Shown piece by piece: positions 1 to 42,234 of a stretch of DNA of 42,234 nucleotides. A program made the translations under genes and the position numbers. How positions within the stretch are numbered: position 1 is the first letter of the stretch; every line of letters begins with the position of its first letter. The DNA comes from a virus, in the IMG/VR virus record IMGVR_UViG_3300036770_002276, positions 1-42,234 of that record; one strand, written 5' to 3'. The notes under the pieces were generated by a model, which saw only the letters and a list, made by a program, of their open reading frames with translations, was not told the origin of the DNA and did no database searches.

Positions 1-253
1 TGCGGTACACGAATTCAACACGGCTGCCTTTGATTTTCAGGCTATCAAGTAGCCGCCGATTCTCTTCCCGTAACTGGTCATTTGTCAAGGTCAATGTTCG
101 GGCGGTTGCCGATGCCGTCTGCTGAATAGCAACGTAATTGCTGGCATGCCGTTCGGCCTCAGCCTTGTAGTTGCAGGACTGCTTACCCAAAATAAAAGCG
201 GCAATCAGGGCTAAGATGCCCCAATGCCGCAAAAGAAACCCCGTCCAATTCAT
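1..253 (-). CDS. Spanin-like membrane/coiled-coil protein, 3' part missing (copy 1)
   Basis: Only the first 84 residues lie in the window; the gene runs off base 1. It starts with one membrane segment (about residues 5-22, ending at a Cys) followed by a charged helix likely to form a coiled coil (residues 28-72). The ATG overlaps the metallophosphoesterase stop as ATGA. The complete counterpart is at 38285-38863 and is nearly identical over the shared part. The single N-terminal anchor plus periplasmic coiled coil, just after the endolysin and phosphoesterase, fits an inner-membrane spanin (Rz-like). The role is inferred from architecture and position only. Confidence 0.6.
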   Translation of the reverse strand, partial: MNWTGFLLRHWGILALIAAFILGKQSCNYKAEAERHASNYVAIQQTASATARTLTLTNDQLREENRRLLDSLKIKGSRVEFVYR

Positions 254-1284
254 CGTACCTTGCGATTGTCAATGCGAAAGTTCTCAACACTAAAGTTGCC
301 GTCTTCTTCAGCCTCAACAATGGCCGCACCGTGATTCCACTTGGTGAAAGCAAATGGCCGATACGCTGGGCGCAAATCACAAAGGCAACCTGTTGAAAAG
401 CAAGCAACTCCTTTGCCGTTCAGGTCACTTTCGTGATGCTCCGATGTTTGATGGTTATGCCCAGCCAAGGTAGATGCCTTGCCACGCAAGAACAACCCAC
501 GTGCTGGGTTAACAGGGCTGAAGATGCTATCCCCGAATTCGTGGCCGTGAATGACGTTTAACTTGCCGAACTTGGCCACTTGTTTGCTGTCGATTAGTTC
601 GATTTCAAAGTCATCCAAGCCAAGGGCCTTTTTCAATTGCAACCCGTCAAGGCCATGCAGTTCAGGTGCGTTCTGTAAGATGTAGCGTTCCCACCTATCC
701 TCATGGTTACCAAGTTTGTAATACACATCAACACCAAGGTTAGAAATGCCCTCAAAGAAGTTTCTGGCCATGCCGACCTCAACAACTGCAGAAGTAATGG
801 CAGGGTCTTTTTCCCAACGGCTAATCTTGGCGAAATCAATCACATCACCGTTTAAGTAAATGCCGTCAATGCCTGATTTAAACCCGTAATCAATAGCCGT
901 TTCTAATGCCTCCAAAGAATGGTACGGGATATGTATGTCGGATAAGACCAATACCTTGCGGTGATGCTTCGGCAAATGCCAATCGGCCTTGCTTGTTGTT
1001 TCGCCACGCTGAATGAAATTGGCCATGTATTCGCTGGGCTTCATCTCATCACGAACAAACTCAGCACGAAGTGTGCCCGATTTTTTCGCCCACTGTCTAT
1101 TAAAATCTCCTACAGTTCCAATGCGATACCTAATCGCCCTCCTTACACCGTCAATTTCTTTGTCGGTTTGGTCAAATATGCCGGGGTTTTCGGCCACGAT
1201 TTTTCTTGCTAATGTTCGGGCAAAGAATCCCGGTTGCTGTTCATCAAGGTAAGCCTCAATGATTTCAATCTTTTGTTTACTCAT
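250..1284 (-). CDS. Calcineurin-like metallophosphoesterase (copy 1)
   Basis: 344 residues. A 110-residue N-terminal region, rich in helices and basic residues, precedes a calcineurin-like phosphoesterase domain. The metal-binding series is complete: SDIH, NGDVID, GNHE, a lone VIHGHEFG and AGHNH. Such enzymes hydrolyse phosphomono- or phosphodiesters using two metal ions; the substrate is unknown. I chose the ATG at 1284 because it matches copy 2 (39894) and follows a well-formed promoter. It lies between amidase and spanin genes. Compared with copy 2 the catalytic part is almost invariant in protein, but the stretch before it (roughly residues 45-75) differs clearly. Confidence 0.88.
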   Translation of the reverse strand: MSKQKIEIIEAYLDEQQPGFFARTLARKIVAENPGIFDQTDKEIDGVRRAIRYRIGTVGDFNRQWAKKSGTLRAEFVRDEMKPSEYMANFIQRGETTSKADWHLPKHHRKVLVLSDIHIPYHSLEALETAIDYGFKSGIDGIYLNGDVIDFAKISRWEKDPAITSAVVEVGMARNFFEGISNLGVDVYYKLGNHEDRWERYILQNAPELHGLDGLQLKKALGLDDFEIELIDSKQVAKFGKLNVIHGHEFGDSIFSPVNPARGLFLRGKASTLAGHNHQTSEHHESDLNGKGVACFSTGCLCDLRPAYRPFAFTKWNHGAAIVEAEEDGNFSVENFRIDNRKVR

Positions 1285-1305
1285 GGTTTCCCTTTTTGGT
1301 TTAGC

Positions 1306-1334
1306 CAAATGTAGCAAAAATGCAATAGGCCAAA
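1306..1334 (-). promoter_or_regulatory. Bacteroidota-type promoter ahead of the phosphoesterase gene
   Basis: Read on the minus strand this is TTTG, 17 bases, then TACATTTG, matching the Bacteroidota -33/-7 consensus TTTG and TAnnTTTG. The expected start of transcription is 5-8 bases downstream, leaving a leader of about 15 bases before the ATG at 1284. The diverged copy at 39916-39944 keeps both boxes and the 17-base spacing while changing the two free n positions, which supports function. Confidence 0.65.
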
Positions 1335-1340
1335 CCTTTT

Positions 1341-1760
1341 TTAAGATTTCTTAACGGTTGCCCACCATTTTTTAGCATCGAAACAAGGGCAGGCTTTGGC
1401 AACATTCGGGAAGTCCCGATGCCCCAATACTTCAGCATTTGGGAATTGTTTCGCAAGCCTGTTCACCAATTCAGCCATTGCCTTGCGCTGTTCTTTCGTG
1501 CGGTTGTCCTTCGGCTTGCCCTTTTCATCAATGCCACCAATGTAACTGATGTGAATGCTATCGTGATTGTGCCCTTTCACCCCGTTGCTGGGCTTGGTGA
1601 TCGGCCAGTTTTCAACCACCTTGCCGTCACGTTCAATGATGAAATGGTAGCCGGGTGAACGCCAGTTTAGCACCTTTTTGTGGTAGCGGTTGATACTATC
1701 TGCCGTTGCAGTTACTGCGCTGGCGGTCGTGTGTAATACAATGTGGTTAATTGGTCGCAT
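1341..1760 (-). CDS. N-acetylmuramoyl-L-alanine amidase (endolysin), copy 1
   Basis: 139 residues, a single Amidase_2/PGRP domain of T7-lysozyme type with no separate wall-binding domain. The zinc site is visible as HTTAS near the N-terminus (His about residue 8), the HISYIGG strand, and GHRDFPNVAKACPC near the C-terminus, giving His and Cys ligands. It would cut the amide bond between muramic acid and the stem peptide during lysis. The start at 1760 is chosen because the protein begins MRPINHIVLH in both copies; it overlaps the preceding small gene by 14 bases. It has no signal peptide, so it needs the holin. Confidence 0.93.
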   Translation of the reverse strand: MRPINHIVLHTTASAVTATADSINRYHKKVLNWRSPGYHFIIERDGKVVENWPITKPSNGVKGHNHDSIHISYIGGIDEKGKPKDNRTKEQRKAMAELVNRLAKQFPNAEVLGHRDFPNVAKACPCFDAKKWWATVKKS

Positions 1761-1992
1761 CTTTAAATGGGTCTGGTTGAATAACTTCAAATTCGGTAGG
1801 TTCGCCAAGGATAGGCAACAGGCTTTCATCGAAGGCCATGTACCAAAACACAGGCTGGTTGTAACTTGCCTCGGCATACTCAACCCAATGTTGGGTAACG
1901 TCATCGGGGGCAACCGGTATGCCGTAGTATTTGTCGCAGTCGCTTACCGCCTTTTCTGCTACTTCTATCGTGTCAAATTTATAGCCTATCAT
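1747..1992 (-). CDS. Small acidic protein paired with receptor-binding protein, possible fibre chaperone (variant A)
   Basis: 81 residues, acidic, with no family recognised. It sits directly between the receptor-binding gene and the amidase. At the same place in the other copy (40357-40629) there is a different 90-residue protein; only the last residues (PFxDATN) agree, because they overlap the amidase start. The gene is therefore exchanged together with the receptor-binding domain. By analogy with tail-fibre assembly chaperones I infer that it may be a partner or folding helper of that specific protein. This is inference from position and co-variation only. Confidence 0.6.
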   Translation of the reverse strand: MIGYKFDTIEVAEKAVSDCDKYYGIPVAPDDVTQHWVEYAEASYNQPVFWYMAFDESLLPILGEPTEFEVIQPDPFKDATN

Positions 1993-1998
1993 GGTATG

Positions 1999-2868
1999 TT
2001 AAAATATGTTGTAATGCAAATTAATATCTGACTCGATGCCTATTCTGTTTGAGGATTGGTTTAATTGATAATAAACAAATTCTTGTATTCTACCGTCAAA
2101 AACACCATAAGTTGCCCCTCCGATTGAATATTCCGTACTTGAAGCATAGCTTGGGTAGGTGCCTGTACCAAATTTCAAAGTTAAAGCTTCGTTGATTCCA
2201 TTTATAAAATAATCGGTATTTTGTATTACATTCCCATTAATTGATGTATTTGCAATGATTGAAGATAGAATTGGTGTTAGTGTTGTTGATTTTGACGAAT
2301 CAATAGATGTGTTGGTATAAAGTCCGAATCTTTGTCCTGAAGTCAAATATGTATTTGTTTCAAACATATAGTTATTATTACCAATTCGTGATAAATCCCA
2401 AAATGGTAATCTGGCTGTTAAACTATCTAATTTTCCAACGGTAAATGTTGACATATAAATATTTGAAGATATATTCTCGTTTCTAATAAAAATATCGTTA
2501 GACCCGTCAAAATTCATTGACGGTTTTCCGTTGTCGGTTAAAATAGTACCATTAACAACAATTTGCGGTTGATTAATTGCGGTACCCTGACTTACCTGTC
2601 TACTATTTCCGCTTTGGTCATACCATGTGGTTACAAATCCATTCGTTCCTGAACAAAATGCGGTTAATGATGCTGTGTCAAGATTACCGTTTATGTCAAA
2701 CCCAATATTTTGTTCGGCATTGTCGCTTGACCTTCTAACCCTAATTGCGTTACCACTATATGCCGTTCTTAATTTGCGCAAAGAATAAGCCGCTGCTGCA
2801 TTAGGGTATAAATCTAAAAGCAATGGCGGCTGACCCCCAGCCATCATTTGTAACCTCAGCCTCCTCAT
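1999..2868 (-). CDS. Receptor-binding protein with lectin-like arabinofuranosidase-B-type domain (variant A)
   Basis: 289 residues. After a conserved lead MRRLRLQMMAGG shared with copy 2, the protein has the pattern AYSLRKLR, RVRRSSDN, GFVTTWYDQSG and FDG typical of the concanavalin-A-like fold of fungal alpha-L-arabinofuranosidase B N-domains, also found in tail fibres of Bacteroidota phages. It starts on the last base of the fibre stop (TAATG), so it is translationally coupled to the fibre. I infer that it binds, and perhaps cleaves, a surface polysaccharide. The gene is AT-richer than its flanks and is replaced by an unrelated gene in the other copy. Confidence 0.75.
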   Translation of the reverse strand: MRRLRLQMMAGGQPPLLLDLYPNAAAAYSLRKLRTAYSGNAIRVRRSSDNAEQNIGFDINGNLDTASLTAFCSGTNGFVTTWYDQSGNSRQVSQGTAINQPQIVVNGTILTDNGKPSMNFDGSNDIFIRNENISSNIYMSTFTVGKLDSLTARLPFWDLSRIGNNNYMFETNTYLTSGQRFGLYTNTSIDSSKSTTLTPILSSIIANTSINGNVIQNTDYFINGINEALTLKFGTGTYPSYASSTEYSIGGATYGVFDGRIQEFVYYQLNQSSNRIGIESDINLHYNIF

Positions 2869-3785
2869 TAAACCGCTGGTGTTATGATGTACCCAACATT
2901 AGTCCCTCCCATCCAAAAGAACACAATCAGGTTTACTTTGGTAAGGCTATAATCAATCGGCCCGAACTTTACCGCTGTGCCTCCAGTTACCACAATCAAA
3001 GGCGCAACCGTATCATCGTGATAAACAATTTGGTCGATGCCCCTAACCGCATTAGTCAGGCTAACCGCAATGTTGCCCGTTTCAGGTGATGCATACGTGC
3101 CGTATTCTTTCGGTGTGTCAAGGGTAATCGCAACCCCCGTAGTGGTGGCAACCGTGTTTTGCTTGCCAGCCAATGCAGTATCAACATAGCCTTTATTCGC
3201 CGCATCACTTGAAGCCGATGGACTTGAAAGAACGGTAATCGGGTTGTTGCCCATGTTCAGCGCACCAGTCATCGTGCCGCCCGAAGTATCTAACTTGCCA
3301 GCAAGGCCCGTATCAACGTACCCCTTAGTAGCAGCATCGGTGTTGTTGGTAGGTGTGCCAAGATTCTCAACCATTTGGCCGCCCATGTCAATATCCCCCG
3401 ACATCGTGCCGCCTGAAGTATCTAACTTGCCAGCAAGATTGGTGTCCACATAGTCCTTGGTAGCCGCATCATCAGGCGCAGAAGGCGTAGCAAGGTTTTG
3501 AAGTTCGTTGCCGCCCATATCCAAGTCCCCAGTCATCGTGTCCCCTGACTTCTGCACCGCATTATTAACTTGGCTTAAAGCGTTGTTTGCCGTTGCAAGG
3601 GCATTATTTGCGTTGGTGTTTGCAGATGCCGCCGTACTTGCTGCGCTGTTAGCTACCGCCAAGGTCGATGCCATTAGCAGTTGCTTTGTGGTTTTCTTCG
3701 ATACCCCAGCCTGCACAACGTACAGCAGGTCGGCATCGTTGCTGGTAGTCGCAGCGGTTAGTTGTGTTACCTTTTGGTTTGCCAT
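2868..3785 (-). CDS. Tail fibre shaft protein with three repeats (variant A)
   Basis: 305 residues. The N-terminus (MANQKVTQLTAATTSNDADLLYVV) is the usual virion-attachment part of many Bacteroidota phage fibres. An Ala/Asn-rich helical stretch (about 40-80) leads into three imperfect repeats of about 44 residues, each with GDTMTG/GGTMSG, then DMGG, then DAATKDYVDT and LAGKLDTSG. The C-terminal 80 residues form a conserved beta domain. The copy at 41429-42214 has only two repeats (261 residues), otherwise the same layout. It overlaps both neighbours by one base. Confidence 0.88.
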   Translation of the reverse strand: MANQKVTQLTAATTSNDADLLYVVQAGVSKKTTKQLLMASTLAVANSAASTAASANTNANNALATANNALSQVNNAVQKSGDTMTGDLDMGGNELQNLATPSAPDDAATKDYVDTNLAGKLDTSGGTMSGDIDMGGQMVENLGTPTNNTDAATKGYVDTGLAGKLDTSGGTMTGALNMGNNPITVLSSPSASSDAANKGYVDTALAGKQNTVATTTGVAITLDTPKEYGTYASPETGNIAVSLTNAVRGIDQIVYHDDTVAPLIVVTGGTAVKFGPIDYSLTKVNLIVFFWMGGTNVGYIITPAV

Positions 3786-4432
3786 TAGATTTCGATAAAG
3801 TCGTTAGTTTCTGTTAAAATAAAGTCACCGCTTTCAAGCAGTAGAAGGTCGGCAATGCCGGGACAAGATGCGCCCACAATGCAGTTCAGGTCACCCGTAA
3901 TGGTTAAATCCACCTCAAGCATAGCAGCGGCCATGTCAAGCGGCAACCGAAGGTCGATGTTATCAAACACCCCGTCCAACGTTTCTGCGCCGTACTGCCG
4001 ATTGGTTACAACCGTTTTGATTCGGTCAAGGCCAAGGGTAGCCCGCAGGCTTGGGATATTGTCAACCGTTACTGCCTTTTGAAGCGCAAGTAAGATGTAC
4101 TGTTCAAGGTACTGCGTATCGTTCTGCCATGTGCTGCGTGTACCAATCCAGTGAAACTTCAGGGGGATAGTGATTTGCACCCGTTCTTTGTTTGCACGTA
4201 CCCGATCCAGCAGTTCAATATCTTCTGCCCCGTTCTTCAACCAAAACGACATGCCAGTGCGCCAGTCAAATCGTGTGATGTAGTCAAGGTTGCCTTTGCC
4301 ATCGTAAATAGCTGGGAAGGTGCGCAGGTTGCCGTCCTTACCCGTTTCTTCTACAAGCTGGCATAATGGCCTTGCAACTGCCGAAATGTTGGGCAGTCGT
4401 GCGTTCAAATAAGATAGAATGTCGCTTATCAT
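3785..4432 (-). CDS. Putative tail-terminator/neck structural protein
   Basis: 215 residues, not assigned to a named family. Soluble, with mixed alpha/beta character; the C-terminus ends in a short repeat-like tail (LLLESGDFILTETNDFIEI) of a kind common in phage structural genes. It starts inside the stop of the preceding neck gene (ATGA at 4429-4432) and its stop shares a base with the fibre ATG. Position between a completion-type protein and the tail fibre suggests a tail-terminator or connector role. The last six codons recur at the right end of the window, where a second copy is cut off. Confidence 0.6.
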   Translation of the reverse strand: MISDILSYLNARLPNISAVARPLCQLVEETGKDGNLRTFPAIYDGKGNLDYITRFDWRTGMSFWLKNGAEDIELLDRVRANKERVQITIPLKFHWIGTRSTWQNDTQYLEQYILLALQKAVTVDNIPSLRATLGLDRIKTVVTNRQYGAETLDGVFDNIDLRLPLDMAAAMLEVDLTITGDLNCIVGASCPGIADLLLLESGDFILTETNDFIEI

Positions 4433-4932
4433 TTGAACAAATCTACGACAATTTGCTCGGCCCTTTCGGTAAATTCTTTGCGTTCAGCATCCGAAAACTT
4501 GAAAGCATCGCCATATTTGTCTAAAAGCGCATCAACTTTGCCTTTTGGGTTGCCAGCGTTGTAGGTCATGCCTGTCGCTATAACAAACCCATTGTCGCTA
4601 ATTCGCAGTTCAGGGTTGACAATCGATTGCAGATACATTTGGCTGAATAGGCGAAACAATACCATCTTGCCCCTACCTAATGCACGTTTGAATTCTTTGT
4701 AGCCACCTTCGTATGTGCCTGCTGCCGATGCTATTGGTGTTTGATTTCGGCTAATGCTTATCGGCTTGGTTGAATATTCAGGCTTAATCGGCCCGCCCCC
4801 AGCATCTAAACCTTCTTGAAACACCCGTTTGAACTGCTTACGGCCAATCTGCGAAGACAAACCTACAAACCGCTTGCCGTTAATTGCCCGTTCTGCCTTG
4901 TTCAGTTTGGCTATGTAGTCCTTGGTAGTCAT
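4429..4932 (-). CDS. Putative head-tail joining / virion morphogenesis protein
   Basis: 167 residues, basic. An N-terminal helix is followed by a GLDAGGGPIKPEY segment, YEGGYKEFKRALGR, and a strand with GFVIATGM, resembling neck or tail-completion proteins of the HK97 gp10/Mu gpG type. The family match is from memory of the pattern, not a search. It overlaps both neighbours by ATGA, so it belongs to the same translational run as the putative tail-terminator gene. I infer an adaptor joining head and tail. Confidence 0.5.
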   Translation of the reverse strand: MTTKDYIAKLNKAERAINGKRFVGLSSQIGRKQFKRVFQEGLDAGGGPIKPEYSTKPISISRNQTPIASAAGTYEGGYKEFKRALGRGKMVLFRLFSQMYLQSIVNPELRISDNGFVIATGMTYNAGNPKGKVDALLDKYGDAFKFSDAERKEFTERAEQIVVDLFK

Positions 4933-5156
4933 TTACCCGTGATGCGGCGTATTTCGGCTTCAACTTCGCTAAGTAGTTCGTATCGGTAATAGCTATCAAC
5001 CCCGTCAATATGCTTAACCCCATACTTCAACTTATCGCTGCCGTCATAGCAAATGGTAACTACAATGGCTGGGCTTTCGGGGTCAATCTTGGCAAATACA
5101 ATATCGCCGGGCCATAGGTCGTTGACTTCAAGTAATTGGTTCACGTGGTCTTGCAT
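4929..5156 (-). CDS. Small acidic hypothetical protein
   Basis: 75 residues, acidic, compact alpha/beta. The phrase WPGDIVFAKIDPE followed by a VVTICYDGSDKLKYG strand pattern suggests a small SH3- or Tudor-like beta barrel, but I do not recognise a family. It starts two bases after the preceding stop and overlaps the next gene by ATGA. It lies in the neck-gene run between the terminase and the fibre, so a structural or assembly role is possible. Function unknown. Confidence 0.6.
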   Translation of the reverse strand: MQDHVNQLLEVNDLWPGDIVFAKIDPESPAIVVTICYDGSDKLKYGVKHIDGVDSYYRYELLSEVEAEIRRITGK

Positions 5157-5158
5157 GC

Positions 5159-5431
5159 TTATAGTTTTATTTTGCCAAAGAATGGTTTGTCGCTTACCGA
5201 TTTGTTACCACGGCATGACCAAAGTTCACGGGCCCAGTAATTCGCACTACCTTTGCCGCTACCTTCGATGCCTTGCGACCTTGCGCAGTAGCTATCACCA
5301 GCAGATGTGCCGGGTTTAATTCGATATCCGCTTGCCCCGAAATGCACGGGTGGATTGTCACCGCATTGCGCTTTGTACTTTTTGCCCTTGCGGTCGGAGG
5401 GCCCGATGTTGCAACCTTTGTATTCTGCCAT
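5159..5431 (-). CDS. Small Gly/Lys-rich phage protein of unknown function
   Basis: 90 residues, basic. It contains KGKKYKAQCG, VHFGASGYRIKPGT and AGDSYCARSQGI, a pattern I know from small phage proteins where a K-Y-K strand, a HFG turn and a SYCARS segment recur; no biochemical role is established that I know of. The alternative overlapping frame (5194-5448) lacks this pattern and is taken as a shadow. It follows the terminase large subunit after a gap of about 100 bases and opens the neck-gene run. Confidence 0.65.
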   Translation of the reverse strand: MAEYKGCNIGPSDRKGKKYKAQCGDNPPVHFGASGYRIKPGTSAGDSYCARSQGIEGSGKGSANYWARELWSCRGNKSVSDKPFFGKIKL

Positions 5432-5486
5432 AGCCTAAATTTATGCAATCGGTTTGAAAGTGATGGCTTTTTATACGATACAACTT

Positions 5487-5530
5487 GTCATATACGGCAC
5501 AAACACCACTTGTTTCTCCCCTTATATGAC
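5487..5530. repeat. Inverted repeat in the terminase-neck gap
   Basis: GTCATATA at 5487-5494 is matched by its reverse complement TATATGAC at 5523-5530, with 28 bases between. It lies in the only sizeable non-coding gap (5432-5533) of this gene run, between the terminase and the next gene. It could be an operator or a packaging-associated site. With 8-bp arms it could also be chance. Confidence 0.3.
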
Positions 5531-5533
5531 CAC

Positions 5534-6853
5534 TTACCTGAAAATAAACTGCCGATTGTTGGCCTGAAGGTCATACCTTAGGCAGTCCAAGGCATCGGCA
5601 CGCTTGTCAACCTTCGCCCGGCTGCCTTTATCAACACCGCCATCAGGTAACGCTTTCACGAATTCGCAATCCCTTATTAGCACCTTGCACTTGGGGTTAA
5701 TTAGTATTTCATCGTAGTTACTGAATATGCTATTGCATAACCGCCGTGATTCTTGGTGGGGTGGGTTAGACCTTGGCACAAGTAGGTTGTTCGTGCTGAT
5801 GCGCATCCTGTCCACAATCTCCGACCACATATTTTGCCCTACCTTGGCGATGACCGACTGCTGCCTACCTGAAGCATCCCCCGTTACAAAGTACAACCTG
5901 TTCTGCACTTGCGCTGGGGTTCGCCTGAAGATTTCTTCAACCATAGCTTCAATGAAGGTCTTGCCTTGGATATGGTCGGCGGTCAGCGTTATTTCATCGA
6001 AGTAGTGAATGAATTGTTTGCCATCTTGGTGTCTGCCCCGATGCGCTAAGATAGCCGTGAATGGGTTGTTGTTGAAGTCAATGCTAACGTAAACGGGCAT
6101 GCTGGTGTCGTAGGTGGCCTTACCCCCAACGTGCTTTTGACGGTCAAACGAATAAAGCCAATTCAGGCCCGACATGGTAACCCGATTGGCCAGCACCTCA
6201 CGTTTGAATGTCAGGCTGTCATACGTCTTTTCTAACTGTTCGATGTAGCCTTCGGGCAGATTCGCCCTGTTGTCATACGTTGTGCCGATCGTGTGCGCTA
6301 TCTGCTTTTCACCCCATATCAGTTCGTCAATATCGGGATTGTCCATTGGCGGGGTCATTGTCCAAAGCGTTCGTGGAAACTTCGCCCCCGACATACGGCC
6401 CATAACGATATTCAGGCTATCGATGGCCGCATCTTGCACTTCATCACCCCAGCACCATCCCAGTTCAATACCCCGTATCATTGTTTCAATGCTAAACGTA
6501 ATTACCTGCGCCCCGTTCATAAACGACCACACCCCGTTGTGCTTTTCAAACTTCGACTTGTAACCAAAGTAGCGTTCGGGGTCTTTATTGGCCACATAGT
6601 GTTCGCCTTTGAAAAGGCCATAGGCTTCAAGCACGCCGATGAATTCGGATAAGGTTGCCGTGTTTAACTGGCTGACCGTATTACTGAAGATGCCTCCCTT
6701 TATTTCGGGTTGATGAATGATGTTGTGCAGGGCCCAATGCGCCCCAGTTATGGTCTTGCCTGACCGAATCCCCCCGACATATGCATACAGCCGTTGGGTT
6801 TCGCTGGCGGTTAATGTTTCGTGCTGCTTCGGGTTTAAGTTATACCTCTTCAT
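5534..6853 (-). CDS. terL: Terminase large subunit
   Basis: 439 residues, the usual length for the family. The N-terminal ATPase has Walker A GGIRSGKT (residues 27-34) and Walker B with WGDE (135-138), and the T-x-P segment TMTPPM (165-170) fits the coupling motif. The C-terminal RNase H-like nuclease shows acidic residues at VSIDF (D259) and VTGDASG (D326), and a late ADALDCLRY motif typical of phage terminases. It pumps DNA into the prohead and cuts the concatemer. It overlaps the small subunit by 14 bases. Confidence 0.96.
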   Translation of the reverse strand: MKRYNLNPKQHETLTASETQRLYAYVGGIRSGKTITGAHWALHNIIHQPEIKGGIFSNTVSQLNTATLSEFIGVLEAYGLFKGEHYVANKDPERYFGYKSKFEKHNGVWSFMNGAQVITFSIETMIRGIELGWCWGDEVQDAAIDSLNIVMGRMSGAKFPRTLWTMTPPMDNPDIDELIWGEKQIAHTIGTTYDNRANLPEGYIEQLEKTYDSLTFKREVLANRVTMSGLNWLYSFDRQKHVGGKATYDTSMPVYVSIDFNNNPFTAILAHRGRHQDGKQFIHYFDEITLTADHIQGKTFIEAMVEEIFRRTPAQVQNRLYFVTGDASGRQQSVIAKVGQNMWSEIVDRMRISTNNLLVPRSNPPHQESRRLCNSIFSNYDEILINPKCKVLIRDCEFVKALPDGGVDKGSRAKVDKRADALDCLRYDLQANNRQFIFR

Positions 6854-7202
6854 CGTTTTTCACGATGTTGAAAGTAAAGTTGCTTGGCCACTTGACGTTC
6901 TCCCGCTTTTCTTCGTGCTGCCTGTTATACCCCCTTGCCTTGCCTTTGCTGTTCAGGTAGAAGATTATGGCGGTTGTGTCGCCCTTGTTGATTCTGTCAA
7001 TTAGCTTGTTTTCGACAAAGTCAAGTTGAATTTCGCTTATTTCGTTTACTTGCCGCTTGTATTCTTCATCGTTCTTCAACCAGTCATAGTGGCAATCCCT
7101 TGAAATATTGGCCGCCTTGCAAGCGGTTGTAACAATGCCAAGCGACTTTTCAAGGGCCTCCAGTAGCAGTTTTTTTCTATTGTCGGTTTTGTTGTTCGGC
7201 AT
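6840..7202 (-). CDS. terS: Terminase small subunit
   Basis: 120 residues. An N-terminal helix-turn-helix region (about 10-55, with TTACKAANISRDCHYDWLKND) is followed by a helical oligomerisation part containing TTAIIFYLNSKGKARGY, a hallmark of phage small terminases. It recognises the packaging site on phage DNA and feeds it to the large subunit, whose gene overlaps its 3' end by 14 bases. The ParB-like gene ends one base before this gene starts, so packaging and partition-like genes are co-transcribed. Confidence 0.88.
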   Translation of the reverse strand: MPNNKTDNRKKLLLEALEKSLGIVTTACKAANISRDCHYDWLKNDEEYKRQVNEISEIQLDFVENKLIDRINKGDTTAIIFYLNSKGKARGYNRQHEEKRENVKWPSNFTFNIVKNDEEV

Positions 7203-7203
7203 A

Positions 7204-7698
7204 CTACTTCATTGAAACATTAAACCCTCGGCCTTTAAGTTCATCGAAAAGGTCTTCTAAGGTTATGACATCGGCCTCCACAATCAATGTGTTAGCGTCT
7301 TGTTCTTCAGGTTCATCGTTGGGCATTTCGGCATCAAATCCCGGTATATCCAACCCCCAACGTGTAAGCTCCTCAGCATCCCATTCGTTGGCCAACTGCT
7401 CCCAATTCCAATCCCCAAACCCTACATTATCCTTTATCACAAATTCATCTTTTTGTGCATCGGTCAATCCTTCGGCAACCACAATCGGCACTTCTTTCCA
7501 CTTCAATTCTTGCATTGCCTTTAGACGCATGTTGCCGCCCAGAACGGTCATGGTTTCATCGACCACTAAAGGACGAATAGTAGCCATCTCAGGAAACTCC
7601 ACAAGCGAAGCCACCAACTTTTTGAATTTTTCATCCCGTATAAATCTTGGGTTGCGGCTGTTTCCCTTCACCGAACCGATTGGTACAAGTTTAACCAT
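7204..7698 (-). CDS. ParB-like (ParB/Sulfiredoxin fold) domain protein
   Basis: 164 residues. The N-terminal 110 residues are a ParB/Srx-type domain: NSRNPRFIRDEKF, then RPLVVDE, GGNMRLKAMQEL and KDNVGFGDWNWEQL. The GGNMR box corresponds to the nucleotide-binding GxxRR-type motif of ParB relatives. The acidic C-terminus (DEPEEQD) is probably flexible. In many phages this domain is fused or adjacent to a DNA methyltransferase; no such enzyme is seen here. It sits directly before the terminase genes, overlapping the VRR-NUC gene by 8 bases. Its role may be in packaging or DNA modification; uncertain. Confidence 0.85.
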   Translation of the reverse strand: MVKLVPIGSVKGNSRNPRFIRDEKFKKLVASLVEFPEMATIRPLVVDETMTVLGGNMRLKAMQELKWKEVPIVVAEGLTDAQKDEFVIKDNVGFGDWNWEQLANEWDAEELTRWGLDIPGFDAEMPNDEPEEQDANTLIVEADVITLEDLFDELKGRGFNVSMK

Positions 7699-8035
7699 TT
7701 TTGATGATTTCGTTAATTAAATTTGCGAAGCTGTCCAATGTACGTACAATGTAATAACGTCCCCCGTTCGACTTTAGCATCTTTTCAAATTCTTTTTGCT
7801 CATCACTTTGGCGGCCATTACCCATTTTCAGTTCGATGCCGTGTAACGTGCCCTTGTAGAAAAACAATAGGTCGGACACCCCAGCGACTACACCCATGCC
7901 TTTCAGCACGGCCCCGTTTGATGCGTTGATTGCCCTGCCGTTCGTGTGCCATAGGTTGCGATATAGGTCAGGATAATACTGCCTGAAAAAGCGCACACAG
8001 GCCAATTGCAAAAGATGTTCACCGACTTTGGGCAT
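7691..8035 (-). CDS. VRR-NUC domain nuclease
   Basis: 114 residues, a stand-alone VRR-NUC domain of the PD-(D/E)xK superfamily. Visible are GAVLKGMGVVAGVSD (catalytic D55), GIELK (E68 and K70) and the following GRQSDEQ helix. Phage members cut branched DNA, for example Holliday junctions, so this may resolve recombination and replication intermediates before packaging. It lies just upstream of the ParB/terminase genes, as is common. The start is the ATG at 8035, right after a possible -7 box at 8040-8047. Confidence 0.93.
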   Translation of the reverse strand: MPKVGEHLLQLACVRFFRQYYPDLYRNLWHTNGRAINASNGAVLKGMGVVAGVSDLLFFYKGTLHGIELKMGNGRQSDEQKEFEKMLKSNGGRYYIVRTLDSFANLINEIIKNG

Positions 8036-8039
8036 ATGG

Positions 8040-8070
8040 CAAATTTAGGCCATAAGTTTCATGTGTGCAA
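8040..8070 (-). promoter_or_regulatory. Possible promoter ahead of the VRR-NUC gene
   Basis: On the minus strand TTG, 20 bases, then TAAATTTG, a perfect -7 box but only a partial -33 box with longer spacing than in the better promoters. It lies in the 3' end of the preceding gene, and the -7 box ends 5 bases before the ATG at 8035, so any transcript would be nearly leaderless. Confidence 0.35.
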
Positions 8071-8260
8071 GTGTAACCATATGCAAGCGTTCAAAGTACG
8101 GCAGAAATGCCCTTTTGCCAGCGTTGTATTTCAAAATTGCGATATGCGATTTGGTAAACATGCCAAGGTCGTTAATGTGCTCACAGCCGATTTGGATTTT
8201 CGGTTGCGGCTTAGTCAAATCAATACCTTGCCAGTATGATTCGATTTCGGTGATGTTCAT
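8045..8260 (-). CDS. Small hypothetical protein
   Basis: 71 residues starting MNITEIESYWQG. I chose the ATG at 8260 because it overlaps the stop of the helicase-loader gene as ATGA; an upstream in-frame ATG at 8284 would overlap more. No family recognised. The C-terminal half is helical with many His and Met residues. It sits in the replication run between the DnaC-like loader and the VRR-NUC nuclease. Confidence 0.55.
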   Translation of the reverse strand: MNITEIESYWQGIDLTKPQPKIQIGCEHINDLGMFTKSHIAILKYNAGKRAFLPYFERLHMVTLAHMKLMA

Positions 8261-9033
8261 TGCGGCGGTGTGTATTTGCCCCAAAAAGCGTTGCGCATTT
8301 CATCGGCTTTGCTTGGCGGCGCTTCAACTACCCGATTGGCAATAATGCCCAACTTTTCGTAAATCTCAGCACGAAGATGGTCGGGGCATGGCACACCTTG
8401 TTCTTCGGGTTCGGCTGGCAAAACAACCTTTGGCCATTCAGCAAGCGGCATCACTTCGACCTCCCCCCGAAGGTCATCACCCGGCATGATAATCGTTTCC
8501 CATTTTTTAAAGCGTGACATTAGCCGTGCATCAGGTTGCCCATCAGTCCCGAATCTTGCCAAAATTTGGGACAACGTGTTGTTTGAAATAATGCCAGTAA
8601 TAAACTTGCTATCCATTCGGCTTTCGATAATGTCGTATAGGATCGTGTTCTGCCGACCAAACGCACCGACCGCTTCATCTGCACCGACATCATCTAAAAT
8701 CAAATGCCCGTACTTGGTTTTGTGGATGAACGCCAAGATGAATTCATCAGGGTTTTTCATCGCCGCATACTCACGAAATAAATGCCGCATGTTGTAGAAG
8801 GTAAACTGCTTTTCGGGTTGTGCCGCTAAGAATAAACGTGTGTAGATTGTTTTGCCTGTGCCCGTATCACCCGTCAAGAAAAACGATTTGTTGGTGTCAA
8901 ATGCGGTGCAAAGCTTTCGCACGGCGGCGGCCCGTTCTTTTGTTAAAACCATTTTGTTTGGTTGAAATACGATGTTTGCCAGTTCAATTGCCCGGCGGTC
9001 AAGGGTTGTTTCGGTTAGTGTGTAGGTTTTCAT
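8257..9033 (-). CDS. DnaC-like AAA+ helicase loader
   Basis: 258 residues. It has Walker A GDTGTGKT (55-62), Walker B LILDDVG (111-117) and a sensor-like IISNNT strand (about 148). The overall layout is that of DnaC/IstB-type ATPases, with an extended, Pro/Glu-rich C-terminus. These proteins load the replicative helicase onto single-stranded DNA; no phage helicase is visible in the window, so it probably recruits the host DnaB. It is preceded by the RadC gene and followed by a coupled small gene. Confidence 0.88.
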   Translation of the reverse strand: MKTYTLTETTLDRRAIELANIVFQPNKMVLTKERAAAVRKLCTAFDTNKSFFLTGDTGTGKTIYTRLFLAAQPEKQFTFYNMRHLFREYAAMKNPDEFILAFIHKTKYGHLILDDVGADEAVGAFGRQNTILYDIIESRMDSKFITGIISNNTLSQILARFGTDGQPDARLMSRFKKWETIIMPGDDLRGEVEVMPLAEWPKVVLPAEPEEQGVPCPDHLRAEIYEKLGIIANRVVEAPPSKADEMRNAFWGKYTPPQ

Positions 9034-9035
9034 GT

Positions 9036-9482
9036 TTACAATTTACTGTTATCAGCAAAAGAAAAATAGGTTTCTTCAGTCAAAATTACATGGTCTAAAA
9101 GGGTGCAATCAAATAACTGTGCTGCTTTTTGTATGTTTTTTGTTATTGTATAGTCTGCCTGTGAAGGATTTGTGTTGCCGCTTGGGTGATTATGTGCAAG
9201 AATAATCCCGTGAGCAAGCGTATCGGCAATGTATTTGGCTATTATTTTAATATCAACTACTGTGCCTGCTGTACCGCCTTGACTTATTTTTGCATATCCT
9301 GTCGTAATATTGCCACGATTCAGCAATAAAATAAAAAACGATTCGTAAATGCCAATATCATCATGATAAAATTGCCTAATAAATTGCTCTGCATCTTTGC
9401 TTGATGTTATTTTGGCTTTTGGGAAATCGCTTTTGTTCTTCGTAATCGAAAATTGTGGTGTTGTTGTTTTGTAGGTTTTCAT
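9036..9482 (-). CDS. RadC-like JAB/JAMM domain protein
   Basis: 148 residues, only the JAB domain of RadC without the helix-hairpin-helix part. The full metal-site signature is present: Glu47 in YESFFILLLN, HNHPSG (97-102) and Asp110 in SQADYTITK. RadC-family proteins are frequent in mobile elements and phages; their activity is poorly defined, with proposed roles in DNA repair and anti-restriction. The gene stops two bases before the DnaC-like gene, and both proteins begin MKTY, probably by chance. Confidence 0.92.
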   Translation of the reverse strand: MKTYKTTTPQFSITKNKSDFPKAKITSSKDAEQFIRQFYHDDIGIYESFFILLLNRGNITTGYAKISQGGTAGTVVDIKIIAKYIADTLAHGIILAHNHPSGNTNPSQADYTITKNIQKAAQLFDCTLLDHVILTEETYFSFADNSKL

Positions 9483-9502
9483 TCTGCTAAGGTATAAAAA
9501 AA

Positions 9503-10303
9503 TTAAAACGGCATATCAGGTGAAGGGTTGGCCAAGGCTTCTAAACGCTTGGTGCTTCGTTCTGCTGCTGCTATCGTTGCTGGGTCTAACCAAGGCTTAC
9601 CTGCCGGCAAACTTGTTGATGTGCCTTTGGCTTGCTTTTCTTTTCTGCCATATAGCTGCGCCCAGTTCTTTTCTGCTGCCGACATTATTGCGGTGTACAT
9701 TTCGGCAACCGTATGCCCTTCAATTTCTTTTTTTGAAATCAGCATACTTTGCTTGGTAATGACTTTTTTTCTTTTAAGCCACATCATCGTTACTTCACGA
9801 AGGTTTTCATCGGTTTTAAAATCACCTAACAAATCATTGCAAAAATCTTCACGGGTGTATGTGCTTACATTCTTATTACCTTCTTTAATTATTTCTTTAT
9901 TACCTTCTTTATTATATATGCCCTGTGATGTGCCCTGTGATGTGCCTTCTGTTATGCCCTTTGATGTGCCCTTTGTTTGCCCTTTTGTCGTTTCTAAACC
10001 TTGGTAAACCGCCCAATTTACAAGGGTTACAAGCGAAAATTTACCGTGCCCTTTCCAAACGATTTCGCCACTATCTTCAAGAATTTCAATTGCCCTTCTA
10101 ACTTGCTTCTTTGTAAGGCCTGATTGGTCGGCAAATCTTTCATAACTGGTAACGAATTGTCCAGCCTGAACGGTTAGTTTGCCGAACTTTGATTGCATGA
10201 AATTTGCCGAAAGCAGGCAATGAATAAAGGCAGATTTTACTGGCAAATCATGATACCATGCCCAATCTTTTATCTTACGATGAAGTTGAATGTAGCCGCA
10301 CAT
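9503..10303 (-). CDS. DnaD/replication-initiation-like winged-helix protein
   Basis: 266 residues. The N-terminal region (about 1-90) starts with IQLHRKIKDWAWYHD and contains a winged-helix pattern, SGLTKKQVRRAIEILEDSGEIVWKG, typical of phage primosome proteins. A low-complexity Gly/Thr/Lys linker (about 90-120) is encoded by imperfect 12-base repeats near 9920-9985. A helical C-terminal part with a basic tail follows. I chose the ATG at 10303 because residues before it do not resemble the family. It sits upstream of the helicase loader, so origin binding or remodelling is likely. Confidence 0.75.
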   Translation of the reverse strand: MCGYIQLHRKIKDWAWYHDLPVKSAFIHCLLSANFMQSKFGKLTVQAGQFVTSYERFADQSGLTKKQVRRAIEILEDSGEIVWKGHGKFSLVTLVNWAVYQGLETTKGQTKGTSKGITEGTSQGTSQGIYNKEGNKEIIKEGNKNVSTYTREDFCNDLLGDFKTDENLREVTMMWLKRKKVITKQSMLISKKEIEGHTVAEMYTAIMSAAEKNWAQLYGRKEKQAKGTSTSLPAGKPWLDPATIAAAERSTKRLEALANPSPDMPF

Positions 10304-10313
10304 AGCGTTAAAA

Positions 10314-10418
10314 TTAGTAATGCCATGCCCCGAAGTCGCAAAATCCGGTAGCAATTGGGAACCATCCCTCGGATATCGCAGCCAACGGCAGCATGGCAAT
10401 TTTTGTTAATCTATTCAT
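10314..10418 (-). CDS. Possible 34-residue micro-gene
   Basis: A short open frame beginning MNRLTKIAMLPL with a mildly hydrophobic N-terminal half and ending ATGFCDFGAWHY. It fills the 160-base gap between a 177-residue hypothetical gene and the DnaD-like gene. Nothing but its fit in the gap supports it; the gap could equally be a leader. Confidence 0.2.
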   Translation of the reverse strand: MNRLTKIAMLPLAAISEGWFPIATGFCDFGAWHY

Positions 10419-10464
10419 TTGGCAATCGGCTTGCTACGGCCTCATCAAATATACAAAGAATCCG

Positions 10465-10998
10465 TCAAATATCGCACCATTCTGCACCTACTTTAATGGC
10501 CGAAACCATTCTCAGCATGTACTCAAATGCATCGTGAAACGGCATCGCATTGGCATTGTCTACTACTTCTTTGGTCATGCCTTCAATTGCCAACCAGCGG
10601 TCATCTTCTTGGTAGCCGATGCTCCATTTTTTGCTGCTGTAAATTAGCATAAAGTCGCTGTCGCTTATAAACGAATACCAAGCCACATCTTGCTGCGGTT
10701 CGCCGCCGAATTTTGACAATTCAAGGCTGTATCCATCGTCCGAAGGTGTGCAAAGTGGCCACATATCTTCGCCGATTACGGTTGTGCCGTGCCGAATCCC
10801 TTGTTCGTGCCGTTCGATGTCAGCACCGTATGGGTAGCTTTTAATGGCGTAGTCGAAGGCTACAATGGCAACGTGGTCTGGATAGTTTGAAACAAAGTCC
10901 ACAAGGCCTTTGCCGTTCATTTGCATGGCCATCATAACTTGCATCTTTTCTTGGTTGTAGGCGATGCCGATTTCGATTAGTGATTTTGGTGTGTTCAT
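10465..10998 (-). CDS. Hypothetical protein of the early region
   Basis: 177 residues, acidic. Begins MNTPKSLIEIGIAYNQEKMQVM; the middle has a VAIVAFDYAIKSYPYGADIERHEQ segment, and several aromatic strands follow (VAWYSFISDSDFMLIYSS). No family recognised. It follows a 76-residue gene by 18 bases and shares with it an A-rich leader without a Shine-Dalgarno box. Position between the SSB and the replication protein suggests an early host-interaction or replication accessory role. Confidence 0.7.
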   Translation of the reverse strand: MNTPKSLIEIGIAYNQEKMQVMMAMQMNGKGLVDFVSNYPDHVAIVAFDYAIKSYPYGADIERHEQGIRHGTTVIGEDMWPLCTPSDDGYSLELSKFGGEPQQDVAWYSFISDSDFMLIYSSKKWSIGYQEDDRWLAIEGMTKEVVDNANAMPFHDAFEYMLRMVSAIKVGAEWCDI

Positions 10999-11016
10999 GG
11001 TGTTGTGTATTAAAGG

Positions 11017-11247
11017 TTAAAGGTTAGTAGGTTTTGCCCAGTCAATCCGGTAACTTGAATTGTTGTGCTTTTCGATTTCAAAGCCGTTGGTTCGCAGCTT
11101 TTCAATGTCATCCTCAGCAATCGGGTTGAAAACCCAGCAGTACATTTCGCCCTGCTTTGCTTTGTCAAGGCACATGGCTTCGATTTCGGCCATTGTGATT
11201 CTTGGCTTTGATGTTGCCAAGTTGTAAAGGTGATTTGCGTAAATCAT
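11017..11247 (-). CDS. Small hypothetical protein of the early region
   Basis: 76 residues: an N-terminal helical stretch with MAEIEAMCLDKAKQGE, then a strand (YCWVFNP) and a compact C-terminal half with DDIEKLRTNGFEIEKH. It resembles a small two-layer fold but I cannot assign a family. It lies between the AT-rich 237-residue gene and the 177-residue gene, with an A/C-rich leader ending CACCATG like its neighbours. Confidence 0.6.
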   Translation of the reverse strand: MIYANHLYNLATSKPRITMAEIEAMCLDKAKQGEMYCWVFNPIAEDDIEKLRTNGFEIEKHNNSSYRIDWAKPTNL

Positions 11248-11266
11248 GGTGTTTGTTGTTAAGGGG

Positions 11267-11980
11267 TTATGCTATTTTTATTTGTTGTTCGATTTGGCCT
11301 CCATAATTAAAAGTATTTAAAACCTCTAAAACTTTCACTTCAATCTTTTTGCCCTTTGTTTTTTGCGCTATACCATTCACAATAGGCATCAGATATGGGT
11401 ACATGCCACCTACTGGTTTAGCTCCTTTACAAAGAACCTTTAATGTCGTATCGCCTAAAATTGCTTCTGTCCAACACTCAGTATAATTACCATTAGCATT
11501 AAATCCGTTTCTGTAAAATTCTAACTCAACAATATCACCTACCTTTACGGTTTTTGCCTGGGCAATTTCTAATTGATTTTGCTTTTCAATTTGTTCGAAA
11601 TGTGCAATATATTTTGGGTGATTAGTGATATATGGCATATCGTAATTTTTTGCACTCCAAAGGCAATATTTGAAGTCAAATTCCATAACTTCATCAATAA
11701 ACATTCCAGCATATTTGCCTCCCCAAAAGTAATTGTTAGGCAAATCAAGTTTTTCGTTTCTTGTAAATGATTTTGTGCCACGAAGTTCGCTATCAATTTC
11801 AACATTTGGATATAGTGATTTCACCTTATCCAAATTGGTTGAAATGTTCTTGCAGTAATAGTATTTATGGTCAACACCAGTTTGGTGATGATTACCATAG
11901 CTATCTGTTCTGTATTGAGGAACAGCCTCGTAATTCCAAAGCGTATAAAATTGTGTTGCAAATCCAATAATCTGTTTCAT
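11267..11980 (-). CDS. AT-rich accessory protein, function unknown
   Basis: 237 residues, rich in Tyr, Asn and Lys. The C-terminal half (from about 145) has the look of a small beta-barrel (KTVKVGDIVELEFYRNG, then several strands), perhaps OB- or SH3-like; the N-terminal half has many aromatic residues. No family recognised. The gene is visibly AT-richer than the SSB upstream and has its own promoter (12004-12032), a tandem repeat and a terminator for the preceding transcript just upstream, the same arrangement as at other accessory genes here. It looks like a separately acquired cassette. Confidence 0.65.
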   Translation of the reverse strand: MKQIIGFATQFYTLWNYEAVPQYRTDSYGNHHQTGVDHKYYYCKNISTNLDKVKSLYPNVEIDSELRGTKSFTRNEKLDLPNNYFWGGKYAGMFIDEVMEFDFKYCLWSAKNYDMPYITNHPKYIAHFEQIEKQNQLEIAQAKTVKVGDIVELEFYRNGFNANGNYTECWTEAILGDTTLKVLCKGAKPVGGMYPYLMPIVNGIAQKTKGKKIEVKVLEVLNTFNYGGQIEQQIKIA

Positions 11981-12003
11981 GGTGTAAATGTTTTAGTGTA
12001 CAG

Positions 12004-12032
12004 CAAACCTAAAAAGAATATCAATACGAAAA
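12004..12032 (-). promoter_or_regulatory. Cassette promoter ahead of the 237-residue gene
   Basis: On the minus strand the box TAGGTTTGC is a perfect -7 element, preceded by TTTTCG about 15-17 bases upstream as a weaker -33 element. The spacer carries GTATTGATATT, which recurs almost exactly ahead of the gene at 26411-26743 and in modified form at 15542-15570. Confidence 0.55.
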
Positions 12033-12038
12033 TCGGCA

Positions 12039-12057
12039 TTAACACTTTTTAACACTT
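12039..12057. repeat. Tandem TTAACACTTT repeat (possible operator)
   Basis: The 19-base element TTAACACTTTTTAACACTT, two copies of TTAACACTT set 10 bases apart, lies between a terminator and a cassette promoter. The same element occurs exactly at 26837-26855, inverted at 15578-15596, and degenerate at 20301-20318. Spacing of one helical turn suggests a protein-binding site; this is inference. Confidence 0.5.
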
Positions 12058-12063
12058 GGCCGT

Positions 12064-12096
12064 AAAAAGAAAAAGCCCCAACCTTTCGGCCAGGGC
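12064..12096 (-). terminator. Rho-independent terminator after ssb
   Basis: Minus-strand hairpin with stem GCCCTGGCC / GGTTGGGGC (9 pairs including G-T wobbles) closed by a GAAA tetraloop, followed by a T-rich tract. It lies 24 bases past the SSB stop and ends that transcript before the next promoter. Confidence 0.8.
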
Positions 12097-12119
12097 AATT
12101 TCACACCTAACACACTATC

Positions 12120-12485
12120 TTAGAATGGCAGGTTCTCGCCATCGGTTTGCAGTTCAGGTAAACGGCCGCCGCCTGTTTCGGTACGCAGACCGCCAAGCAG
12201 TTCGACTTGGTTGACTAAAACCTTGATGTCGTTGCCGATCTTGTCGTTGCCTTCTTTGTCCTTGTAAACGTCCAGCACAGGCCGACCGCTGATGTACACT
12301 TGCGTGCCCTTGCTTAGGTATTTTGCAACCCCGGCTGGCTTGCCGTCACGACCGAACAGCGTGCAGCGAAACCATTGGGTTTCTTCGCCTTTGCCAACGG
12401 CCACCGAAAAGGTGGTGATGTCTTTGTTTTTGCCGACCAGTTCAGCATCTTTGCCGATACGGCCAATCAATTGTAGTTGTAACAT
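12120..12485 (-). CDS. ssb: Single-stranded DNA-binding protein
   Basis: 121 residues, OB-fold of the bacterial SSB family. Recognisable parts are LIGRIGKDAEL, FSVAVGKGEETQWFRC, the YISGRPVLDVYKD strand pair and an acidic hydrophobic tail ending DGENLPF that matches the SSB protein-interaction tip. It is shorter than host SSB (about 150-180) because the linker is short. It coats single-stranded DNA during replication and recombination and is followed by a strong terminator. Confidence 0.95.
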   Translation of the reverse strand: MLQLQLIGRIGKDAELVGKNKDITTFSVAVGKGEETQWFRCTLFGRDGKPAGVAKYLSKGTQVYISGRPVLDVYKDKEGNDKIGNDIKVLVNQVELLGGLRTETGGGRLPELQTDGENLPF

Positions 12486-12488
12486 GGT

Positions 12489-12797
12489 TTATTTGGTTTT
12501 GATTAGTTTCTTACGTTGAATTGCTTTGCTTACGATATGCTGGCCGATTTCTTTGCCGTCCATCGACAGCCAAGACAGCAGGTGCTTAAGGTCAGCCGCC
12601 CGGTTGGCGCACGTGCCGATTATCAGTTCGCCCTTCTGCCCGTTTTGGGTAATGGCAATCGAAGCGGTTGCCGTTTCTTTGTCGGGATAAGAACGTACAA
12701 TAATAGGTACATCTAAATACGTTGGGCGAATCATTTGGGCCCAACTGCCGTCCTTGATTTGCTCAAAGCCAAGCTGTTCTAATTGCTCTTTTCTCAT
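12489..12797 (-). CDS. Small hypothetical protein before ssb
   Basis: 102 residues starting MRKEQLEQLGFEQIKDGSW. I preferred the ATG at 12797 over an upstream one at 12842, which would overlap the preceding gene. The pattern (helix, then strands with YLDVPIIVRSY, then TASIAITQNGQ) suggests a small alpha/beta fold; no family recognised. It ends three bases before ssb and is probably co-translated, so a replication or recombination helper role is possible. Confidence 0.6.
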   Translation of the reverse strand: MRKEQLEQLGFEQIKDGSWAQMIRPTYLDVPIIVRSYPDKETATASIAITQNGQKGELIIGTCANRAADLKHLLSWLSMDGKEIGQHIVSKAIQRKKLIKTK

Positions 12798-12817
12798 GGT
12801 TTTGTGTGTGTTAATGG

Positions 12818-13417
12818 TTAATAAATGTATTTGCCTACCCAAACGGTTTGGCCTTGTGAGTTTGTGGTTGTTTTTCGCTCAATCAAAATATCATCGAAAT
12901 CATATTCTTTTGATATAGTCTGAGGGTTAGGATATATCCTTTCCACTTCACACTCAAACCCAACAGGCATCTTAGGTTGTTGGAGGGATTGGATAAAATC
13001 TCTTTCTTCTTCATGATCAATGTGTCCATTTCTACCATTTTGTCTATATCCAAATACAACAGCTTTCATTATATCCTCCTCTGTGTACTTATACTTCTCT
13101 TTGGCTTTGTTGTAGCCTTCTATAAAAGCATATACTCTTAAGGGTTCATTATCGGGTGTGTTTATAACATAGGCTTGTACCAATTCCAGAACCTCATCCT
13201 CAAGCGGTGGCAAAAGTGGCACACCTTCAAGAACAGGTGAGTTGTTGAGCGGTAGGTGGGCTATGATTTTTGCGTCCGATTGGGTAAAATTATGATATCC
13301 TTTGCCTGCAATATTAACGCTATTAGAATCGGATTCATATATCCAATCTCCCTCTTTAATCTCCGAATCATCTACTACCAGCAGATAGTTTTCGGTTTTG
13401 ATAATGTTGTGTCTCAT
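12818..13417 (-). CDS. Hypothetical protein of Bacteroidota-phage type
   Basis: 199 residues, acidic. It contains SDAKIIAHLPLNNSPVLEGV followed by LPPLEDEVLELV, then a helical region with AFIEGYNKAKEKYKYTEEDIMKAV and a C-terminal strand region rich in Thr and Glu. I have seen similarly built proteins in Bacteroidota phages, always without assigned function. It follows the DnaA-like gene by 12 bases, inside the replication run. Confidence 0.65.
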   Translation of the reverse strand: MRHNIIKTENYLLVVDDSEIKEGDWIYESDSNSVNIAGKGYHNFTQSDAKIIAHLPLNNSPVLEGVPLLPPLEDEVLELVQAYVINTPDNEPLRVYAFIEGYNKAKEKYKYTEEDIMKAVVFGYRQNGRNGHIDHEEERDFIQSLQQPKMPVGFECEVERIYPNPQTISKEYDFDDILIERKTTTNSQGQTVWVGKYIY

Positions 13418-13429
13418 TGTTTGTGTGTG

Positions 13430-13900
13430 TTAGTTGTAATTAATTGACGTGAAGATAGGTGTATTTTTGTTCAAATCCAATTCTTGCATGACCATTTTTA
13501 TATGCTCGCAAAATTCGATGCAGCGCATGTAGTATTGCGGATCGGCCAAGATTGAATCCTGCACAAACTTGATGCTGTGCATGACCGTTGCATGCTCGCA
13601 ATTCAGCATCTTGCCAATGTCCTGAAGGCTCATAGACGTAGCGCATCGCATCGCAAACCTCATGGCATGCTTGAAATGTTTTACTTCACGAAACCTTCGC
13701 TTGCTGTATGCCGCTTCGTACGGCAACCCCCAGTAATCTGCAGCGGCTTTGATTACATATCGTTGGTGTTCGGTCTTTAAATGCATCTTAAAGAATTCAT
13801 CGTTTCGGCTGTTGATTATCCGGTCAATTTCGGTGCGGATCTTCAGCAGCCTATCGTTGTCCTGTTTCAAAAGATAGCGTTCAAATTGTCGTTCAGTCAT
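13430..13900 (-). CDS. DnaA domain IV-like DNA-binding protein
   Basis: 156 residues. There is no AAA+ domain; the core (about 68-115) matches the DnaA C-terminal helix-turn-helix: RRFREVKHFKHAMRFAMR, then MSLQDIGKMLNCEHATVMHSI, where the (H/E)HxTVxH box is the DnaA signature that reads the DnaA box. It probably binds an origin or acts as a regulator. It overlaps the exonuclease gene by ATGA. A second protein with the same kind of helix-turn-helix is encoded at 27527-27886. Confidence 0.82.
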   Translation of the reverse strand: MTERQFERYLLKQDNDRLLKIRTEIDRIINSRNDEFFKMHLKTEHQRYVIKAAADYWGLPYEAAYSKRRFREVKHFKHAMRFAMRCATSMSLQDIGKMLNCEHATVMHSIKFVQDSILADPQYYMRCIEFCEHIKMVMQELDLNKNTPIFTSINYN

Positions 13901-14508
13901 TGTAATTGCGGTAAAAGTTCAACTTCGATAATGTTGCGGCACATTTGTACCCGTTCGTAGATGGCATTTATGGTGGCTTCGTCATAGTAAATGTCAAATA
14001 CTTTCAACCGATATTTGGCTGGGATATTGGTCAAATCTAACTGGATGCCGCCAAGTTCTTCAGGGGTCGGCATTAGCACGTACACCAACTGGGCCCTTTT
14101 AAGCCCCAACAGGTGCATGTACCCCTGCAGTTGATACCAATATCCTTTCGGTGGGTTTCTTTCCCACATTGGGAATGTGAAAACATCCCAAGGGCATTTG
14201 ATGTCCACAACGGTGTTGCCGTGAATAACATCGGGCGTCCCAGTCAAAAACTCATTCTCAAAAAAGGTTTCGTTCTTCTCGGGCATAAACCAGTTCAGGT
14301 GCTGGCCAGCGAATTCAATGGCTTCATCTTCGACCATTCGGCCCTTCTCCATAGGCCTGCTGTCGATTTGCTTACGAACCCCGTAAATCTGCTCGACAAT
14401 CCAGTCCTGCAGATATGAATAGCACGTTGCTCCGGCGGTATCTTTCCCCCTGCCATTGGCCATAATTTGACCAATGGCAGAACATCTTATTTTGAAATCT
14501 TGCATCAC
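13897..14508 (-). CDS. YqaJ-type / lambda-exonuclease-like recombinase exonuclease
   Basis: 203 residues of the PD-(D/E)xK fold. Catalytic residues are seen in GTPDV (D93) and VVDIKCPW (D102, K104); an earlier EKGRMVEDEA helix supplies the usual Glu, and the WYQLQGYMHLLG segment matches the YqaJ family. It would resect double-stranded ends 5' to 3', giving single strands for the annealing protein encoded just upstream, with which it overlaps by ATGA. This is the classic two-gene recombination pair. Confidence 0.93.
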   Translation of the reverse strand: MMQDFKIRCSAIGQIMANGRGKDTAGATCYSYLQDWIVEQIYGVRKQIDSRPMEKGRMVEDEAIEFAGQHLNWFMPEKNETFFENEFLTGTPDVIHGNTVVDIKCPWDVFTFPMWERNPPKGYWYQLQGYMHLLGLKRAQLVYVLMPTPEELGGIQLDLTNIPAKYRLKVFDIYYDEATINAIYERVQMCRNIIEVELLPQLQ

Positions 14509-15074
14509 TTCAATTGTTTGGTGTAGATGTCAATTGCTTTTTTCACCGTGGCTTCATCCTTCGCCCAATGCTTTACAAATATGCAATCGGCATCTGCAAA
14601 CGGGTTAGCCTTTTCTTTGCTAACGTCAGGCAGTTGCTGGCTGATGTCGAACAAGGTGTTGACCAATTCTTGCTGCGGATCGGGCAAGGTCAAAAAATCA
14701 ATCACTACTGGGGCTGCTTGCGCCTGTGCCTTTTCTTGGCCGATAGCGTTTGCCACTTCATCTGCCGTGGCGAATTCAGTACCGCCAAGACCAAAGGCTG
14801 CCAATGCCCTACCGATTGCCGATGTTTCAGCGTTTTCAAGGGCCGATGTTTTGTTGATGCTGGATGCCTTGCGATATTCTTCAGCATGGCCAGTTGCTAC
14901 CAACCGCCCTTCAGGGTTGAAGATGCTTGCTTTCATCACTACGCATTCGGCATCTCTTGTCAGCACCTCAGTTGTTAATGAATGGTCAGGGCATGCAGCC
15001 TTGAACTTTTGCACACGAAGAGCTACTGTTTCGTACTCCCTGCCGTGAATGTTTACTTTACCGTTGTTTTTCAT
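14505..15074 (-). CDS. Putative single-strand annealing / Erf-Rad52-like recombination protein
   Basis: 189 residues. The core shows VVMKASIFNPEGRLVATGHAEE followed by INKTSALENAETSAIGRALA (74-92), a signature I associate with phage proteins of the Erf/Rad52-like group, then a variable linker and a helical C-terminus. The family label is from pattern recall. The immediate downstream partner is a YqaJ-type exonuclease, overlapping by ATGA, which strongly supports an annealing or mediator function in recombination. Confidence 0.7.
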   Translation of the reverse strand: MKNNGKVNIHGREYETVALRVQKFKAACPDHSLTTEVLTRDAECVVMKASIFNPEGRLVATGHAEEYRKASSINKTSALENAETSAIGRALAAFGLGGTEFATADEVANAIGQEKAQAQAAPVVIDFLTLPDPQQELVNTLFDISQQLPDVSKEKANPFADADCIFVKHWAKDEATVKKAIDIYTKQLK

Positions 15075-15265
15075 GGGTTTTGTTTGTAAAAGGTGATTAA
15101 ATTAAAAAGAACGTTGTTTGCTTGTCGCATTACCATTTTTCTTGGTATCAAAGGTGGCTGCGACCTGAATGTTGCGAATAGTATCGGCCTACCTTTGTCG
15201 GGCTTGCCGATAATTTGGATTTTGCTACCGCCAACAAGGGGCGATTCGATTAGGGTGATTTTCAT
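15071..15265 (-). CDS. Small basic hypothetical protein
   Basis: 64 residues, basic. Begins MKITLIESPLVGGSKIQIIGKPDKG and continues with hydrophobic strands; a short beta-rich protein without a recognised family. It overlaps the start of the annealing-protein gene by 4 bases, which suggests translational coupling, and follows the 77-residue accessory gene by 13 bases. Confidence 0.55.
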   Translation of the reverse strand: MKITLIESPLVGGSKIQIIGKPDKGRPILFATFRSQPPLIPRKMVMRQANNVLFNLITFYKQNP

Positions 15266-15278
15266 GGGTATATGTGTA

Positions 15279-15512
15279 TTAAAATCTATGGATAACTTCT
15301 ACTACAGTGTTGCCGTTTTTTTCAATGATTTGGGTGCTGTTGCCATTTTCATCTACATCACTCCAAAAAATGTGCAAGTGCGGGATTTTTGGTTTGTCGC
15401 TATACGGATTAACTGTTGCCAATCCCGAATAAGTTAGATGTCCATGTTTGGGGTGTTTGATTTGCCAACCTTCTTCAATTTGTTTGATTTTTAACTTTTC
15501 ACAAGTTGCCAT
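15279..15512 (-). CDS. Small accessory protein, function unknown
   Basis: 77 residues. The N-terminus is MATCEKLKIKQIEEGWQIKHP and the middle carries several His residues (HPKHGHL, PHLHIFW), so metal binding is conceivable but unproven. It is the first gene after a cassette promoter (15542-15570), tandem repeat and terminator, the same arrangement as at other accessory genes, and it leads into the recombination genes. No family recognised. Confidence 0.6.
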   Translation of the reverse strand: MATCEKLKIKQIEEGWQIKHPKHGHLTYSGLATVNPYSDKPKIPHLHIFWSDVDENGNSTQIIEKNGNTVVEVIHRF

Positions 15513-15541
15513 AGTTATTTGTGTTAATGAAATTTGTACTG

Positions 15542-15570
15542 CAAACCTAATAGTTATTTCAACACGAAAT
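15542..15570 (-). promoter_or_regulatory. Cassette promoter ahead of 15279-15512 and the recombination genes
   Basis: Minus strand: ATTTCG, about 15 bases including GTGTTGAAATA, then TAGGTTTGC and GTAC shortly after. The -7 box and the trailing GCAGTAC closely match the promoters at 12004-12032 and 26780-26806. It lies 30 bases before the ATG at 15512 and could drive the following early genes. Confidence 0.55.
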
Positions 15571-15577
15571 CAACAAC

Positions 15578-15596
15578 AAGTGTTAAAAAGTGTTAA
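15578..15596. repeat. Tandem AAGTGTTAA repeat (possible operator)
   Basis: AAGTGTTAAAAAGTGTTAA on the plus strand, the exact reverse complement of the elements at 12039-12057 and 26837-26855. It sits between the terminator at 15600-15621 and the promoter at 15542-15570, the same relative place but opposite orientation. Confidence 0.5.
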
Positions 15597-15599
15597 AAC

Positions 15600-15621
15600 A
15601 AAAAAGCCCCGATGTGGGGCT
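15600..15621 (-). terminator. Rho-independent terminator after the lipoprotein gene
   Basis: Minus-strand stem AGCCCC / GGGGCT with loop ACATC, followed by six T. It lies about 40 bases past the lipoprotein stop. The same hairpin sequence is repeated at 15966-15987, so the lipoprotein gene is bracketed by two copies of one terminator. Confidence 0.8.
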
Positions 15622-15658
15622 GTTGTGGTTGTGTTGGCTATGTAGTAATTATTTTTTG

Positions 15659-15919
15659 CTACTTGACGTGCGGATAAATAACATCTTCTGCTTCGATATT
15701 CATTTTATATCCATCAACCCAAGCAGATGCTTTTCGTGTGCCATGCATTTGAAAGCTATCGCATTCTACAGTTGAAACACCAGAACTCCATCCGCTTCCA
15801 TTTCTAACTATTAAGTGGCATTTTCTTTGCTTTGTTTTGTTTTGTTCTCCACAACCGAAAAAAATAACAGCTACTAACAGCATGTAAGCAAAGGTGTGGC
15901 AGTAAATTGATGGTTTCAT
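15659..15919 (-). CDS. Small predicted lipoprotein (accessory)
   Basis: 86 residues. The N-terminus is a lipoprotein signal peptide: a hydrophobic stretch YMLLVAVIFFGC with Cys at residue 23 as the acylation site, followed by GEQNKTKQ. The mature part is short and polar with a few Cys. It has its own promoter and is flanked by identical terminators. Phage lipoproteins expressed on their own often block superinfection or alter the cell surface; that role here is inference. It lies next to the holin gene, so an outer-membrane lysis partner is an alternative. Confidence 0.7.
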   Translation of the reverse strand: MKPSIYCHTFAYMLLVAVIFFGCGEQNKTKQRKCHLIVRNGSGWSSGVSTVECDSFQMHGTRKASAWVDGYKMNIEAEDVIYPHVK

Positions 15920-15941
15920 ATTTTGTTTTTGATATTTACCC

Positions 15942-15968
15942 CAAACCTACAAAAAAAATCAACACAAA
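15942..15968 (-). promoter_or_regulatory. Cassette promoter ahead of the lipoprotein gene
   Basis: Minus strand: TTTG, 15 bases, then TAGGTTTG, followed by GGGTAAAT. The -33 TTTG is formed by the end of the T-tract of the terminator at 15966-15987, so terminator and promoter are fused in one compact unit. The ATG is 23 bases past the -7 box. Confidence 0.6.
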
Positions 15969-15987
15969 AAAGCCCCGATGTGGGGCT
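15966..15987 (-). terminator. Rho-independent terminator after the holin gene
   Basis: Same hairpin as at 15600-15621 (AGCCCC, loop, GGGGCT, T-tract) on the minus strand, 38 bases past the holin stop. It separates the late structural/holin transcript from the lipoprotein cassette. Confidence 0.8.
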
Positions 15988-16024
15988 GTTGTAACAAATA
16001 AAGTATTAATTCGTTTCTAAAGGC

Positions 16025-16447
16025 TTATTCTTTGATTTTCGATACAATGCCCTTGCCCTTGCGAATTATGTCGTATAACCGCTTTAAAAGCGTTGTGCCT
16101 GTCATTTTTTCGATATTCTCATCTATGCTTTTGAATTCAATACCGATTAAGGCAACGCCTACCGCCTTGGTCAGTACAAAAGAAGTGTTTACAAAATGGC
16201 CAAGCAGGTCGCCAACGATAAAAACATCCATCACGAAGAAGGTCAACACTACGCTTTGATACATAACCATTTTCCAAACCACTCGGCTTAACTTCTTACT
16301 TTCGATTTTCTCCCCCGATTTATGGGCCGCCATCATGCCAAGCAAGGTGTCAAGGCTAATAAATGCGCCAACGGCTATCATGATGCCAGCAACTGGTGCA
16401 AAAAATGCAAGTATTGACGCTGAAATGTATGCAAAGGTAGATTTCAT
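16025..16447 (-). CDS. Holin (phage_holin_4-like)
   Basis: 140 residues with about three membrane segments: 8-35 (ILAFFAPVAGIMIAVGAF continuing into ISLDTLLGMMAA), about 60-85 (VMYQSVVLTFFVMDVFIVG) and about 90-105 (TKAVGVALIGIEF), then a basic cytoplasmic tail with KRLYDIIRKGKGIVSKIKE. This matches the toxin-secretion/holin family common in Bacteroidota phages. It would open the inner membrane for the amidase. It is unusual in lying after the capsid genes rather than beside the endolysin. It starts one base after the preceding stop and ends in a terminator. Confidence 0.85.
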   Translation of the reverse strand: MKSTFAYISASILAFFAPVAGIMIAVGAFISLDTLLGMMAAHKSGEKIESKKLSRVVWKMVMYQSVVLTFFVMDVFIVGDLLGHFVNTSFVLTKAVGVALIGIEFKSIDENIEKMTGTTLLKRLYDIIRKGKGIVSKIKE

Positions 16448-16448
16448 T

Positions 16449-17459
16449 TTATGGGATATTTACACGATTCACGACCATTGGGGTGCAAGTGTAGCACCTA
16501 TCATTCGGCAACCGCAAATTAGCCAACAAGGTCTGCATTTCGGTGTTGTAATACTGAACGTAAAGGCTGCGCTTTTCGTTAGCATCTTCTTTGTTAATCG
16601 TGGTTACGTTGTTAAGTCGGTCGCTGAAAAGAATTTCATCCATCAACTCAACACCAGAAGCGTATAGCATGGCCCTACGCAGCCGATTTGAAAACTGACA
16701 AAGCCAAGTATTGTCATCGCACTCAATCGAATAATTCAGGCTAACTCCGTGGGTATATCCAATCCCTATTAAATTGGTGTCAGTCAAAGAACCCGTTTTG
16801 CTGGTTTCGACCGCCCTTGTAAATAGCAAGTCGCTGAATCTTGACCTGCGCCCTTTGGTGCAGCTTGCGCACGATGTAGGGTTTATCCAAGTATCAAATG
16901 CGGCAGATAAGCCAGCATCAACCGCAACCATTAAATGAAGGTCTTGGCCGTTTGTAGGGTAGCTTTTATTTATCAGCACCTCGGTAATCTGCCCAGCAAC
17001 TGAAGTGAATGGTATGGTATCGATAATCGTGCCCTGAATAATATCAATAATGTAGATGTTATCGGTAGCCGCCCCAGCGAAGAATATTGAAACGCTGTTT
17101 AGGTTGAATTTAAGATATGGGTAATCGCTAACCAATATCTCAACCCCAGCATATTTACCAACCTTGGCTGCATCGTTTACCTTGTTCTCATCAAAGTAAC
17201 CAATCGTGCCCTTGTCAACTACCGAATTAAATCGCCCCTTAATGTCCATAAATGACCGAAAGTCGCTGACAATCTTATCCCCGGCACGTTCAACGGCCGC
17301 AGTCATTACATCGTAGCCGCTGGATTGCTGGGCATCAGAAACATAATCGGCTTGGTACAAATCAAAGCCGGGCAGCGTAGCCAATGACACCTTGTTGCTG
17401 GGCGTTGACGTGCATCCATCGGGCACGAATATCAAATCGGTTAGACAGTTTGTTGGCAT
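16449..17459 (-). CDS. Structural protein downstream of capsid
   Basis: 336 residues, Cys-rich (for example CASCTKGRR around residue 200 and CYTCTPMVV near the end). Begins MPTNCLTDLIFVPDGC; predicted soluble alpha/beta with no membrane segment. I do not recognise a named family, though proteins of this look follow the capsid gene in Bacteroidota phages. It lies between the capsid terminator and the holin gene. A head-decoration or connector role is likely from position; the even Cys pairs could form zinc sites. Confidence 0.65.
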   Translation of the reverse strand: MPTNCLTDLIFVPDGCTSTPSNKVSLATLPGFDLYQADYVSDAQQSSGYDVMTAAVERAGDKIVSDFRSFMDIKGRFNSVVDKGTIGYFDENKVNDAAKVGKYAGVEILVSDYPYLKFNLNSVSIFFAGAATDNIYIIDIIQGTIIDTIPFTSVAGQITEVLINKSYPTNGQDLHLMVAVDAGLSAAFDTWINPTSCASCTKGRRSRFSDLLFTRAVETSKTGSLTDTNLIGIGYTHGVSLNYSIECDDNTWLCQFSNRLRRAMLYASGVELMDEILFSDRLNNVTTINKEDANEKRSLYVQYYNTEMQTLLANLRLPNDRCYTCTPMVVNRVNIP

Positions 17460-17468
17460 AATGAAAAA

Positions 17469-17534
17469 TTATCGACCACCACAATTACACCCTCCGGGCC
17501 GTGATGTCGGTTTTGGTTTTGGTTTGTATTTCAT
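17469..17534 (-). CDS. Possible 21-residue basic micro-protein
   Basis: A short frame encoding MKYKPKPKPTSRPGGCNCGGR, directly after the capsid terminator and before the 336-residue gene. The KPKPKP then CNCGG composition is unusual for random sequence and the frame fills the gap, but it has no recognised relative. Confidence 0.3.
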   Translation of the reverse strand: MKYKPKPKPTSRPGGCNCGGR

Positions 17535-17540
17535 AGGCTA

Positions 17541-17565
17541 AAAATAAGGGGGGATTGCTCCCCCC
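17541..17565 (-). terminator. Rho-independent terminator after the capsid gene
   Basis: Minus-strand stem GGGGGGA / TCCCCCC with a GCAA tetraloop, followed by TTATTTTT, 24 bases past the capsid stop. It is the strongest hairpin in the window and would raise capsid mRNA levels relative to downstream genes. Confidence 0.85.
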
Positions 17566-17588
17566 GTTATTTGTGAATTGCAGGCAGA

Positions 17589-18656
17589 TTAGGTTCCGAT
17601 GAACTTCAGGATACCATTTACACCCTCCAAGCGGTCACCAGCTTGGTACATGTCGGCAGGTAAGAAAATGAAGTCGTGGTTCAACGCAACTTCAAAATTC
17701 CAAACCTTGCTGTCTGCACCGTTGCAAGTGTATTCCGCACGGTAGTCGAAAGTCAATGGCAAGTTCGGATCAGGATGCTGAAGCGTACCCTGAACAAGCG
17801 TGCTGTCGTTCATCTCCAAGATGCCTTTGAATTCGTTGAACGAAATCATTTGAACGGCACCGGGGATGATAGAATAAGCAGCAGTTGGGGCTGTGTCATT
17901 CAGCTGGATTCTGCGGTCGTAGCCATAGGTAATGCCAGCTTGCTGTGCATACAATCCGGTTGAGAAACCGTCATTGTTGAAGAATGCACCAGTTGACGCT
18001 TGCAAACCTTTGATGTACTTCCACCAAGCCTCGCCACCGAAAACATAAGGCATTGAATTGAATTCGTTGGCCATGTTCTCGAAAGCAATCACCTCAGTAG
18101 CGTCCATGTTGGGTGCACCGCTGGTTAATGCAGTTATGGCGTTTTTGCTGGTTGAAGTACCTGCTGGGTTGCCATTGTCAACATCCGAAGCGAAGTTACC
18201 GCTATTGGCGATGATTTGAATGGCAGCGTTGGTAGCAACTTTGCGTGCCAAAACATCCATCATTTTAAACACCTCTTTGGCGATGTAGTTGGTGTCGGCC
18301 TCGCAACGCTCCTCAAGTTCGGATGCGGTCAATTTGAAACCAACGTGGTAACCGTCAGAAGGGGTAAGTGAATACAAAACCGAAGTTTCGCCATCGTTAG
18401 ACCAAGTGCCGCAGGTTACACGACCTCCCTCCTGAACCATTGATTCAAGAAAACGCTGGCCATAAACTACCTCAACTGTTTTGCGACCGTGGTCACGAAA
18501 GTTAAGCTGGTTTTGGATAACGTCTGAGCGGTTAGGCGCAGAAAGAATGAAAGAAAGCAAGGGCAAAGGCTCTGCTTTTAGATTGTCAACCCCGAAGGAG
18601 TCGAAAAGGGATAGCTGCACGTTTGGGCAAGCTATGAATGAAGATAATGCTGACAT
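17589..18656 (-). CDS. Major capsid protein
   Basis: 355 residues, soluble and compact. Features include GGRVTCGTWSNDGETSVLY, YHVGFKLTASELEERC, a central helix and a C-terminal TFDYRAEYTCNG beta region. The assignment is from size, position after portal and scaffold genes, a divergent control region upstream and a strong terminator right behind, as expected for the most abundant virion protein, together with resemblance to Bacteroidota phage capsids I recall. An HK97-type fold is expected but not shown. ATG at 18656 follows an A-rich leader. Confidence 0.72.
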   Translation of the reverse strand: MSALSSFIACPNVQLSLFDSFGVDNLKAEPLPLLSFILSAPNRSDVIQNQLNFRDHGRKTVEVVYGQRFLESMVQEGGRVTCGTWSNDGETSVLYSLTPSDGYHVGFKLTASELEERCEADTNYIAKEVFKMMDVLARKVATNAAIQIIANSGNFASDVDNGNPAGTSTSKNAITALTSGAPNMDATEVIAFENMANEFNSMPYVFGGEAWWKYIKGLQASTGAFFNNDGFSTGLYAQQAGITYGYDRRIQLNDTAPTAAYSIIPGAVQMISFNEFKGILEMNDSTLVQGTLQHPDPNLPLTFDYRAEYTCNGADSKVWNFEVALNHDFIFLPADMYQAGDRLEGVNGILKFIGT

Positions 18657-18760
18657 TGTATTTGTTTTTTTGTTGTCAAATTGTTTGTGCTGCCTACTTT
18701 TTCGGGGGCAACGTCACCCGACAATGCGCCATTTGGGTTCGGCAGCGCAGCCGACTTACA

Positions 18761-18768
18761 CAAATTTA
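18761..18768 (-). promoter_or_regulatory. Possible capsid-gene promoter -7 box
   Basis: TAAATTTG on the minus strand, a perfect -7 match about 105 bases before the capsid ATG. TTTG occurs 12 bases upstream, shorter than the usual spacing, so the -33 element is uncertain. It abuts the palindrome at 18771-18793. Confidence 0.4.
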
Positions 18769-18770
18769 CC

Positions 18771-18793
18771 AACAATGTATCAAATGCATTGTT
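18771..18793. promoter_or_regulatory. Palindrome in the capsid/plus-strand divergent region (possible operator)
   Basis: AACAATGTAT, three bases, then ATGCATTGTT: 10-base arms with one mismatch. It lies between the possible capsid promoter and the plus-strand gene at 18814, where a regulator controlling both directions would bind. On the plus strand it is followed by a T run, so an RNA hairpin or terminator against antisense transcription is an alternative. Confidence 0.4.
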
Positions 18794-18813
18794 TTTTTTA
18801 CCAATTTTGCTAC

Positions 18814-19101
18814 ATGGATAACGAAATACCACAACCAAGCAAGCCCGTCATCACGTTTTTTGACCAATACGGGGGCAGAAATTGCCCTGACGGCGAACCG
18901 ACCAGCAACTATCAATGTGCACCAAGGGCACATCACAATAGCATCAAGGCATCATACAGCAAACGCATCGAATTTGCCGTTGAAATGTACGATGAACTGC
19001 GCCGGCACGGCATGAATCGGTATCAGGCGGCCACCGAAGCGGCCACGGCCTACGATATTAACGAAGATAAGTTGCTGCGGATTGCAAGAAAAACGCTATA
19101 A
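18814..19101 (+). CDS. Small plus-strand protein, possible DNA-binding regulator
   Basis: 95 residues starting MDNEIPQPSKPVITFFDQYGG. The open frame extends further upstream, but this ATG leaves room for the divergent control region and sits 3 bases after TTTTGC, so the transcript may be leaderless. The C-terminal 45 residues (RIEFAVEMYDELRRHGMNRYQAATEAATAY and on) are helical and could form a helix-turn-helix. It is one of only four plus-strand genes and is divergent from the capsid gene. Function unknown; a late-gene regulator is a reasonable guess. Confidence 0.6.
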   Translation: MDNEIPQPSKPVITFFDQYGGRNCPDGEPTSNYQCAPRAHHNSIKASYSKRIEFAVEMYDELRRHGMNRYQAATEAATAYDINEDKLLRIARKTL

Positions 19102-19119
19102 TGGGGTAAAATTACCGCC

Positions 19120-19242
19120 ATGCCGTTCAAAAGTGAAGCCCAGCGCAAATTCTTGTATGCAACCAACCCAAAATTGGCTGCCGAATTTGAAAAGAAAACC
19201 CCAAAGGGCATGAAGTTGCCTAAAAAATCGGCTAAGAAGTAG
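19120..19242 (+). CDS. Short basic phage protein
   Basis: 40 residues starting MPFKSEAQRKFLYATNPKLA and ending with a Lys-rich tail. The pattern M-P-F-K-S-x-A-Q-x-(K/R)-(F/Y)-(L/M)-Y-A-x-x-P, then KTPKG and LPKK, is one I know from many short phage proteins, usually near virion or packaging genes and of unknown function. It follows the 95-residue gene by 18 bases and overlaps the convergent minus-strand gene by 11 bases. Confidence 0.75.
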   Translation: MPFKSEAQRKFLYATNPKLAAEFEKKTPKGMKLPKKSAKK

Positions 19243-19405
19243 GGGTTATTTCGCCCTCAATATCAAGAAAGCGGTCAATCGTGTTGATGTGAAAGCCTGC
19301 GGTCAGCAGCATGCCCCGTAATGACTGAATAATATCCTCAATGCCAGCATCGTTTGGCAGTTCGGTTGATACTTCAATATCGTAGCTTCTAATTGTAATT
19401 TTCAT
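19232..19405 (-). CDS. Small phage protein of unknown function
   Basis: 57 residues starting MKITIRSYDIEVSTELP; an in-frame ATG at 19417 would add four residues, but the A-rich context before 19405 looks more like other starts here. It has an N-terminal strand pair followed by two helices (IEDIIQSLRGMLLTAGF and NTIDRFLDIEGE), a pattern shared by small phage proteins found near capsid genes. Its 3' end overlaps the short basic plus-strand gene tail to tail. Confidence 0.65.
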   Translation of the reverse strand: MKITIRSYDIEVSTELPNDAGIEDIIQSLRGMLLTAGFHINTIDRFLDIEGEITPTS

Positions 19406-19483
19406 TTTGTCGTGCATGGCAGAATCTTTTAATCAAAGCTACAACTTTTGCCACTATTTTGATTTACTGGCAATTTTAAGTCC

Positions 19484-19541
19484 CTCACCAATGGTGAGAT
19501 AATTCGCCAAAAGGTAAAGAATAATTGACCTTTGGCGAAAT
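19484..19541. repeat. Two adjacent palindromes
   Basis: CTCACCA-A-TGGTGAG (19484-19498) is immediately followed by TTCGCCAAAAGGT and its near-exact reverse complement ACCTTTGGCGAA (about 19503-19539) around a 12-base loop. They fall in the last codons of the 126-residue frame, after a terminator, so this stretch may be non-coding structure rather than protein. Confidence 0.5.
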
Positions 19542-19865
19542 ATACCCTATCGGTGATTGGTTCACATCTATTGGTTTTGTATATACCCGATTGGGCATAA
19601 AAAAGCCCAACCGAAGTAGGGCTGTTGCGCCTATACATTTTGTATCGTCTCCGATATAGCTTATAGGTGGTGAATCAAATGTTACATTCTGATAATAGTT
19701 CTTGCCACATTTACAGCAAGTCCATATATCATCAGTTCCGTAAATACCATTTCGTTTCCAAAAGTGCAAACAAAACAAACGGCTTATAACACTAAATAAC
19801 CACCATTTTTTGCGGTAGTGCTTTATCCGAAGTTCATCTTTAAAATCAAGTTCGTTGTATATCAT
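19485..19865 (-). CDS. Accessory protein with zinc-knuckle-like motif; 3' end doubtful
   Basis: 126 residues as an open frame. The first 60 residues resemble small phage proteins with the layout CLHFWKRNG, then DDIWTCCKCGKNYYQNV, a probable half zinc site. From about residue 80 the frame reads through a complete terminator hairpin (19599-19623), encoding ATALLRLGFF, and then through two palindromes. The natural stop may have been lost by mutation, so the true product could be shorter. Upstream it follows a short AT-rich gap after the 85-residue gene. Function unknown. Confidence 0.5.
   Translation of the reverse strand: MIYNELDFKDELRIKHYRKKWWLFSVISRLFCLHFWKRNGIYGTDDIWTCCKCGKNYYQNVTFDSPPISYIGDDTKCIGATALLRLGFFMPNRVYTKPIDVNQSPIGYISPKVNYSLPFGELSHHW
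19599..19623 (-). terminator. UUCG-loop terminator inside the 126-residue frame
   Basis: Minus-strand stem AGCCCTAC / GTTGGGCT closed by a TTCG loop (one T-T mismatch), followed by six T. It is nearly the same sequence as the terminator at 20319-20343. Its position inside an open frame argues that the frame originally ended upstream. Confidence 0.7.
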
Positions 19866-19922
19866 AAGTTTAATTTTTCAAATCAAAAAACGAGCGGTTA
19901 TTTCTATCCGTTAGCGGTAAGC

Positions 19923-20180
19923 CTACAAAAGCGACTTTGGCGACAAATCATCCTTATCCTCATCATCAAATTCCTTATTGTAAACAACCTCTAAACTTTT
20001 AAAATGCTTGATACATTCTTCTGTTACTTGCCAACTTTCATACATTTTTTCAAACATTGCTACAAACAATGAAGCGTCATCGTGTTCGACAATTTGACTT
20101 ACTCGTTCAGCAAATTCTTCAAGACTAAGTTTTTCTGTTGTTTGCAGATATACTACTTTGTTATTTTTTGATTTTGACAT
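19923..20180 (-). CDS. Small acidic accessory protein
   Basis: 85 residues. A basic N-terminus MSKSKNNKVVYLQ is followed by a helical, acidic body (LSLEEFAERVSQIVEHDD onward) and an acidic C-terminus with DDEDKDD. No family recognised. It has its own promoter at 20271-20299 with terminator and tandem repeat just upstream, so it belongs to the accessory-cassette class. The leader of about 90 bases is long for this genome. Confidence 0.6.
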   Translation of the reverse strand: MSKSKNNKVVYLQTTEKLSLEEFAERVSQIVEHDDASLFVAMFEKMYESWQVTEECIKHFKSLEVVYNKEFDDEDKDDLSPKSLL

Positions 20181-20270
20181 TTTTATTTGTGTTGTGACAT
20201 TTGTTGTTAAATAATAGATAGTGCATTTAATCCGCCACTGACAGCAAGCGACAAAACATTATTTACACCC

Positions 20271-20299
20271 CAAACCTACAAACTATTTCAATACACAAA
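20271..20299 (-). promoter_or_regulatory. Cassette promoter ahead of the 85-residue gene
   Basis: Minus strand: TTTG, 17 bases (with GTATTGAAATA), then TAGGTTTG. Both boxes match the Bacteroidota consensus fully, making this one of the best promoters in the window. It follows directly after the repeat 20301-20318 and terminator 20319-20343. Confidence 0.65.
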
Positions 20300-20300
20300 A

Positions 20301-20318
20301 GTTAAAATGTGTTAAAAC
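20301..20318. repeat. Degenerate tandem GTTAAAA repeat
   Basis: GTTAAAATGTGTTAAAAC on the plus strand, a weaker version of the 19-base tandem element at 15578-15596 and in the same orientation, again between terminator and promoter. Confidence 0.4.
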
Positions 20319-20343
20319 AAAAAAGCCCCACCGAAGTAGGGCT
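20319..20343 (-). terminator. UUCG-loop terminator after the scaffold-like gene
   Basis: Minus-strand stem AGCCCTAC / GTGGGGCT, 8 pairs, closed by the very stable C(UUCG)G loop, followed by a T-tract. It lies about 125 bases past the scaffold gene stop. Confidence 0.85.
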
Positions 20344-20375
20344 GTTTAATCAGTTCAGGCTTTTCAAATGCAAAA

Positions 20376-20453
20376 GTAAAATCACATTATAGTGTATTTT
20401 ATTGGTCTGTATGTTCTGAAACGCAAGACGAAACGGGTAAAATCACATTATAG
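20376..20453. repeat. 17-base direct repeat downstream of the scaffold-like gene
   Basis: GTAAAATCACATTATAG occurs at 20376-20392 and again at 20437-20453, 61 bases apart, in the untranslated stretch between the scaffold stop and its terminator. No coding frame explains it. It could be a binding site, a recombination scar or an RNA element. Confidence 0.6.
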
Positions 20454-20467
20454 CTTAAATCCGCCGC

Positions 20468-21277
20468 TTAGATTTTGATACCTTGGGCCCTTGCCTTTGC
20501 CAGCCATGCCTCCTTGGCGGCGGCAACCGCCGGGTTCATTTCTTTGCCGTTAACCGTTGTAGCGGTATTCGGTTTGCCTGCCGCACCTTGACCGCCATTG
20601 TTCAACTTGTACCGCTTGGTGTCTTTAAGCGTCTTTTCAAACAACTGTTCAGCGGTTAATTGCGAAGTCGTGCCGCCTGTAACGATGTTGCCCTCCATGT
20701 CATAAACAAGCAGCTTGCCGTTCTCCTTGCGAAAATCGTACTTGCCTTGGATTTGCGTCAGCCATACACCTTGCTTAACAATTGCATCTGCGTCATCAAC
20801 CCAGTTGCTGGCATCAAATAAGCGTGTAACCTCGGCCTCGGTTTGCGCTTTTTCAAGTTGTTTAATTGCATCCGACTTGGCATTTTCAACAGCGGCAAGC
20901 AACTCGGCCTCTTTAGCCTTTGCCGCCTCGGTCATTTCACGAAGTTGGTCACGTTCTTTTTTGATTTGCTCAATGTCAGGCTGCGATTTACCAGCCTCAA
21001 TGGCTGCGGCCAACTGCTCGTTTAACGATTGCATCTTGGCTGGCACAAGTTCGACCAGTTCATCGAATGACTTGCCTTTGCCCTCATCACCAATCAATGC
21101 CTTTAGCTTGTTTTCAGCCGTGCCCCTTGCTTTGCCAAATGTAGCGTTGATTTCTTTCAGGTGGGTTTCCCTGTCGATAAAGCGTTCGCCAAGGGCGGTG
21201 CGGATCGTGTCCTCGTTGGCATCTTCGGGTACTTGGATGCCTGTTAGTTTTTCAAAGATTTCCTTATTGATTTCCAT
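20468..21277 (-). CDS. Scaffold-like coiled-coil protein
   Basis: 269 residues. A long helical middle (about 75-150, from QSLNEQLAAAIEAGKS to EAEVTRLF) is typical of phage scaffolding and minor structural gp20-like proteins. A small C-terminal region (FRKENGKLLVYDMEGNIVTGG) and a basic, Ala-rich tail follow. It is encoded between the portal and capsid genes, where a scaffold is expected, and overlaps the preceding gene by 14 bases. Scaffolds guide prohead assembly and then leave. The name rests on position and coiled coil. Confidence 0.7.
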   Translation of the reverse strand: MEINKEIFEKLTGIQVPEDANEDTIRTALGERFIDRETHLKEINATFGKARGTAENKLKALIGDEGKGKSFDELVELVPAKMQSLNEQLAAAIEAGKSQPDIEQIKKERDQLREMTEAAKAKEAELLAAVENAKSDAIKQLEKAQTEAEVTRLFDASNWVDDADAIVKQGVWLTQIQGKYDFRKENGKLLVYDMEGNIVTGGTTSQLTAEQLFEKTLKDTKRYKLNNGGQGAAGKPNTATTVNGKEMNPAVAAAKEAWLAKARAQGIKI

Positions 21278-21662
21278 CGGTCGTTGTTTTAGTGGTTTTT
21301 GTTTTTTTGCTACCTTCTAACTGCGCTTGCAGTTCGGCAATTTTCGCCTGAAGTTCGGCCTCCTTGCGTTCGGCATCGGTTAAGCGGTTTTCAAGCGAAG
21401 TCATTAACTGGCTTTGCTGTTCGGCTTGGTCGATAAACTTGCGGTCAATGTTGTAGCCGTTGAAGTTCTTGGCCTCCCAGTCCTCAACAAGCATGTAGCC
21501 CAATGCGCCAAACTTGGCTTTCATTTCGGCTATTTTCGGCCATGCCCGTTTTGGGATTTCAAGTTTTCTGCCGAAGTTGGCAGGTTTGCCGGGGTTATGT
21601 GTCCGCTCGGCTTGGTGTTTTGCCACACGGATAAAGGTGTAGCTTTCTCGAATTTGCGTCAT
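21264..21662 (-). CDS. Hypothetical coiled-coil protein between portal and scaffold genes
   Basis: 132 residues. The N-terminal half is basic and compact (VAKHQAERTHNPGKPANFGR, LGYMLVEDWEAKNFNG). The C-terminal third is a heptad-type helix (SQLMTSLENRLTDAERKEAE) ending in a Thr/Lys-rich tail. The frame overlaps the scaffold-like gene by 14 bases, which suggests coupled translation and joint action in prohead assembly. No family recognised. Confidence 0.6.
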   Translation of the reverse strand: MTQIRESYTFIRVAKHQAERTHNPGKPANFGRKLEIPKRAWPKIAEMKAKFGALGYMLVEDWEAKNFNGYNIDRKFIDQAEQQSQLMTSLENRLTDAERKEAELQAKIAELQAQLEGSKKTKTTKTTTDGNQ

Positions 21663-21703
21663 ATTTTAGCGTTTATTACGCTAAGTTAAGTTGTTCGGCT
21701 GAC

Positions 21704-23509
21704 TTAGGCAAATCCACCCAATGCCGCTTGACCATCAATTGGTCTGCTTGTAAACGGCTCGGCAATTGAAGTGGCAATCCCAAGAACTATTTCACGTTGC
21801 TGCGCTGTTTCTAACTCATCAAAGTTTTCGTTCTCATCGTATGCCTGATTCAAGATAGTCACGAAACTATTGTGCAGAATAACCTCGGCCTCTGTTGCCG
21901 TGCTGCCCAACATGCCTCGAACGGTCAGGTCATCTTTTGACCATAGCCTGTCAAGTTTGATTTGCAGTTTAATCATTTTCTCAACCTTGGGTGATGCGTT
22001 AAATCTTGTACCGACATATTGGTAAAGCAAAGATGCGACTGCGCTGTCCGGCAACGACTGTTCTTTGGCTGTGCCGATTTCGCTGGTAATGTCCTCGTAG
22101 CTTCTAAAGTTAAACGATGTCGGTACTTGAATGCTTGGCTTTTCAAAGGTCGTACCATAACGCATCCAGCCAATGGCCTCGATTGCCATATCCATCAAAG
22201 CAAATAACTCACGGGCGAATTGCACCATAAAGGTCTGCCATTCTTCTTTCTCAATTTGCTTGCCAGTTGCCGTTGCCGAATTAGCTTGTTCGGGCTCGAA
22301 GAACATACCAAACGCTGACCGCCGTCTTGCTTCAATTTGGTCGCTGGTGTACTTTAGAATTTCGCTTGGGGGTGCAGCAAACTGAACGGGCGGCGACATG
22401 GCCAGTTGATTGGTTTCGCCCATTCTGGTTGTGGCCGCTACCTCGTATATCCCCGTTGGGCTGTGGTTTAGGTTCTTGCCTGTGCCGTTACACTTGCCGC
22501 AGGCAGAATAGCCGTTTGATTCGTTGTTCCAAACCTGACCGCCATCGCAGCCAGCGGCATCGCATCTATCAACTACGGCAATAATAATCGGGAAAGCCAA
22601 ACGATAGGTTGACATCATTAAATTACTTTCCAAGCGAATGACCGTGTTTAAGTGTGGGATTGCATCGGCAAAGGCAGACCGATATAAAACCTCGCCATCC
22701 TTCATCTCAGGCTTGCCGCCAAGTTTCCATGCTGGCAGATACCCCCAGCCATGCCGAAATACTTCGACCACTTCAAAGGTCAGGTTACCTTTTGCATCTT
22801 TGCCATTAACGTAGGCTTCGTAAATAGATAGCTTATCAACGTACTTAAAGCCCATTTTATCACCGTCCTTGCCGTTCCAAAGTAGCGCATACTCCCCAGC
22901 CTTGTAGCCAGCGATATACTTTTCCTCATAGATTTTGGCAACTGGCGAAATTAACTCGGACTGGTCAACCACTTCGTATTCGTTGCCTTCTTCATCAATG
23001 GCCGTTTTCATCGGCAGATATTCAGGGCAAACAAGTAACAACTGGTTAGGGTAATTTATCTTGCGCTCACGAACGATGTCGAAAAAGTAGGCTTCGATGC
23101 TGTAATACTCAGGGTAAAGCCCATAAAAATACTCCTTCTGCTCATCATTCGGCCACTCAATAGAATAGTTTTGACTATTGGCAACGGCCTTGGTTCTGTT
23201 CAATGCCCGATTCCATTCGGTGTTGGTCGTAGGTTCATAAAGCCCCTTTTGATATTCCCATTCTTCAGGTTGCTGGTTTGGTGCTTTTGACCGAAGGATT
23301 TCGTAGGGAAATTGGTTGGCCTCAGCATGAACACAAACGGCGTTATGTTCACGGATCGTGTACTCGTATATTTCGGTGAACTCAGGTAAACTTTCGTAGT
23401 ATGCCTCAGTTTGAAAGGTCTTATCGTACTTACTCGGCATCCCAATGATGCTGCGCTTTTTACGAATTTCTTTTGCTGCGTGGTCAATTAGGGCGAAAAT
23501 ATCTGCCAT
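21704..23509 (-). CDS. Portal protein with embedded zinc-finger insertion
   Basis: 601 residues, in the upper size range for portals. The upstream half is an alpha/beta wing; a conserved helical stem lies around AIPHLNTVIRLESNLMMSTY (283-302), followed by PPSEILKYTSDQIEARRRSAFGMF. At 316-340 there is an unusual insertion with two Cys pairs (CDAAGC and CGKC) and a DnaJ-like CGKCNGTG turn, predicted to bind zinc. The portal is the dodecameric ring through which DNA enters. The gene begins 30 bases after the glycosyltransferase stop. Confidence 0.8.
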   Translation of the reverse strand: MADIFALIDHAAKEIRKKRSIIGMPSKYDKTFQTEAYYESLPEFTEIYEYTIREHNAVCVHAEANQFPYEILRSKAPNQQPEEWEYQKGLYEPTTNTEWNRALNRTKAVANSQNYSIEWPNDEQKEYFYGLYPEYYSIEAYFFDIVRERKINYPNQLLLVCPEYLPMKTAIDEEGNEYEVVDQSELISPVAKIYEEKYIAGYKAGEYALLWNGKDGDKMGFKYVDKLSIYEAYVNGKDAKGNLTFEVVEVFRHGWGYLPAWKLGGKPEMKDGEVLYRSAFADAIPHLNTVIRLESNLMMSTYRLAFPIIIAVVDRCDAAGCDGGQVWNNESNGYSACGKCNGTGKNLNHSPTGIYEVAATTRMGETNQLAMSPPVQFAAPPSEILKYTSDQIEARRRSAFGMFFEPEQANSATATGKQIEKEEWQTFMVQFARELFALMDMAIEAIGWMRYGTTFEKPSIQVPTSFNFRSYEDITSEIGTAKEQSLPDSAVASLLYQYVGTRFNASPKVEKMIKLQIKLDRLWSKDDLTVRGMLGSTATEAEVILHNSFVTILNQAYDENENFDELETAQQREIVLGIATSIAEPFTSRPIDGQAALGGFA

Positions 23510-23539
23510 GTGGCTTGTTTTTTGATAAAAATACGCAAT

Positions 23540-25297
23540 CTACCTTATATGCTTCAAAAGTTCTTTTAATGGTAGCCTAATGACCGCATCGGTGTAGTCG
23601 TGATGGCCAGCCAAAATCAGGCAATTGCCATCGGCATCAATCTCCAAATGGCTTGGGAATGTCACGAAATCCAGCATCGGCTTTCGCCAAGTATGCGGTG
23701 CTGGGGGTATGTCTTTACTATCCACAAAAGTAGCCTTCCAAAGCGGCGTTCTTGACCATCGCAAAGCCTTGAACGGCGGCTTGGCCTCCAACTCCATAAG
23801 CCCGGCCCAGTATAAATTGATAGCGTTCACCCTCTGCCGAACGTGAAAGATGGTGTAAAGTTTACCGCCATGCTCAACTAACTGTGTGCCTCCCCTGATA
23901 TGCCCCCGTGTCAAGGTCGGTATTTCGGTTTGGTATTCAGCAATTGGTTCGCCAAGGTCATACTTAACAACGTGGCCGGGCGCATAAAGAACGTGAAGGC
24001 GCCCATCGTAAACAAACGGTGACCAGTTTTTTTCTCGGCCATCGTGGTCTTTCGGTCTGCTTGCTGGGGGTTTCATCTGCCAACATTCTTGCGTGTCGAT
24101 ATACCCAAAGTACATCTTGCCCCCATCGTTGAAAACTAATGCTGGCCGCCCGTTAAACTCAAAGCATCGGGAATCTTCGGCATGCCCGTTTTCGGTCTTG
24201 AACTTTAGCAACTGCGGTGTTGAAAGGTTGCCGTCCGCCCAATCCATAATCGCCAATTTGCGGTCAGTAAAAAACTTGGGTTTGTCAAGCCTTACAACAT
24301 ACTTGCCCTGAACAATTGACCCATTGAAAGCGTTAGTGAAAGGCTTGGGTGCAGCCTTGCCGTATGGTAACAACTTCATCTCAGGTGTCAACGCTGGCAC
24401 AATAGCATCGTAGTGGATCCTGCGAACATCGGCCGCTGGCTTTTTGGTCGGCTTGCTTACGGCAAACTTGGCCTTCATCAGGTGATGCGATTTGCTGGCG
24501 GTAGAACTGCCGTACAATTGTTTTTCACAATAGGCCACAATCCGGTCATACATATCATAGGTGTATCGGGCTTCGGTGCTGTACTGCCCATAACACCCAA
24601 CGAAGTAATGGCTTTTTCTCAGTTCGCCAATGTCGGGCCGCTTGGCCTTAAACTGCACGGGCAACATCCCAAGGTCAGCGTTTATTTGCGTTTGAGCCAA
24701 GGCCACATTGAAAGCCAATTCATCGGGGAAACTATGCCCCCAGTGTTTCGTTGCCAAATGTTCACGGTAGTTCGCCTTGGCGTTCGCCCAAAACTTGGCA
24801 GCCTTGTCGGTCTTTCGCCAGTAGATGAACGAAGAATTGATTTCAGGTATTTCGCCTTCACTTGGCAGATTGTATTCGGCCTTCACATCAGGCAACGGCA
24901 ACCAAAGGCACGGCCATTTGTCGGCAGTTAGCGGCGATTTGCTAACCACTTGCGTAGCAATATCAAAACCAGCGCAAGCCTCCCATAAGGTCTGCAGTTC
25001 TTGTACAGCCACGCCATCAATATCAAGGTACATCGTTTCATCATACGGCGAATAAAGGTCTAAATGCAGTTTAAATTTGCCGGGTGCGATTCGTCCAGTA
25101 GCATCGTTCAAGTGTTCATTGTTAATAGAAACAACCTTGTCGATATACTTGCGTTCACGTTCAGGCAGTAGGTTAATATCACCAACAATTGAAATGGGTA
25201 CGTCAGGTGAAAAATGCGCCAGCGAATTCACCATATTTTTCGCCCATTGGCCGTAGCTTGAATTGCCTGATAAGAAAATTAAATAGCCTTTTTTCAT
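23540..25297 (-). CDS. Glycosyltransferase fused to GH130-like five-bladed propeller
   Basis: 585 residues in two parts. Residues 1-250 look like a GT-A glycosyltransferase of the GT8-like type, with DID at 92-94 (metal/nucleotide-sugar site), SSFIYW (155-160) and a late SHYFVGCYG. Residues 330-585 carry the GH43/GH130-like propeller marks in the right order: EDSRCFEFNGRPAL (an EDPR-type box, 374-), EKNWSPF (422-428), RGGTQLV (468-474) and AGHHDYTDAV (563-572). The family is known for mannoside phosphorylases and hydrolases. Substrate unknown; it lies between an accessory block and the portal gene, so particle or host-glycan modification is likely. Confidence 0.82.
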   Translation of the reverse strand: MKKGYLIFLSGNSSYGQWAKNMVNSLAHFSPDVPISIVGDINLLPERERKYIDKVVSINNEHLNDATGRIAPGKFKLHLDLYSPYDETMYLDIDGVAVQELQTLWEACAGFDIATQVVSKSPLTADKWPCLWLPLPDVKAEYNLPSEGEIPEINSSFIYWRKTDKAAKFWANAKANYREHLATKHWGHSFPDELAFNVALAQTQINADLGMLPVQFKAKRPDIGELRKSHYFVGCYGQYSTEARYTYDMYDRIVAYCEKQLYGSSTASKSHHLMKAKFAVSKPTKKPAADVRRIHYDAIVPALTPEMKLLPYGKAAPKPFTNAFNGSIVQGKYVVRLDKPKFFTDRKLAIMDWADGNLSTPQLLKFKTENGHAEDSRCFEFNGRPALVFNDGGKMYFGYIDTQECWQMKPPASRPKDHDGREKNWSPFVYDGRLHVLYAPGHVVKYDLGEPIAEYQTEIPTLTRGHIRGGTQLVEHGGKLYTIFHVRQRVNAINLYWAGLMELEAKPPFKALRWSRTPLWKATFVDSKDIPPAPHTWRKPMLDFVTFPSHLEIDADGNCLILAGHHDYTDAVIRLPLKELLKHIR

Positions 25298-25311
25298 GGC
25301 TTAAAGGTAAA

Positions 25312-25334
25312 GAAAAAGCCCCATCGCTGGGGCT
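25312..25334 (-). terminator. Rho-independent terminator after the nuclease-like gene
   Basis: Minus-strand stem AGCCCC / GGGGCT with loop AGCGAT, followed by TTTTTC. It lies 11 bases past the stop of the gene at 25345-25800 and 15 bases before the glycosyltransferase start. Confidence 0.8.
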
Positions 25335-25344
25335 GATTCGGGTT

Positions 25345-25800
25345 CTAAAAATTGTTAGACTGCAAAGGCACTTCAAAAAATTTGCACTTTTCTTTTGGCA
25401 CATGATAAAACACGTCAGGGCCTTTTGTGCTATTTCGATTCACTTCTTTTTTTGTGCAATATTCATCCTTAAAAATATGTTGTGAATTACAAAGAACAGC
25501 ACCCGATGTTTCGGCACAAAGTATTACATACCAAAAACTGACTGGGTATTTCGATTTTCTTCCCAAGAAACTGACACTTTCAAATTTAAAATCATTTTGG
25601 CAAGTAAATTCATAGCCAACTTTACATTCAACTTCAAAATAATGGGTTTTGCCATTAAGTTCACATATAATGTCAATGCTGTAATTTTCTTCTTTATCGA
25701 TAATTTTAAAGCCCTTTGCCTGTAAAAAACTGCACAGCCTTTCTTTTGCAGCCTCATCGTATTTTCTATAATCGTCTTCACTAAATGTAGATACCTTCAT
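25345..25800 (-). CDS. PD-(D/E)xK nuclease-like accessory protein
   Basis: 151 residues. An N-terminal helix (YDEAAKERLCSFLQAKGF) is followed by IDIICELNGKTHYFEVECK, which fits the D-x(n)-ExK core of the PD-(D/E)xK fold (Asp about 43, Glu and Lys about 57-59). The rest is a strand-rich region with several Cys. The gene is AT-rich, ends in its own terminator, and stands apart from the structural genes beside it. It might be a restriction-like or anti-host nuclease, or a structural relative without activity. Confidence in the fold is moderate, in the function low. Confidence 0.6.
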   Translation of the reverse strand: MKVSTFSEDDYRKYDEAAKERLCSFLQAKGFKIIDKEENYSIDIICELNGKTHYFEVECKVGYEFTCQNDFKFESVSFLGRKSKYPVSFWYVILCAETSGAVLCNSQHIFKDEYCTKKEVNRNSTKGPDVFYHVPKEKCKFFEVPLQSNNF

Positions 25801-25844
25801 TTCTAAAAAATGTAACTATATAACTTTACTTTTTACTCATTTTG

Positions 25845-26100
25845 TAAAGGTGTGGCTTGACTGGTGTAGGCAATCCTAAAGCCCACCATTATCCAAAATC
25901 CATGTTAATTTATCGACCATAAATTGCGCTTCTGAACGCTTGCCGTCCCAATAAGCATACTGTGCATCACCCAGTATAAAGAAATCACGGTTGTACTCAA
26001 ATGAAACTACCCTAAGCTCCATTTCTTTGATTAATTCTTTCAGTAATTCTTCTTGCATTCTATTAAGTGTTATTGGTTTTTTAAAGGTGTGGCTTGACTG
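25845..26100. repeat. 19-base direct repeat flanking a small gene
   Basis: TAAAGGTGTGGCTTGACTG occurs at 25845-25863 and at 26082-26100. The 218 bases between hold the 60-residue gene (25876-26058). The right copy encodes the last codons of the 96-residue gene upstream in transcription; the left copy is non-coding. This looks like the scar of a duplication or insertion. Confidence 0.7.
25876..26058 (-). CDS. Small hypothetical protein between direct repeats
   Basis: 60 residues, acidic and helical: MQEELLKELIKEMELRVVSFEYNR-type opening, then YAYWDGKRSEAQFMVDKLTWIL. The body reads like a small single-domain helical protein. No family recognised. It lies exactly between the two copies of the 19-base direct repeat and was probably gained with them. 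Confidence 0.55.
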   Translation of the reverse strand: MQEELLKELIKEMELRVVSFEYNRDFFILGDAQYAYWDGKRSEAQFMVDKLTWILDNGGL

Positions 26101-26360
26101 TTAAAAGCATCAACAATCGCTTCCAAATGGGTTAAATCTTTAATCTTTCTGCGTTCAAAGATCTGCCCATCTTCGGGGTCAATCACCAGCACCTCGCAAA
26201 GCCTTGTAGCCTGATTCCAGTCCAGCATCAGCGTTGGCGTAAGCATCTTTGTGAAGATTGTGTACGGGTAGCCGTGCATTTTTTCAAACACACTATCGTG
26301 CCCGTCTTCGGCCGTGAAGCCAAGGGCTTTGATGTCGCAGTAGTTAATTTGTTGTTGCAT
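26070..26360 (-). CDS. Small hypothetical accessory protein
   Basis: 96 residues from the ATG at 26360 (MQQQINYCDIKALGFTAEDG). The open frame extends upstream, but that part runs through the terminator at 26383-26402 and is not protein-like. Contents are DSVFEKMHGYPYTIFTKML, MLDWNQATRLCEVLVID and DGQIFERRKIKDLTHLEAIV, an alternating strand/helix pattern of a small alpha/beta protein. No family recognised. The C-terminal codons contain one copy of the 19-base repeat. Confidence 0.6.
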   Translation of the reverse strand: MQQQINYCDIKALGFTAEDGHDSVFEKMHGYPYTIFTKMLTPTLMLDWNQATRLCEVLVIDPEDGQIFERRKIKDLTHLEAIVDAFNSQATPLKNQ

Positions 26361-26382
26361 GGGGTTGCTGGTTAAGATTAAA

Positions 26383-26402
26383 AGGGGCGGTTGCCCGCCC
26401 CT
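26383..26402 (-). terminator. Rho-independent terminator after the 110-residue gene
   Basis: Perfect stem AGGGGCGG / CCGCCCCT with a GCAA loop on the minus strand, followed by TTTAAT. It lies just past the stop at 26411 and 23 bases before the next start, so downstream expression would be partly read-through. Confidence 0.75.
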
Positions 26403-26410
26403 GTTTGGTT

Positions 26411-26743
26411 TTACTTTACTACTTCGTTCCTGGAAGGATTTGAACAAATTATTGAGTAGGCGAACGGATTTTCGCCGTTTTTGTGGGCTTGGATAATGCC
26501 CATATCTTCATCTGTAGGTAGTGGTTTTTGCCATCCCAACGCAAACCCCATTCTTTTAATCTTGTCAAATGATTTTTTTCTGTCGCTTTCTTTAGTAAAA
26601 GAAAGAAACCTTTCACCGTTAATGGTTATGTAGTTATTGTCAACACCATTTTCCCATTGAAAGTCAAAACCCATAATGTCATTTTCATTTAGGTTTAGGT
26701 TTCTGATTTCTGCTGCTGTTAATACGCTGTTTGAAGTTTTCAT
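26411..26743 (-). CDS. Small hypothetical accessory protein
   Basis: 110 residues from ATG 26743 (MKTSNSVLTAAEIRNLNLNEND). The upstream extension of the open frame covers the promoter and is not used. It contains FDFQWENGVDNNYITINGERFL and a helical part KKSFDKIKRMGFALGW, with a C-terminal strand. It is the first gene behind a cassette promoter, tandem repeat and UUCG terminator. Function unknown. Confidence 0.6.
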   Translation of the reverse strand: MKTSNSVLTAAEIRNLNLNENDIMGFDFQWENGVDNNYITINGERFLSFTKESDRKKSFDKIKRMGFALGWQKPLPTDEDMGIIQAHKNGENPFAYSIICSNPSRNEVVK

Positions 26744-26779
26744 AATTGTGTGTGTTTGTGTGTGTGAATTATTGTACTG

Positions 26780-26806
26780 CAATAGTAAAAAGAATATCAA
26801 TACAAA
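26780..26806 (-). promoter_or_regulatory. Cassette promoter ahead of the 110-residue gene
   Basis: Minus strand: TTTG, 15 bases with GTATTGATATT-like sequence, then TACTATTG (one mismatch to TAnnTTTG) and CAGTAC. The spacer is almost the same as at 12004-12032, implying common descent. Confidence 0.5.
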
Positions 26807-26836
26807 AATCAAGTTTACTGAAATGCCCCCACTATT

Positions 26837-26855
26837 TTAACACTTTTTAACACTT
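26837..26855. repeat. Tandem TTAACACTT repeat (possible operator)
   Basis: TTAACACTTTTTAACACTT on the plus strand, an exact copy of the element at 12039-12057 and in the same orientation, between terminator 26862-26885 and promoter 26780-26806. Confidence 0.55.
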
Positions 26856-26861
26856 GGCAAC

Positions 26862-26885
26862 AAAAAAGCCCCACCGAAGTGAGGC
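26862..26885 (-). terminator. UUCG-loop terminator after the putative tail tube gene
   Basis: Minus-strand stem GCCTCAC / GTGGGGC around a TTCG loop, followed by six T, 26 bases past the stop at 26912. Sequence is close to the terminators at 20319-20343 and 19599-19623. Confidence 0.82.
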
Positions 26886-26911
26886 CCTTTTGATAACCAT
26901 GAAAACAACGC

Positions 26912-27442
26912 TTATTCAAAGATGCCTACAGGGGCATTGTAAAGAACTGGGAATTCATTTGGGGCAGATTGCCAACCGAAGGTAACAATGTACTGCTGAA
27001 CATCATTCTCATCAGCTTTGGCGGGTTTTGCGATGCAACGAACAGGCTGCTCAACTACACGAATTTCATCCTCCTCGTAGTAGAACCAAGCCAATTTGTA
27101 TTTGCCGATCGTGTTCAAAGTTTCGTAGAAGCTGTCGTTGCTGCTATCTACGTTCGCATCCATCACGCTTAAGGTGTGGTTGAACTTGGTCAAGATGTCG
27201 GGCGTACCTCTCCGTGGGTTGCTGATAGTAACCTCCTCAGCTTCGGGGTAGTTTGCCTTGATTTCTTTGATAATGGCAACATCACCAGCGGCGATAGCAG
27301 CAGTCCACTCAGCAGCATCGGTGTAGTCAAGAAAGGTGTAATCGTTGTCAATTACAGCAACGGCAGAAATGCCCGTAAGCCTGTTTACTTCGCAGACGTT
27401 TTCGCTGTAAACGGGTAAGTTGTCGAAACAAGAATAACTCAT
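26912..27442 (-). CDS. Putative tail tube / structural protein
   Basis: 176 residues, acidic and soluble. Strand-rich pattern with TGISAVAVIDNDYTFLD near the start, DSFYETLNTIGKYKLAWFYYE in the middle and QQYIVTFGWQSAPNEFPVLYN near the C-terminus, which resembles small tail tube proteins of Bacteroidota phages. It has its own promoter (27465-27472) and its own terminator, fitting a gene expressed at high level. Its exact role is not proven by the sequence; a head decoration protein is possible. Confidence 0.5.
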   Translation of the reverse strand: MSYSCFDNLPVYSENVCEVNRLTGISAVAVIDNDYTFLDYTDAAEWTAAIAAGDVAIIKEIKANYPEAEEVTISNPRRGTPDILTKFNHTLSVMDANVDSSNDSFYETLNTIGKYKLAWFYYEEDEIRVVEQPVRCIAKPAKADENDVQQYIVTFGWQSAPNEFPVLYNAPVGIFE

Positions 27443-27464
27443 AGTTTTTTATTTAAAGTTTATC

Positions 27465-27472
27465 AAAGTTAC
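27465..27472 (-). promoter_or_regulatory. -7 box of the minus promoter in the divergent region
   Basis: TAACTTTG on the minus strand, a perfect -7 element 23 bases before the ATG at 27442. The -33 region has no clear TTTG. It mirrors the identical box on the plus strand at 27514-27521. Confidence 0.5.
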
Positions 27473-27513
27473 CAATGCCGCCTCATACTTTCGTTTAATT
27501 GTCGTTATAATGC

Positions 27514-27521
27514 TAACTTTG
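27514..27521 (+). promoter_or_regulatory. -7 box of the plus promoter for regulator and glycosyltransferase
   Basis: TAACTTTG on the plus strand, 5 bases before the ATG at 27527. With a start of transcription 5-8 bases past the box, the mRNA would begin at or next to the AUG, so it would be leaderless. Same sequence, opposite orientation, as 27465-27472. Confidence 0.5.
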
Positions 27522-27526
27522 TCGCT

Positions 27527-27886
27527 ATGGACATCAGCCATTTGTCGCTTGCTGAACTTTTTGACCTTAAATCTGCGGTGAATAAGGCTATAAATCACCG
27601 CATTTCATCCGCTGCCGATGACTTTATTTGGCAACTTTGCGCCCATTACGGTGTTGATTTGAGCCAATTCAAGCAAGCAAGTAGGCGGCAGTATGCGGAT
27701 ATTAAGCGAATCGCATCGTACTACTTCGTTTCAATGAAAGGCTTAAGCCAATCCGAAGCGGCAGAAATAATCGGCATCAGTCGGGTAACGGTTGCCCAGC
27801 ACGTGGCCAAAGTTCAACATTACAAGCGTTCAATCCCCGGCAAATGGTTTGCCATATTCAACACAATTCAATCAGTAACAAAATGA
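27527..27886 (+). CDS. DnaA domain IV-type helix-turn-helix protein
   Basis: 119 residues. After an N-terminal helical segment, residues 50-100 match the DnaA C-terminal DNA-binding layout: SRRQYADIKRIASYYF, GLSQSEAAEIIG and SRVTVAQHVAKV, where TVxxH corresponds to the DnaA-box-reading helix. It lacks an ATPase. It is the first gene of the small plus-strand operon and lies next to mirrored promoters, so it could autoregulate this region. It overlaps the glycosyltransferase start as ATGA. Confidence 0.75.
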   Translation: MDISHLSLAELFDLKSAVNKAINHRISSAADDFIWQLCAHYGVDLSQFKQASRRQYADIKRIASYYFVSMKGLSQSEAAEIIGISRVTVAQHVAKVQHYKRSIPGKWFAIFNTIQSVTK

Positions 27887-28515
27887 AACCCGTAGCAGTA
27901 ACCCTTGGCATCGGCGATTACCTGAAGTACGCTGAAAAATCGGCAGAACTTGTCCGCAAGCATCTTGGCCTTGAAACCCGAATAATCACCGACGAACATC
28001 TTGGCCATGCCTTGCGAATGGCTGAATTCAAGCATTCGGTTTGGACGCTAAAGTATAAGATATGGGACATTTTCCCTGACCTTGACTTGGTGATGTATCA
28101 CGATTGCGATTGGCGGCCAGTTCGGGATTTCGATTTGCAGGATCATCTTCCCGATTTCAAAGACGTTTACTTTTGCCTTGACCGGGATAATGACCACACC
28201 AAGGGCCTTGAACAAAAATACCGCTTAAAGCCATCGACCTATTTCAATGCCGGTTGGTTTGTAGCTAACCGCAAGCATAAGCCGATATTTGATTTCTGCT
28301 ACAAAAACTATTTCAGGTACGAAAACAAATGGGGTGACCAATGCGTTTCAAATCAGGTATTCAAAAACTTGGTCACGCTGGCCGATAAGCGAATGAACGT
28401 GATGGACGTTGGGACAAATATCCCCAATGAAGAAGTGCTGGCTTTTCACTCATCATTAAACTACCCTGTTTACGAAGGCAAAGAACCTTGCCAAATTACT
28501 GGGCAAATGCTATAA
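27883..28515 (+). CDS. Glycosyltransferase, GT-A / GT8-like
   Basis: 210 residues. The start at 27883 overlaps the regulator stop as ATGA. Features are VAVTLGIGDYLKYAEKSAELV at the N-terminus, LKYKIWDIFPDLDLVMYHDCDW (metal-binding DCD at 74-76) and YFNAGWFVANRK (120-131), the usual order of a retaining GT-A fold. It transfers a sugar from a nucleotide donor; the acceptor is unknown. It runs convergent to the methyltransferase gene with a 20-base overlap at the stops, so the two functions are adjacent but oppositely transcribed. Confidence 0.83.
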   Translation: MKPVAVTLGIGDYLKYAEKSAELVRKHLGLETRIITDEHLGHALRMAEFKHSVWTLKYKIWDIFPDLDLVMYHDCDWRPVRDFDLQDHLPDFKDVYFCLDRDNDHTKGLEQKYRLKPSTYFNAGWFVANRKHKPIFDFCYKNYFRYENKWGDQCVSNQVFKNLVTLADKRMNVMDVGTNIPNEEVLAFHSSLNYPVYEGKEPCQITGQML

Positions 28516-29101
28516 GCAAATTGTTATCCACATTGTTGTATTCGTGTGGTATTCGTGTTAATTCAAATCTGATATTAGGGTAAACTTGCGATAGTAATTT
28601 AAGGTTCTGCCTGAATAAATTAACCGACCTTGCCGTCAAATCTTCGATAATATACACCCCGTTTGGCTTCAATTTGTGTATGAAATTCACCATAAATGTC
28701 ATGTTGGCCTCAAATTCATGCAGCCCGTCATCAATAATAATGTCAAATTCAACACCATCTAATTGGTCGCATAGGTCGGCAATGGCTACTGAATCTGTTT
28801 GGTCGCAATAGTAGGTCTTCATTCTGCCGCCCGAAAACAATATGCTGCGGTCAATGTCTGCCCCGTATATTTGGCCGTTTTGAAAATATTCAGCCCAGCC
28901 CCTTAATGATGCGCCCGGCTTGCCATCTGCCCCCATGTTTGAAGGTATGCTGGTATTATTTGTACCAAGGCCAAGTTCAAAAAGGTTAATTGAATCTTGC
29001 CGCTTGCCGCTAAATAATTCGTGGTAAATTGTAGTGTAGTTATGCCAGCCAAGCCCTTTGTCGCTGCCGTGCCGCTTCATTATTTCACATAGTTCTGTCA
29101 T
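28496..29101 (-). CDS. SAM-dependent sugar O-methyltransferase-like protein
   Basis: 201 residues of the class I methyltransferase fold. The N-terminal HGSDKGLGWHNYT and IYHELF, motif I LFELGLGTNN (40-49), GASLRGWAEYF, QIYGADID (77-84) and DIIIDDGLHEF (120-130) match the MycE/ElmMI group of sugar O-methyltransferases, in which DDGxH is at the active site. It probably methylates a hydroxyl of a sugar. It overlaps the MuF-like gene as ATGA and abuts a glycosyltransferase gene, consistent with a glycan-decoration set. Confidence 0.85.
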   Translation of the reverse strand: MTELCEIMKRHGSDKGLGWHNYTTIYHELFSGKRQDSINLFELGLGTNNTSIPSNMGADGKPGASLRGWAEYFQNGQIYGADIDRSILFSGGRMKTYYCDQTDSVAIADLCDQLDGVEFDIIIDDGLHEFEANMTFMVNFIHKLKPNGVYIIEDLTARSVNLFRQNLKLLSQVYPNIRFELTRIPHEYNNVDNNLLIAFAQ

Positions 29102-29991
29102 TGTTCTTCGTTTTCAGGTGTATAAAAGCCTGCCGCAATTGCCCTGTTAATTACATCTTCAGGTACATCTTCGGTAGCAACGGGGATAATTTGGTGGCCG
29201 CAATTGTAACCACCCCGATAGGCGAAGATGGTGCTGGCATCCGTGCCCCTTGCCTTGCCGTCCCAATCCAAACTCGCCCATTCTTGGATTTCACGTTTAT
29301 GGTAGATTTTGTTGTTACGGGTTTTGCAGAAACTTCGTGTGCCCTTGACATCAACCCCGATATATTCATAAAACTCAAACCCGTAGTCTTCGCTAACTTG
29401 CCGAATGTACTGCGCATTTGAAATGCTGTAAAAGTCGTAAGCGTTCTGCTTGGCATACCTCTCCATTCGGCCAGCAAATTCAGGTGTACCCTCAATGTTA
29501 TTTCGGATGTTGCGAATCACTTGCTGAAAGTTTTCGCCCGTTGATATGCTGGTGTTTAGGATTTGCTTAAACGATTCAACCGAATCATTAACCGCAGCGT
29601 TTGCAAGTAAATCGAACACCGTAGTTTTTGCGTTGGATAAGATAGCGCCAGCCGTTGCACTTTGCACAAATGCTTCTTTGGTTATTATGCCCATTAGCTT
29701 GCCTGTATCTTCAGCCGTTGCATCAATGCTGCCAACAAAATCACGAATAGCCTTGCTGTAATCTTTGTTCATGTAGGCGGCCTTCATCTTCTGCACCAAT
29801 GCCTGAATCTTGTTAAAGTTGCCTTGGCTCACCAAAAGATTGCCAGCGTCATCCGTTGCCAGCGTTGCTATCTCGCTAACTATTTGTGCAAACGCTTCAC
29901 GCTGCGCCTTCTTAACCCCCCGAAAAAAGGCATCAGGCGCATCCTCCATCGACTGCGCTATCTTCTTTATAAGCCTTTCTTTGGCGGTCAT
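29098..29991 (-). CDS. MuF-like head morphogenesis / minor capsid protein
   Basis: 297 residues. A long helical N-terminal part (1-190) is followed by the MuF-type C-terminal domain: YIGVDVKGTRSFCKTRNNKIYH (about 210-232) and YRGGYNCGHQIIPV (about 262-275), where Cys and His residues are conserved. MuF proteins are minor head components, in SPP1 gp7 carried in with the DNA. Here the gene sits after the tail genes rather than next to the portal, an unusual place. Both ends overlap neighbours. Confidence 0.85.
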   Translation of the reverse strand: MTAKERLIKKIAQSMEDAPDAFFRGVKKAQREAFAQIVSEIATLATDDAGNLLVSQGNFNKIQALVQKMKAAYMNKDYSKAIRDFVGSIDATAEDTGKLMGIITKEAFVQSATAGAILSNAKTTVFDLLANAAVNDSVESFKQILNTSISTGENFQQVIRNIRNNIEGTPEFAGRMERYAKQNAYDFYSISNAQYIRQVSEDYGFEFYEYIGVDVKGTRSFCKTRNNKIYHKREIQEWASLDWDGKARGTDASTIFAYRGGYNCGHQIIPVATEDVPEDVINRAIAAGFYTPENEEQ

Positions 29992-31739
29992 TACAGCGGA
30001 TTCACGATAAAGCGTTGGTCACGTTTGGCAACCTCAACCGTGCAAGGTGCGATTTCGGCATCGTCTGAATAGTCGGGTTCGTATTCGCCAATCTTCACAT
30101 ACTGCACCCCGTTGATGTAGAAATTGCGGTGCATTAACCCAACCGCTACCGATTGGTGAACCGCTGGCCATACAGCATCAATAGCAAGTTCTTCTACCTT
30201 TCTGCCGTTGCTGAAGAACGAACGCTGGTAAGAATCTACCCCCTTGCGTTCTTCATGGGCTATGCTGGTAATCTTGCCGTTCAGCAATCTGCCGTCAAGG
30301 TACATCGTGTTGGTGTAGCCTGTAGTGTAAACGTGGCCAAATGCGTTTGTGTCATTGTCCCACTCCAATTTCATTTCGCAGTTGATAGGCTTTACGTGGT
30401 AACATTCAGAACAAGCAAACACATCAGGTTCAAAGTCCTGTATCTTGAATCGCAAGGTAGCGCATAAGGTCACGTTGTTGTTGTGGGCTTTGATAATGAT
30501 TCGCTTGGGCCCAGCGTTCATACCGAAATTTGACACCGTGAAGATATGCACCCCGTTGCTGCCGTGTGGGTTTGAACAAACCTGACTTGACAAGTCGGTG
30601 TTTTGGATGCAAACCTGAACATTGCCGTTGGTATGCCCTGATATGGTAAGTTCAAATTGCACATTGGTAACAATGGCATCAATGTCGCATCCGATTTCTT
30701 CGGCATAGGCGAAATCCCCTTGCATGCTGCCGTCAAAACATACGTTGCTGCCGTCAAGTGAAATGCCAGCGGCTATGTCGGTGTTCCAATTCCCTACCTC
30801 GCCAATCTTTTGGTAAATGGAGCACTCGTAATTGTCAGACAGGCAAACCGTATTGTCGCAGCCAGCAGGCAGTTCAATACATTTTTCAATGATGCCTCTG
30901 TTTCGTGCTGCACCTGTGTATGTAAATTCAGTCCATGCCCCGCCATTAATGCTGTACCCGTAACTATCTCTCATCAAATAAGCCTCGCTATCGCATAAAC
31001 AAATGCAACCCGTGAACGGCCTTGTGGTAATGAATTCAATGCGCTGAATGTTTAAAGGTTCGCCAAACCACCAGTCAAACGTGCCGGGCGATTCAATCGG
31101 CAACGTGTAATTGGTTGCCCCTTGCGATGCTTGAAAAAATGCTGCACCTTGCGAATAACTGCAAATGCTAAATGTGGCCCTATACCAATTTGTAATTGTC
31201 CCTACTGGGAAATCAAATTGAATGCTACCGTCAAATTCATTAAAACAAATGCTATGGTCATCATTAATAGACACGCTATTAATCTCAGTAATTGAAACAG
31301 CGGTAAGCCAAATGTTGTAGATAGCGTAGCCTTGGCCAGCAGTAAACGCACTTGGTACAGTTGCTGTGCCTACCAAGGTTAAGGTAGTTGCAGCAACGCC
31401 ACCTGTCGCAACGGCAAAGGTATCTCCAGTTGTAGTGTTTCGCACCAACTGATATTGGGTTACACCGCCTGAAACGAAACTTGCACCTGAATCAACCAAT
31501 GTACTTGCGCTGCCGCCCGTTGCCGTGCCGGTATCAAAAGGTTCACAAACAATTAGGTTGCTGCCCATTTCCCCAGCCTGAAACTGAAAGCAAAATGGTT
31601 CGCCTTCTTCCCAAGGCAAACACATTGGCGAACCAAAGAAATCGCATAGCTGGTCTATTTGATTGTTGTATGACAGCTCACCCTCCCCGTAGAAGATTGG
31701 GCTGCTATATGGTATTGGTTGGGGTGTACGTATCGGCAT
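29991..31739 (-). CDS. Large Cys-rich tail protein
   Basis: 582 residues, almost entirely beta-rich, with many Cys (for example CICLCDSEAY, CDNTVCLSDNYEC, CSECYHVKP). Begins MPIRTPQPIPYSSPIFYGEGELSY. No named family recognised. It follows the 759-residue tail protein by 17 bases and precedes the MuF-like gene, sharing a base with its start. From order after the tape measure it should belong to the tail tip or baseplate region. The clustered Cys might form disulfides or metal sites in the virion. Confidence 0.65.
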   Translation of the reverse strand: MPIRTPQPIPYSSPIFYGEGELSYNNQIDQLCDFFGSPMCLPWEEGEPFCFQFQAGEMGSNLIVCEPFDTGTATGGSASTLVDSGASFVSGGVTQYQLVRNTTTGDTFAVATGGVAATTLTLVGTATVPSAFTAGQGYAIYNIWLTAVSITEINSVSINDDHSICFNEFDGSIQFDFPVGTITNWYRATFSICSYSQGAAFFQASQGATNYTLPIESPGTFDWWFGEPLNIQRIEFITTRPFTGCICLCDSEAYLMRDSYGYSINGGAWTEFTYTGAARNRGIIEKCIELPAGCDNTVCLSDNYECSIYQKIGEVGNWNTDIAAGISLDGSNVCFDGSMQGDFAYAEEIGCDIDAIVTNVQFELTISGHTNGNVQVCIQNTDLSSQVCSNPHGSNGVHIFTVSNFGMNAGPKRIIIKAHNNNVTLCATLRFKIQDFEPDVFACSECYHVKPINCEMKLEWDNDTNAFGHVYTTGYTNTMYLDGRLLNGKITSIAHEERKGVDSYQRSFFSNGRKVEELAIDAVWPAVHQSVAVGLMHRNFYINGVQYVKIGEYEPDYSDDAEIAPCTVEVAKRDQRFIVNPL

Positions 31740-31756
31740 ATCACAAAGGTATTAAA

Positions 31757-34036
31757 TTAACCGCCATCACCTTCTTCAGGTTCGGGTGTAATTGGGTTGC
31801 CGGGGTCAACATCAGGCTGCTCAGGTGCGGCCAATCTGCCCCTTGTTTCGCCCTCGGTAACACCCGAAATGATGTTTCGGTTAAAATCGTAAAGGTTCAT
31901 TGACCTACTTTCACCGTCATCAGTAACTTGGTAAAGTAGTTTTTGGTAGGGGTTCGCCTTAATTGTCTTCCACAAATTGGCATCGATATTGGCTTTCAAT
32001 TGGTTGGTAAGCATAAAAGCACCGCCCTTTTCGGCAGTCAAGATTGTGCCGCCTTCGCCCTCTAATGAATTACCAGCAATTGACCAAAATGTGTCATCGC
32101 TTAGGTAAACTTGAAAATATTGGTTCGCAGTTGGCTCGGTTGCAATCAATTGAATTTGAAATATATCGCCAGCATCTGCGTTAAACATGCCAAAAAACAA
32201 ATCAAAATCCCTATATCTTTCATCAGATGTTTGGCTAAATCGAAAAAATGGGCTTGTTTTCTTTATCGTTTTAACCCCGATTAAAGATGAATCCCATTGC
32301 GCAATAATAAATTCAAAAGTAGTGTATGAACTAAATCCAAGATTTGAAAGCCAGTTGATGAAAATAGACCCCTTAATTCTAAAAGAATACAATGCTGGCA
32401 CTTGACAAACCCATGTTGAATTGCTTATGTTGTACCCTGTGCTGGGGTCGCTACCCTTAACACTTATATCGGTAAACTCCCCAGTAATTGCCAAGTAGTT
32501 CAGATTGTTTGGTGCTACCAAGTCATCAAACACAGGGCCCGCAAGTGTTAAATTTGAAGCCCAATCACCAATAGGACTGCCGCTAAAATAATTGTAGATA
32601 AGATACATCCTTTTAGGTGGCCCCGGCGATTGATTTATTTCATCCCTTGCTAATAATTTTGAGTATGGGATGTTTATAAATTCAGGCACATAGTACGCAT
32701 CGAAATACTGCTGGCCAAAACTTGCATATTGGCTGGCGGCATTACCCGGCACTCCATCCGCATTCCTAATCATTACATTGTAGTTGCTGATGCTGTTGTT
32801 GAATACATTGAATATCGGCGGTGTGCCAACAGAACTAAGTACTGGTGTGCTTATGTTGCCCGGCGCATTCTTGTAAAAACACGAAATCAAAAAAGCATCT
32901 TCATCGTAGCTATCATCAAAATCGGGATTGCCGGGTGTGTTCAAAAACCGCATGCACATCACGTAGTAAATAAGGTTGGTGTGTGTAATCAAAACACTAC
33001 AACGCAAATCCCATTCGCTATCTACGTTTGAATTGTACTGAAAATAATAGTCCTCTTGCCATTGAAATACAAACGGGGTCTTGGGAATCCAATTCCAGTT
33101 GGTCATTACCAATGCCGCCGCCTGAACAGAACTCGGTGTATCGAAATCCTCCCTCGTTTCCGAACTGCCAACAATGGCAGAAGCGTACAGCATTGAAGTG
33201 TCTATGCTCTCGGTTACCCCAGCATCCACATCGAATAGGTTAATGCTTTGCGACTGCCGAAAGTAATCAATAGGCTCAACCCGAATTCGCCATTGGCCTA
33301 CGTTGTATTCTTCAACGGCAAAGGCCAAGTTGTATAGTTTTGACAAATCCCCAAACAACTCATTCCACGAAACTACAGGGCCGATATCAATAGCATCACC
33401 CCTCAACTGCCGACCGCTTAAAATATGGGCCGTTTCTTGGCCAACAACAGGGGTTAAATAATTCGATACAAAGCCAATCTGCCCGTCACTCATAGCAGCA
33501 ACAAGGTAGTTTAAGGCATCGTATGCCGTCATTGACTTGCGGCCAAACCCCGGTATCGTGATTGGCACAGGCAGATTCATGAATCTTATTTCTTGAACAT
33601 CAGTAATGGCAACCGCAGAACTGATGTCTTCGCCCAGCTTGCTATCGGGTGCGCCAAGGCTGAACCCAATGTTTACGTTATTGCGGATCTTGGCGAAAAA
33701 TCCCCTATCAACGATTTGGCACGATACGGTCTTTTCGTATAGGTTAAACTCGCAATCGCTGGTAAATATCAACCCATTAACAACCGCTTCAAATGCGCCT
33801 GAATGTGGGTTGTAAGCTACGATGTTCAACGGCACAGGGGTATCGTAGTCATCCCGAAACCGTTGCTGCAAAAATCGGTAGGTGTCCCCAGTGAATGTTA
33901 TCTCACCTTCAAAGTCAAACAGCAAACCACGGGCCTCTTCATCCCAATAGATGCGTTCTTTGATGTCTTCAACGCCCATAGCATCGCCAGTTACGTTGAT
34001 GCTGTTAAGCGTTACTATTGCGGTATTACCTTCCAC
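31757..34036 (-). CDS. Large tail tip protein
   Basis: 759 residues. The N-terminal 150 residues have a strand pattern (TAIVTLNSINVTGDAMG, YRFLQQRFRDD, NPHSGAFEAVVNGLIF, CEFNLYEKTVSCQIVD) that resembles distal-tail-type domains; the rest is a mix of strands and loops ending in a Pro/Glu/Gly-rich tail (residues about 735-759). It overlaps the tape measure gene by 11 bases. In siphoviruses the genes directly after the tape measure encode the distal tail and tail-associated proteins. The assignment is by position. Confidence 0.68.
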   Translation of the reverse strand: MEGNTAIVTLNSINVTGDAMGVEDIKERIYWDEEARGLLFDFEGEITFTGDTYRFLQQRFRDDYDTPVPLNIVAYNPHSGAFEAVVNGLIFTSDCEFNLYEKTVSCQIVDRGFFAKIRNNVNIGFSLGAPDSKLGEDISSAVAITDVQEIRFMNLPVPITIPGFGRKSMTAYDALNYLVAAMSDGQIGFVSNYLTPVVGQETAHILSGRQLRGDAIDIGPVVSWNELFGDLSKLYNLAFAVEEYNVGQWRIRVEPIDYFRQSQSINLFDVDAGVTESIDTSMLYASAIVGSSETREDFDTPSSVQAAALVMTNWNWIPKTPFVFQWQEDYYFQYNSNVDSEWDLRCSVLITHTNLIYYVMCMRFLNTPGNPDFDDSYDEDAFLISCFYKNAPGNISTPVLSSVGTPPIFNVFNNSISNYNVMIRNADGVPGNAASQYASFGQQYFDAYYVPEFINIPYSKLLARDEINQSPGPPKRMYLIYNYFSGSPIGDWASNLTLAGPVFDDLVAPNNLNYLAITGEFTDISVKGSDPSTGYNISNSTWVCQVPALYSFRIKGSIFINWLSNLGFSSYTTFEFIIAQWDSSLIGVKTIKKTSPFFRFSQTSDERYRDFDLFFGMFNADAGDIFQIQLIATEPTANQYFQVYLSDDTFWSIAGNSLEGEGGTILTAEKGGAFMLTNQLKANIDANLWKTIKANPYQKLLYQVTDDGESRSMNLYDFNRNIISGVTEGETRGRLAAPEQPDVDPGNPITPEPEEGDGG

Positions 34037-36836
34037 CTCTTATTTTTTTGCGGTTAATTTTCATGGTTTCAAAGCCAGTCCTATTGACTGCCGTTTGTTC
34101 TTTTATTGCCCGGTAAAGTCGGTAGTCATCGAAGTTACTTGACATCTGCAAGGCCATTGATGCTGCCAATCGGTCGGCAAAATCTTCTTCTGCTTGCCGC
34201 TGTTGCTCAATCAATGCTGGGCGCACAAAGTTGTTGTTGATATACCCGTCAAGGTTCCCGTCAATCCATGATTTCGCAAGGCCTGGATATTGCAGATTGT
34301 TTCGTGTTGGGATAATCGCCTCGCCCTCATGCGCCATAATTGGTATGGTGTCCTTCCCCTTTGGGTTGCCGCCCCTTTGAAGGTATGCCGTACCATCGTA
34401 GAACCCGGGCTTTGGAACTTCGGCAGATAGCAATTGTGTTGTTTGGGCGAATGCGCCAACTACCGCCCCTACCATTGATGCGATATACCCAGCCAAAACA
34501 AAAGGTGCACCCGGCCCTGTTGTTGCTGCTGATGAAGTAGCCCCAGCAATAGCGGCAGCAATAGCCGAAGCCATTTGTATTTGAACCTGAATCACGGCTA
34601 ATGCTTTAACATACTCGGCATTCTCACCGCTAAGGGCAGCAAACGCACCTACCATTTGGCCAAAATTGCTTTCCAATGTTGACAATCCACCAGCCACATT
34701 TGATGCAGCTTCGTGAATGGCCTGAATTGAAACTACCGCATTTTCTGCCGATTCTTCATCTACATCAAGTTTTACCTTAATGCTCATTGCATCAGGGATT
34801 GGCAGTTCGGGCAGCGATGTATCTGTGTCTGTATCGGCAGGCTCCATTGGCAATATTTCAGGCCTTTGAATGTTTACCTCAGCATTAAATTCTTCAATGG
34901 TCTTTTTCAGTCCATTAAGTTGGTTTTGCAGAAGATTTGCTTGCTCTGTTTTTTTCTTAGCCCCAATCCAATCACCTTTAAGCGCAAGAAGTTCGGCCTC
35001 TGTATTTAGCTTAGAAATTTCCTCTGTAACAAGTTCAATGGCGGTCTTTGCTTTCCCGTTTCCATTGGTATTGTCATTCGTTGTGGTAGTCAATGATGAC
35101 ATACTATTTACAAGGTTTTTCGTATCGGCATCAAGATTGTTAATCTCGCTGTCAATCTTAGCCACCTCGTTTTGGGCAACATCGTATGCTTTTGCTTGCT
35201 TTTGAATTTGAACTAAAAGTTCATCGCCAGTTGTAATTGCCCTCCTTGTTTGTTCTGCCTTTTCCCTTTCAGTTTCGCTTAATGCTAATTCATTGATTCT
35301 TTGGTCTACCAAACTTTGATTGTACTGAGCAACTGTCATGCCCCTTTCCTCCAAAAACTTCTTTTCTAAAGCATTAAGTTTTGCCTCCTCTTGGGTTGCT
35401 TGGCCAGCAAATTTTGCCCTTTGTTTTAGTAAAGTTGTGTATTTCTCCTCCTGAATTTGAAGGGCAATTTTTGCTTTTATGCCCTCAATAACTTTGTCCT
35501 GTGCCTCCTTTAACTGATTTTGAAATGCAACTTCATCCGAAAGGTTTTTTAAAGTAGTCCCATATCGTTTGTTGATTTCATCGATAAGTTCTTTTCTCTC
35601 TTGACTTTTTGGGTTTGTTTTCGACAATGCTGAGAAATAGTTATTTGCAACACCAAGTTGTTCTGTTTCTGCCTCAACAAGCCTTTCGGTTACGCTTTTT
35701 AACTCCTCTTGCCTTTCGCTTAACTGGTCTACTTCCTCGCCAGCCTCATCAACTCCATCAATAAAATCAATGATGTATGGTAATGCGAATGCAAATGCCG
35801 CTGTGAATAGGTTTGTTTTCAGCGTTTTATTCAATGCCAATGTGGCGGTATTCATTGTCATAATACCCTTGGCAACCTGTGGCAACATAGAAACCAACGG
35901 GCCCAACTTCCAACCTCCAAACGCTAATGCAGCTGCGCCTGCCGCCTTGGCAAAAGACATCACCGTGTCTGCATCAAGATTCTCAAGAATTTGGTTTAAA
36001 GATTTCAATGTTGAATTAAAGGTTGGCAGTAATTTCTGCCCTACCTCTGTTTGAAGGTCTTTAAATGTGGCCTCCAATATCCGCTGTTGGTTAGCAACAC
36101 CATCCGAAGTCCTTGCGAAATCACCTTGTGCATCTGCGGTCTGCTTAAATATAAGGGCATTGGCAGCCAATACCTTTTGCTGTGGTGTTAATGCCCCCTT
36201 GGTTGTTTCAATAAGGCCCATTGCCAATGCCTCTTGTTTCAAAGTGGCTTCATCCATTAACACCCCAAACCTACGAATCGGCTCGGCCTCGCCTCTTAAC
36301 GCTGCACCCAATGCCAATGCCGCTTCTTCAGGTGTTGTGTTGCCGAATGATGCAAGGTCGGCAGACAATGCCACAAGGTCGGTGCTGAATTTGCTCAAAT
36401 CCTGCCCGGTCAATCCAGCCGATTTGCCGAATACCCCGAATGAAGCCGCAGCATCAATGGCCTGTTGTTTAGATTGACCGAACTGCTTGGCTGAATTACT
36501 GGCAAAGTCCTCAACGGCCTTACTTGCATCCCCAAATATCTGTTGGCTTTTGCTTAATGTTTCGTTAAGGTCGGATGCCGCATCAATGGTCTGCTTGGTA
36601 AATCGAATAATCTCACGGGCAGCGAAGGCCGCAGCTATCTGTTGGCCAAGGTTTTTGATAGTGTCTTTTAAGCCGTTTGCGTTTTTGCCTACGTCATCAA
36701 GGGCCTTGCCAGTATTCTTACCAGCGTCCTTGGCGGCAGTTTCGACATTGCCTAATCTACTTTTTAGGTCGTCTAATTCCTTTTTTAGCTTGGTTGTTTC
36801 CGCTTGAAACTCCAGCACTATTTTGTCGATTGCCAT
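34026..36836 (-). CDS. Tape measure protein
   Basis: 936 residues. N-terminal coiled-coil (LEFQAETTKLKKELDDLKSRL), a TMP core region with AREIIRFTKQTIDAASDLNETLSKSQQIFG, a long helical middle (300-700) with heptads, and a hydrophobic Gly/Ala stretch (about 790-835, with AAAIAGATSSAATTGPGAPFV). By the usual rule of about 0.15 nm per residue it predicts a tail of around 140 nm (inference). No sheath gene is seen, so the tail is probably flexible. It begins inside the frameshift extension of the upstream chaperone gene. Confidence 0.93.
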   Translation of the reverse strand: MAIDKIVLEFQAETTKLKKELDDLKSRLGNVETAAKDAGKNTGKALDDVGKNANGLKDTIKNLGQQIAAAFAAREIIRFTKQTIDAASDLNETLSKSQQIFGDASKAVEDFASNSAKQFGQSKQQAIDAAASFGVFGKSAGLTGQDLSKFSTDLVALSADLASFGNTTPEEAALALGAALRGEAEPIRRFGVLMDEATLKQEALAMGLIETTKGALTPQQKVLAANALIFKQTADAQGDFARTSDGVANQQRILEATFKDLQTEVGQKLLPTFNSTLKSLNQILENLDADTVMSFAKAAGAAALAFGGWKLGPLVSMLPQVAKGIMTMNTATLALNKTLKTNLFTAAFAFALPYIIDFIDGVDEAGEEVDQLSERQEELKSVTERLVEAETEQLGVANNYFSALSKTNPKSQERKELIDEINKRYGTTLKNLSDEVAFQNQLKEAQDKVIEGIKAKIALQIQEEKYTTLLKQRAKFAGQATQEEAKLNALEKKFLEERGMTVAQYNQSLVDQRINELALSETEREKAEQTRRAITTGDELLVQIQKQAKAYDVAQNEVAKIDSEINNLDADTKNLVNSMSSLTTTTNDNTNGNGKAKTAIELVTEEISKLNTEAELLALKGDWIGAKKKTEQANLLQNQLNGLKKTIEEFNAEVNIQRPEILPMEPADTDTDTSLPELPIPDAMSIKVKLDVDEESAENAVVSIQAIHEAASNVAGGLSTLESNFGQMVGAFAALSGENAEYVKALAVIQVQIQMASAIAAAIAGATSSAATTGPGAPFVLAGYIASMVGAVVGAFAQTTQLLSAEVPKPGFYDGTAYLQRGGNPKGKDTIPIMAHEGEAIIPTRNNLQYPGLAKSWIDGNLDGYINNNFVRPALIEQQRQAEEDFADRLAASMALQMSSNFDDYRLYRAIKEQTAVNRTGFETMKINRKKIRGGR

Positions 36837-37613
36837 CGGCTTCTTTTGTTTTAAGTTTTAGTAAGCGAATGAAGTCATTGATTGTGCCCGAAGCCATCAA
36901 ATCAACAAACTGCGAATGTTCGCCACTACACAAAAATAAGCAATCGGCATCGAAATCGCTCAACCAATTGAAGACCTTATCTCGCCAAGAATCGACTTTA
37001 AGATGTCCTTCTTTTTTGTTTGAAACTGGTCGCTGGCTTGCCAAAGCTGCTGCCATACGTCTGCCAGTTGCTCGGCATTGGGTAAGAATTCGTTCATGCC
37101 AGCGGACAAAAAAAAATCATGGTTCACGAATTCACGCTTAAACAACCGTAACTTTTCAGCCTGAATCGTTTCGTTTATTTCAAACGGGTTTTCATCATCA
37201 CGGATCAGGTTCAACGCTGCCAACTCAACAATCAGGTCGGTATGCAACCCCAGTTCTTTGTGCCTACTTTCGGCTTCTTGAATTGCCCATAAGCATTGTT
37301 GCAATCCTTTGCCCCTATCCTTTCGGCTTTGACCTTCAATGGCAGCCACCACGCTTTCACGGGCAATTGCCAAAATGCTGGTCAGTTCATCGGATGTAAG
37401 CCGATTATCCAACTGAATTAAGACAGCCTGAATTTCTTTGTACCTGACAAGCGGCACGTCACCTGAATCACGAAACTTGTAGTATTTGTGGCCGTCAATG
37501 TCAACCATGAATTCACAGCCAGCTTTCCAGTTCTTGGCATCAGGTTTCAAGGCAACCAACACCGCATCGGGGTAGTGTTTAACCAGCCACTTGGTAATCT
37601 TACTTACGACCAT
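36757..37613 (-). CDS. Tail assembly chaperone long form by -1 frameshift (GT type)
   Basis: Predicted fusion: 201 residues of the short form, then -1 slippage on A_AAA_AAG (37017-37011) into the open frame that ends at 36757, adding 84 residues (EGHLKVDSWRDKVFNWLSDF onward), 285 in total. The extension overlaps the tape measure start by 80 bases. Long-tailed phages with lambda-like G/GT genes make such a minor long product that binds the tape measure. The slip site is in the zero frame of the short form, which I checked codon by codon. Confidence 0.7.
36960..37613 (-). CDS. Tail assembly chaperone, short form (G type)
   Basis: 217 residues, soluble and helical. Starts MVVSKITKWLVKHYPDAVLVAL, has a strand pair with GCEFMVDIDGHKYYKFRDSG, and a helical C-terminal half with QSRKDRGKGLQQCLWAIQEAESRHKELG. 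The position directly upstream of the tape measure gene and the slippery heptamer near its end identify it as the chaperone gene; the protein itself has no motif I can name. It overlaps the 98-residue membrane-protein gene by 10 bases. Confidence 0.75.
   Translation of the reverse strand: MVVSKITKWLVKHYPDAVLVALKPDAKNWKAGCEFMVDIDGHKYYKFRDSGDVPLVRYKEIQAVLIQLDNRLTSDELTSILAIARESVVAAIEGQSRKDRGKGLQQCLWAIQEAESRHKELGLHTDLIVELAALNLIRDDENPFEINETIQAEKLRLFKREFVNHDFFLSAGMNEFLPNAEQLADVWQQLWQASDQFQTKKKDILKSILGEIRSSIG
37011..37017 (-). promoter_or_regulatory. Slippery heptamer A_AAA_AAG (-1 frameshift site)
   Basis: Read on the minus strand the codons are ACA AAA AAG; the heptamer A AAA AAG is the same as the dnaX frameshift site of E. 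coli. Slippage moves into the frame that stays open to 36757. The following sequence (GAAGGACATCTTAAAG) has no evident strong stem that I can see by eye. Confidence 0.75.
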
Positions 37614-37900
37614 TTGGCAAGTTTTAGAATGATACCGTTCAACCCAGCAAGGCAGAACACGAAGATGGGCCAGCCGATTGCGGTCAGCGCATCAACGGGC
37701 TGGTTTGCGATAATCACATCCCCCCAGTATGCAATCGTGCCGTACACCGAAGCCATACAGGTAGGGCAGTCAATTACTGGTTTGGCAAGTTCGGGAAACT
37801 GCGAAATGAAACGCCAGCGAAGGTCATCTAAAATCATGCCATCGACTGAAGACAGCCACAGGCCGAAGATGAATAGCGAAGTTAAAAGAAGTGTTGTCAT
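37604..37900 (-). CDS. Small membrane protein with CPTC motif
   Basis: 98 residues with two hydrophobic segments, at about 3-18 (LLLTSLFIFGLWLSSV) and 75-94 (AIGWPIFVFCLAGLNGIILKL). Between them is VIDCPTCMASVYGT (about 43-56), a CPxCMAS pattern that I recall from small membrane proteins of Bacteroidota phages without assigned role. It lies between a structural-type gene and the tail chaperone. A second holin or a membrane-anchored accessory protein are both possible. Not testable from sequence alone. Confidence 0.6.
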   Translation of the reverse strand: MTTLLLTSLFIFGLWLSSVDGMILDDLRWRFISQFPELAKPVIDCPTCMASVYGTIAYWGDVIIANQPVDALTAIGWPIFVFCLAGLNGIILKLAKWS

Positions 37901-37913
37901 GGTTGTTGGTTGT

Positions 37914-38288
37914 TTATTGTGGTTGAATCATTTGTGTTGAAGGTGCGGCCGTGTCGCTGCGCCAAAAGGTTAAAAGAAAGCCATCGTATGCCCCGTCAAT
38001 CGGCACGAAGTTCGCCACGTCATCACCGTCTGCCACCACGAATAAAGTGTAGGTGGTCGTGTTGTTGAAGAACAACGGGTTCACGGTCAAATCAATAGTA
38101 AGCATACCACTAACGCTGCTCACTATATCATACTTTAACACCTTTTTTGACCCGTTATGCACGATAAATACGTCATAAGCGGTGCTGGGATTGGCGGTAC
38201 CGATTTCAAGGTCGGCAGCCAATTGGCAGTTCGTAGGTGCAGACAACACCTTCGCTGGTGTTAAATCTTGGGGGCAGATAGGGTTCAT
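37914..38288 (-). CDS. Hypothetical beta-rich structural protein
   Basis: 124 residues from the ATG at 38288, which overlaps the spanin stop as ATGA. Opens MNPICPQDLTPAKVLSAPTN; the middle has alternating strands (AYDVFIVHNGSKKVLKYDIV, GMLTIDLTVNP, TTYTLFVVADGDD) suggesting an immunoglobulin-like or jelly-roll fold. It might be a minor virion protein. No named family recognised. It is directly followed by the membrane protein and tail chaperone. Confidence 0.6.
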   Translation of the reverse strand: MNPICPQDLTPAKVLSAPTNCQLAADLEIGTANPSTAYDVFIVHNGSKKVLKYDIVSSVSGMLTIDLTVNPLFFNNTTTYTLFVVADGDDVANFVPIDGAYDGFLLTFWRSDTAAPSTQMIQPQ

Positions 38289-38863
38289 TGTGCTTTGCTG
38301 AATTTGTTCAAATATACAGAAGAATCGGCAAAACATGGTGATGAAATTTTGACATAAGCATCTTTCTTGCCAAGTATCGCACTCCACAACTTGCCACCAA
38401 ACCATTTGCCGGGCCTTTCCCAATATCCCACCACGTTCAATTCGTAGTCGGTTTGAATCGTAACAACGGCTGGCTTTTCGGGATGCACAATTGCGGCAAA
38501 TTTCATGCACATGGTGTCAAGTTTGAAGGATTGGATCGGGCACGGCAAAGTTTCGATATGCCACCTATCAACCTCTACCTCAAAACTATCAATCTTGGTG
38601 CGCCACTTGGTGCGGTACACGAATTCAACACGGCTGCCTTTGATTTTCAGGCTATCAAGTAGCCGCCGATTCTCTTCCCGTAACTGGTCATTTGTCAAGG
38701 TCAATGTTCGGGCGGTTGCCGATGCCGTCTGCTGAATTGCCTCGTAATTGCTTGCATGCCGTTCGGCCTCGGCCTTATAGTTACATGACTGCTTACCCAA
38801 GATGAAAGCGGCAATCAGGGCAATGATGCCCCAATGCCGCAGAACAAATCCAGTCCAGTTCAT
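38285..38863 (-). CDS. Spanin-like protein with membrane anchor and coiled coil
   Basis: 192 residues. One N-terminal membrane segment (about 7-22, WGIIALIAAFILGKQSC) and a coiled coil (28-75), then a beta-rich C-terminal part with paired Cys (CPIQSFKLDTMCMK, SSPCFADSSV). The ATG overlaps the phosphoesterase stop as ATGA. The long periplasmic helix after an inner-membrane anchor next to lysis genes suggests an Rz-like i-spanin; no outer-membrane partner is evident beside it, although a lipoprotein is encoded at 15659-15919. Confidence 0.62.
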   Translation of the reverse strand: MNWTGFVLRHWGIIALIAAFILGKQSCNYKAEAERHASNYEAIQQTASATARTLTLTNDQLREENRRLLDSLKIKGSRVEFVYRTKWRTKIDSFEVEVDRWHIETLPCPIQSFKLDTMCMKFAAIVHPEKPAVVTIQTDYELNVVGYWERPGKWFGGKLWSAILGKKDAYVKISSPCFADSSVYLNKFSKAQ

Positions 38864-39894
38864 CGTACCTTGCGATTGTCAATCCTAAAATTCTCAACAC
38901 TAAAGCTGCCGTCTTCTTCGATTTCGACAATGGCCGCCCCGTGATTCCACTTTGTAAAAGCAAAAGGCCGATAAGCTGGGCGAAGGTCACAAAGGCAACC
39001 CGTAGAAAAGCAAGCAACTCCTTTGCCGTTTAGGTCGCTTTCGTGATGCTCCGATGTTTGATGGTTGTGGCCAGCCAAGGTAGATGCCTTGCCACGTAAG
39101 AACAACCCCCGTGCTGGGTTTACTGGGCTGAAGATGCTATCCCCAAATTCGTGCCCGTGAATGACGTTCAACTTACCAAACTTCGCTACCTGTTTGCTAT
39201 CGATTAACTCAATCTCAAAATCATCCAAGCCAAGGGCCTTTTTCAATTGTAACCCGTCAAGGCCATGCAGTTCAGGTGCGTTCTGCAAGATGTAGCGTTC
39301 CCACCTGTCCTCATGGTTGCCCAGCTTGTAATACACGTCAACACCAAGGTTTGAAATGCCTTCAAAGAAGTTACGGGCCATGCCTACCTCAACAACGGCA
39401 GATGTAATGGCTGGGTCTTTTTCCCAACGGCTAATCTTGGCGAAATCAATCACATCCCCATTCAGGTAAATGCCGTCAATGCCTGACTTAAACCCGTAAT
39501 CAATAGCCGTTTCTAATGCCTCCAAAGAATGGTAAGGTATATGAATATCCGATAAGACCAACACCTTGCGGTGATGCGAAGGCAAATACCAATCGGCCTT
39601 GCTGGTAGTTTCGCCACGCTGAATAAAACTTGCCATGTATTCGCTTGGCTTCATTTCATCCCTTACAAACTCAGGACGTAGTTTGCCTGAACTTGCAGCC
39701 AGTTTACGATGGTAATCGCCACCAGCACCTATGCGATACCTGATATTTCGCCTTACGTTGTCGATTTCTTTGTCGGTTTGGTCAAATATGCCGGGGTTTT
39801 CGGCCACGATTTTTCTTGCTAATGTTCGGGCAAAAAAACCCGGTTGCTGTTCATCAAGGTATTTGTCAATGATTTCAGTTCTTTGTTTACTCAT
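38860..39894 (-). CDS. Calcineurin-like metallophosphoesterase (copy 2)
   Basis: 344 residues with the same complete metal-site series as copy 1 (SDIH, NGDVID, GNHE, GHNH). The N-terminal linker differs (NVRRNIRYRIGAGGDYHRKLAA here, GVRRAIRYRIGTVGDFNRQWAK there), while the catalytic part differs in only a handful of residues in spite of many silent base changes. ATG 39894 corresponds to 1284 in copy 1. It lies between the promoter-bearing gap after the amidase and the spanin gene. Confidence 0.88.
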   Translation of the reverse strand: MSKQRTEIIDKYLDEQQPGFFARTLARKIVAENPGIFDQTDKEIDNVRRNIRYRIGAGGDYHRKLAASSGKLRPEFVRDEMKPSEYMASFIQRGETTSKADWYLPSHHRKVLVLSDIHIPYHSLEALETAIDYGFKSGIDGIYLNGDVIDFAKISRWEKDPAITSAVVEVGMARNFFEGISNLGVDVYYKLGNHEDRWERYILQNAPELHGLDGLQLKKALGLDDFEIELIDSKQVAKFGKLNVIHGHEFGDSIFSPVNPARGLFLRGKASTLAGHNHQTSEHHESDLNGKGVACFSTGCLCDLRPAYRPFAFTKWNHGAAIVEIEEDGSFSVENFRIDNRKVR

Positions 39895-39915
39895 GGTTTC
39901 CCTTTTTGGTTTAGC

Positions 39916-39944
39916 CAAATTTAGTTAAAATGCAATAGGCCAAA
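39916..39944 (-). promoter_or_regulatory. Bacteroidota-type promoter ahead of the phosphoesterase gene (copy 2)
   Basis: TTTG, 17 bases, then TAAATTTG on the minus strand. Compared with 1306-1334 the spacer and the n positions have drifted while both boxes are unchanged. This comparison is the best internal evidence for the promoter pattern used throughout this annotation. Confidence 0.68.
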
Positions 39945-39950
39945 CCCTTT

Positions 39951-40370
39951 TTAACTTTTCTTAACGGTTGCCCACCATTTACGTGCGTCAAAACAAGGGC
40001 AGGCTTTGGCAACGTTTGGGAAATCACGATGGCCCAAAACTTCAGCATTGGGGAATTGTTTCGCAAGTTTGTTCACAAGTTCAGCCATCGCCTTGCGCTG
40101 TTCTTTCGTGCGGTTGTCGGTAGGCTTGCCCTTTTCATCAATGCCACCAATGTAGCTGATGTGAATGCTATCGTGATTGTGGCCTTTCACCCCGTTGCTG
40201 GGTTTGGTAATCGGCCAGTTTTCAACGATTGCGCCATCCCGTTCAATGATAAAATGGTAGCCGGGTGACCTCCAGTTCAGCACCTTCTTGTGGTAGCGGT
40301 TGATGCTGTCTGCCGTTGCCGTTACTGCGCTGGCGGTAGTGTGCAGAACAATATGGTTAATTGGTCGCAT
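39951..40370 (-). CDS. N-acetylmuramoyl-L-alanine amidase (endolysin), copy 2
   Basis: 139 residues, differing from copy 1 at only a few positions (for example RDGAIVEN against RDGKVVEN, VNKLAKQ against VNRLAKQ). Zinc-site signatures HTTAS, HISYIGG and GHRDFPNVAKACPC are intact. It overlaps the preceding small gene by 14 bases as in copy 1, although that neighbour is a different protein. The start at 40370 is set by comparison of the copies; MKMRPI at 40376 is a possible alternative. Confidence 0.93.
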   Translation of the reverse strand: MRPINHIVLHTTASAVTATADSINRYHKKVLNWRSPGYHFIIERDGAIVENWPITKPSNGVKGHNHDSIHISYIGGIDEKGKPTDNRTKEQRKAMAELVNKLAKQFPNAEVLGHRDFPNVAKACPCFDARKWWATVKKS

Positions 40371-40629
40371 CTTCAAATGGGTTTATTGGTTTAGGGGCAA
40401 CCCAAGGTATCAACGGTAAGTCCTTTACCCAAGCAAATTCTTCGTTAACTGTTTGGTCGATTTCTTCAACTGAAATCACCCAGTTGGGTGGTTCGTTGCC
40501 GTCTTGGATTGGGTTAAAATAGCTGTCGGGTGCATACAACTGCCCGACAAGTTTGTCCTTTTGTTCGATTGTGAGCAAGCCTACGAATTCGGTTTCTTGA
40601 CCTTTGGGTATTTCGCTTCTTGTTATCAT
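40357..40629 (-). CDS. Small acidic protein paired with receptor-binding protein, possible fibre chaperone (variant B)
   Basis: 90 residues, acidic, starting MITRSEIPKGQETEFVGLLTIEQKDKL-like and with several Trp and Pro residues (EPPNWVISVEEIDQ, LPLIPWVAPKP). Not similar to variant A (1747-1992) except for the last residues forced by the overlap with the amidase. The opening (protein interaction segment then TIEQKDKLVGQLYAPDSYFNPIQD) has the feel of phage fibre-assembly or fibre-tip accessory proteins, but that is inference. It overlaps the receptor-binding gene by 4 bases. Confidence 0.6.
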   Translation of the reverse strand: MITRSEIPKGQETEFVGLLTIEQKDKLVGQLYAPDSYFNPIQDGNEPPNWVISVEEIDQTVNEEFAWVKDLPLIPWVAPKPINPFEDATN

Positions 40630-41429
40630 ACTTGGCGGCCTAATGTGGTTTGGAATGCTTGAACGGCGGTATAGTAGTTGGCGGCTTCGGTGTCGGTTAG
40701 CCCATCCCCTATTGATGCGAATGCATAATTTGTTCCAGCTCTTTGATAAGAAGCTATGTTGCCAGCATTATTTGCTGCGCCAATTACAATATTAAAATTT
40801 GGATGAGAGGCAAAAGAAACACTTGAAGTATTTAAATTTGAACCATTTCTAAATAATTTTTGAATCGATGAACTATTTTGCCTATTTGATAAAAATAAAC
40901 CTGTTGTTAAATTTGAAAGTGACGAGAAAGATGCTCCAATGCCAAAATATGTCAATGCTTCACTATAAATTGATAGAAAAGTCCACTTGTTAGGAGATGG
41001 ACTGTACACATAAATATCGGCATGTTGGCCATAAATGCTTAATGTTGTTCTGTTGTAAATTGATAAATGCCCATCATTTGTGCTTAATGAAACAAAAGGA
41101 TTTAGATTTGTATCAGCAAATGTGTTAGTTCCATTTGTTATTATTCCATTTGCTGAATGCGTCCAGCCTCCTGAAAATGACAATCTAAAAGCTGCATTTG
41201 TATCTTGTGGGTCTTTTAAGTTGTATTTATGCGTTGTTGCTGTTCCCCCAACAAATGGGTAGATGGCTTTCATTTTTGTCCAAATGCCAAAGCCTTTTAA
41301 CTGAACTACAAGCGTATCAATGGCCGAAGTTATTGTCGCATCTGTAATGCCAGCAGCGGTCAAAAAAGCAAGCGCATCTGGGTCAAGACCTAACCCCCCA
41401 GCCATCATTTGTAATCGTAACCGCCTCAT
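40626..41429 (-). CDS. Receptor-binding protein, different fold (variant B)
   Basis: 267 residues from ATG 41429, the base shared with the fibre stop. The first 12 residues (MRRLRLQMMAGG) are as in variant A; then it continues LGLDPDALAFLTAAGITDATI and has AIYPFVGGTATTHKYNLKDP and AAFRLSFSGGWTHSANG, a widespread Bacteroidota phage fibre-tip pattern. The rest is Asn/Ser/Thr-rich and beta-like, and the 3' half is AT-rich. Predicted to bind a different surface structure than variant A. Confidence 0.75.
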   Translation of the reverse strand: MRRLRLQMMAGGLGLDPDALAFLTAAGITDATITSAIDTLVVQLKGFGIWTKMKAIYPFVGGTATTHKYNLKDPQDTNAAFRLSFSGGWTHSANGIITNGTNTFADTNLNPFVSLSTNDGHLSIYNRTTLSIYGQHADIYVYSPSPNKWTFLSIYSEALTYFGIGASFSSLSNLTTGLFLSNRQNSSSIQKLFRNGSNLNTSSVSFASHPNFNIVIGAANNAGNIASYQRAGTNYAFASIGDGLTDTEAANYYTAVQAFQTTLGRQV

Positions 41430-42214
41430 TAAACAGCTGGTGTTATGATGTAACCAACATTCGTCCCTCCCATCCAAAAGAACACAATCAGGTTCACTTT
41501 GGTAAGGCTATAATCAATCGGCCCGAACTTTACCGCCGTGCCGCCAGTTACTACAATCACAGGCGCAACGGTGTCATCGTGATAAACAATTTGGTCAATG
41601 CCCCGAACTGCATTTGTCAGGCTAACCGCTATGTTGCCCGTTGCTGGGGCGGCATAAGTGCCGTATTCTTTCGGGGTGTCAAGGGTTATTGATGTGCCCG
41701 TAGTAGTGGCAACCGTGTTCTGTTTGCCAGCTAATGCAGTATCCACGTAACCTTTATTCGCCGCATCACTTGAAGCCGATGGGCTTGAAAGAACGGTTAT
41801 GGCATTGTTGCCCATGTTTATTGGGCCAGTCATTGTACCGCCAGAAGTATCTAACTTGCCAGCAAGATTGGTGTCCACATAGTCCTTGGTAGCTGCATCG
41901 GTGTTGGCAATCGGTGCACCCAAGTTTTCGATTTGGTTGCCGGTCATATCCAAGTCCCCAGTCATTGTGTCGCCTGTCTTTTGCACAGCAGTACCCACTT
42001 GGCTTAACGCGTTGTTGGCCGTTGCAAGGGCATTATTTGCGTTGGTGTTGGCAGATGCCGCCGTACTTGCTGCGCTATTCGCTACCGCCAAGGTGGATGC
42101 CATTAGCAGTTGCTTGGTCGTTTTCTTTGATACCCCAGCCTGAACAACGTAAAGCAGGTCTGCATCGTTGCTGGTAGTCGCAGCGGTTAGTTGTGTTACC
42201 TTTTGGTTTGCCAT
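41429..42214 (-). CDS. Tail fibre shaft protein with two repeats (variant B)
   Basis: 261 residues. The N-terminal 80 residues and the C-terminal 85 residues are nearly identical to variant A (2868-3785). Between them are two repeats instead of three (GDTMTGDLDMTGNQIENLG and GGTMTGPINMGNNAITVLSS). The missing unit is 44 residues, exactly one repeat, so the difference is a clean repeat gain or loss. Confidence 0.88.
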   Translation of the reverse strand: MANQKVTQLTAATTSNDADLLYVVQAGVSKKTTKQLLMASTLAVANSAASTAASANTNANNALATANNALSQVGTAVQKTGDTMTGDLDMTGNQIENLGAPIANTDAATKDYVDTNLAGKLDTSGGTMTGPINMGNNAITVLSSPSASSDAANKGYVDTALAGKQNTVATTTGTSITLDTPKEYGTYAAPATGNIAVSLTNAVRGIDQIVYHDDTVAPVIVVTGGTAVKFGPIDYSLTKVNLIVFFWMGGTNVGYIITPAV

Positions 42215-42234
42215 TAGATTTCGATAAAGTCGTT
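42214..42234 (-). CDS. 3' end of the putative tail-terminator gene (copy 2), cut by the window
   Basis: Six codons (NDFIEI) and the stop, sharing one base with the fibre start, identical in layout to the end of the gene at 3785-4432. The remainder lies outside the window, or equals the left-hand copy if the molecule is circular. Confidence 0.7.
   Translation of the reverse strand, partial: NDFIEI

Follow-up and report, generated by a model that had tools for sequence, protein, structure and literature searches.

A candidate exchange slot for two-gene adhesin-like cassettes at the end of a phage tail operon

The IMG/VR virus record IMGVR_UViG_3300036770_002276 (the window) is a linear contig, 42,234 bases long, and its two ends are diverged versions of one region. 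Both ends carry a tail fibre gene and an amidase gene, and the genes between these two differ. The original prediction, made from the letters alone, described two copies of one locus in which a single receptor-binding gene had been replaced, and suggested a cassette slot for host-range switching. We asked what is exchanged at this locus, how often this has happened among related phages, and whether the two versions belong to one genome.

Alleles of the slot and their edges

The gene order on the minus strand is fibre, tip, small gene, amidase and metallophosphoesterase. In haplotype A, the fibre gene (2868-3785) has PHROG tail fibre matches, is conserved in relatives, and its stop joins the slot via TAATG. 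It is followed by the tip gene RBP_A (1999-2868) and by small_A (1747-1992), the end of which is overlapped by an amidase gene (1341-1769; PF01510 Amidase_2, E 2.2e-18; PHROG 822). This amidase and a metallophosphoesterase (250-1284; PF00149, E 3.3e-7) form the conserved flank on that side. Haplotype B consists of a fibre gene (41429-42214, also with PHROG tail fibre matches), RBP_B (40626-41429), small_B (40357-40629), an amidase overlapping the end of small_B (39951-40376; PF01510, E 3.3e-18) and a metallophosphoesterase (38860-39894), the record's second match to this protein, all on the minus strand.

Alignment of the two ends by blastn paired 1-1772 with 38611-40382 at 89.1% identity without gaps, and 2834-3805 with 41395-42234 (84.1% over 2834-3415 and 87.3% over 3381-3805). 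The aligned segments end at 1772 and 2834 in one haplotype and at 40382 and 41395 in the other, leaving allele A (1773-2833) and allele B (40383-41394) with no counterpart in the other copy. The predicted full replacement between conserved flanks (84-89% identical) is thus borne out, as blastn finds nothing across the two alleles. The edges are as sharp as had been described, one lying after codon 12 of the tip gene and the other at the small gene/amidase overlap. RBP_A (289 aa) and RBP_B (267 aa) both start with MRRLRLQMMAGG, and TAATG couples the fibre stop to their start. The replaced unit does include the putative receptor-binding gene, but it is not one gene, because the next gene (small_A or small_B) is swapped too. 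The description of the tips as unrelated holds for their sequences, although both may be beta-sandwich (ConA-like) folds: profile comparison gave zero similarity signal between RBP_A and RBP_B, or between small_A and small_B. Common ancestry of the tips or of the two small genes was dropped on this signal-free comparison.

The flanking genes differ mostly by silent changes. Between A and B, there are 80 synonymous versus 21 non-synonymous codons in the metallophosphoesterase and 31 versus 5 in the amidase. This pattern argues that the A/B difference is no sequencing artefact and that both versions are real genes under selection.

We searched IMG/VR with the metallophosphoesterase, both small genes, the amidase and the fibre, and kept contigs with an amidase at least 83% identical. 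The 33 related contigs, near-copies included, comprise 9 of type A, 15 of type B and 9 of a third type, C. Many relatives therefore carry alternative cassettes in this slot, where a lack of alternatives in related phages would have spoken against the prediction. The three types are interleaved on the amidase tree, with 11 changes where the minimum is 2 (the amidase may itself recombine), and type A alone needs at least 5 changes by well supported branches. This recurrent replacement agrees with the predicted cassette slot with alternative adhesin-like alleles. Close pairs of genomes have the same edges. Contig G011 (type A) is 94-95% identical to G007 and G008 (type B) over 86-90% of the length, and several stretches are replaced between them, the slot being the largest in the late-gene half. 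In the comparison of G011 with G007, identity on the fibre side is 94-99% in the fibre and 92% in the first 12 residues of the tip, then 8-33%; on the amidase side, it is 39% just upstream of the amidase and 95% within it.

Type C consists of a gene for 97-112 aa and a gene for 417-620 aa. It replaces the fibre, the tip and the small gene, and ends at the same amidase start as A and B. Examples are found in L005 (3904-5522), L007, L242, L254 and L256-L259; type C has several alleles, and one of these matches a tail-protein PHROG. Three longer contigs of 60-66 kb (L244, 60,202 b; L253, 65,101 b; L242, 65,909 b), which are without the neighboring gene found at 3785-4432 of the window, carry this same amidase beside either a B or a C cassette. 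This combination points to movement of cassettes between phage groups. Alternative adhesin alleles thus occupy one locus in otherwise similar genomes, as in an exchangeable host-recognition module. On these sequence comparisons, we consider the slot a true exchange site for adhesin-like cassettes, and its use in host-range switching is plausible.

The N-terminal stretch of the tips behaves differently from the rest. In the lineage, the first 12 codons occur as 11 DNA variants that all encode MRRLRLQMMAG; codons 2-5, 10 and 11 vary silently, and residue 12 is the sole changing residue. The 12-residue stretch, shared by alleles A and B in the lineage, thus appears to be under selection. Other lineages have different N-terminal stretches ahead of the same domains. 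As this stretch is kept in the lineage and other N-termini occur elsewhere, the N-terminus seems to go with the backbone and the remainder with the cassette. We interpret it as a probable anchor attaching the tip to the fibre. Two other contigs, L021 and L022 (metagenomes 3300005613 and 3300005611), are close relatives with nearly the same small_B and with tips that are strongly different after a common N-terminal stretch.

Tip proteins and their small partner genes

The 81-aa small_A and the 90-aa small_B each accompany one tip type. Among loci found with the small genes, an A tip precedes small_A in all 51 with an upstream ORF. The small_B gene is always behind RBP_B: among its 83 loci, it follows a B tip in 79 and an A-B fusion in one, and in three it is split from the tip by an endonuclease-like ORF. 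There was no mixed pair among these loci, so the partner changes type with the adhesin. Counting from the tips gave a similar picture. The gene next to the tip is small_B in 75 of the 77 B tips with enough sequence, and small_A in 49 A tips; small_B is next in one, the A-B fusion L373. The tip gene and the small gene are tightly coupled, with an overlap or almost no gap between them; in type B, there is mostly a 4-base overlap. The pairs also occur in arrays, in tandem as B-small_B-A-small_A in L368, likewise with both pairs in tandem in L169, and as two B pairs in L228; in L158, small_B and then small_A come after a fused A-B tip. Not all phages need the partner, since 22 of 80 loci with RBP_A homologs outside this setting are without small_A (most then have some other short ORF) and cultured phages with distant RBP homologs are without either small gene. 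A family of short ORFs of ~130 aa (MxxYIIVLPEGxLTSExRAKxITRELYNIT...), perhaps another partner family, lies directly behind RBP_A homologs that are without small_A (L389, L393, L395, L397, L408, L424, L427, L431 and L433).

No homologs of small_A or small_B were found in 50,697 phage records. Neither had a match in Pfam, NCBIfam or the functionally assigned PHROGs, nor homology to known chaperones of the Tfa or gp38 type, nor a PDB sequence match that counts. The AlphaFold2 model of small_B (pLDDT 90.7) retrieved nothing from the PDB at E<=0.001 with Foldseek, and the best Z with VIA-align was 2.6; these PDB searches thus retrieved no known chaperone or other solved fold for small_B. In BFVD, the model has one match at E<=0.001; this and the next few are uncharacterized proteins of uncultured phages.

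Could the small gene be a passenger, moved only by its position between tip and amidase and serving another role, such as lysis timing? Physical linkage alone carries neighbors along, and many distant RBP_A homologs are without small_A, both points in favor of this reading. Yet the pairing also holds in L043 and L050, in which neither this lineage's fibre nor its amidase was detected, as well as in the tandem arrays and the A-B fusion L158, with zero mixed pairs. Moreover, small_B is the most constant part of the cassette while the tip varies. Among the lineage's type B members, pairwise identity averages 94% in the anchor, about 68-69% in residues 13-117, 28% in residues 118-233 and 61% at the C-terminus of RBP_B, and 90% in small_B. 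Linkage can explain the co-transfer, but not easily the missing mixed pairs across many backbones, arrays and fusions. We regard a passenger as rather unlikely, and a dedicated chaperone or cap as the most likely role of the small genes, with somewhat better than an even chance.

The replacement itself could be driven by a homing endonuclease cutting endonuclease-free cassettes and not by ordinary recombination. In three separate loci, L098 (2473-3231), L135 (3231-3995) and L179 (2141-2905), one of which belongs to the window's lineage, an endonuclease VII/HNH-like ORF (phrog_3322) occupies the exact position between tip B and small_B. In addition, the gene behind RBP_A in Synechococcus phage S-CBS4 is annotated as an Srd anti-sigma factor, a PHROG label that those ORFs also match. 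However, an ORF of this kind is absent from both window alleles and from almost every relative, which makes this driver improbable.

The AlphaFold2 model of RBP_B (pLDDT 87.0, pTM 0.88) comprises helices and a ConA-like jelly roll behind the anchor. The best matches (Z 16-18 over ~183-204 residues) comprise the lectin-type (carbohydrate-binding) domain of arabinanase AbnA as well as many further lectin-type binding domains, clostridial neurotoxin subdomains included; at 9-13% identity, these matches indicate a common fold only and imply nothing on toxicity. No PDB sequence match to RBP_B counts. RBP_B is thus predicted to belong to the ConA-like lectin/glucanase superfamily, with a jelly-roll beta-sandwich, and it may act as a receptor-binding adhesin. 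In S-CBS4 (L350, 1414-4822), four tandem genes, two RBP_B-like and two RBP_A-like, occur with neither small gene. Weak hints suggest a host among the Bacteroidota: RBP_B and small_B occur together in a contig of a Chitinophaga MAG, and Flavobacterium phage FL-1 has a 33% RBP_B homolog.

In RBP_A, the anchor is followed by a domain like the N-terminal part of GH54 and by a variable distal part. Residues 24-97 match Pfam PF09206 (E 3.7e-11), the protein matches PHROG 10356, virion structural protein (E 8.4e-24), and matches to PDB chains cover residues 16-87 only. Of the predicted lectin/arabinofuranosidase-B-like character, homology to the first part of the GH54 domain stands, while the catalytic part is unmatched. 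RBP_A might still be an active arabinofuranosidase-type enzyme digesting host polysaccharide, so that A cleaves where B binds, and cultured relatives are annotated as arabinofuranosidase. S-CBS4 and Gordonia phages are among the cultured relatives. Against this, the homology to the catalytic domain spans profile positions 13-87 of 315, and the unmatched remainder is the variable part of the protein. We therefore consider an enzymatic RBP_A quite improbable, and favor an adhesin that would bind a receptor.

Arrangement of the record and coexisting strains

Positions 1-127 of the window are an exact duplicate of 38611-38737. The first mismatch follows directly, with 11% divergence thereafter, and past 38737 the contig enters haplotype B. 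The exact overlap at the right end (42162-42234 versus 3733-3805) is 73 bases, compared with 127 at the left end. Relatives G007 (37,526 b) and G011 (38,266 b) have exact 127-base terminal repeats, which indicates complete circles of ~37.4 and 38.1 kb. The largest k-mer in common metaSPAdes use is 127, so these repeats are most simply assembler-made. The window has two metallophosphoesterase genes, against one in each of the 15 other records searched. Contig G001 (metagenome 3300034073) is identical to window 1-17734. Beyond position 1, it continues with its own variant of 38610-36855, in which the first 1,233 bases are identical and the next ~520 have 40 mismatches; it carries allele A only and goes on into flanking sequence of its own. 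Metagenome 3300034073 also yielded G016, a third strain (~90% identical) that starts inside the same junction and stops in the conserved fibre N-terminus. After a shared stretch, de Bruijn assemblers cannot tell which strain continues (PMC11443906). Given the end overlap, the complete relatives, G001, G016 and this assembler behavior, the contig appears to be more than one genome length and to mix at least two strains. The two copies of the original prediction are corrected to two alleles, with a left overlap of exactly 127 bases and a single copy in 15 other records. From these comparisons, A and B would be alleles of coexisting strains, not two copies in one genome, with a presumed join of haplotypes. 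The exact B allele was not found in any other IMG/VR contig.

Two genuine diverged copies of the tail-tip/lysis region, arising by duplication followed by replacement of one tip, would account for A and B in one contig. This supposed duplication sits exactly at both contig ends and begins with an exact 127-mer, no second copy occurs in any of the 15 other records, two of them complete, and G001, identical over 17.7 kb, has A only and runs into its own flank. Duplication is very improbable on these grounds; a tandem duplication in one genome was rejected, given one copy per record in 15 others, two of these with terminal repeats. Switching within a genome, by an invertible segment or a diversity-generating retroelement, is scarcely credible, because the alleles are whole-domain replacements in different genomes and no supporting point was found (neither a reverse transcriptase nor an invertase among the subset of window ORFs that were scanned or annotated). 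Elsewhere in the window, a GT8-like glycosyltransferase ORF (27844-28515) lies on the opposite, plus strand amid structural genes.

Proposed mechanism and relation to known systems

Our preferred explanation builds on the alleles, their edges, the recurrent replacement, the strict pairing and the predicted lectin fold of tip B, which are directly supported. In this proposal, the assembler would have used identical sequence to connect a single phage genome unit of ~38 kb to ~3.6 kb from another, coexisting strain, and the window would pass from A to B somewhere inside 17734-36855. The slot at the end of the tail operon would hold a two-gene adhesin cassette, coding for a tip protein and for a small protein matched to the type of tip. 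The tip would consist of the anchor and a lectin-like domain whose distal part is hypervariable. Recombination in the conserved fibre end and anchor on one side, and at the amidase start on the other, could then exchange cassettes between phages, and the anchor would keep an incoming tip attachable to the same fibre. The small protein would travel with the tip type and most likely fold, assemble or transiently cap the tip; the exchange may change host range. We consider this whole explanation, two strain haplotypes with one slot and an exchanged cassette with a type-specific partner, to be probable.

It is well established that phages swap recognition parts. In T-even phages, work by Tetart et al. 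from 1998, cited in PMC7468147, reportedly described exchange of the gp37/gp38 adhesin between conserved motifs at the distal tail fibre locus. In both systems, replacement affects a distal recognition gene flanked by conserved stretches where recombination takes place, and the unit includes the next gene. Here, however, the conserved motif is a 12-residue N-terminal anchor, after which the whole protein changes family, and the partner genes match no known family. In the host recognition module of Alteromonas phages A5, V22 and P24, the fibre has a cognate chaperone as a transient cap, and the fibre and its dedicated partner move together between distantly related phages, as here (PMC10579305). 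The slot of the window differs in that it can hold either of two unrelated tip families, each accompanied by a small partner of its own, and in that the partner has ~70-90 aa and no recognized fold family. Several variants of recognition genes coexist in one sample in Cryophage (PMC7468147). This phage and metagenomic and metaviromic islands (PMC7468147, PMC3909814) share with our lineage a phage core and a pool of coexisting recognition-gene variants; variant genes were described there, to which the present analysis adds the strict pairing of two genes and the exact edges of the slot. In Bacillus phages that combine different tail fibres and lysins (PMC10674732), close relatives likewise differ at the fibre and neighboring genes, but the lysin differs there, while here the amidase is a conserved flank and the small gene moves with the tip. 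By analogy, the best reading is that the cassette would work in the manner of the gp37/gp38 exchange of T-even phages and of the fibre-chaperone modules of Alteromonas phages. The partner families, their strict pairing and the third cassette type seem to be new.

The slot offers a clean natural experiment in changing recognition parts, with a similar backbone, exact edges, and alleles that differ by a whole protein family. It is also a warning that diverged contig ends can mimic duplication. More tentatively, and with somewhat less than an even chance in our estimate, small_A and small_B may be founders of unrecognized, fold-type-specific families of chaperone or cap partners, each serving a single family of lectin-like tips, in uncultured, mostly freshwater phages that chain, fuse and swap tip-partner pairs. 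Because the small genes are common in uncultured phages, yet without a homolog in the 50,697 records, they could mark adhesin genes in metagenomes.

Follow-up and report, generated by a model that had tools for sequence, protein, structure and literature searches.

We report that the window (the whole 42,234-nt stretch analysed, from IMG/VR virus record IMGVR_UViG_3300036770_002276, an uncultured tailed phage) carries a gene whose product joins a GT8-like glycosyltransferase domain to a GH130-type beta-propeller, with conserved active-site residues in both domains, strong purifying selection and conserved synteny next to the portal gene. Our preferred reading, held tentatively and with a little less than even confidence, is that the protein is a bifunctional glycan builder, an alpha-transferase combined with a propeller adding a beta-linked sugar; we infer the activity of each domain, the identity of the sugars, transfer over phosphorolysis, and the acceptor. 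Both domains fall into known fold classes. Their fusion appears undescribed, as does the EKNWxPF propeller family associated with transferases, in the papers we searched (few subscription journals were covered); the earlier note likewise did not know the fusion as a described phage enzyme.

The fusion gene and its N-terminal transferase domain

The gene is a single open reading frame containing the motifs that the earlier note had read from it, i.e., DID (residues 92–94), EDSR (374–377), EKNWSPF (422–428), RGGTQLV (468–474) and GHHDYTDAV (564–572). Its parts are as follows.

23540..25297, minus strand: whole fusion gene (585 aa, ATG start), GT8-like transferase plus GH130-type propeller
24512..25297, minus strand: GT8-like GT-A domain, residues 1–262 (hhalign to GT8; weak PDB profile matches)
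25016..25024, minus strand: DID (D92-I93-D94), the DxD metal/nucleotide motif, D92 and D94 invariant (alignments A1 and A8)
24353..24511, minus strand: linker, residues 263–315, of low model confidence (pLDDT about 36–70)
23543..24352, minus strand: five-bladed GH130-type beta-propeller, residues ~316–585 (profile, hhalign and model superposition)

The fusion protein is encoded at 19 IMG/VR loci, and all loci with the full gene have the two-part form, at 70–96% identity. Compared with three close relatives, dN/dS is 0.03–0.10 and similar across the transferase, linker and propeller segments, which indicates that both domains are under purifying selection. A distant phage (L359, a 46.8-kb contig) encodes a full-length two-part homologue with 27% identity over ~630 columns (E 1e-41). 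Searched directly against Pfam and NCBIfam, the window protein had no match, and single-sequence PDB searches gave chance matches only. The AlphaFold2 model of the fusion (pLDDT 81, pTM 0.52) was obtained with a diverse alignment of 34 sequences (A6) as input, and the mutual orientation of the two domains in it should not be trusted; an alignment of 13 close relatives as input yielded a pLDDT of 33.5, and alignment A5, in which blade 1 slid into the N-terminal part, was discarded.

According to its sequence profiles, the N-terminal part is a GT8-like GT-A domain falling under the Pfam GT8 cut-off. Using hhalign, a profile of 18 relatives matched bacterial GT8 proteins with a probability of 95.7 (E 1e-8, 112 columns; cross-controls 0.2%), in agreement with the GT-A transferase proposed for this part from the letters alone. 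In the PDB profile search, the 20 matches were GT8 proteins throughout (glycogenins and Skp1 galactosyltransferase), although each was weak (E 0.007–0.6). With Pfam PF01501 (GT8; cut-off 24.3 bits) the window protein has no match, and the related phage proteins L310 and L339 score 22.9 and 20.3 bits, respectively; a single-sequence search of the domain returned only phrog_1903, a family of unknown function. The GT-A fold call was made from profiles, secondary structure in the model (pLDDT mostly 70–97 in this domain, weaker at 211–250) and BFVD matches to viral transferases over about 210–235 columns.

By scanning for the pattern P[FY]DxTxYxDxD we retrieved phage proteins, and the window-family profile matches standalone phage transferases of 250–310 aa (L339 with E 5e-32, L310, L392, L282 and L342). 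Conservation counts for P-x-D-x-T-x-Y-x-D-x-D are partly circular, as the same pattern fetched the loci, and the invariance of DxD in pattern-found loci is partly by construction; homologues found by BLAST keep the DxD too. As the first step of the proposed building reaction, this domain would attach an alpha-linked sugar, drawing on a nucleotide sugar and a metal bound at the DxD (the rule in GT8 is retaining chemistry).

Fold and active site of the propeller

The earlier note had described a GH130-like propeller with a GH43/GH130 motif series; the propeller appears to be of GH130 rather than GH43 type. A profile of 24 propeller members (A7) searched against PDB hit solved GH130 structures at E 4e-20, beta-1,2-mannobiose phosphorylases first, and in an hhalign comparison with aligned 7FIP, 9FJ8 and bacterial GH130 sequences the probability was 99.4 (E 3e-21). 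By VIA, model residues 299–585 (pLDDT of the propeller part mostly above 80) align with GH130 (4udg) at Z 26.4 and rmsd 2.6 over 262 residues, as compared to Z ~20–21 (20.8) for Leishmania GT108. GH43/GH62 structures reach Z <=19 as compared to 26.4 for GH130, and a GH43 identity was set aside on these scores; with PF04616 (GH43), 1 of the 24 relatives has a weak match. The window protein is unmatched by Pfam PF04041 (GH130), which scores 40.4 bits in the L359 homologue (cut-off 26) and matches 15 of the 24 propeller relatives at E <=0.01, several of them over the Pfam cut-off. PF12141 (BMT, GT91) has no match to the window protein either; 5 of the 24 relatives match it over EKNW..RGG, the best with E 4e-5, below the cut-off. 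PDB profile searches gave no GT108 sequence match to the propeller, an absence that is uninformative there.

The active-site features, all on the minus strand, are listed below; the K-I-G and Y-H-G motifs we take, from GH130 structures, to hold the phosphate-site Lys and His.

24167..24178, minus strand: EDSR (E374–R377), the GH130 catalytic-Asp motif, aligned with EDPR of 7FIP
24014..24034, minus strand: EKNWSPF (422–428), the family signature; K423 aligns with the K of GH130 NKDAAL
23876..23902, minus strand: H466–V474, including R468-G-G-T, aligned to the GH130 phosphate-site K-I-G motif
23843..23845, minus strand: H485, aligned to the His of the GH130 YHG motif
23597..23599, minus strand: D567, aligned to the conserved GH130 G-x-x-D Asp (BT3780 D363 type)

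In the hhalign comparison, the columns matching GH130 residues are N325, R336, E374-D375, K423, H485 and D567, and EDSR of the window protein reads EDPR in most relatives. Among 58 non-redundant propellers, the counts are 52/52 for N325, 51/53 for R336, 57/57 for both D375 and R377, 58/58 for H485, 46/58 for R468 and 41/43 non-gap rows for D567. Conservation of EKNWxPF is by construction (the motif was used to find the loci), and the other propeller columns are not circular. The phosphate-site Lys column is H466 here and varies in the family (H/E/S/T/R/K), and the third basic phosphate-site position is K394 here and R/Q/D/T in other members.

These columns bear on whether the propeller is an enzyme at all. 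It was suggested with the original reading that a propeller lacking its catalytic acids would be a binding module, and at the sequence level the acid Asp D375 is kept in 57/57 non-redundant propellers. A non-catalytic, acceptor-recognising propeller, presenting a glycan or protein acceptor to the GT8-like domain, would fit the variable phosphate-site Lys position and the attachment of such propellers to many unrelated transferases and methyltransferases, as expected for a targeting module. Binding modules usually lose catalytic residues, however, whereas D375 (57/57), H485 (58/58) and the sugar-binding N325, R336 and D567 are all kept here, and propellers of 294 aa also stand alone; we consider a purely recognising role unlikely.

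For comparison, the GH130 enzyme BT3780 requires D142 (equivalent to the ED-motif Asp) and D363 (GxxD-type) and uses E227/E268 as base, and GH130 phosphorylases have three basic phosphate-binding residues instead of the Glu base (PMC4599007). In the window protein the Glu pair is unmatched, with H466 (at the Lys position) and H485 (at the His position) in its place (BT3780 itself was absent from the alignment, and the positions are as aligned), and out of the three basic phosphate-site residues only the His (H485) is kept. With the GH130 residues kept, the Glu pair absent and the Lys varied, the site is predicted from the alignments to retain what sugar binding and acid catalysis require, and it is neither of the hydrolase type nor a canonical phosphorylase. 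Glycan trimming, the other activity that had been suggested for this enzyme, thus finds no footing in the active site, given the absent BT3780-type Glu pair and the variable Lys position. Since this position varies, some members may have changed or lost the leaving-group chemistry; R468, two residues away from the Lys position, could by its place in the sequence substitute for the Lys. K423 may correspond to K199 of BT3780, the Lys setting beta-1,2 specificity (again with BT3780 outside the alignment).

An inverting hydrolase of GH130_NC or GH43 type that trims host surface glycans would share the fold class, and GH130 does contain hydrolases such as BT3780 (PMC4599007), but beyond the unmatched base pair and the lower GH43/GH62 scores, the protein is without an obvious N-terminal signal sequence and its chain starts with the GT-A domain, making this reading very improbable. 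A true beta-mannoside phosphorylase, cleaving beta-mannosides or making them in reverse, and so feeding or trimming glycans in line with the building and trimming proposed in the earlier note, is distinctly unlikely: among solved sequences the nearest are indeed phosphorylases of beta-1,2-mannobiose and -oligomannan, H485 corresponds to the phosphate-site His and R468 is close to the Lys position, but neither the Lys (H466) nor the third basic position (K394) is conserved, and the fusion to a transferase speaks for synthesis.

Under the preferred building reading, the GH130-fold propeller would add, in a second step, a beta-linked and probably mannosyl-type sugar by an inverting reaction of the GH130/GT108 type. 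D375 would be the acid, relaying its proton through the sugar, and H485 and R468 would sit close to the leaving group, a phosphate or a nucleotide phosphate; with both domains in one chain, the two steps would be consecutive. The resemblance in fold to the GDP-Man-dependent GT108 mannosyltransferases (Z 20.8), the rank of beta-1,2-mannoside phosphorylases as first profile hits and the sub-cut-off PF12141 matches of some family members count for this mechanism, and the weak GT91 link and the lack of a window-protein match to either PF04041 or PF12141 count against it.

Genomic neighborhood and candidate acceptors

Three neighboring genes are relevant to the possible target of the enzyme.

21704..23509, minus strand: portal gene, directly downstream of the fusion (phrog_7376 with E 4e-16; synteny)
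26912..27442, minus strand: gene for a 176-aa protein, 97–100% conserved in relatives
27844..28515, plus strand: second GT8-like transferase gene (PF01501, 25.8 bits, over the cut-off)

The placement beside the portal gene pointed out in the earlier note recurs in the relatives: the fusion is immediately upstream of the portal in every relative locus that includes that side. The order of the 176-aa protein, fusion and portal is fixed in relatives with those flanks, and what varies is the stretch separating the 176-aa gene from the fusion. Identity of the 176-aa protein stays at 97–100%, unusually high, and neighboring genes drop to 64–85% in more distant relatives; it is possibly a major virion protein and is also a candidate acceptor for the fusion enzyme. 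The second GT8-like gene, which may act together with the fusion enzyme, is 69–93% identical in most relatives with flanks reaching that far and was not found in L004. Two other genes, 28496–29101 (methyltransferase-like) and 25345–25800 (small, with a weak UPF0102 match), look like exchangeable slots, since neither was detected in the 18 relative loci checked.

The distant L359 contig has a similar arrangement, with its fusion flanked by a 187-aa protein homologous to the 176-aa one (22% identity, E 4e-7) and by a portal that shares 24% identity with the window portal (E 5e-40), and with a MuF-like head protein (27% identity, E 9e-45) beyond the portal. Two genes are inserted ahead of the L359 portal, one methyltransferase-like and the other again transferase-like; the methyltransferase-like one adjoins the fusion and has no detectable similarity to the gene at 28496–29101.

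Fixed placement in the structural block of two lineages suggests a virion target, and a fusion lying between a ~180-aa protein and portals only 24% identical was counted in favor of the glycan builder, whose likely acceptor is a phage structural protein encoded in that late region or, alternatively, a glycan on the host surface. An enzyme directed at host surface or capsule glycans instead of the virion (e.g. for a superinfection block) would be compatible with any of the readings of the propeller, and phage transferases are classically serotype-converting, but the position between structural genes, fixed in two distant lineages, argues the other way, and we regard a host target as rather unlikely. 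Mycobacteriophages are known to encode transferases for virion glycosylation (PMC11256854, citing Freeman et al. 2023). The fusion, the second GT8-like gene and the 176-aa protein form a small candidate gene set for glycosylating the virions of uncultured environmental phages.

We also note some features of the record itself. The contig ends, 1–3783 and 38611–42212, repeat each other with about 89–93% identity, and the record appears to overrun a circularly permuted genome of ~38.4 kb into a second strain variant; the metallo-phosphoesterase genes at 253–1317 and 38863–39918 are copies within these repeated ends. Terminator-like AAAAAAGCCCC...GGGGCT repeats are found between genes at 15594–15626, 15951–15992, 19596–19627, 20304–20347 and 26859–26890, accompanied by a ACCCCAAACCTA-type intergenic repeat.

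The EKNWxPF propeller family and comparison with known systems

A profile-based genome scan found no relative; searching viral and bacterial contigs for the EKNWxPF DNA pattern, followed by iterated profile search, gave a large propeller family. Some of its propellers are joined to GT4 (L129; PF00534 weak, phrog_2170 strong), to GT25 (L110, with L059 similar), to GT2 and TPR (L117, phrog_13126 with E 1e-26; L146 and L089 similar) and to a methyltransferase part (L131, with L115 similar), and the standalone form of 294 aa is found in L084/L088/L101. Bacterial carriers include contigs of Chlamydiae, Actinomycetota and Paraburkholderia. The claim of glycan building draws its support from the repeated joining of propellers to GT2, GT4 and GT25, together with the intact DxD in the GT8-like domain.

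In Chlamydiae, single-domain EKNWxPF propellers have a hydrophobic N-terminal segment (L157, L248, L253, L166, L197, L202, L188, L196 and L208), a sequence feature that suggests exported or membrane-anchored enzymes, and the genes are often adjacent (L196, L197 and L253; also L214). Two adjacent EKNWxPF propeller genes are also seen in L105/L130, where a methyltransferase-like part follows the second in the same ORF.

The family appears to be a large and as yet unnamed branch of the GH130 clan, associated with transferases and not with degradation genes. Taken broadly, EKNWxPF propellers could be undescribed propeller-fold glycosyltransferases between the GH130 phosphorylases and GT108/GT91, widespread in phages and bacteria and fused to transferases for adding consecutive sugars, with the phage glycosylating its own virion; as a whole this is possible but doubtful.

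Among known systems, two uncharacterised proteins of uncultured Caudovirales, A0A6J5KNP8 (E 1e-16) and A0A6J7VNR9 (E 3e-15), align across the whole fusion model in Foldseek and presumably have the same two-domain build, both being predicted models only. The GT-A domain has the DxD region and flanking strand in common with GT8 (glycogenin and the Skp1 galactosyltransferase Gat1), but it does not reach the Pfam cut-off and belongs to the separate phage family phrog_1903. The GH130 beta-1,2-mannoside phosphorylases (Lin0857 5B0P, Teth514_1789 7FIP and Teth514_1788 9FJ8) are likewise five-bladed propellers, and their ED(P)R, N, R, Lys, His and GxxD columns align with those of the fusion; the fusion propeller differs from them in its low identity (about 12–18%), the EKNWxPF signature, the replaced phosphate-site Lys and the attached transferase. 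The link to the GT91 fungal beta-1,2-mannosyltransferases (Pfam BMT) consists of the sub-cut-off matches of some propeller relatives over EKNW..RGG. The GT108 enzymes of Leishmania (MTP1-4, 6Q4W–6Q50) have the propeller fold in common with the fusion (Z about 20–21) but no detectable sequence match to it in PDB searches, and we know of no GT-A domain in them. These enzymes show that the propeller fold is capable of GDP-Man transfer, and with the EKNWxPF family it can be tested directly whether five-bladed propellers serve as transferases generally, beyond Leishmania.
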